In this document: positions 1 to 21,294 of the stretch, in pieces
Layout of the letters: each line of letters begins with the position of its first letter
Numbering within the stretch: position 1 is the stretch's first letter
Source: a virus
Length of the DNA: 21,294 nt
Virus record (IMG/VR): IMGVR_UViG_3300042542_004426
Coordinates: 1-21,294 of that record
Reading direction: 5' to 3' (one strand)
Made by a program: the position numbers and the translations under genes
The notes under the pieces: model-generated
Told to the model about the DNA's origin: nothing
The model's database searches: none
The model's input: the letters and a program-made list of their open reading frames with translations, nothing else

Positions 1-8
1 AGCAAGCT

Positions 9-200
9 GTGACCAAGCACCTGGCCGACTACGTGAATCTGGCCATCGCCATTCATGGCGTTGCCGTGGTGGTGGTGAACATCACCCCCACACCCAAGGA
101 CAACGAGGCGCTGGGCACCTACCGGCGGCTGGCCGTCAAGCTCTACCGCGCCATCGAGCTGATGGCCGGGATCGTGAACGCACCCACTGTCAAGCGCTGA
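9..200 (+). CDS. Small membrane protein with TPTPKDN motif, possible holin (may be 5' partial)
   Basis: The 63-aa product starts at a GTG. The frame is open to the window edge, so the true start may lie upstream. Residues about 8-25 form one hydrophobic segment (LAIAIHGVAVVVVN) followed by a TPTPKDN motif and a basic, partly amphipathic tail. I recall similar short phage proteins with a hydrophobic helix followed by TPTPKDD, often listed as holins or unknowns. It sits just before the tail fibre and near an L,D-transpeptidase-fold gene, and T7 also keeps its holin (gp17.5) next to the fibre gene. Function is inferred from topology and context only. It could instead be a minor virion protein. 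Confidence 0.5.
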   Translation: MTKHLADYVNLAIAIHGVAVVVVNITPTPKDNEALGTYRRLAVKLYRAIELMAGIVNAPTVKR

Positions 201-213
201 TTGGCACCTAGCT

Positions 214-227
214 CTGCAGTGCTGCAG
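214..227. promoter_or_regulatory. CTGCAGTGCTGCAG intergenic motif, copy 1
   Basis: This 14-bp sequence is two CTGCAG palindromes separated by TG. An identical copy lies at 19620-19633. Both are in short gaps ahead of virion gene blocks, and a GTCA follows at the same distance in both. It could be a late promoter for the phage RNA polymerase or a hairpin processing site. Two copies are too few to decide. Confidence 0.35.
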
Positions 228-261
228 AATAGGGTCATCACGTCCCATGGCCGGGTGACCC

Positions 262-2103
262 ATGACCATGCTAACGGCGCAGTCCCCTGAATACTATGGG
301 GTCACGCGAGTTGTTGGCCCTGACGGGGGGCCAGTCGCTGTGGCCCATGCTGCTTTCAAAAGCAGCATTTTATTCACTCGGCCGAACAACGCGACGGCTT
401 ACACCGCGGGCGATGTTATTGGTCGTGCAGATACTGTCACCCCGGCAAACGCCGGTGATGCAATCATTCGGTTGGCGGGGGTAGGCCCCGTTGGCGGCGC
501 GTTGTCACTGGAGACTGTTGAACTCCATTTTGACACCAACGCAATCCCGGCCGGGATGACCACATTCCGCTTGCACCTTTACGGGCTGCCTCCAGCCCCG
601 GTGCTTGACAATGCCGTTTTTAACTTGACCTCAGCAGAGATTGCCAGGTATCTGGGATTTATCACTCTCAATGCACCTGTTGATCTTGGCGACACGATTT
701 ACAGCATCACGACCGACATCCGACGCCACATCAATTTGGTGCCATACAGCGGTTCGCTGTATGCCGAGCTGGAGACTGTTGGCGCCTTCACGCCAGCTGC
801 ACTGACGCCTGTCACGCTGAAGGTTTCATCGCGGCAACTGTCGCCTGCTACTCAATTAGTGGAGGATCTGCCTATCGCGGGCTCATTCCCGGCGCTGCCA
901 ACACTGAATCTGAAGTTTTCGGAGAACAGGAACCTTATTGATGATGTGAGTGGTCGTCAGCTGATCACCTTCACCCGCGCCAGCAGCGCAACCTTCATCG
1001 ACAGCGCGGGAAGGCTGCAGACGGCAGCTGTGGATGTGCCGAGGTTTGACCACAACCCCACGACCGGCGAAAGCCTGGGCCTGCTGGTGGAGGAGCAGAG
1101 GACGAACAGCCTGACGTATTCAGAGGACACTAGCCAATGGCTGACACCGTTCAACATCACCATGTCGCAAAACCAAGCGACCGCTCCAGATGGTGCTTCA
1201 ACGGCTGATCAATACCTAGAAACGGCAGCAACTGGCTTGCACATTCAAGATGGTATGTCTTTTACGTTTGTTACCAGCACAGTCTATACGTACTCTGTTT
1301 TTGTCAAAAGCATTGGTGGTAGAAACTTTGAAATTGGTTACCCGGGTACTATTTTTACAGACAGATTTGCCCGCTTTAACCTTTCTGGCAGCGGTTCGGT
1401 TCAAGGTTCTGATGCTGGCGTGACCGCTAGCATCCAAGCCTATGCAAATGGCTGGTATAGGTGTTCCGCGACTAACACATGTGCGTCTGGCGCTTCTTCA
1501 CGAATAAGCAATTTTATTATTGATGGCAGTTTTGCCAGGTCTTACGCTGGTGATGTTACCAAAGGATTGTTCATTTGGGGCGCCCAACTAGAAGCCGGTG
1601 CCTTTGCCACCAGCTACATCCCCACCACCGCCGCCGCAGTCACCCGCAGCGCGGACGTTGCCAGCATCACGGGGGCGAACTTCAGCTCCTGGTATCGGCA
1701 GGATGAGGGGACGGTGTTTGTTAATGCAATTAATCCAGCCCTTAGTACAACTCTGTTTTCAGCATCTGATGGGACTGCAAACAATCGCATCCAAGCGGAC
1801 GCTGGCATAAGCGCCCGCGTTGCTCGCGTTGTAACAGGAGGCATAACTCAAGCAAATAATACCATTGCCTACACATTTGGAACGCAACAACAGTTCGCAC
1901 TTTCTTATGTCCTGAATTCAATTAATTTTGCAAATGCTGGGACGCTAGGCACGGAAGATACAAGCGCAACAATTCCGACAGTTGACCAGTTGAGATTGGG
2001 CGCAAATCCAACAGGCGCAGGCGCTCTCAACAGCACCATCAAGCGCCTCGCGTTCTTCCCCCAGCGCCTTTCCAACTCCACCCTCCAAACCATCACGCAA
2101 TGA
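262..2103 (+). CDS. Tail fibre / receptor-binding protein with lectin-like C-terminal region
   Basis: The 613-aa product appears to have two parts. Residues 1 to about 195 resemble a small phage structural domain. From about 205 it matches a modular phage tail protein pattern: FTRASSATFIDSAGRL, then a LVEEQRTN stretch, NGWYRC near 397-401, WGAQLEAGAFATSYIPTT near 439-456 and TRSADVASITGANFSSWY near 461-478. These motifs recur in phage tail proteins with concanavalin-like folds. It probably binds the host surface. It overlaps the next gene by ATGA. DNA encoding the C-terminal half (about 1200-1560 and 1730-2000) is clearly more AT-rich than its surroundings, consistent with module exchange. 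The family is recognised from motifs; receptor and exact fold are not known. Confidence 0.7.
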   Translation: MTMLTAQSPEYYGVTRVVGPDGGPVAVAHAAFKSSILFTRPNNATAYTAGDVIGRADTVTPANAGDAIIRLAGVGPVGGALSLETVELHFDTNAIPAGMTTFRLHLYGLPPAPVLDNAVFNLTSAEIARYLGFITLNAPVDLGDTIYSITTDIRRHINLVPYSGSLYAELETVGAFTPAALTPVTLKVSSRQLSPATQLVEDLPIAGSFPALPTLNLKFSENRNLIDDVSGRQLITFTRASSATFIDSAGRLQTAAVDVPRFDHNPTTGESLGLLVEEQRTNSLTYSEDTSQWLTPFNITMSQNQATAPDGASTADQYLETAATGLHIQDGMSFTFVTSTVYTYSVFVKSIGGRNFEIGYPGTIFTDRFARFNLSGSGSVQGSDAGVTASIQAYANGWYRCSATNTCASGASSRISNFIIDGSFARSYAGDVTKGLFIWGAQLEAGAFATSYIPTTAAAVTRSADVASITGANFSSWYRQDEGTVFVNAINPALSTTLFSASDGTANNRIQADAGISARVARVVTGGITQANNTIAYTFGTQQQFALSYVLNSINFANAGTLGTEDTSATIPTVDQLRLGANPTGAGALNSTIKRLAFFPQRLSNSTLQTITQ

Positions 2104-2399
2104 CCACCACATACCTCCGCTTTCCCGACGAATCCACCGGCATGGCTGCCCTGGATGCTGCTGGCCTTACCACCACCAATGAAGACGGTGACACCGTGGT
2201 GCTCACCGCCAGCCACACCCACGCCCTGGATGTCATCGGCCCCATCTACAAAGGCGGCACCTTTGACTCCAAAACTGGCAAGGTGATCACCCCACCTGTA
2301 CTGCTTGACGGCTGGCACGTCAACTTCGTCGGTGAGCTGCCTGAGGGGTGGGACGCCTATGTCGTCTCGCCCAAGCATCCATCGAGGGTGTTTGCATGA
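2100..2399 (+). CDS. Small tail-associated protein (hypothetical)
   Basis: The 99-aa product starts in an ATGA overlap with the fibre gene and ends in an ATGA overlap with the next one, so the three are translationally coupled. Its C-terminal part reads LLDGWHVNFVGELPEGWDAYVV and then a proline-rich RVFA end. I recall comparable short proteins after tail genes in cyanophages and prophages. Its position suggests a fibre accessory or chaperone role, but nothing in the sequence proves this. Confidence 0.6.
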   Translation: MTTTYLRFPDESTGMAALDAAGLTTTNEDGDTVVLTASHTHALDVIGPIYKGGTFDSKTGKVITPPVLLDGWHVNFVGELPEGWDAYVVSPKHPSRVFA

Positions 2400-2914
2400 C
2401 ACTCATCGGCCCGAAGACCAAACCGCAGGACTGGGGGTTCCAGCTGGGTGACACCCATCTGGTCGTCAACGATCAGAGCGAAACGCTGACCGGTTGGAGT
2501 TTCGATGGCACCCAACTGTTCAAGCTCACGGCATTGGCCCGCGGGCAGGGACGTGACAACCAATGGGGTGAGCCCAACACCGACACACCCCCTGGCTTGT
2601 ACCGGGTGGGTTCGGTGTGGCGTGATTACGACCGCCTGGGCGATGCCCCCGGCCGTCAACCAGAGCTGATGCCCTATGGCTGGTACACGCTGGATCTGAT
2701 CGAGCTGGAAGCGCAGGAGCGCCGCTACGGGCGTGCTGGCATCGCCATCCATGGCGGCGGGTCGGGGCTGGGCTGGCCCGGCTGCTGGCAGCCTCGTCAG
2801 GCCCTGCTGCCAACGCATGGCTGCATCCGCTGCCATAACGCTGATCTACGCGATCACATCATGCCCCGCCTGAAGCGCGGCAAGATGTTCGTGTCGGTGT
2901 ACCAGGAGAGCTGA
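2396..2914 (+). CDS. L,D-transpeptidase (YkuD)-fold protein, probable lysis or cell-wall enzyme
   Basis: With the ATG in the ATGA overlap the product is 172 aa. It shows the YkuD signature: GIAIHGGG around residues 115-122 and LLPTHGCIRC at 137-146. His119 and His141-Gly-Cys143-x-Arg145 match the His...(S/T)HGCxR active site with a catalytic cysteine. YkuD-fold enzymes cross-link or edit peptidoglycan stem peptides. No signal peptide is evident, so export would need a holin or virion delivery. The gene lies between fibre and small terminase, where T7 has its holin. It may replace or assist a lysozyme, or modify the wall. The fold is well supported, the biological role is inferred. Confidence 0.72.
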   Translation: MTLIGPKTKPQDWGFQLGDTHLVVNDQSETLTGWSFDGTQLFKLTALARGQGRDNQWGEPNTDTPPGLYRVGSVWRDYDRLGDAPGRQPELMPYGWYTLDLIELEAQERRYGRAGIAIHGGGSGLGWPGCWQPRQALLPTHGCIRCHNADLRDHIMPRLKRGKMFVSVYQES

Positions 2915-2916
2915 CA

Positions 2917-3177
2917 ATGGCGGATCTGAACAAGGATCTGGAGGAACTGCACGCCGAGGTTGTCAGCGCTGTGCGTGAGCGCATCAGCAATGGCGCCAGC
3001 AATGACGATCTGCGCGTTGCTTTGCAGCTGCTGAAGCAGAACAGTGTCACCGCCAATCTCTCCGAGGATGACACTGCGGCCTTGCGTTCACGCATGGCAG
3101 GCAAGCTCGACTTCTCCGCTCTGAAGGACAAGCCGAAGGTGGTGCCGCTGCGTCAGGACAACCAGCTCAGCGCCTGA
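2917..3177 (+). CDS. terS: Small terminase subunit (DNA maturase A), T7 gp18-like
   Basis: The 86-aa product has the size and helical, charged character of T7 gp18. It begins with an acidic heptad-like helix (DLNKDLEELHAEVVSAVRERI) followed by a second helix with LRVALQLLKQNSVTANL, as in small terminases of T7-like cyanophages. It recognises phage DNA and hands it to the large terminase for packaging. AGGAG at 2904-2908 is a good ribosome binding site 8 nt before the ATG. Its 3' end overlaps the large terminase on the other strand by 11 bp. The call rests on helix pattern, length and position. Confidence 0.65.
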   Translation: MADLNKDLEELHAEVVSAVRERISNGASNDDLRVALQLLKQNSVTANLSEDDTAALRSRMAGKLDFSALKDKPKVVPLRQDNQLSA

Positions 3178-5035
3178 TCCCCCCGTAGGCCATGCCACCA
3201 GGCCGCGGCTTCCAGCCCATCGCTAGGGCATCAATGCAGGCACCGCTTTCATCAAACCAGGCACGCAGGTTTTCATCGTCCATGTCGTCCTTGCGCTGCT
3301 GCTGCGCCTTCTTCTGATCCTGGGCTGCGGCATCGGTGAAGAACTTGACCCCGAGGGCAGTGGCATCGAGCCGGTCATCAAACACCAGCGCACCGCGCTC
3401 GATGGTGATGCGGCTGCACTGGTACATGAGCGACCGCTGGTGGCCGAGCTCAGGATCGCGTTCGGCATCGGCGTAGTCCTTGCGGATCAGCTCACGATTC
3501 ACCACCACCCGATGCTGTTGCACCAGGGGGGCAAGGGTGTCAACGATGCGGCGTTCCTTCTGCTGGCTGACGCGCACCTCCTCGATTGAGACTGGATGCA
3601 CGTTGGCCATCACCGGCTGCAGCAGGGCGGTGAACATGCCATCACCCATGTTGCTCTCGGCCACGCAGTAGCCGACGTTCCAGCGCTGTGCGATCTGCGC
3701 CAGACGCTGCAGCACAGCGGGCTCATACCCGCGGGTGGTGCCACCGCTTTCCAAGAGGAAGAAGTTGCCGTTGAGCTCTGCGATCACAGCCCACGCCAGT
3801 TCATCCGCGCCGCGGCCGGATGGGTCAATCGCCAGCACGCACCGCCAGGTTTCCTCGCGCGTCACCCATCCATCCACCTTGGCTGGACGGTGGTAGTAGC
3901 GATCAGCGCCAAGGCCAACGCACATCAGATCCTGAATCCGCTCATCCGGGCCGGCGGCCCAGACCACCACTTCAGGCAGTGCCTTGCCGTCCAGATCCAT
4001 CACCATCAGATCGGACAGACGAATCGGGTATCGATCGAGGGTGCTGAGACGACAGTTCAGCTGGTACTGCAGTTGGACAGAAGCGCGAGTCATCTTCATT
4101 TCGCGCTTCAGCAGCTCCTCATGGCCAAACCGCTCGGGGTCCGTTGGCGAACCCGCGAGCGATGGCTGCTCAAGCACCGCTTCAGCGATGTCCGGTGACA
4201 GGCTGCCGTCATAGGCATCCCACTCGTCAGGGTCGGAGGGGTTGGGGAACCTGGCCGGCCAGTAGCGAATCGCGTAGTTCCGCTCGCGCACCAGCCGCAG
4301 GTAGAGCGAGGTTTCCAGGTGCGGTGTGCCGAGGTAGCGGATCTGACGAGGGAAGACCTGTCGTTCACCGGCGGCGTTGAAGTCTGGTGGTGCAGACCGA
4401 TCGAAGTCAGGTTCGTCCGGCTTGATGATCACCTCCAGCTCGGTGACGGCCTGGGCCAGACGTTCCTGCTTGAGCGGTGTGATCGAGTTGTTGAGGGTCT
4501 CGATGTCGTCCGGCAACGCCAGGGTGCAGCGCTTGCCGGTGAGCGATGGAGAGAGGATGCCAACGATGCGAACGCTGGGGCTCTGGTCGATGTAGGCCGG
4601 GCCCACGTCGAACGCCTTGACTGACGAGCGGCCATCGGGCTTCGGTTCCAGACAGCGCAGGATGTCCACCTCGCGGATGGCACGCGCCATGAAGGTGGCG
4701 ATCTCCTCAGCCTTGTCTTTGGTGGCAGCAGGGATCAGCACCCGTTCTGAGAAGGGGTCATGCCGCAGCCGCCAGAGGGCATAGGCCGCCCCCTCGAATG
4801 ACTTGCCCAGACCGCGGTAGGCAACGGTGATGGAGGAATCAGGACCGGTCTCCATCCATTGCGCCACTTCCAGCTGGCGCAGTGTTGGCGTGTCGGCCAG
4901 GTTGAGTTCCCGCAACAGGTAGCAGAGGAAATGCGGGAAGGGGCCCAGCTCTGACGGCAGTGGAGTCCACTTCAAGGCAAAGCCCCCCCGCCTAGGACGA
5001 GAGGGCTTCGCACACCACCAATCACCAGAACACAA
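3167..5035 (-). CDS. terL: Large terminase subunit (DNA maturase B), T7 gp19-like
   Basis: This is the ATPase-nuclease that pumps DNA into the prohead. Numbered from 5035 (622 aa), Walker A is YRGLGKS at 73-79 (T7 has FRGIGKS). Walker B is LPDDIE near 174-179. The RNase-H-like nuclease shows AIDPSGRGADE with Asp404, AESNMGDG with Glu460 and DDRLDA near 553-558. The longest start is a TTG at 5035; a second TTG at 4975 would begin MKWTPLP, close to the usual N-terminus of the family, and leave a structured leader. I cannot choose firmly. The orientation is odd: it is antisense to and convergent with the small terminase. Upstream on the same strand lie the 76-aa and winged-helix genes. Confidence 0.92.
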   Translation of the reverse strand: MCSGDWWCAKPSRPRRGGFALKWTPLPSELGPFPHFLCYLLRELNLADTPTLRQLEVAQWMETGPDSSITVAYRGLGKSFEGAAYALWRLRHDPFSERVLIPAATKDKAEEIATFMARAIREVDILRCLEPKPDGRSSVKAFDVGPAYIDQSPSVRIVGILSPSLTGKRCTLALPDDIETLNNSITPLKQERLAQAVTELEVIIKPDEPDFDRSAPPDFNAAGERQVFPRQIRYLGTPHLETSLYLRLVRERNYAIRYWPARFPNPSDPDEWDAYDGSLSPDIAEAVLEQPSLAGSPTDPERFGHEELLKREMKMTRASVQLQYQLNCRLSTLDRYPIRLSDLMVMDLDGKALPEVVVWAAGPDERIQDLMCVGLGADRYYHRPAKVDGWVTREETWRCVLAIDPSGRGADELAWAVIAELNGNFFLLESGGTTRGYEPAVLQRLAQIAQRWNVGYCVAESNMGDGMFTALLQPVMANVHPVSIEEVRVSQQKERRIVDTLAPLVQQHRVVVNRELIRKDYADAERDPELGHQRSLMYQCSRITIERGALVFDDRLDATALGVKFFTDAAAQDQKKAQQQRKDDMDDENLRAWFDESGACIDALAMGWKPRPGGMAYGGIRR

Positions 5036-5082
5036 TGTCTGGAGAGAGGGCTTCCCGGCACCACCCGGGTGAGCATCGGCAT
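4979..5082 (-). promoter_or_regulatory. Structured leader ahead of the large terminase
   Basis: This stretch separates the 76-aa gene from the large terminase. An 11-bp direct repeat, GAGAGGGCTTC on the plus strand, occurs at 4999-5009 and again about 45 bp on. AAGCCC and GGGCTT around 4979-5007 can pair, and CCCGG-CACCAC-CCGGG near 5055-5070 forms a second small hairpin. If translation starts at 4975 this is an untranslated leader. A packaging or processing site is possible but not shown. Confidence 0.35.
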
Positions 5083-5083
5083 C

Positions 5084-5314
5084 TTAACCCTCCTCGTAAG
5101 CCTCATTCACCGCAGCGGTGGTGGGGTCATCCGCTTGGTACTGGCCCTTGGTGGTGCGTGCCCGTTTCGTCGGCGCTGGGGGCTCCTTCGCTGGGGGAGT
5201 GTCAAAACGTCGAGCAAACGCTGCTTCAGCGGCATCGAGAACGTCCTGAGGCACGTCGCTGCCGTATTGATGCACGTCCAGGCGGATGCGATCTTCATTG
5301 CTGAGGTAAGGCAC
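5084..5314 (-). CDS. Hypothetical protein, acidic, ends in DDPTTAAVNEAYEEG
   Basis: The 76-aa product starts with GTG. It has an acidic N-terminal half (LSNEDRIRLDVHQYGSDVP), a basic Pro/Ala/Lys linker around residues 40-55 and a C-terminal QADDPTTAAVNEAYEEG. I recall a similar DDPsTpxvNEAW-type ending in small phage proteins near terminase or tail genes. It is in the same frame as the large terminase, separated from it by a TAA and about 48 bp. The GTG lies inside a 10-bp palindrome, GCACCGGTGC (5311-5320), and its ribosome binding site is weak, so the start is uncertain. Function unknown. Confidence 0.55.
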   Translation of the reverse strand: MPYLSNEDRIRLDVHQYGSDVPQDVLDAAEAAFARRFDTPPAKEPPAPTKRARTTKGQYQADDPTTAAVNEAYEEG

Positions 5315-5355
5315 CGGTGCAGAGCAGATGCACTGATGTTACCGATGCCTACCAG

Positions 5356-5748
5356 CTATTCCGGCTGTTGCGCGGGGAAGGCATCGAGGAACTGCTGGTA
5401 GAGATGGCCGCGGCGTTGCGGGCTGCCAACAGAAGCGAATTGCGGGTTGATGAGAAAGAAGTTCTGGCCGCTGTGTTGATCGCATGTGCGAACAATGAAG
5501 CGCTGCCTCTGGAGGCGACGAACTGAGGTTGAGCAGCGGGTCTGCTCAATCCCCATGGCCTGGGCCACGGCCTTCTGAGTCATGTTGACGCGACCGCTGC
5601 GCCAGTTGACGTGAGCGAGGAGGGTGAGCAGGACTGACATGTCGATGTGCTGAATCCGCCGCTCGCGCAGGGCTGTGACAACGGAGGTTGCTGCTTCTTC
5701 GGTGAAGACCATTACGAACCCCTCTGAACCGTCTTCATTTCTGTGCAT
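5356..5748 (-). CDS. Winged-helix DNA-binding regulator, RepL-like
   Basis: The 130-aa product has a helix-turn-helix at about residues 56-85 (MTQKAVAQAMGIEQT then STSVRRLQRQRFI). A wing follows and ends in FFLINPQFASVG at 97-108, then RRGHLYQQFLDAF. The order HTH, wing, LNPxF.x.G, hydrophobic end resembles RepL-type plasmid replication/maintenance proteins and related regulators. A CACCACCACC tract directly precedes the ATG on its own strand, as for several early genes on the other strand. CTAGGTGTCG motifs lie 45-80 bp upstream and could be its operators. It may act as a repressor or an origin-binding protein. Confidence 0.6.
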   Translation of the reverse strand: MHRNEDGSEGFVMVFTEEAATSVVTALRERRIQHIDMSVLLTLLAHVNWRSGRVNMTQKAVAQAMGIEQTRCSTSVRRLQRQRFIVRTCDQHSGQNFFLINPQFASVGSPQRRGHLYQQFLDAFPAQQPE

Positions 5749-5793
5749 TGGTGGTGGTGTGCGTGCTGCCTTAGGCGATTGCGCCCCTAGTGA

Positions 5794-5828
5794 CTAGGTG
5801 TCGGAACCTAGGTGTCGTTACATAGGTG
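5794..5828. repeat. TAGGTG direct repeats at 14-bp spacing, candidate operators
   Basis: CTAGGTGTCG occurs at 5794 and 5808, and a weaker CATAGGTGC continues the series at 5821, so the TAGGTG cores are exactly 14 bp apart. A further CTAGGTGTC lies at 5892-5900 and another full CCTAGGTGTCG at 9908-9918. Four of the five are just upstream of the winged-helix gene at 5748 and one is just upstream of the winged-helix gene at 9934. That distribution suggests regulator binding sites or phage promoters. Confidence 0.5.
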
Positions 5829-5873
5829 CAAATGTACTAAACCCAGTCATAGCAAGGGATCTCAACCGGCCAA

Positions 5874-5902
5874 CCTTAAATCGACTTTCTTCTAGGTGTC
5901 AA
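5874..5902 (-). promoter_or_regulatory. Candidate sigma70-type promoter for the minus-strand block
   Basis: On the minus strand an exact TTGACA (5902-5897) is followed after 16 bp by TTTAAG, four of six matches to TATAAT. It points toward the winged-helix regulator, the 76-aa gene and the large terminase. The CTAGGTGTC copy at 5892-5900 overlaps the -35 box, which would fit a repressor site. Confidence 0.35.
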
Positions 5903-6229
5903 GACATCCCAGCCCACCACCCATTCCCCGAAATGTCTTCTGATTCTTATCTGTAGACACAAAACAATTCACAGCCAGACAAGGCGAAAACACACCCCCA
6001 CCACTCACCCGCAGCACACCAACACACCCCCGCCACCATCACCAGCACACCTGCGGCACACTTCCCCCTCACAGGCGCCTGCAGGGCCTCTCAAGCCCGC
6101 TCAGCCTCCCAGCACACCCGCATACCCCCTGAGGCCTGTCACAGCCCCGCACAGACCCCTCATACGCGCTTCCTCCGCACACCCGCAGAACACAGCAACT
6201 CCCAATTTCACCCCGCGCAATTCGATGGG
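5903..6229. other. Gene-free, C-rich, strand-asymmetric stretch
   Basis: I see no gene here. The plus strand is rich in C and A and poor in G and T (runs such as CACACCCCCACCACTCACCC). At about 6230-6265 the bias switches to G/T-rich. By T7 gene order this lies between the last packaging gene and the first early gene, so it could span the genome ends or terminal repeat. No direct repeat long enough to be a terminal repeat is visible inside the window. Confidence 0.4.
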
Positions 6230-6247
6230 GGGACGCACATGCGTCCC
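6230..6247. terminator. Strong hairpin at the composition switch
   Basis: GGGACGCA (6230-6237) and TGCGTCCC (6240-6247) are a perfect 8-bp inverted repeat with a 2-nt centre, or a 7-bp stem with loop ACAT. It sits where plus-strand composition flips from C-rich to G-rich. No T-run follows on the plus strand. Terminator, origin or end-processing structure are all possible. Confidence 0.4.
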
Positions 6248-6453
6248 AGCCCTACCCCCCCCCTGCCCCCCCTGCTGCCGCTGGTGGGGTGCTGGCGGCG
6301 GGGCTGCGTGGTGCTGCTGGTGGTGCTGCTGCCCCTGGTGGGCCTGCTGGTGGTGGCCGCGGCGCTGGTGGGGCATCCGCGGGCCGGGCCTGCTGGCGGG
6401 GGCTGGGTTGTCTGCGGATTGGTGATCTGCTCACCACCACCAGCAGGGCAGCA

Positions 6454-6575
6454 GGTGCCCACCAGCAGGCGTGGCCGGTGCCCACCAGCAGGCGTGGCCG
6501 GTGCCCACCAGCAGGCGTGGCCGGTGCCCACCAGCAGGCGTGGCCGGTGCCCACCAGCAGGCGTGGCCGGTGCCC
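6454..6575. repeat. Five exact 23-bp tandem repeats plus a partial sixth
   Basis: Units start at 6454, 6477, 6500, 6523 and 6546 and are identical; a 7-bp partial begins at 6569. Each unit begins GGTGCCCACC, contains CCACCAGC and ends GGCGTGGCC. There are no spacers, so it is not a CRISPR. The period is about two helical turns, as in iterons. It precedes the early genes in a region with no convincing gene, which favours a role in replication or transcription control. Exact identity suggests recent amplification or selection. Confidence 0.85.
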
Positions 6576-6613
6576 GGTGTGACCGGATGTGAGAACCCTC
6601 CGACCTTGTGCTC

Positions 6614-6625
6614 TCCACATGTGGA
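6614..6625. promoter_or_regulatory. TCCACATGTGGA palindrome, possible operator
   Basis: This perfect 12-bp palindrome lies between the 23-bp repeats and the clamp-like gene. A related GCACATGTGC palindrome is at 14492-14501, upstream of the SSB gene. Both are intergenic and centred on CACATGTG, so a shared regulator is possible. I found no clear sigma70 promoter around it. Confidence 0.3.
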
Positions 6626-6667
6626 CAGGACGTGCTAGGAAGTGGGCGTGTTCTGCACCAGTGCCGA

Positions 6668-6693
6668 GCACCACCACCACCGAGAGAGAGACC
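6668..6693 (+). promoter_or_regulatory. CACC-tract / GAGAGAGAC leader ahead of the clamp-like gene
   Basis: A CACCACCACCACC tract runs into GAGAGAGAGACC immediately before the ATG. The same leader precedes the genes at 7546 and 8591, and shorter forms precede 9009, 10281 and (minus strand) 5748. GAGAGAG probably serves as the ribosome binding site although it is not the usual AGGAGG. Confidence 0.55.
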
Positions 6694-7461
6694 ATGACCA
6701 GCACCAGCACCAGCACCAGCACCAGCACCAGCACCAGCACCAGCACCAGCACCACCAGGGCCGCGGGTGAGAACGCGATCACGTGCACAGGCACGGTTGC
6801 GGTTCTGCCGCCGTGTCTGCTGTGGGCAGCGAGCCTTGCCGCTTCTGACGACACGGTGAAAGGCGTTATCTGCGCGATCGACGTTCGGCGGACTGCCGAG
6901 GGTTTGATCAGGGTGTGCGCGACTGATGGCCACCGCTTGTTTCGGGTGACCTTCCCTCAGTCTGAGCACTTCTGGATCAGCGCAGAACAGACTGAGCCAA
7001 TCCGGTTGAACCCTGCAGCGTTCTCAAAGGCGCCAACGAAGAAGGCGGTTCACGTTGCGTTGGATGCTTCGGGTGTCTGCACCTTCTCGGACCGTTTGAG
7101 CCAACCCGTGGGGGCTGGTGTGTGGACTGCAGCGACGCAAGCCAACGCGATCGGACAGACCTATCCGAACGTTGACCAGCTGTTCCCTGACGAGTTCAAG
7201 CTCACTTGCAACCCTGCCGCGGCCATCGGGTTTAACGCGTCCTACGTGGGGGACTTCTGCAAGATCGCCAGCAAGCTGACCCATAACGAAGTGGGCATGT
7301 GGCACACCACGGATTCAGCCATTGCGCCGCTGATTCTGCGGGCCTCGCTGCAGCTGGACTGGCTGCTGGTGGAACCCACGGGTTCGAAGTGGTGCCCGGT
7401 GTTCGATCACCCGGACGTGACGCTGGATTACCTGCTCATGCCGGTTCAGATCAGGAAGTGA
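6694..7461 (+). CDS. DNA polymerase III beta sliding clamp-like protein
   Basis: The 255-aa product shows several DnaN-like marks: ICAIDVRR...IRVCATDGHRLFRV at about 59-85 (DnaN typically has ATDGHRL), YPNVDQLFP at 157-165 (compare FPDYxxxiP), FNASYVGDFCKIASKL at 180-195 (compare the domain III opening) and a C-terminal DYLLMPVQIRK (compare YxxMPMRL). Bacterial clamps are about 370 aa, so this is shortened. A clamp encircles DNA and tethers polymerase and repair proteins. Residues 2-19 are nine Thr-Ser pairs encoded by a hexanucleotide repeat, absent from ordinary clamps. The start is fixed by the GAGAGAGACC leader. It may be a diverged clamp that binds host Pol III, a clamp decoy or a regulator. 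Confidence 0.6.
   Translation: MTSTSTSTSTSTSTSTSTSTTRAAGENAITCTGTVAVLPPCLLWAASLAASDDTVKGVICAIDVRRTAEGLIRVCATDGHRLFRVTFPQSEHFWISAEQTEPIRLNPAAFSKAPTKKAVHVALDASGVCTFSDRLSQPVGAGVWTAATQANAIGQTYPNVDQLFPDEFKLTCNPAAAIGFNASYVGDFCKIASKLTHNEVGMWHTTDSAIAPLILRASLQLDWLLVEPTGSKWCPVFDHPDVTLDYLLMPVQIRK
6697..6750 (+). repeat. (ACCAGC)9 hexanucleotide repeat inside the clamp-like gene
   Basis: Nine uninterrupted ACCAGC units follow the start codon and encode a Thr-Ser tail. A change in copy number would lengthen or shorten the tail without shifting the frame. The unit is related to the CACC tracts in the leaders, so slippage in the same sequence type may have created it. Confidence 0.95.
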
Positions 7462-7470
7462 GCTGACGCT

Positions 7471-7545
7471 TGCACTGAGGCCTGCGGGCCTCTCTGCAGG
7501 CCTCAGGCCTGTCACACCACCACCACCACCACCACGAGAGAGACC
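7471..7545 (+). repeat. Intergenic module, copy 1 (hairpin, CACC tract, GAGAGAGACC)
   Basis: The first 30 bp (7471-7500) are identical to 8522-8551. They contain GAGGCCTGCGGGCCTC (7477-7492), a 6-bp stem with loop TGCG, followed by the inverted repeat CAGGCCTCAGGCCTG. CTGCAGG...CACACCACCA (7494-7522) recurs at 8967-8995. The module ends in a CACC tract and GAGAGAGACC before the ATG of the ArdC gene. The hairpin may act as attenuator, terminator without T-run, or mRNA processing site. Confidence 0.8.
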
Positions 7546-8517
7546 ATGACAACCACCACCAGGAATCGGGCCCGCAAGACCTACGACGGGCCCACAGCAG
7601 AGGAGAAGCTGTGCGCTGCATTGGTTGAGCTTCTGACGCAAGGCGTCAACCCGTGGCGCAAGGAATGGGCAGCGGCTGAGGGTCCGCGCGGCCACCATCG
7701 GAACCTGATTACCGGCGCCAATTACCGGGGCGGCAACCCTGCCCTGCTGGAGATGTGGGCAGCCTGCCGCGGTTATGTGCAGCCGCTGTGGGTTGGGATT
7801 GCGCAGGGTAAGGCTGAGGGTTGGTTCCCTCGCAAGGGTTCTCAGGGCTGCTATGTGGTGCGGCCGCAGCTCAACAAGCGAGACGAGACTGACGCGGACG
7901 GCAAGCCCGTAACGGGCCCTGATGGGTCGCCGGTAGTGGCTGCCTGGGTGAGCTACAAACCGGCATGTGTCTTTAACGTTGCCGACCTGGTGGGCAGCAC
8001 CGAGGAGGCCGAGGCTCGGCTTCAGTCGCGCATCAGGGAGGCTATGGGCGACGTGATCAGCAGGCCTGAACCTGAGAGGCTCGCAGGTGCTGAGGCCGTC
8101 CTAGGTGCGTGGCCTGTCGAAACCGTCTGGACTGGCGACCGGGCGTTCTACAACTCGGGCACCGATCGGGTGACCATGCCCGAACGTGACCGGTTCAGCA
8201 GTGCAGAGGGTCTCTACGCGACGTGGGCCCATGAACAGGCGCACAGCACCGGCCACGCCAGCAGGCTGGCCCGCAAGCTCGGAAGCGGGTTCGGAAGCGA
8301 CGACTACGCGAGAGAGGAACTCGTGGCCGAGCTCGCCGCCTTCCTGATCTGCAATCGCCTTGAGATCAGCAGCAGCACCGAGAATCACGCGGCCTATCTG
8401 AGCCACTGGGCAGGCGTGCTCGGTGGTGGGCCGAAGGTGCTGTTCAAGGTCTTGAGCGATGCCACCAGGGCCGCCAATGCGATCTGCGGGCCCGAGGTGG
8501 AAGCGTCTGAGGCCTGA
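7546..8517 (+). CDS. ardC: ArdC-type antirestriction protein (ssDNA-binding domain plus zincin metalloprotease-like domain)
   Basis: The 323-aa product has the two-part ArdC architecture. The N-terminal domain shows LLTQGVNPWRKEW (about 30-41), an N-x-x-x-x-x-NY-R-GGNPALL stretch (53-68) and WFPRKGSQG (93-101), typical of the DUF1738 ssDNA-binding domain. The C-terminal domain shows AFYNSGTDRVTMP (200-212), a HEQAH metal site (229-233) in ATWAHEQAHSTGH and EELVAELAAF (257-266) with a likely third ligand. ArdC proteins coat or shield incoming single-stranded DNA and block restriction. In T7 an antirestriction gene (Ocr) is also among the first expressed, so the left-end position fits. Leader and intergenic module are shared with its neighbours. 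Confidence 0.85.
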   Translation: MTTTTRNRARKTYDGPTAEEKLCAALVELLTQGVNPWRKEWAAAEGPRGHHRNLITGANYRGGNPALLEMWAACRGYVQPLWVGIAQGKAEGWFPRKGSQGCYVVRPQLNKRDETDADGKPVTGPDGSPVVAAWVSYKPACVFNVADLVGSTEEAEARLQSRIREAMGDVISRPEPERLAGAEAVLGAWPVETVWTGDRAFYNSGTDRVTMPERDRFSSAEGLYATWAHEQAHSTGHASRLARKLGSGFGSDDYAREELVAELAAFLICNRLEISSSTENHAAYLSHWAGVLGGGPKVLFKVLSDATRAANAICGPEVEASEA

Positions 8518-8521
8518 TGCC

Positions 8522-8590
8522 TGCACTGAGGCCTGCGGGCCTCTCTGCAGGCTTCAACGCCTGCCACACCACCACCACCAGAGAGAGACA
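8522..8590 (+). repeat. Intergenic module, copy 2
   Basis: The 30-bp core 8522-8551 is identical to 7471-7500, including the GAGGCCTGCGGGCCTC hairpin. The second inverted repeat is altered here (GGCTTCAACGCCTG). It ends in CACACCACCACCACCAG and AGAGAGACA before the ATG at 8591. It separates the ArdC gene from the next small gene exactly as copy 1 separates clamp-like gene from ArdC. Confidence 0.8.
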
Positions 8591-8926
8591 ATGAAAGCTA
8601 ATGCTGCCGAGGCAATGCCGCTGCCCTGCGGCCCTTATCTGCAGGCCTTGCTCGTTAAGGCTGCCGAGGCCCTCGATTACAGCGAGATCCCTAGTTGGGA
8701 TACCGAGGGGCAGCGCAACCTGCACGGCATCAGGCAGGGCATCTGGCAGCCCTACTGGACAGCACGGCAAGGCCGCCGTCACTTATCCCGGACTGACGCT
8801 ATGGCCTGCGCAGCGCTGGAGAGCCTGGCCGCCGCGGCCAATGGGCCGGCCTGGGCTGACACCGAGGCCTCTGATGCGCAGCGTCTGGCGGTTGCCATCC
8901 GCGAGGGTCGTTGCGCTGTCTGGTGA
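8591..8926 (+). CDS. Hypothetical protein (111 aa)
   Basis: The start is fixed by the GAGAGAGACA leader. The product is soluble and Ala-rich, with two Trp-containing stretches (IPSWDTEGQRNL near 37-48, IWQPYWTARQGRRHL near 55-69) and a helical second half (DAMACAALESLAAAANGPAWADTEA). I do not recognise a family. It sits among early accessory genes and is probably a small host-takeover or regulatory protein, but that is inferred from position only. Confidence 0.6.
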   Translation: MKANAAEAMPLPCGPYLQALLVKAAEALDYSEIPSWDTEGQRNLHGIRQGIWQPYWTARQGRRHLSRTDAMACAALESLAAAANGPAWADTEASDAQRLAVAIREGRCAVW

Positions 8927-8934
8927 CGCCTGCC

Positions 8935-9008
8935 CGGGGCCCTTCCTGCTGCTGCAGGTGGGCCTCCTGCAGGCCTCAGGCCTGTCACACCACCAGCACC
9001 AAACCACA
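8935..9008 (+). repeat. Intergenic module, copy 3 (partial)
   Basis: CTGCAGG through CACACCACCA at 8967-8995 is identical to 7494-7522 of copy 1, including CAGGCCTCAGGCCTG. The 5' part differs: the GAGGCC hairpin is replaced by other GGGCC/GGCCC-rich sequence. The leader is ACCAGCACCAAACCACA before the ATG at 9009, without GAGAGAG. Confidence 0.7.
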
Positions 9009-9158
9009 ATGCAACGCCTGCACCTTTTGCAGTTCGCCCTGGGCTTCGTGCTCGGGCTATCTGCCGCGGCCGCGATCGTTTCTGCCGCTGCCACACCGAG
9101 CCCGGTTGTAACGCCTGCCGCGCAGCGGTCTTGGCCGACTGAGTTCCCGGGACCGTGA
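9009..9158 (+). CDS. Small membrane or exported protein (49 aa)
   Basis: The product begins MQRLHLLQFALGFVLGLSAA and continues with an Ala-rich hydrophobic stretch to about residue 27, then a Pro-rich tail. It looks like a single transmembrane helix or an uncleaved signal sequence. The CACC-type leader before the ATG supports it as a real gene. Function unknown. Confidence 0.5.
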   Translation: MQRLHLLQFALGFVLGLSAAAAIVSAAATPSPVVTPAAQRSWPTEFPGP

Positions 9159-9198
9159 CGCCCTGCCGACAATCGATCTATCTCCACCCCTGCAGACC

Positions 9199-9396
9199 AT
9201 GACTCTGACGATCGAGGAGGCCCGTCTGGTGGCTTCCCTGCTGCGCCCGCAGCTTGCCCTCCTGTCCGAACTGCTGGAGGTGCAGGTACAGCTGTGCCCT
9301 CCCGGAGACGACAGCTGGTGCATCACCGCTGAGGCCCTCGCCGTTGCGCGTGGCGCCTGGATCAAGGCTCAGAACGCCCTGCTGGTGGCGTCATGA
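9199..9396 (+). CDS. Hypothetical small helical protein (65 aa)
   Basis: The product is mostly helical: TIEEARLVASLLRPQLALLS at 4-23, then a loop with PPGDDSWCI and a second helix (AEALAVARGAWIKAQNALL). It overlaps the following winged-helix gene by ATGA, so the two are translated together. The preceding sequence CCCCTGCAGACC gives no clear ribosome binding site. It may be a partner of the downstream regulator. No family recognised. Confidence 0.5.
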   Translation: MTLTIEEARLVASLLRPQLALLSELLEVQVQLCPPGDDSWCITAEALAVARGAWIKAQNALLVAS

Positions 9397-9791
9397 GCAT
9401 CGTTGCATTTGCGCAGATGCTGGGCGCCCTGCGCACCAGCGGCCGAGCGATGCCGTTGAGCGCTGCCGAGGCGCTGCTGTGGATCGCCAGCGGGGTTGAC
9501 TCGGTGCCTGAGCTGGCTGAGGTGATGGGCCCGGGTGATGACGCCCTGCCGGCTGCAACGGTCAGCCGTTTGGTGTCGCTGCTGCGTGGCCGCGCCCGCT
9601 ACAGCCAGGGGAAATGGATCGAGTCGCCGCACCGATTGATCGAGGTGCGGCCGCACCCTCACCGGAGGGGGATGCAGCTGCTGCTGACGCGGGAGGCGCT
9701 CGACCTTCTACAACCCTGCCGGGATACCGTCTACATTTGCTCTGCACACATAGGGGCTAACTGCCCCGGTCGTACGGGGGATACGCTGTGA
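9393..9791 (+). CDS. Winged-helix (MarR-like) protein
   Basis: In the 132-aa product, LSAAEALLWIASGVDSVPEL and LPAATVSRLVSLLRG (about 22-66) form a probable helix-turn-helix. RLIEVRPHPHRRGMQLLLT (about 76-94) then forms a wing with the charged RRG turn and LT-EAL ending typical of MarR-like regulators. The same order, with TVSR in the recognition helix, is seen in the gene at 9934. The last 30 residues include three Cys (CRDTVYIC, NCPGR) and extend beyond a standard MarR fold. Likely a transcription regulator in the integrase-proximal block. Confidence 0.55.
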   Translation: MSIVAFAQMLGALRTSGRAMPLSAAEALLWIASGVDSVPELAEVMGPGDDALPAATVSRLVSLLRGRARYSQGKWIESPHRLIEVRPHPHRRGMQLLLTREALDLLQPCRDTVYICSAHIGANCPGRTGDTL

Positions 9792-10075
9792 GTCTGCGCC
9801 TAGTTGCATCGGTCGCCGTGCCCACCCGCCAGTATTGGTGGGAGGTTTCGGCACATGTTGAAACGCTCGGACGCCACCCGCGGCTAGTGCTGCACCAGTG
9901 CCAGACTCCTAGGTGTCGTAAGCATCAAGGCCCGTGGATCTGCCTCAACTTGAGCGAGCTCTGGCTGCTTTCGCCGTTCTCTCGCCGGTTTCGTTCCCTC
10001 TCCACCACGCCCAGGTCTTCCTGGTGGTGGCCAAGCGGGGGCAGTGCAGTTACTCGGAGATCGAGGAGGAGCTGA
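9788..10075 (+). CDS. Doubtful small ORF between two winged-helix genes
   Basis: A GTG overlaps the preceding stop as GTGA, which suggests translational coupling. The first 50 residues look protein-like (QYWWEVSAHVETLGRHPRL, then Cys residues at CQTPRC and WICLN). From about residue 50 it overlaps the winged-helix gene at 9934 in another frame and becomes Ser/Arg/Trp-rich, typical of a shadow frame. It could be a decayed gene or no gene at all. Confidence 0.22.
   Translation: MSLRLVASVAVPTRQYWWEVSAHVETLGRHPRLVLHQCQTPRCRKHQGPWICLNLSELWLLSPFSRRFRSLSTTPRSSWWWPSGGSAVTRRSRRS
9908..9918. promoter_or_regulatory. CCTAGGTGTCG motif upstream of winged-helix gene
   Basis: Exact match to the motif at 5807-5817. 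It ends 15 bp before the GTG of the regulator at 9934, so it is well placed as an autoregulatory operator or a promoter element. Confidence 0.4.
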
Positions 10076-10251
10076 GCATCACCAACGGCACCGTGAGCCG
10101 GTGCGTTCATGCCATGGGTGAGACCCATCGCAAGGGCTACCCCGGCCACGGGTTACTGGAGGCCTTTCGAGACCCCGCGGAAGGCCGGCGGTTCCTGGTT
10201 CGTCTCACCGCCAGAGGCCGGGCCCTGGCCCGCCAGATCGAGGGGCTCTAA
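9934..10251 (+). CDS. MarR-like winged-helix regulator (105 aa)
   Basis: The GTG start is the only one after an in-frame stop at 9919-9921; AAGG lies just upstream. The product has a helix LHHAQVFLVVAKRGQCSYSE (24-43), the HTH IEEELSITNGTVSRCVHAM (44-62), and a wing ending GRRFLVRLTARGRALARQI (84-102), the usual MarR end. It probably binds DNA as a dimer. It shares organisation with the gene at 9393, so the pair may have arisen by duplication. It precedes the integrase with only a CACC-type leader between them, making it a candidate lysogeny regulator. Confidence 0.7.
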   Translation: MDLPQLERALAAFAVLSPVSFPLHHAQVFLVVAKRGQCSYSEIEEELSITNGTVSRCVHAMGETHRKGYPGHGLLEAFRDPAEGRRFLVRLTARGRALARQIEGL

Positions 10252-10252
10252 C

Positions 10253-10280
10253 CACCACACCACCACCACCACCACACCAA
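10253..10280 (+). promoter_or_regulatory. CACC-tract leader ahead of the integrase
   Basis: CCACCACACCACCACCACC followed by ACACCAA fills the whole gap between the regulator stop and the integrase ATG. It is the CACC part of the early-gene intergenic module without hairpin or GAGAGAG. Confidence 0.5.
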
Positions 10281-11279
10281 ATGACTGGATCTGTTCGCCG
10301 TTGCGCGGATGGCAGCTGGGTTGCCGACGTGACGATCAACGGCATCCGCCGGACCGGGAAGTGCCGCACCAAGGCAGAGGCGACCGCTCGCAAGCGTGAG
10401 CTGCTCGACCAACTGATGCGCCGTGAAGCAAGCCCATTCCCCAGCGGTGCGTTCTGCCTGCGTGAAGCCCGGGCCCTCTCGATCAGGGTTCGCTGGTCTG
10501 GCCTGGCATACGAGCGGACCGCTGCCATCTACAGCCAGGAGGCCGTCAACCATTTCGGCGCCAGCTTCCCCCTCTCAGAGATCACTGCCCAGCTGGTGGA
10601 CAGCTGGCGGCAGGCCCTGCAGAGCAAGGGCAACCGGCCGAGCACGATCAACATGAAGGTGTCGGCCCTGCGCTCGATGCTCGCCGATGCCCACCTGCAC
10701 GGGCACCTGGCGGAAGTCCCGAGGATGCCCCGCCAGCTCAAGCTGACCAACACCAAGGACCGGGTGATCAGCGACGATGAGCGCGACCGCTTCTGCAAGT
10801 TCTTCTGCCAGCGGGGTGAGCCCGCCGCGGCCGATCTGCTGGTGTTCTTGTTGGAGACCGCTTGCCGCTGGGGTGAAGCCGAGCGGCTGCGTGGTGACGA
10901 CGTGGACCTGGCCCGCGGACGGGTGACCTTCTGGGCCACCAAGAACGGCAAGCCCCGCACCGTCCCACTCACCCGCCGCGCGATCGACGCCATCACACCC
11001 CACCTGCCGGCGGTTGGTGGGCACCGTGTCTGGCCCTACCCCTACTGGCAGTTCAAACGCCTGTTCGAGCAGGGCAAGGCCTCGATGGGACTGGAGGATG
11101 AGCCGGCCCTGACGATTCACACCACGCGCCACACCTGCGCCAGCAAGCTGGCCAGCCGGGGCATCCCCCTGCACCAGCTGATGACCTTTGGCGGGTGGAC
11201 ATCCCTGGCCAGCGTGCAGCGTTACCTGCACCTGAACACCGATGCGCTGGCTGCCTGCGTCAGTGCGCTGGAGGCCTGA
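10281..11279 (+). CDS. int: Tyrosine-recombinase integrase
   Basis: The 332-aa product has an N-terminal arm-binding segment (about 1-45, GSWVADVTINGIRRTGKCRT), a SAM-like core-binding domain (about 75-150) and a catalytic domain. Catalytic residues are visible: Arg196 in ETACRWGEAERL, Lys221 in TKNGKPRTVPL, His280-x-x-Arg283 in IHTTRHTCAS, Trp306 in the position often His (FGGWTS), and nucleophile Tyr315 in SVQRYLHL. It would integrate and excise phage DNA at the tRNA-like site about 590 bp downstream. The order integrase, att, RNA polymerase matches what I recall of cyanophage P-SSP7. No inactivating change is visible. Confidence 0.93.
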   Translation: MTGSVRRCADGSWVADVTINGIRRTGKCRTKAEATARKRELLDQLMRREASPFPSGAFCLREARALSIRVRWSGLAYERTAAIYSQEAVNHFGASFPLSEITAQLVDSWRQALQSKGNRPSTINMKVSALRSMLADAHLHGHLAEVPRMPRQLKLTNTKDRVISDDERDRFCKFFCQRGEPAAADLLVFLLETACRWGEAERLRGDDVDLARGRVTFWATKNGKPRTVPLTRRAIDAITPHLPAVGGHRVWPYPYWQFKRLFEQGKASMGLEDEPALTIHTTRHTCASKLASRGIPLHQLMTFGGWTSLASVQRYLHLNTDALAACVSALEA

Positions 11280-11281
11280 CT

Positions 11282-11542
11282 GTGCTCGGCCTGGTGCTGC
11301 TGGCCCAGCTGGCCGGCCCTCCCTGCGGGTGGAACTACGGGGTGGTGATCACCCCGCAGAACGCACCGTTCACCGGTTGCACCGTGCCCGATGCCCGCGG
11401 GGAGTATCCGGTGCGGCTGCGCATGGATCCCTTCAGCCCGAGCGGTGTGCGGGCCGAGCCGGCAAGCCCTCGCTACGACTTCAGTATCCCTTCTTCCCGC
11501 CCTTCCCAGACCCCTTCCCCATACCCTTCCCCTTGGCCATGA
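11282..11542 (+). CDS. Small exported protein (86 aa), unknown
   Basis: A GTG start lies 2 bp after the integrase stop. The N-terminus, LGLVLLAQLAGPPCGW, is a short hydrophobic segment and could be a signal or lipoprotein-like sequence, although no clear basic n-region is present. The middle carries two Cys (PPCGW, FTGCTVP) that could form a disulfide outside the cytoplasm. The end is rich in Pro and Ser. It overlaps the next membrane gene by ATGA. Candidate lysogenic-conversion or superinfection gene by position; family unknown. Confidence 0.5.
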   Translation: MLGLVLLAQLAGPPCGWNYGVVITPQNAPFTGCTVPDARGEYPVRLRMDPFSPSGVRAEPASPRYDFSIPSSRPSQTPSPYPSPWP

Positions 11543-11757
11543 CTGCAAGCAAGAGACGACGCCAATTCTCCCGACGTGGCGCGGACTGGCAAGCGTGGTG
11601 CGGACTGGCCGGCCTGCTGGTGCTGGGGGTGCTGCTGCTCACGTACCTGCTGCCTGTGACGCTGCTGGCCGTGACGATCTTCTGCATGGTGATCGCCCCG
11701 CTGGGCATGGTGCGCGAGGCCCGGCGCGAGCGGCTTGAGCGGGCCGGCAGGCCCTGA
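11539..11757 (+). CDS. Small membrane protein (72 aa)
   Basis: A basic N-terminus (MTASKRRRQFSRRGADW) is followed by a long hydrophobic stretch from about 20 to 55 (GLAGLLVLGVLLLTYLLPV, then TLLAVTIFCMVIAPLG), enough for one long or two short membrane helices. The tail, REARRERLERAGRP, is basic and cytoplasmic. Translationally coupled to the preceding exported protein. It could be a holin-like or exclusion protein; nothing distinguishes these. Confidence 0.6.
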   Translation: MTASKRRRQFSRRGADWQAWCGLAGLLVLGVLLLTYLLPVTLLAVTIFCMVIAPLGMVREARRERLERAGRP

Positions 11758-11869
11758 TGCGCTTTGTACTGTGGATGCGTTCACCGGATCCAGATTTCTG
11801 CTGCAGTCGTCCGCATCCAGCAGACCTCGGCAGACCCCAGAAACCCTGAGAACCGTTGGTACAACTGGC

Positions 11870-11914
11870 GGGAGCATGGCGGAAATGGCAGACGCAGCGG
11901 ACTTAAAATCTGCG
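11870..11914 (+). other. attP: Probable attP: 5' half of a tRNA-Leu(UAA) gene
   Basis: The sequence folds as the 5' part of tRNA-Leu. GGGAGCA (11870-11876) would be the 5' acceptor strand, followed by TG. The D-arm has stem GCG/CGC (11879-11881, 11893-11895) with loop GAAATGGCAGA. The anticodon arm is GCGGA/TCTGC with loop CTTAAAA and anticodon TAA at 11904-11906. No T-arm or 3' acceptor strand (TGCTCCC expected) follows, so this is not a complete tRNA. A tRNA fragment directly downstream of an integrase operon is the classical form of a phage attachment site. The anticodon loop is uninterrupted, so the matching host gene should lack the group I intron found in many cyanobacterial tRNA-Leu(UAA) genes. 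Confidence 0.75.
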
Positions 11915-11983
11915 TGCGATAGCTGAACACCTGCAGAGCATTGACCGGAACAGGTCTGCCAGGGGTGTTGGCCAACTCTGCAC

Positions 11984-14437
11984 ATGTCGGGTGGAATTGA
12001 TGCCGAAAGCAGCCTGAACTGCAGCCTGATGACCCAATGCAGTTCATCCGCAGGGGTGGAAGGAACCCAGAGGCAGAGGGAACAGCGGGAACTAGAGCGG
12101 GCTCACTGGGCCGCGATCAACGCCACCAGCCGCCTGAAGACCCTCGGCCGCGAGTCGGCCACAGCTCACGGCCAGGCCCTGTTCACGCAGCACGCCGAGC
12201 GGGTGACGGTGGCCCTGGGGCTGCTGCTGGAGGAGCTGCTGGCCAACCCGAGCAAGGCCGGGCGACACCTGGCCTGCTGGCCGCTGCTGCTGCTGGTCAA
12301 CCGAGGCCCCCGCTCGATGGCCCTGATTGCCCTGTCGGTGGTGATCGACACGATCAGCAAGCGACCGCTCGACACCACGCTGGCAGTGGCGATCGGCCGC
12401 GCCCTGGAGGATGAGATCAAGGCCTCTCGCATCGAGGCCAACCGTGGGCAGGCCCTGCTGCGGTTGATCCGTCGCCGGCTTGGCGCTCGGCGCCTGTCCG
12501 ATCCGAAGGTGCTGGCTCAGCTGCGACTGGACACCAGCGGCTGGGAGCCCTCGCAACGCCGGATGGTGGGGCTGCTGCTGCTGGAGGTGATCGAGGCCAA
12601 CACCGATCTGATCCAGTTTCGGAACGTCACCAGCCGCCGCCGGTCGCAACGGCTTGTTGAGGCCACCAAGGCAGCCATGGCCGTGATTGCTGCCAATCCG
12701 CCGCGGCCATCACCAGCACGGAAGCTGCCGCTGCTGCTGCCGCCACGCGACTGGCCGGGCATGGTCGGCGGTGGCCACCTGAGCAGCAGCGAACCGCTGG
12801 TGCATGGCCGTGGTGGGCAGGACTTCAGCTACATCACCCCGGATGGCCTGGCGCCGGTGCTGCGGGTTGTGAACCACCTGCAGCGGCAGCAGCTGCTGGT
12901 CGATCCCTGGATGGTTGAGCAGCAGCGCCTGGCCTGGGACCACAACATCTGCGGGGTGTTCCCTGTCCGCCGCGAGGGACGACCGGAACCGCCGCGGCCG
13001 ACCGAGATGGTTGGGGCTGAGGCGTGGGGCGACTACCAGCGGGAGAGGCGTGCAGCGCTGCGGGAACAGCTGGAAGGTGCCAGCGAGCGGCGACGAATTG
13101 AGAGCTCGATCCGGCAGTGCGAGGAGGTTGCCGGGTTGCCGGTCTGGTTCGCCTACTTCGCCGACTTTCGCGGGCGGATCTTCAGCAGCAACCGCTATGC
13201 CACCCACCAGGGGCCCGACTGGGAGAAGGGGGCAATTCAGTTCGCGGCAGGCGATCGGGTCTCGGTGGAGGGGTTCGAGTGGTTGCTGAAGGCCGCCGCC
13301 GGCCACTGGGGAATCAGCAGCAGCTGGGCAGATCGCCTGCGCTGGGGGCAGCAGCACATGCCCGAACTGGTGGCCGCGGCCGAGGCACCGCTTGACCGTC
13401 TGGGGTTGTGGCGCGATGCGAAACAGCCCTGGCAGTTCCTGCAGCTGTGCCGCGCGATTGCCCAGCAGGTGGCAGACCCGGACAGCTTGTGCGCGGTGCC
13501 GATCCGGTTTGATCAAACCTGCTCAGGCATTGGCATCAGCGCAGCGCTGCTGCGCGACCGCCCCCTGGCCCGGCTGACCAACATTTGGGGGCAGACCCGG
13601 CAGGACATCTACGGGCATGTGGCTGAGCGGCTGATCCACCTGCTGCGGATGGATCTGAGCAACGGGATGGAAGCAGAGCAGCGACTGGCTGAGTTCTGGC
13701 TGGGCTTCGGCATCAACCGCAGCGTGACGAAGGGCCCGGTGATGACGAGCGTTTACGGGGCTCAGCACATGGGCATCACCGAGGGGTTGATTGCCCTGCT
13801 CACAGAGCGCGATACCGACCTGCGGGTGGGGCAGTGGCAGCGGGGCTACGTGACGCCGGCCAGCTACCTGAGCCGCAAGCTGACGCTGCTGCTGCAAGCA
13901 GAGCTCGGCAGCTGCATTGCATTGCGCAGCTGGCTCAAGGACACATGCCGCGAGGTTGTCAGCCGAGGCCGGCCGCTGCGATGGACCAGCCCGATGGGGT
14001 TCCCGGTGCAGCTGGGGCAACAGCTCGATGGCAGGCGCAACGTGACGAGCCTGACCCGAGGGCAGCGGCGATGGCAGGCGGCCGGCGAGGAAGCGATGGC
14101 GAAGGAGCTGAGCGCCCGGCAGACCAACACCTCGATCAGCAGCAACTTCATCCACAGCTTTGACGCGGCCCTGTGCCACAGCATTGTCTCGATGTGTGCA
14201 GAGCAAGGGGTTGCGGTCCTAGTGAACCACGACTGTTTTGCGACGACGCCCGGCCGAGCTGGATGGCTGCACCAGGCGCTGCACGACGCGTTGCGGGCCT
14301 TGTATGCGCCCGACTGGATGGCTGAGGTTGCGGCCGAGATCGCAGGTAACAACAGGGATCTCAAGATCAAGGCGCCGCCGATGGTTGGCAGCTTGTGCCC
14401 GGGAGAGATCGGGCACAACCCAAACTGCTTCTCATGA
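11984..14437 (+). CDS. Single-subunit DNA-dependent RNA polymerase, T7 gp1-like
   Basis: The 817-aa product (T7: 883) carries the family motifs. FADFRGRIF at 392-400 is the DxxGR loop. FDQTCSGIGISAALLRD from Asp510 is motif A with the first catalytic Asp. NRSVTKGPVMTSVYG at 578-592 is motif B, with Arg579, Lys583 and Tyr591 spaced as T7 Arg627, Lys631 and Tyr639. NFIHSFDAALCHS is at 721-733. VNHDCF at 747-752 is motif C with Asp750. All catalytic residues are present. The C-terminus is NPNCFS where T7 ends FAFA. It would transcribe middle and late phage genes. The start is uncertain: ATG 11984 has no good ribosome binding site and an in-frame ATG at 12029 is possible. It is the first gene after the attachment site. 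Confidence 0.95.
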   Translation: MSGGIDAESSLNCSLMTQCSSSAGVEGTQRQREQRELERAHWAAINATSRLKTLGRESATAHGQALFTQHAERVTVALGLLLEELLANPSKAGRHLACWPLLLLVNRGPRSMALIALSVVIDTISKRPLDTTLAVAIGRALEDEIKASRIEANRGQALLRLIRRRLGARRLSDPKVLAQLRLDTSGWEPSQRRMVGLLLLEVIEANTDLIQFRNVTSRRRSQRLVEATKAAMAVIAANPPRPSPARKLPLLLPPRDWPGMVGGGHLSSSEPLVHGRGGQDFSYITPDGLAPVLRVVNHLQRQQLLVDPWMVEQQRLAWDHNICGVFPVRREGRPEPPRPTEMVGAEAWGDYQRERRAALREQLEGASERRRIESSIRQCEEVAGLPVWFAYFADFRGRIFSSNRYATHQGPDWEKGAIQFAAGDRVSVEGFEWLLKAAAGHWGISSSWADRLRWGQQHMPELVAAAEAPLDRLGLWRDAKQPWQFLQLCRAIAQQVADPDSLCAVPIRFDQTCSGIGISAALLRDRPLARLTNIWGQTRQDIYGHVAERLIHLLRMDLSNGMEAEQRLAEFWLGFGINRSVTKGPVMTSVYGAQHMGITEGLIALLTERDTDLRVGQWQRGYVTPASYLSRKLTLLLQAELGSCIALRSWLKDTCREVVSRGRPLRWTSPMGFPVQLGQQLDGRRNVTSLTRGQRRWQAAGEEAMAKELSARQTNTSISSNFIHSFDAALCHSIVSMCAEQGVAVLVNHDCFATTPGRAGWLHQALHDALRALYAPDWMAEVAAEIAGNNRDLKIKAPPMVGSLCPGEIGHNPNCFS

Positions 14438-14442
14438 TCAGC

Positions 14443-14501
14443 CCCTAGGGAGGTTGCGCCCTAGGGCCTAGGGGTGTAGGTTCCGTGCGCAGCACATGTG
14501 C
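14443..14501. promoter_or_regulatory. CCCTAGGG repeats and ACATGT palindrome upstream of SSB
   Basis: Two CCCTAGGG palindromes at 14443-14450 and 14459-14466 can also pair with each other across an 8-nt loop. CCTAGGGG follows at 14467, and a perfect GCACATGTGC palindrome is at 14492-14501. This is the only sizeable gap between RNA polymerase and SSB, so a terminator plus promoter for the replication genes is expected here. The CCTAGG core resembles the CCTAGGTGTCG motif elsewhere. Confidence 0.45.
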
Positions 14502-14511
14502 AGCGCAACTA

Positions 14512-15183
14512 ATGCCACGACAGATCATCGTCAGCCCCCTTGGCCTTGCTGAGTGGGCCAAGGTCATTGAGCCCGGCGAGGCCTACGAGAAGGAGAACCC
14601 GCCCGAGTGGACCCTCGATCTGGTGCTCGATCCGAACAACAACGCCGCCCACCTGGACTTCATCAGCCAGATCGAGCTCTGGTTTCAAGAGCTGCATGGC
14701 AGCCGGGCGAAGGTGGCCGAACGCGGCTGGCCGTTCCGTGACCACCTGGACGCCGACAAAAAGCCGGACGGCCTGGTCACCGTGCGGTTCAAGCGCACCA
14801 CCATCAGCCGCAAGGGCAATCCCGTGCCCGCGCCGGTTGTCGTCGATGCCAAGAAGAAGCCCTGGAACCGCGATCTGCTGATCGGCAACGGCAGCAAGGT
14901 GAAGGTGGGCTTCGGCTACTACGGCTGGGAACGCGGCGGCCGGCACGGCATCAGCCTCGACCTCTCGGCGGTGCAGGTGCTCGACCTTGTGCCCTACGAA
15001 ATGCCAGATCCGACCGGCGCCTTTGCCGAGGAAGACGGCTTTGAGATTGAGGAGGCACCAGAAACCGCGGTGTTCAGCGCTGAGCCGGAGGCCGCAACCA
15101 ACAGCGTTCTGGACCGTGCTCGTCGGCAGCGTGCTGCCGCCGTGTCCGAACCCGAGCTGGACGACGAGGAGCTGCCCTCCTGA
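14512..15183 (+). CDS. Single-stranded DNA-binding protein, T7 gp2.5-like
   Basis: With ATG 14512 the product is 223 aa and begins MPRQIIVSPLGLAEWAKV; an ATG at 14485 is less likely because it lies beside the palindrome. An OB-fold-type first part includes EWTLDLVLDPNN, VTVRFKRTTIS and SKVKVGFGYYGWERGGRHGISLDLSAVQVLDL. The last 50 residues are a low-complexity acidic tail ending ELDDEELPS, as in gp2.5, where the tail binds replication partners. It coats ssDNA in replication and recombination. It is followed by the RuvC-like gene with a 1-bp overlap. The order RNA polymerase, SSB, endonuclease matches T7. Confidence 0.82.
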   Translation: MPRQIIVSPLGLAEWAKVIEPGEAYEKENPPEWTLDLVLDPNNNAAHLDFISQIELWFQELHGSRAKVAERGWPFRDHLDADKKPDGLVTVRFKRTTISRKGNPVPAPVVVDAKKKPWNRDLLIGNGSKVKVGFGYYGWERGGRHGISLDLSAVQVLDLVPYEMPDPTGAFAEEDGFEIEEAPETAVFSAEPEAATNSVLDRARRQRAAAVSEPELDDEELPS

Positions 15184-15647
15184 TGGCTGCACGTATCTTC
15201 GCCATTGATCCGGGCCCGGAGGTGTCGGCCTTCGTCTGTTGGGACGGGCAGCGGATTGTCGATCACGACATTGTTGGCAACGTCCTGATGCTGGAGAGGC
15301 TCAGAACTCTCTCGCTTGACAACGGTCCTGTACGTGTAGCGATTGAAATGATCGCCAGTTACGGGATGGCCGTTGGCGCGGAAGTGTTTGAGACCTGCGT
15401 CTGGATTGGCCGCTTCATTCAGGCCTCACCAGTCTTCTGCGAGCGCTACTTCCGCAGCAGCATCAAGCTGCACTTGTGCGGCACGGCCAGGGCCAAGGAT
15501 GCCAACGTGCGTCAGGCCCTGATTGATCTGATCGGTCCGCAAGGAAGGAAGGCAGCGCCTGGCCCCACCTACGGCATCCGCTCGCACTGCTGGGCGGCGC
15601 TGGCTGTAGCGGTCTATGCGGCCAGTTGCGTGGAGATTCCGTTCTGA
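15183..15647 (+). CDS. RuvC-like Holliday junction resolvase / RNase H-fold nuclease
   Basis: The 154-aa product opens MAARIFAIDPGPEVSAFVCW with Asp9 in the RuvC-type IDPG strand. VRVAIEMIASYG has Glu55 as the second acidic residue. The C-terminal helix, SHCWAALAVAVYAA (134-147), sits where RuvC carries DxxDALA, but here has His135 and no acidic pair; Asp106 in RAKDANVR may substitute. It occupies the slot of T7 gp3 endonuclease and would resolve branched replication intermediates before packaging. It overlaps both neighbours (TGATG with SSB, ATGA-type with the next gene). The fold is likely; the exact active site is uncertain. Confidence 0.75.
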   Translation: MAARIFAIDPGPEVSAFVCWDGQRIVDHDIVGNVLMLERLRTLSLDNGPVRVAIEMIASYGMAVGAEVFETCVWIGRFIQASPVFCERYFRSSIKLHLCGTARAKDANVRQALIDLIGPQGRKAAPGPTYGIRSHCWAALAVAVYAASCVEIPF

Positions 15648-16027
15648 TGAAACCTCGCATCAGTGAGTTTCTGCTGCCACTGCCAGCGCAGCTCAAGACC
15701 AAAACCCTGTTCACCGGCAGGGTTGAGGCCGATGACGATTACAGCCAGTGGGCTCGACACTGCCGAGCCATCATCGCCGAATGGTGGGCGGTGCCGCCGT
15801 TGGCCAAGGGCTTGGTCATCGCTTTGCAGATCACTTTTCGCGGCATCGAAGCCAGCGAACTGGACAAGCTGCAGGTGGCGCTGCTGCGTGCTGGCCATGG
15901 AATCGTTTGGGCTGAAGACCCAATCACTGTTCTGCGCCGTGCTGAAGGCAAGGGCAGTCAATCTCCGAGCCAACTTATCAACCTCAAGGTGATCTGGAAT
16001 GACAATGCCGTACCCGCCACTGCTTGA
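15647..16027 (+). CDS. Possible RusA-like Holliday junction resolvase
   Basis: The ATG is fixed by overlap with the previous stop, giving 126 aa. The pattern LVIALQITFRG then SELDKLQVALLRAGHGIVWAEDPITVL and a final strand LINLKVIW follows RusA, whose core reads DLDNLQKAxxDAL...WxDDxqV. Relative to RusA, Asp70 becomes Glu, Asp72 is kept, Lys76 becomes Val, and the later acidic pair is Glu-Asp. It is therefore either a diverged resolvase or an inactive relative. Its position next to a RuvC-like gene supports a DNA-junction role. I rate the fold as plausible, the activity as open. Confidence 0.45.
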   Translation: MKPRISEFLLPLPAQLKTKTLFTGRVEADDDYSQWARHCRAIIAEWWAVPPLAKGLVIALQITFRGIEASELDKLQVALLRAGHGIVWAEDPITVLRRAEGKGSQSPSQLINLKVIWNDNAVPATA

Positions 16028-16199
16028 GCAGAGCTGCGAAATCTGCCGCTACAGCGAGCAGGATGTGCCGACCATGGCGCGATGCAGGCGCAGCGCACCA
16101 TCACCGCTGCCGATTGACAACGAGATCCTGGCCCGCTGGCCGCTGGTGTTGCCGACCGATTGGTGCGGCGAGTGGGCGCCGCGGGAGGAAGGCCAATGA
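15999..16199 (+). CDS. Small zinc-binding Cys4 protein (66 aa)
   Basis: Four Cys are arranged CEIC (13, 16), then MARCRR (29) and DWCGEW (56). I recall this CxxC...CR...WP.V..DWCGEW layout from short phage and prophage proteins. It probably forms one zinc or iron-sulfur site. It overlaps the RusA-like gene by 29 bp and the next gene by ATGA. Start may be residue 1 or the second Met. Role unknown. Confidence 0.65.
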   Translation: MTMPYPPLLEQSCEICRYSEQDVPTMARCRRSAPSPLPIDNEILARWPLVLPTDWCGEWAPREEGQ

Positions 16200-16807
16200 A
16201 GTGCCCACACTGCGGCCACAACCGCAACCGAGTCACCGAGACCAGGGCGCGAGATGACGGTGACCTGAGAAGGCACCATTGCCTGCACTGCGCCAAGACC
16301 TTCCAGAGCATTGCTCGGATCTGCGTCTATGCCGGCCGGGCAACGGGCTACATCGAGGCCGCGCAGCCGCTTGCCACGGTCACAGCAACGCCAGAGCCAG
16401 AGCCGATCAAGCAACCGGCAGAACCCACACCGGCGAAGCCGCGAGTCAACAACCGGCGGTGGCACCCAAGCGCTGTGCCGCATGGCGTGTGCGATGAAGC
16501 GGCGCCGCTGATGCTGGAGTGGTGGAACGAAAGCCGCCGCCACAAGCAAGGCGGCAAGGCCGTCTGGACAGAACGAGCGTGGCTCGAATCGGTTGCCCGG
16601 GTGGCGCAGCTGCCAGCAGCGCAGCAGGTGCAGCTCTGCCGCGCAGGCGTGGAGTTTGGTTGGCAGGCCCTCAAGTCTGAGTACCTGGGCAACAAGTCCG
16701 AGCCAACGGTCCGCACCGATGGCCGCCTGCTGCCGCAGGATCCTCGGCTGCTTGAAGCGATCCGACTGGAACACGAAGCGGAGGATCTATGGCCCGCCGC
16801 CAGCTGA
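16196..16807 (+). CDS. NrdR-type zinc-ribbon protein with unrelated C-terminal helical domain
   Basis: With the ATG in the ATGA overlap, the product is 203 aa. Residues 1-40 closely follow the zinc ribbon of the repressor NrdR: CPHCG (Cys3, Cys6), VTETRARDDGDLRRHHC (Cys29), LHC (Cys32) AKTFQSI. NrdR's ATP-cone is absent. Residues about 55-85 are a Pro/Glu linker. The C-terminal half is helical (APLMLEWWNESRRH, WTERAWLESVARVAQL, GVEFGWQALKSEYL) and recalls the ends of phage replication-organiser proteins, where a GWxxL motif recurs. It could bind DNA at the origin or regulate genes. The position is that of the missing primase or polymerase genes. Function inferred. Confidence 0.6.
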   Translation: MKCPHCGHNRNRVTETRARDDGDLRRHHCLHCAKTFQSIARICVYAGRATGYIEAAQPLATVTATPEPEPIKQPAEPTPAKPRVNNRRWHPSAVPHGVCDEAAPLMLEWWNESRRHKQGGKAVWTERAWLESVARVAQLPAAQQVQLCRAGVEFGWQALKSEYLGNKSEPTVRTDGRLLPQDPRLLEAIRLEHEAEDLWPAAS

Positions 16808-17319
16808 CAGCCGAGATCTTCATGACCGTCATCGACATGGTGGCCGGTCATCTGCGTCTCAAGGATGCGGACCGCTGGGGGCCGCAGATCGCCCGGCTGA
16901 AGTTCCGCAGCTTCGTCGGCGAGTTCCCCGAGGTGTCTGAGCAGCAGTTCGTCTGGGCTGCTGAGCGTTGGATCCAGTCGTTGCCGACAGGGTTCACCCG
17001 GTTCCCGACCTGGCGGGAGCTGATGGCGCCGCTGTACCGCTGCGAGAACGGCATGGCCAATCGCAGCTGGGGGTTCCGGCCTGATCTGCCGTTGATCTTG
17101 GCGCCAACGGAGGAGCAGCTGCAACTGCTGCCGCAGCAGCGAAGGTCGATCGCTGCAGCGCCTGATCCGCACAACGCCGAGGCCTATGTGCCATTCCATG
17201 TGGAATGGGCGCCGTCGTTGCCACCGGCTGCAGCGGAGGCCGGCCCGCTGACCGCTGAGGTGTGGGCCGAATACCTGCAGTGGGCGCAGCAGGAAGAAGC
17301 CCAGTTGGCGGATGCCTGA
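16789..17319 (+). CDS. Hypothetical protein, possibly helicase-loader-like
   Basis: The 176-aa product starts with an ATG 4 nt after GGAGG, and overlaps the previous gene by 19 bp. The first 90 residues are helical: EIFMTVIDMVAGHLRL, WGPQIARLKFRSFVGEFP, EQQFVWAAERWIQSL, then TGFTRFPTWRELMAPLY. A helical domain ending in a xxFPTxxEL-type loop resembles loader-type phage replication proteins (lambda P and others). The similarity is only in pattern. The C-terminal part is Pro/Gln-rich and variable. It could bring host DnaB to the phage origin, which would fit the lack of a phage primase-helicase here. Confidence 0.5.
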   Translation: MARRQLTAEIFMTVIDMVAGHLRLKDADRWGPQIARLKFRSFVGEFPEVSEQQFVWAAERWIQSLPTGFTRFPTWRELMAPLYRCENGMANRSWGFRPDLPLILAPTEEQLQLLPQQRRSIAAAPDPHNAEAYVPFHVEWAPSLPPAAAEAGPLTAEVWAEYLQWAQQEEAQLADA

Positions 17320-17519
17320 TGGACCCGCTGATGACGCTATCCGAGCTGAGGGGAATCCTTGAGCGCGGATTGGTTACCGGCAAATGGTCGGTGCTGCAGT
17401 TCAACAAGTCGGGCCGGGATGTGGTGTTACCCACCAAGGAGTTTCTGGCACAACATCCACAGTTTGAAAACATGGAGTTTCGAGACATGGCAGCGTTTCG
17501 CAAGCATCACGGCACATGA
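17319..17519 (+). CDS. Hypothetical small protein (66 aa)
   Basis: The ATG overlaps the previous stop (TGATG). The product has an N-terminal helix MTLSELRGILERGLVTG, a short strand region WSVLQFNKSGRDVVLP, and a helix near the end. The N-terminal SELRGILERG looks like a small DNA-binding or interaction helix. No family recognised. It is coupled to the next gene by ATGA. Confidence 0.6.
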   Translation: MDPLMTLSELRGILERGLVTGKWSVLQFNKSGRDVVLPTKEFLAQHPQFENMEFRDMAAFRKHHGT

Positions 17520-17740
17520 GCTGGACGCATGAATACGAGGTTGGCCAGGAGGTGAAGTGCCACTTCCAAGGCCAATGGTGCCGCGGGGCAATTTGCTCCA
17601 AGCGCACGCGAAGCCTGATGGTTTTTCTGGGCAAGCACGGCCACACGAACATTCACGACCCTCGCAACATCACACCATGGCAACCGAGCAAGAAGAAAGA
17701 GTCCTCGATGTCTCCCGAGAATCCGTCATTCGAGTTTTGA
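17516..17740 (+). CDS. Hypothetical small beta-rich (SH3-like) protein
   Basis: The 74-aa product reads EYEVGQEVKCHFQGQWCRGA, then KRTRSLMVFLGKHGHTNIHD, a run of short strands typical of SH3- or Tudor-like barrels, followed by a Lys/Ser-rich tail. Start by ATGA overlap. Such domains often bind basic peptides or nucleic acid. Role unknown. Confidence 0.55.
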   Translation: MSWTHEYEVGQEVKCHFQGQWCRGAICSKRTRSLMVFLGKHGHTNIHDPRNITPWQPSKKKESSMSPENPSFEF

Positions 17741-17850
17741 AGATGGCACGCAAACACCATGACGAGTGCGTTGAGCGCAGCTACGCGCAGACGTGGTGGG
17801 CTGGGTACATCAGGTGCTGCGAACAGCTCCTGGACATGGAAAACGAGTGA
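17677..17850 (+). CDS. Hypothetical small helical protein (57 aa, start uncertain)
   Basis: From ATG 17677 the gene overlaps the previous one by 64 bp. A start at ATG 17743, giving 35 aa, would leave a 2-bp gap. The body, RKHHDECVERSYAQTWWAGY, is amphipathic, with three Cys and two adjacent Trp. It overlaps the following start by 1 bp. Neither start has a clear ribosome binding site. No family recognised. Confidence 0.45.
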   Translation: MATEQEERVLDVSRESVIRVLKMARKHHDECVERSYAQTWWAGYIRCCEQLLDMENE

Positions 17851-18296
17851 TGACTGACTTCCGCGCCCTGTGCGCTGAGCTGGTTGAACTCAGTGCCCCA
17901 ACAGATTCTATTCCTCAACTAGTTGAGCGTCTTCAGAACTTAGCTGAGTTGGCAAACCGCGCCCGCGCTGCGCTGGCCCAGCCCGAGCCGCAGGGGCCGA
18001 CAGGGGACGACATGAACGACCTAGCGGACGACCTGCTGGGGATCGTGCTTCCCGAGGGCTCCGGCGCCAGACTGATCACGCGAGCCCTAGAGCTGTGGGG
18101 CCGCCCCGCCATCGAGCCGGTGCCGGTGAGCGAGCGGTTGCCGGGGCCGGAGGATTGCGATGCGGAGGGGAAGTGTTGGTGGTTTGACCGCGAATGTGAT
18201 ACGTGGTCCTTTAACGAAGGCAGGCTTGAAGAGGAGACTCACTGGGCACCGCACTGGGCGCTGCCTGTGCCTGGGGTGGAGGGTGCCGATGCTTAA
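17850..18296 (+). CDS. DUF551-domain protein
   Basis: The 148-aa product has an N-terminal helical segment (DFRALCAELVELSAP and PQLVERLQNLAELANRARAA). The C-terminal DUF551-like part from about residue 88 reads PVPVSERLPGPED, then WWFDRECDTWSF and THWAPHWALPVP. DUF551 is a small beta domain with the pattern xVxExLP...W...THWxPxPxLP, widespread in phages, with unknown function. The start overlaps the previous stop by 1 bp. Confidence 0.7.
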   Translation: MTDFRALCAELVELSAPTDSIPQLVERLQNLAELANRARAALAQPEPQGPTGDDMNDLADDLLGIVLPEGSGARLITRALELWGRPAIEPVPVSERLPGPEDCDAEGKCWWFDRECDTWSFNEGRLEEETHWAPHWALPVPGVEGADA

Positions 18297-18426
18297 CGCC
18301 CTGCTCGCCCTCGCCCTGCTGCTCGCCCTCGGCGCAGCGGTTGAGCTGTGCATCAAGGTGGCCTTCGTGCGCCTGCTGCCCTTGCTGCTGAGGTTGCCAT
18401 CGAGTCGAGTTGGAGGTCAGCGATGA
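18289..18426 (+). CDS. Small membrane protein (45 aa)
   Basis: LNALLALALLLALGAAVELC is an unbroken hydrophobic segment, followed by IKVAFVRLLPLLLRLPSS and a short basic end. One or two membrane helices are likely. The start overlaps the DUF551 gene by 8 bp and the end forms ATGA with the next gene. Small size makes this call less secure, but packing of neighbours supports it. Confidence 0.5.
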   Translation: MLNALLALALLLALGAAVELCIKVAFVRLLPLLLRLPSSRVGGQR

Positions 18427-18644
18427 CCTGGAATCGAAGCCTGTTGCCCGATGAGCCGCAGCCATTCCTTGGCCCGGGCATCAGCAGGCCCAAGCCGAAA
18501 CAGCTGACACGGCTTTTCAGTCTGGAGGTGCAATGCCCCGGCACCCGTCTGATGCACTTGCAGATCCCGGCGCCCAGTAAGGCTGATGCAATCCGCTACT
18601 GCGAGAACCGCTGGCCTGATGCAACTATTACCTTCATCAAATGA
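18423..18644 (+). CDS. Hypothetical protein (73 aa)
   Basis: A Pro-rich N-terminus (SLLPDEPQPFLGPGISRPKP) leads to a compact alpha/beta part: FSLEVQCPGTRLMHLQIPAP, then SKADAIRYCENRWPDATITFI. The second part (strand, strand, helix with AIRYCENRWP, strand) resembles small cyanophage proteins with an xKxAIxYAxNRWP pattern, recalled without a name. ATGA overlaps at both ends. Function unknown. Confidence 0.55.
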   Translation: MTWNRSLLPDEPQPFLGPGISRPKPKQLTRLFSLEVQCPGTRLMHLQIPAPSKADAIRYCENRWPDATITFIK

Positions 18645-18850
18645 CCCTGACAGAACATCTAACTGAGCTCTACTGGGGGCTAAACGAGTACAGCATTGAT
18701 GACCAACGCCGGATGCAGGTGGTCATCCATGAGATCAGCCAGATCATCCGCGGCTGGGCGCCTGATGAGGGGCTCGCGCGGATCACCCATCTCGCCATCA
18801 CCGGAGTGGCCGACCGCCTGCTGGAACAAGCCATGGAACCCAAGTCATGA
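18641..18850 (+). CDS. Hypothetical small helical protein (69 aa)
   Basis: All-helical: LTEHLTELYWGLNEYSI, DDQRRMQVVIHEISQIIRGW, LARITHLAITGVADRLLEQA. It is coupled by ATGA at both ends, directly before the exonuclease, so it is translated with it. Could be an exonuclease partner. No family recognised. Confidence 0.55.
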   Translation: MTLTEHLTELYWGLNEYSIDDQRRMQVVIHEISQIIRGWAPDEGLARITHLAITGVADRLLEQAMEPKS

Positions 18851-19605
18851 AACTGCTGATCGACACAGAGCTCTACCTGTTTGCCGCTGCATCCGCCTGC
18901 GAGTTCGAGGCGGAATGGGACACCGACGACTGGACCTACCTCTGCCGTCATGGTGATGTGAAGGCCTCGCTGCAGGATTCGATCGCGGCCATCCGCGAGG
19001 TGTTCCCTGATGGTCAACCCGTCCTGGCGTTTGGCGATCGCGCATCCTTCCGCTATGGCATCTGGCCCAGCTACAAGGCCAACCGCAAGAGCTACCGCAA
19101 GCCCGCCGGCTACCGCGAGCTGGTGGCCTGGGTTGAGACGGTGGCACCCACCAGGGGATGGGAGGTGGCGCGGCTGCCTGACGTGGAAGGTGATGACGTG
19201 CTGGGCATCCTGTGCGAACCCGGCGATGTCATCTGCAGCTGGGACAAGGACATGCTCACCATTCCCGGTCTGCACTTCCGGCGCAAGGAGGTGGTGGAGG
19301 TTGATCAACTTGCTGCTGACCGTGCTTTTTACACGCAGGTGCTCACCGGCGATGCGGCCGACAACTACCCCGGCTGCCCCGGCTACGGGCCCGTGACCGC
19401 CGAGCGGTTGCTGGCAGGTTGGACAACGGACGTTGATTTCTGGCGTGAGGTGGTCAACGCCTACACGCTCAAGAGCAAGGCCGGCACGCGCGAGGCCGCC
19501 GAGAAGCTGGCACTGCAGCAGGCCCGCTGCGCTCGCATCCTGCGGGCCGGCGAATACGACCTGGCGACCAACACTCCCCGGCTGTGGAACCCTCCGGTAG
19601 CCTGA
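18847..19605 (+). CDS. 5'-3' exonuclease, T7 gp6-like (FEN/PIN fold)
   Basis: The 252-aa product has the FEN acidic pattern: KLLIDTELYLFAAA (Asp6), LAFGDRASFRYGIWPSYKANR (Asp64 and the basic YKANR), VEGDDVLGIL (Glu114, Asp116, Asp117), ICSWDKDMLTI (Asp133, Asp135) and LTGDAADNYPGCPGYGP (Asp169, Asp172) leading into the helix-three-turn-helix. It degrades one strand of duplex DNA 5' to 3', removes RNA primers, promotes recombination and helps recycle host DNA. Length is typical (T7 gp6 about 300). In T7 the order is primase, polymerase, exonuclease; here the exonuclease follows a run of small unknown genes and no polymerase. Confidence 0.88.
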   Translation: MKLLIDTELYLFAAASACEFEAEWDTDDWTYLCRHGDVKASLQDSIAAIREVFPDGQPVLAFGDRASFRYGIWPSYKANRKSYRKPAGYRELVAWVETVAPTRGWEVARLPDVEGDDVLGILCEPGDVICSWDKDMLTIPGLHFRRKEVVEVDQLAADRAFYTQVLTGDAADNYPGCPGYGPVTAERLLAGWTTDVDFWREVVNAYTLKSKAGTREAAEKLALQQARCARILRAGEYDLATNTPRLWNPPVA

Positions 19606-19619
19606 TCTCATCTGCATAC

Positions 19620-19633
19620 CTGCAGTGCTGCAG
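19620..19633. promoter_or_regulatory. CTGCAGTGCTGCAG intergenic motif, copy 2
   Basis: Identical to 214-227. It lies 15 bp after the exonuclease stop and ahead of the virion module. It includes the GTG proposed as start of the next gene, so either that start is really downstream or the motif is not a promoter. Confidence 0.35.
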
Positions 19634-19810
19634 CCTCTTGTCACCGAACAGCTGATTGCTCGATTGCAGGATGTGTTTCCTGCTGCTCCCTCGCGGCACA
19701 TGACAGTCCGCGAGGTTGATCACCTGATCGGGCAACAGGAAGTAGTGACCTACCTGCAGCGGTTGCTGGAGGAGGAGAAAGATTTGCCGCTCAACGTGGA
19801 GGATCTCTGA
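19625..19810 (+). CDS. Small protein between exonuclease and virion genes (61 aa)
   Basis: A GTG start is assumed; it lies in a repeated palindrome and lacks a ribosome binding site, so the protein may begin later. The body, LVTEQLIARLQDVFP, then HMTVREVDHLIGQQEVVTYL and LLEEEKDLPLN, is helical and acidic. Its stop overlaps the next ATG by 1 bp. The position matches T7 gp6.5 and its neighbours. Function unknown. Confidence 0.5.
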   Translation: MLQPLVTEQLIARLQDVFPAAPSRHMTVREVDHLIGQQEVVTYLQRLLEEEKDLPLNVEDL

Positions 19811-20214
19811 TGTGCTTTGGAGGGGGCGGCAGCCCGGCCACCATCACGATGCCCGACACCGGCGCTTACGACCGGCTGGCGCAGATGCAGATGGATGCCA
19901 TGCGCCAGTCGCAGGATGGCGCCATCAAGGTCAAGCAGGGCGAGCTGAACCAGGCGCTGACGGCGCAACAGGAATCACTGGCTCAGCTGCGCGATGTCAA
20001 GACTGCTCGCGCGAATGACACCGCTGCCAATGCCGCGCGGATGGCAGCGCTGATCGGCACGCCACCGCCGGACAAGGCGGCAACGGCACCCGTGCTGGGC
20101 AGTGACCGCGCCGAGATGAGCCGCCCGGCTGGCAAGCGCGGGCTGCGCATCGACCGGGCTACGGCCACCACGGCCGGCGCTGGCACCGGACTCAACATCA
20201 CCACAGGAGTTTGA
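19810..20214 (+). CDS. gp6.7/gp7.3-like small virion protein, paralogue 1
   Basis: The 134-aa product begins MCFGGGGSPATITMPD, as T7 gp6.7 begins MCFSPK. The middle is Gln/Ala-rich and coiled (DRLAQMQMDAMRQSQDGAIK, ALTAQQESLAQLRDVK). The C-terminal part has KRGLRIDR (109-116; T7 gp6.7 has RKGLKVER) and GTGLNI at 125-130, like the GGGINI end I recall in gp7.3. Both T7 proteins are minor particle proteins needed for infectivity. Homology is inferred from end motifs, size and the position just before the portal. It is a paralogue of the next gene. Confidence 0.6.
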   Translation: MCFGGGGSPATITMPDTGAYDRLAQMQMDAMRQSQDGAIKVKQGELNQALTAQQESLAQLRDVKTARANDTAANAARMAALIGTPPPDKAATAPVLGSDRAEMSRPAGKRGLRIDRATATTAGAGTGLNITTGV

Positions 20215-20216
20215 TC

Positions 20217-20606
20217 ATGTGCTTCGGATCACGGCCACAGCCACCGCAGATTGTCTACCAGGGCCCGAGCGAAGAAGACATCGCACGGCAGAACGCATCT
20301 ATGGAGACATACCGGCAGCAGGCCGCTCAGCAGCAGAAGCTGTTGGCCGATCAACTGCAGCAACAGATCGACACCGCGAACACGCGCATGGCGGAACAGC
20401 AGACGCGGCTTGCTGAGGAGCAGGCCATGTCTGCGCGTGCATTGACCCAGCAGGGCGCCTATGCCGTCCAGACCACGCAGGAGACACCTACAGCGGTGCA
20501 GAGCACCACTGCGATGAAGGCCAAGGACAAGCCCCGCACCGGCCTGAAGATCGCGCCCGGTTCCACTGCTGCATCAGCCGGCACCGGCCTGAACATCGGG
20601 GTGTGA
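20217..20606 (+). CDS. gp6.7/gp7.3-like small virion protein, paralogue 2
   Basis: The 129-aa product starts at ATG 20217, 7 nt after AGGAG. It begins MCFGSRPQPPQIVYQGPSEE and has a long Gln-rich coiled coil (about 20-75, with QQQKLLADQLQQQIDTANTR). It ends with RTGLKIAPGS and GTGLNIGV. It shares the MCFG start, GL[RK]I element and GTGLNI end with the preceding gene, but the coiled coil differs, which points to an old duplication. Immediately followed by the portal gene. Confidence 0.6.
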   Translation: MCFGSRPQPPQIVYQGPSEEDIARQNASMETYRQQAAQQQKLLADQLQQQIDTANTRMAEQQTRLAEEQAMSARALTQQGAYAVQTTQETPTAVQSTTAMKAKDKPRTGLKIAPGSTAASAGTGLNIGV

Positions 20607-20607
20607 C

Positions 20608-21294
20608 ATGGGTTGCGAACGCGACTACCGGCAGCTGGAAGGCGACAGGAACAACTACCTGGAGCGGGCCCGCACCGCTGCCCGGTACACCCTGCCGTAC
20701 CTGATCCCGATCAGCGACAGCTACACCCCGGGGCAGAACCAGCAGTGGGGGCTGCCCTGGAATGGCCTTGGTGCTCGTGGCGTTCACAACATCACCAGCC
20801 GGTTGACGTTGGCGTTGCTGCCGCCAACGGAGGCGTTCTTCCGGTTCACGATTGACGAGATCGAGCTGGCCACCCAAGAGCAGGAAGCCCTGGCGGCCGG
20901 CGCCACACCCGAGGATCTGGCCAAGGGCAAGAGCACGTTTGATCTGGGCCTGGCCAAGCTCGAACGCGCCGTGCTGCGCAGCATCGAAACCAGCAACGAC
21001 CGGGTGGCGGTCCACGAAATGCTGATGCACCTGATCGTGGGCGGCAATGCGCTGCTCTACGTCAGCGAGAAGGGGTTGCGGTGTTTCCACCTGGACCGCT
21101 ATGTGCTGCGGCGCGATCCGATGGGCAACCCCCTGCAGGCGATCGTGTGCGAGGAACTCAGCGTTGAGAACCTGCCCCCACGGGTGAAGGCTGTTCTCGA
21201 TGAGGAAGATGGCGACAGGATCGCCGGCATCGACGACGAGGACGGTGACGACGACGCCTCCGAATACGACCGGACGGTGAAGCTGTTCACCTGC
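20608..21294 (+). CDS. Portal (head-tail connector) protein, T7 gp8-like, 3' end outside window
   Basis: The frame is open to the window edge (229 codons seen; T7 gp8 is 536 aa). Matches to gp8 are clear: NNYLERARTAARYTLPYLIP (compare APYETRAQNCAQYTIPSLFP), WNGLGARGVHNITSRLTLAL (compare WQAVGARGLNNLASKLMLAL), LIVGGNALLYV (compare LVVAGNVLLYL) and LDRYVLRRDPMGNPLQ (compare LSSYVVQRDAFGNVLQ). A very acidic stretch with about ten Asp/Glu lies near residues 194-216. Twelve portal subunits form the ring through which DNA enters and leaves the capsid. ATG 20608 follows the previous stop by 1 bp. Confidence 0.92.
   Translation, partial: MGCERDYRQLEGDRNNYLERARTAARYTLPYLIPISDSYTPGQNQQWGLPWNGLGARGVHNITSRLTLALLPPTEAFFRFTIDEIELATQEQEALAAGATPEDLAKGKSTFDLGLAKLERAVLRSIETSNDRVAVHEMLMHLIVGGNALLYVSEKGLRCFHLDRYVLRRDPMGNPLQAIVCEELSVENLPPRVKAVLDEEDGDRIAGIDDEDGDDDASEYDRTVKLFTC

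Follow-up and report, generated by a model that had tools for sequence, protein, structure and literature searches.

The 5′ half of tRNA-Leu(UAA) as the probable attP core in an S-SRP02-like freshwater T7 cyanophage

Introduction

Why would a T7-like cyanophage carry half of a tRNA gene between its integrase and its RNA polymerase? The DNA analysed here, a virus record of 21,294 bases (IMGVR_UViG_3300042542_004426; hereafter the window), is incomplete, being roughly half as long as the S-SRP02 genome. A sequence-only reading had proposed that positions 11870-11914 form an attP from the 5′ half of an uninterrupted tRNA-Leu(UAA) gene. According to Shitrit et al. 2021 (PMC8776855), the attP of every T7-like cyanophage corresponds to the first half of tRNA-Leu; four 39-bp attP motifs are distinguished (groups I-IV), and every marine attP matches a host gene perfectly. 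Integration at tRNA-Leu was demonstrated for P-SSP7 and S-TIP37, stable lysogens not being obtained, and in S-TIP37 it requires both int and attP, integration being lost when attP is deleted (PMC8776855). Donation of a 5′ half is the rarer polarity, with a 5′ displaced fragment in 159 of 3919 Islander islands (PMC4383910), which bears out the contrast with the common 3′-end type that the sequence-only reading had drawn. In archaea, pTN3 elements rely on the integrase promoter to express the rebuilt tRNA, an arrangement rarely met in bacteria (PMC8371274). We conclude, with a probability of about 0.9, that 11870-11913 is an attP core made of the 5′ half of tRNA-Leu(UAA) in a T7-like freshwater cyanophage belonging to the S-SRP02 lineage.

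Organization of the integrase locus

Among named phages, S-SRP02, which infects freshwater Synechococcus, is the closest, and the window has the same gene order. The features of the locus are as follows.

9934..10251, + strand: MarR-type transcriptional regulator adjoining the integrase gene (phrog_9665 transcription regulator, E 5e-23)
10281..11279, + strand: tyrosine integrase, 332 aa (PF00589, E 1.7e-20; phrog_1 integrase, E 1.2e-45)
11771..11787, no strand assigned: conserved P-arm element GTGGATGCGTTCACCGG, a candidate arm-type integrase site that recurs in related loci
11870..11908, + strand: attP identity block, nt 1 to the anticodon loop end of tRNA-Leu(UAA), 37/39 to Cyanobiaceae tRNA-Leu(UAA)
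11895..11913, + strand: core site CAGCGGA-CTTAAAA-TCTGC, a core common to relatives; 11902-11908 is the presumed 7-bp overlap, with putative cleavage positions
11927..12060, no strand assigned: P′ arm with recurring CACCCCTGCA-type motifs, candidate arm-type sites, at about 11928-11939 (+), 11960-11969 (−) and 12051-12060 (−); TCCACCCCTG matches in related loci
11984..14437, + strand: T7-like single-subunit RNA polymerase (PF00940, E 2e-51; phrog_414, E 4e-125)

The half-tRNA thus lies directly downstream of the integrase gene and ahead of the polymerase gene, as in P-SSP7; the true start of the polymerase may be downstream of 11984. The catalytic domain of the integrase is present (PF00589 spans residues 184-319), its frame is intact, and the motifs CRWGEAERL, HTTRHT and QRYLHL can be read off the sequence. 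The protein is 75.6% identical to the S-SRP02 integrase. The regulator matches Pfam MarR_2 at E 9e-4, under the MarR_2 cut-off, and occupies the position of the annotated MarR genes of S-SRP02 and the MedDCM phages. The P-arm element GTGGATGCGTTCACCGG is kept about 105 nt upstream of the half-tRNA across related loci. Elsewhere in the window, 7546-8517 encodes a protein that resembles the anti-restriction protein ArdC (phrog_7245, E 9e-68; Pfam ArdcN and MPTase-PolyVal), and a low-complexity repetitive stretch at about 6200-6900 gives short tandem repeats in the translations of overlapping frames.

Anatomy of the half-tRNA and its match to host genes

Reading 11870-11913 as a tRNA confirms the parts that had been named from the sequence. 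The 5′ acceptor strand GGGAGCA (11870-11876) is followed by a D-arm with an intact GCG/CGC stem (11879-11895) and by the anticodon arm GCGGA-CTTAAAA-TCTGC (11897-11913), after which variable arm and T-arm are absent. ARAGORN calls no full-length tRNA in the window, and an Rfam search of the window at E<=10 returns no tRNA at this position, both as expected because only half a tRNA gene is present. Positions 11870-11908 match 37 of 39 nt of GGGAGCATGGCGGAATTGGTAGACGCAGCGGACTTAAAA, the commonest tRNA-Leu(UAA) allele of freshwater Cyanobiaceae (e.g. Cyanobium L175), from nt 1 to the loop end, with both mismatches in the D-loop. The local alignment score to host tRNA-Leu is 35, as compared with a maximum of 15 among 200 Markov-1 simulated windows. 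The proposed span 11870-11914 therefore marks a real feature, of which the host-shared block is best taken as 11870-11908; 11909-11914 is the 3′ anticodon strand and varies in relatives.

A host with an intronless tRNA-Leu(UAA) had also been predicted from the uninterrupted anticodon loop, and such genes are indeed common in freshwater Cyanobiaceae. The identical stretch of about 40 bp expected in a host tRNA-Leu did not materialize among 400 Cyanobiaceae genomes, a sample of part of the family, in which the best match is 37/39. Among 399 genomes of the order, none comes within one mismatch over 36 nt, and an exact 37-mer of the window has no match in GTDB genomes. Among viral contigs, the same 37-mer occurs in only three related phage contigs. 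Across the block, contigs L355-L357 and the window have 47 identical nt in common, and this identity, held in three other phages despite integrase regions only about 70-72% identical in DNA, hints that the block copies a real host allele that lies outside the sampled genomes.

A truncated phage-encoded tRNA gene, the remnant of a complete tRNA once used in translation, would also look like half a tRNA, and T4-like cyanophages do have complete tRNA-Leu genes that are 84-89% identical over this stretch. We regard this origin as scarcely credible, given that truncation at the anticodon loop is seen repeatedly in the clade and also in P-SSP7, always beside int.

Conservation among relatives and predicted position of the crossover

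Viral loci with related integrases (n=23) carry a tRNA-Leu half in 15 cases and the 5′ half of a CAU tRNA in four, with none detected in the remaining four. S-SRP02 itself has a half tRNA-Leu at the same place, found in the present analysis; it agrees with that of the window at 38 of 44 positions, the differences lying in the D-loop and in the strand past the loop. A term search of the S-SRP02 paper gives no mention of an attachment site. Fifteen distinct phage fragments were each compared with the nearest sampled host allele (cells are not independent tests, as the fragments share ancestry). The D-loop differs in 33/165 cells and the 3′ anticodon strand just past the loop in 14/75, whereas acceptor strand, D-stem, 5′ anticodon strand and loop combined differ in 3/375; counted as distinct changes, these are seven in the D-loop, four just past the loop and three elsewhere. 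The fragments diverge directly past the anticodon loop, which bounds the identity block, and in P-SSP7 the identity to Prochlorococcus tRNA-Leu likewise stops at the loop end. As tRNA stems and loop are kept, unlike the variable D-loop and post-loop sequence, we infer that the phage donates a functional 5′ half and that the crossover falls in the anticodon loop. The pattern fits a phage whose nt 1 to loop would serve as working tRNA and whose sequence is free to change beyond it. CAU-type phages (L127, L128, L132, L133, L312) carry a paired D-stem change from A-T to T-A in which the pair is kept; this change is absent from the listed Cyanobiaceae host matches.

In the proposed mechanism, the tyrosine integrase would pair 11870-11913 with the anticodon arm of an intronless host tRNA-Leu(UAA), and strand exchange would take place inside the 7-bp anticodon loop CTTAAAA. 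The int-proximal end would then read phage sequence, phage 5′ half and host 3′ half, a complete tRNA-Leu(UAA), with the host's own 5′ half left as a dead fragment on the RNA-polymerase side. A hybrid of phage 5′ half and host 3′ half is scored by ARAGORN as tRNA-Leu(taa); phage/host hybrids score as tRNA-Leu or tRNA-Met, a weak test in that the program also accepts a broken D-stem pair.

Possible sources of transcription for the rebuilt tRNA

A phage that donates the 5′ half would also have to supply transcription, and the sequence-only reading had accordingly placed a promoter in phage sequence upstream of 11870. Relatives agree with this: in P-SSP7, TTGTTA-16-TATAAT starts 25 nt before the half-tRNA (score 11.8, 0.6% of shuffles as good), and four further phages with a tRNA-Leu half (L049, L104, L108, L111) have good promoter scores, with 0.8-3% of shuffles as good. 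The expectation fails in the window, where the scan upstream of the half-tRNA gives nothing above chance (score 2.4, half of the shuffles as good), and in its clade, where the same matrix likewise gives no above-chance promoter; the matrix also misses the tRNA promoters of the GC-rich Cyanobium hosts themselves, and a null with it does not equal absence. No terminator-like site was detected in 10200-12100, so read-through from the integrase region is possible. The phage may thus keep a structurally functional 5′ half that would be transcribed from an unrecognised promoter or by such read-through.

One core at three tRNA genes

Read in the direction of int, the tRNA-Leu(UAA) core is CAGCGGA-CTTAAAA-TCCGC, the tRNA-Met(CAU) core CAGCGGA-CTCATAA-TCCGC (tRNA-Met by ARAGORN, possibly Ile2) and the tRNA-Tyr(GUA) core CAGCGGA-TTTACAG-TCCGC, with the tRNA on the opposite strand. 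A general core CAGCGGA-N7-TCCGC, its right half somewhat variable, is therefore common to all three types. The integrases of L126 (Leu) and L127 (Met) differ at 2/332 residues, and over 5 kb of flanking sequence the two contigs show 97% identity; the differences are mainly the tRNA fragment and a few bases after it. At 5338-5390 of both contigs, a Leu UAA half stands against a CAU half, and on its left side the swap is bounded by tRNA nt 1 or a position adjoining it. Ordinary integration and excision would not yield such an exchange of exactly the half left of the crossover.

The Tyr type has the opposite polarity. In free phages L346 and L351, the interval between int and RNAP contains an entire tRNA-Thr together with a tRNA-Tyr 3′ half, and therefore the host promoter would be kept and the Tyr-Thr pair restored on integration. 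Tyr-type attP and attR have a common sequence up to ...TTTACAGTC and diverge afterwards. An attachment site in the anticodon of tRNA-Thr(GGU) was considered for these loci and dropped, because tRNA-Thr is present in full in the free-phage relatives and the block held in common stops within the tRNA-Tyr anticodon loop.

These comparisons also bear on the idea that the half-tRNA is expressed and acts as an RNA, either a tRNA fragment or a decoy, instead of as a recombination site. Its conserved structure and the promoter-like sequence directly upstream of it in P-SSP7 could be read in that way; the half-tRNA adjoins int, however, its counterpart in S-TIP37 is the attP whose deletion abolished integration (PMC8776855), the relative with 2/332 integrase residues changed has the half of another tRNA at the same place, and the Tyr type carries a 3′ half instead. 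An RNA role is highly improbable on this evidence.

We lean towards the reading that, in S-SRP02-like freshwater T7 cyanophages, one integrase type has repeatedly switched between Leu, Met and Tyr targets in both polarities with a nearly unchanged protein, that these phages form natural prophages unlike their cultured marine relatives, and that the half-tRNAs are kept functional by selection. The polarities belong to this same, moderately favoured reading: a 5′ half would be donated for Leu and Met, and a 3′ half accompanied by an entire tRNA-Thr for Tyr. Many forks of the integrase tree are open, which leaves the number of target changes unsettled.

Other contigs show further arrangements. 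The L129 group (integrase 64%) yielded no att site, and its CAGCGGATCTCAAATCCGC occurs about 2 kb upstream of int without tRNA context; a plasmid search for the integrase returned distant relatives only. L146:5004-5180 (MedDCM-OCT-S31-C1) has a complete CAU tRNA annotated beside the integrase and a second GGACTCATAATCC motif about 130 nt downstream. Six viral contigs (L344, L345, L349, L350, L352, L353) have a 3′ tRNA-Thr(GGU) fragment ending at the anticodon loop and no detectable relative of the window integrase; these fragments are probably attPs of other phages. In Prochlorococcus AH-736-N03 (L153:5388-6966), a half tRNA-Leu is followed in turn by a right arm that shares 85.9% identity with P-SSP7 across 170 nt, by about 1.4 kb without an integrase match and by a complete tRNA-Leu with its own promoter-like upstream sequence, possibly a small element that uses a P-SSP7-type att site. 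Duplications in L181 and L316 resemble it.

Chromosomal junctions of related integrases

The attL/attR junctions anticipated by the sequence-only reading exist for relatives, at a tRNA-Tyr/tRNA-Thr locus, and were not found for the window phage; neither it nor its close freshwater relatives yielded a junction or integrated copy at tRNA-Leu. Three sequences (G208:C71, G053:C123 and G405) contain chromosomal or host-containing junctions, any single one of which could be an assembly error. In G208:C71, host genes (aroQ-like and others, identified by eye from translations) with tRNA-Tyr and tRNA-Thr are joined to a 71% identical integrase and a MarR gene. G053:C123 terminates in this junction too, and contigs with the empty site occur in that assembly. 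The viral contig G405 (41.3 kb) is arranged as an integrated phage should be: RNAP lies at one terminus, and int, tRNA-Thr, tRNA-Tyr and host leader occupy the opposite one. The tail of G405 matches the leader in G053. Two further sequences were not counted: the second tRNA-Tyr/tRNA-Thr pair in G208:C42, which differs in sequence, was not taken as attL, and G407, whose terminal repeats may reflect a circular molecule, was not taken as a prophage.

These junctions weigh on the view that the half-tRNA is a relic (an attP used in the past, or host DNA picked up by the phage) and that the phage has become strictly lytic. The two D-loop positions that differ from sampled hosts and the lack of a visible promoter before the half-tRNA would agree with decay. 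We nevertheless consider a relic unlikely: relatives whose integrases are 65-73% identical are found at host junctions, the integrase frame and motifs of the window are intact, and across diverged relatives the tRNA stems and loop are kept while the D-loop and the post-loop sequence vary. The window phage itself is presumably still active at its attP core.

Discussion

The site is a further case of the published tRNA-Leu attP kind in the distinct S-SRP02 freshwater lineage, and not a new kind, because Shitrit et al. 2021 (PMC8776855) already state that T7-like cyanophages have first-half tRNA-Leu attPs. Like those of P-SSP7 and S-TIP37, it lies in a T7-like phage in the order int, attP, RNAP, consists of the first half of tRNA-Leu(UAA) and ends its block at the anticodon loop. 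It differs from the marine sites in its freshwater lineage, its imperfect match to the sampled hosts (37/39), the lack of a recognisable promoter before the half-tRNA and in close relatives that use tRNA-Met(CAU) or tRNA-Tyr(GUA); its integrase is only about 24% identical to that of P-SSP7. Islander 5′-fragment islands (PMC4383910) and pTN3 (PMC8371274) share the anticodon-loop crossover and the donation of a 5′ half by the element, but pTN3 integrases are archaeal and split by integration, whereas the window integrase stays whole. What is new is the conservation pattern of fifteen fragments, the use of one core at three tRNA genes in both directions and the relatives at chromosomal junctions.

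These findings extend the published marine tRNA-Leu attachment site to a separate freshwater lineage. The L126/L127 pair is a natural experiment on integrase target change, with the 7-bp overlap as the main variable. Because selection on a donated tRNA half needs the survival of cells with an integrated phage, the conservation of these halves suggests that phages of the S-SRP02 lineage do become prophages, a state unseen in marine cultures.

Follow-up and report, generated by a model that had tools for sequence, protein, structure and literature searches.

T7-like phages are the classic example of viruses that bring their own replisome. Typically this consists of the gp5 DNA polymerase and the gp4 primase-helicase, and some accepted members of the Autographiviridae are without it. 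In phages lambda (O-P) and SPP1 (gp38-gp39-gp40) an organiser gene is followed by a small loader gene, and the host replisome is recruited. SPP1 supplies its own DnaB (gp40), and to our knowledge neither phage has a T7-type RNA polymerase (RNAP) or a ribbon domain. Recruitment of the host replisome by gp38, gp39 and gp40 has been described for SPP1 (PMC6316719). Among T7-type cyanophages, the MPP-C group (P-SCSP1u) has no DNA polymerase and retains the primase-helicase as a core gene (PMC9860041); work on these phages in 2022 left the replication mechanism open. For the isolate S-SRP02, whose complete genome of 42,143 b has the gene set discussed below, lytic growth with about 50 progeny per burst has been described (PMC8790148); a genome of this kind can therefore replicate in host cells.

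An S-SRP02-like virus fragment

The DNA analysed here (the window) is a linear virus fragment of 21.3 kb (21,294 nucleotides) that runs off into the portal gene at its end; judged by complete relatives, the absent part comprises the structural genes. Its parts include a T7-type RNAP, a gp2.5-like SSB, resolvases, a 5'-3' exonuclease, a portal and a terminase (Table 1). Pfam and PHROG searches place the T7-type terminase, portal, gp2.5 and exonuclease in a conserved T7-like order. A first-pass annotation had described SSB, endonuclease and exonuclease in T7 order with only small genes before the exonuclease, and this content and order were confirmed: between the RusA-like gene (15626-16027) and the exonuclease (18847) there are only small ORFs.

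Table 1. Features of the window with their positions, strands and supporting evidence.
Feature	Position	Strand	Evidence
Short ORF converging on terL; probable small terminase subunit	2917..3177	+	Resembles by eye the ORF beside terL in P-SCSP1u; conserved in relatives
Terminase large subunit (TerL), T7 type	3167..5035	-	PF22530 1.5e-34; 80% identical to S-SRP02
Winged-helix protein, regulator or candidate origin binder	5356..5748	-	MarR_2 and RepL matches
Tandem array of six 23-bp units; candidate origin or regulatory sites	6437..6575		TRF
Two-domain beta-type sliding clamp	6694..7461	+	Profile vs PDB beta clamps
Tyrosine integrase	10281..11279	+	PF00589 1.7e-20
tRNA-Leu-like core, 47 bp, candidate attP	11864..11910	+	Identity to L050/L051
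T7-type single-subunit RNAP	11984..14437	+	PF00940 (RNA_pol) 2.1e-51; 62% identical to S-SRP02 across the entire query
Gp2.5-like SSB / annealing protein	14512..15183	+	phrog_112 5.7e-17
Holliday junction resolvase (second resolvase)	15183..15647	+	phrog_1770 2.9e-13
RusA-like resolvase	15626..16027	+	46% identical to S-SRP02 protein annotated RusA
Cassette gene 1: NrdR-type zinc ribbon and helical C-terminal domain	16196..16807	+	Profile vs PDB NrdR; AF2
Cassette gene 2: candidate host-helicase (DnaB) loader	16789..17319	+	AF2 fold vs PDB
Cassette gene 3: 66-aa orphan	17319..17519	+	After gene 2 in 106/108 loci
5'-3' exonuclease (T7 gp6-like / PolA N-domain type)	18847..19605	+	PF02739 1.1e-9; phrog_107 7.4e-52
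Portal (head-tail connector), off contig end	20608..21294	+	PF12236 1e-25

The window belongs to the S-SRP02-like lineage, with which it shares close RNAP and TerL sequences, a common block and the three-gene cassette described below. S-SRP02 and the cluster around it, including the Stopalavirus S38-C3, have the same block order and cassette and are likewise without gp4 and gp5, and S-SRP02 carries the clamp too. Compared with S-SRP02, the window has an additional Holliday junction resolvase, a YkuD protein and also ArdC, a gene that S-SRP02 lacks. In an RNAP tree the window pairs with S-SRP02 (support 100/98) and the cassette-bearing rows all fall into a single group (93/96), which stands beside MedDCM S37-C6 (Oinezvirus) and S31-C1 (Nohivirus) on a joint branch (100/100). 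Most likely, the window comes from a podovirus of the S-SRP02 type, within the Autographiviridae, that infects freshwater picocyanobacteria; judging by its relatives, its own host would be picocyanobacterial.

An earlier suggestion of membership in the polymerase-less marine cyanopodoviruses was rejected. Like the window, the MPP-C phages (P-SCSP1u) have a T7-type RNAP, an exonuclease and no DNA polymerase, but they keep the gp4 primase-helicase that is absent in the window, have no cassette and a GC content of 34-39%, and their RNAP is about 25% identical. The RNAP tree separates MPP-C from the lineage of the window, although P-SCSP1u forms a long branch in it.

No recognisable DNA polymerase or primase-helicase

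The virus in the window is of the T7 type and encodes an RNAP together with a T7-type gene set, in which neither a gp5 polymerase nor a gp4 primase-helicase is recognisable. Profile searches with PF00476 (PolA) and PF03796 (DnaB_C) gave no match in the window; as positive controls, T7 and P-SSP7 matched PolA, and three outgroup phages matched DnaB_C. This confirms the first-pass observation that no PolA-type or replicative helicase motif is present. Across the lineage, no PolA, PolB, DnaE or DnaB-family gene is recognisable: in 46 cassette-bearing records that share two marker genes with the window, among them the complete isolate S-SRP02 and 23 records of 37 kb or more, neither PolA nor a DnaB-type helicase was matched, and 24 of them, of which 23 reach 37 kb, gave no match to PolB or DnaE either. 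Three polymerase-less outgroups still carry gp4. An assembly gap, previously raised as a possible explanation, is ruled out because the block without gp4 and gp5 is seen again in dozens of contigs as well as in S-SRP02.

The published 'DNA polymerase I' of S-SRP02 is an exonuclease only, and its ribbon protein is annotated 'NrdR'; the available excerpts of the S-SRP02 paper make no mention of a missing polymerase or helicase. Surveys based on DNA polymerase markers will miss this cassette-bearing lineage, which comprises over 100 stretches in IMG/VR, and a published tree treats an exonuclease as 'DNA polymerase'.

A conserved three-gene cassette

The position of gp4 and gp5 is occupied by a conserved cassette consisting of a zinc-ribbon gene (gene 1), a loader-like gene (gene 2) and a 66-aa gene (gene 3). 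The cassette occurs throughout the gp4-less genomes, whereas genes 2 and 3 are absent where gp4 is present. In nearly all loci the stop of gene 1 lies a few bases past the start of gene 2. Gene 3 comes directly after gene 2, with both exceptions at sequence ends, and is fused to it in G014; database searches with gene 3 gave no match. The conserved candidate replacement has three genes, two of which (16196 and 16789) had been named in the first-pass annotation; structure prediction of the products of these two gave an AF2 pLDDT of 82 and 86, respectively.

The ribbon of gene 1 matches NrdR in the PDB (4.1e-10, restricted to the ribbon), and its zinc cysteines are at least 90% conserved among 42 homologues. 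Compared with an NrdR repressor, the N-terminal ribbon is present and the ATP-cone domain absent, as judged from Pfam scans and from a PDB profile match that covers essentially the ribbon. The zinc ribbon reported earlier is therefore upheld; the replication-organiser-like end reported with it is not, matches to phrog_678 ('replication initiation O-like') being weak (6/42 members, best E 0.0016; the end alone, E 0.18, 1/10 members). A weak match to lambda P (TM 0.26) was disregarded. We consider gene 1 a candidate replisome organiser or origin-binding partner.

The predicted fold of gene 2 resembles a helicase loader, in line with the earlier 'loader-like' description. By TM-score, its best PDB match is SPP1 G39P (1no1; TMt 0.66, rmsd 3.4), at a non-significant Foldseek E of 8.1, and all remaining PDB matches score at most 0.33. 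Fold matches in a viral library include eight entries named 'replisome organizer' and one G39P, the named ones being mostly replisome organisers, with non-significant E-values of 0.2 or more for non-homologues. The sequence revealed no homology to G39P: searches of Pfam, PHROG and PDB profiles gave no match to the family, and a profile-profile comparison (hhalign, G39P alignment of 11 members) scored inside the shuffled null. We therefore make no family claim. On the modelled fold, gene 2 is a candidate loader, which may contact DnaB.

S37-C6 and S31-C1, the sister lineage in the RNAP tree, also have no PolA. Both retain gp4, and ahead of it, in the stretch from the resolvase genes to the exonuclease gene, stands a separate gene for an NrdR-type ribbon without the helical C-terminal domain; they have no loader-like or 66-aa gene. 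This arrangement suggests an intermediate state.

The clamp-like gene had also been proposed as part of the replacement. Its profile (49 homologues) matches PDB beta clamps at 2.2e-8, aligning over about 230 residues from approximately residue 150 of three-domain DnaN clamps, and the C-terminal sequence is LMPVQIR. By this profile it is a genuine beta-clamp relative, with two domains, as kinship to DnaN is present and the three domains per subunit are absent. As a core component it was rejected, since only 6 of the 31 cassette-bearing records tested have it; it is an optional extra.

Proposed recruitment of the host replication machinery and candidate control sites

We hypothesize, with a probability of roughly 0.7, that the cassette recruits and loads the host replication machinery, so that host DnaB and Pol III would serve a T7-like phage in the manner of lambda or SPP1. 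The cassette, too, places an organiser candidate ahead of a loader candidate, as SPP1 38-39 and lambda O-P do (the SPP1 comparison was made with a shorter SPP1 record and relatives). The phage would transcribe with its own T7-type RNAP, having lost gp5 and gp4. The coupled cassette would most likely mark or open the viral origin and deliver host DnaB helicase there, after which host DnaG and DNA polymerase III would replicate the genome. The retained SSB, exonuclease and resolvases would handle recombination and concatemers, and the two-domain clamp may assist where present. The first-pass annotation had proposed a virus with its own RNAP that borrows the host replisome. The RNAP and the lack of a recognisable polymerase and primase-helicase stand; the borrowing is the most probable reading, given that S-SRP02, a complete relative, multiplies in culture despite lacking those enzymes. 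For these cyanobacterial hosts, no phage helicase loader is known to have been described.

It is unlikely that the cassette instead inhibits host replication or regulates transcription, with the host replisome recruited by another route, such as host DnaA/DciA or R-loops made by the RNAP. The NrdR-type ribbon at the N-terminus of gene 1 is a transcription-factor domain, and the annotation of G39P homologues as 'loader and inhibitor' makes a role in host shut-off possible; the T7-type RNAP could also supply primers, for which T7 provides a precedent. Against this speak the location of the cassette at the gp4 position throughout the gp4-less genomes, the absence of the loader-like and 66-aa genes alongside gp4, and the missing ATP-cone. 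We regard it as quite improbable that a polymerase and helicase are encoded after all, either too divergent to recognise or in the unsequenced half. The window is a fragment and HMM searches are unable to exclude wholly new families, but complete relatives have no match elsewhere, and the 46 negative records make it unlikely that the missing half hides such genes. Moreover, outside RNAP, TerL, integrase, ArdC and structural genes, the large ORFs of S-SRP02 and S38-C3 offer no polymerase-sized candidate, and two large unassigned minus-strand ORFs of G005 are, by eye, copies of one methyltransferase-like protein. Use of host DNA polymerase I (the family of T7 gp5) with a host helicase, one option proposed for MPP-C (PMC9860041) and compatible with the PolA-type 5'-3' exonuclease domain kept as a separate protein, is very improbable: repair is the main task of Pol I (PMC9860041), and the beta-type clamp in some members fits Pol III better.

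The lineage goes a step further than MPP-C: polymerase and helicase-primase are both gone, and a conserved candidate replacement is present. With this candidate, the possible intermediates S37-C6 and S31-C1 and the cultured S-SRP02, the replication of T7-like phages that have no polymerase can be studied by direct experiment. We tentatively speculate, at slightly below even odds, that the whole replisome was replaced by a new, sequence-unrelated family of DnaB-recruiting cassettes, which grew around a ribbon gene that formerly stood beside gp4. If so, transcription by the phage RNAP and the Pol III machinery of the cyanobacterium would work together in replication.

The 23-bp array, close to which an AT-richer non-coding stretch (5800-5950) is found, is a candidate for the origin or for regulatory sites. 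It is retained with an altered repeat unit in a 94-98% identical strain. S-SRP02 has no comparable array and S38-C3 only a two-copy 21-bp repeat; we therefore rejected it as a lineage-wide origin and keep it as a candidate. The winged-helix protein (MarR_2 in 8/8 members, RepL in 5/8, best 4e-5) is a candidate regulator or origin binder; it was set aside as small terminase because the ORF at 2917-3177 fits better by eye. The tRNA-Leu-like core is 100% identical in L050 and L051, within divergent surrounding DNA. With up to 2 mismatches allowed, it matched none of 151 genomes from the family to which a Cyanobium MAG belongs, and with up to 3 mismatches none of 6 from the genus of that MAG; host identification by this route was rejected. 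The RusA-like resolvase is kept across most of the lineage, whereas the Holliday junction resolvase is, among the compared genomes, common to the window and G014 only. A (CCA)n-GAGAGA-ATG leader precedes early genes in the window alone among these genomes.

Search for polymerase and helicase genes in the window and its relatives

The window, a linear virus record of 21,294 b (GC 63%), carries fibre genes, lysis genes and terL on the minus strand in its left part, early genes, an integrase and the RNA polymerase (RNAP) in the middle, and the replication block (14512-19605) and the beginning of the portal gene on the right. The block has the composition and order described by the first-pass annotation, and searches with PF00476 (PolA) and PF03796 (DnaB_C) are empty, in line with its statement that no PolA-type or replicative helicase motif appears in the window. 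In the isolate S-SRP02, whose circular genome (42,143 b) is annotated complete, the counterpart of the missing stretch comprises portal, scaffold, capsid, tail tube, internal virion and fibre genes.

Relatives were gathered to test whether the missing half of the genome hides either enzyme, using as queries the zinc-ribbon protein (21 loci) and an alignment of the loader-like protein (best 80 of 112 encoding stretches used). Both genes occur in 46 records, counting the window and the described phages S-SRP02 and S38-C3; 23 of these are at least 37 kb long, and terminal repeats or overlaps are present in S38-C3 (50 b) and the related contig G011 (89 b). The search of the rest of the genome that had been proposed earlier, run on these relatives, yields PolA in 0/46 and DnaB_C in 0/46 records; PolB and Pol III alpha searches are likewise negative in the 24 tested. 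The positive controls match throughout (T7 and P-SSP7 for PolA; S37-C6, S31-C1 and P-SCSP1u for DnaB_C). ORFs of at least 300 aa in S-SRP02 and S38-C3 encode only structural or lysis proteins, TerL, integrase, ArdC or RNAP, and no polymerase-sized candidate remains among them. The S-SRP02 paper presents a tree based on 'DNA polymerase', given as ORF34 (PMC8790148). This protein (L022:22389-23129; public name 'DNA polymerase I') has 246 aa and 5'-3' exonuclease domains only, and the exonuclease appears to have been the polymerase marker of that tree.

A cassette between the resolvase and exonuclease genes

In 105/107 loci the zinc-ribbon gene extends 6 to 15 bases into the gene that follows, and this overlap suggests that the zinc-ribbon and loader-like genes are translationally coupled. 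The 66-aa gene directly follows the loader-like gene in 106/108 loci, both exceptions being broken off by the sequence end; it is fused to it in the related genome G014, and was never seen without it among the loci searched. A mosaic junction lies inside the zinc-ribbon gene: the DNA downstream (16625-21294) is 96-99% identical to contigs L050/L051/L004, while their RNAP (L002/L003) shows an identity of about 44%.

Public annotation names the zinc-ribbon protein NrdR. In profile comparison the match (4e-10) essentially covers the ribbon and the ATP-cone is missing; therefore, the protein is not an NrdR repressor. Its C-terminal helices carry a very conserved WWNESR...W...GWQ pattern and weakly match an O-like initiator family.

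Sequence searches of Pfam, PHROGs and PDB find no relative of the loader-like protein; of 50,697 phage records, S-SRP02 and S38-C3 alone have one. The structure model of the loader-like protein is good (pLDDT 86) and gives one real superposition in the PDB, on 1no1 (SPP1 helicase loader G39P; TMt 0.66, rmsd 3.4; all others at 0.33 or below), though at an E-value of 8. The first 50 matches in a viral structure library include eight named replisome organizer and one named G39P, and the motif RFPTW-EL past the third helix aligns by eye with KFPPT-DL of G39P. Because the predicted fold resembles 1no1 but profile-profile comparison with G39P fails, we claim, at fold level, that the protein would work like a loader, and not that it belongs to the G39P family.

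Proposed replication mode and order of losses

S-SRP02 has been cultured, with a burst of about 50 (PMC8790148), and therefore a genome of this kind replicates. Since no phage polymerase, helicase or primase is recognisable, the host most likely supplies all three. Of the earlier proposal that the host replisome is borrowed, the lack of recognisable phage enzymes stands, while host supply itself is what we infer. In this scheme, of which the absence of polymerase and helicase and the conservation of the cassette are the observed steps, the cassette would bind host DnaB and act at the viral origin, and host Pol III would replicate the phage DNA.

SPP1 recruits the host replisome via gp38 (origin), gp39 (loader) and gp40 (helicase) (PMC6316719). 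The cassette has an organiser-like and then a loader-like gene in the same order, but whereas SPP1 has gp40, cassette phages must take the helicase from the host as well. In lambda, the helicase likewise comes from the host.

Every cassette genome falls in one group of the RNAP tree (support 93/96), adjoined by S37-C6 and S31-C1 (joint clade 100/100), in which a stand-alone ribbon gene lies immediately upstream of the primase-helicase gene gp4; P-SCSP1u, P-SSP7, Syn5 and T7 fall apart from it. Kinship with the polymerase-less marine cyanopodoviruses (MPP-C), raised in the first-pass annotation, is not borne out: MPP-C phages retain primase-helicase although they have no DNA polymerase, for which the authors describing them list Pol I or Pol III of the host, or an enzyme so far unseen, as options (PMC9860041), and the MPP-C representative P-SCSP1u, apart in the tree, lacks all three cassette genes. 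In the simplest reading, and the sequence of events that we infer, the polymerase would have been lost first, with gp4 still kept beside a ribbon gene, and gp4 would later have been replaced as the ribbon gene acquired a helical domain. The long outgroup branches of the tree and the single origin make this a single event in the history of the lineage rather than many independent cases. The searches of the open-licence literature found no paper describing T7-like phages that have lost both enzymes. The case is genuine and unusual, a new T7-like phage replication variant with a candidate new loader cassette, and not a new category.

Clamp and other elements

A clamp-like gene had been noted earlier, and its profile (49 homologues) indeed matches beta sliding clamps (2e-8). 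The alignment runs from about residue 150 of DnaN up to the C-terminus, so that this is a two-domain clamp. As it is present in 6/31 cassette-bearing records tested, the clamp cannot be essential to the proposed scheme. In L126, a related strain (94-98% identical), the 6-bp repeat at the clamp start is shorter, and the 23-bp array is kept with its unit changed in concert.

Features of the window outside the cassette
Feature	Position	Remarks
YkuD L,D-transpeptidase-type protein	2348-2914	possibly lysis related
23-bp tandem array, 6 copies	6437-6575	non-coding, between winged-helix gene and clamp; G-poor stretch beside it
Perfect 6-bp repeat, 9.7 copies	6697-6754	Ser-Thr-coding, at clamp start
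Repeated intergenic modules	7463-7561, 8514-8600, 8967-9008	upstream of early genes
tRNA-Leu(UAA)-like core, 47 bp	11864-11910	downstream of integrase

Among the compared genomes only G014 shares the YkuD-type protein; a C39 peptidase or LytF stands in its place in S-SRP02 and S38-C3. Some intergenic modules are followed by a (CCA)n-GAGAGA-ATG leader, seen in none of the relatives compared. The tRNA-like core, identical across several otherwise divergent relatives, is a candidate attP; no host match to it was found in 151 genomes from the family of a Cyanobium MAG (up to 2 mismatches) or in 6 of its genus (up to 3). Two contigs of this phage lineage are binned in bacterial MAGs: L218 (JAIXOF010000111.1) in a Cyanobium MAG, and L217 (RFPL01000019.1), probably mis-binned, in a Sphingomonadaceae MAG.
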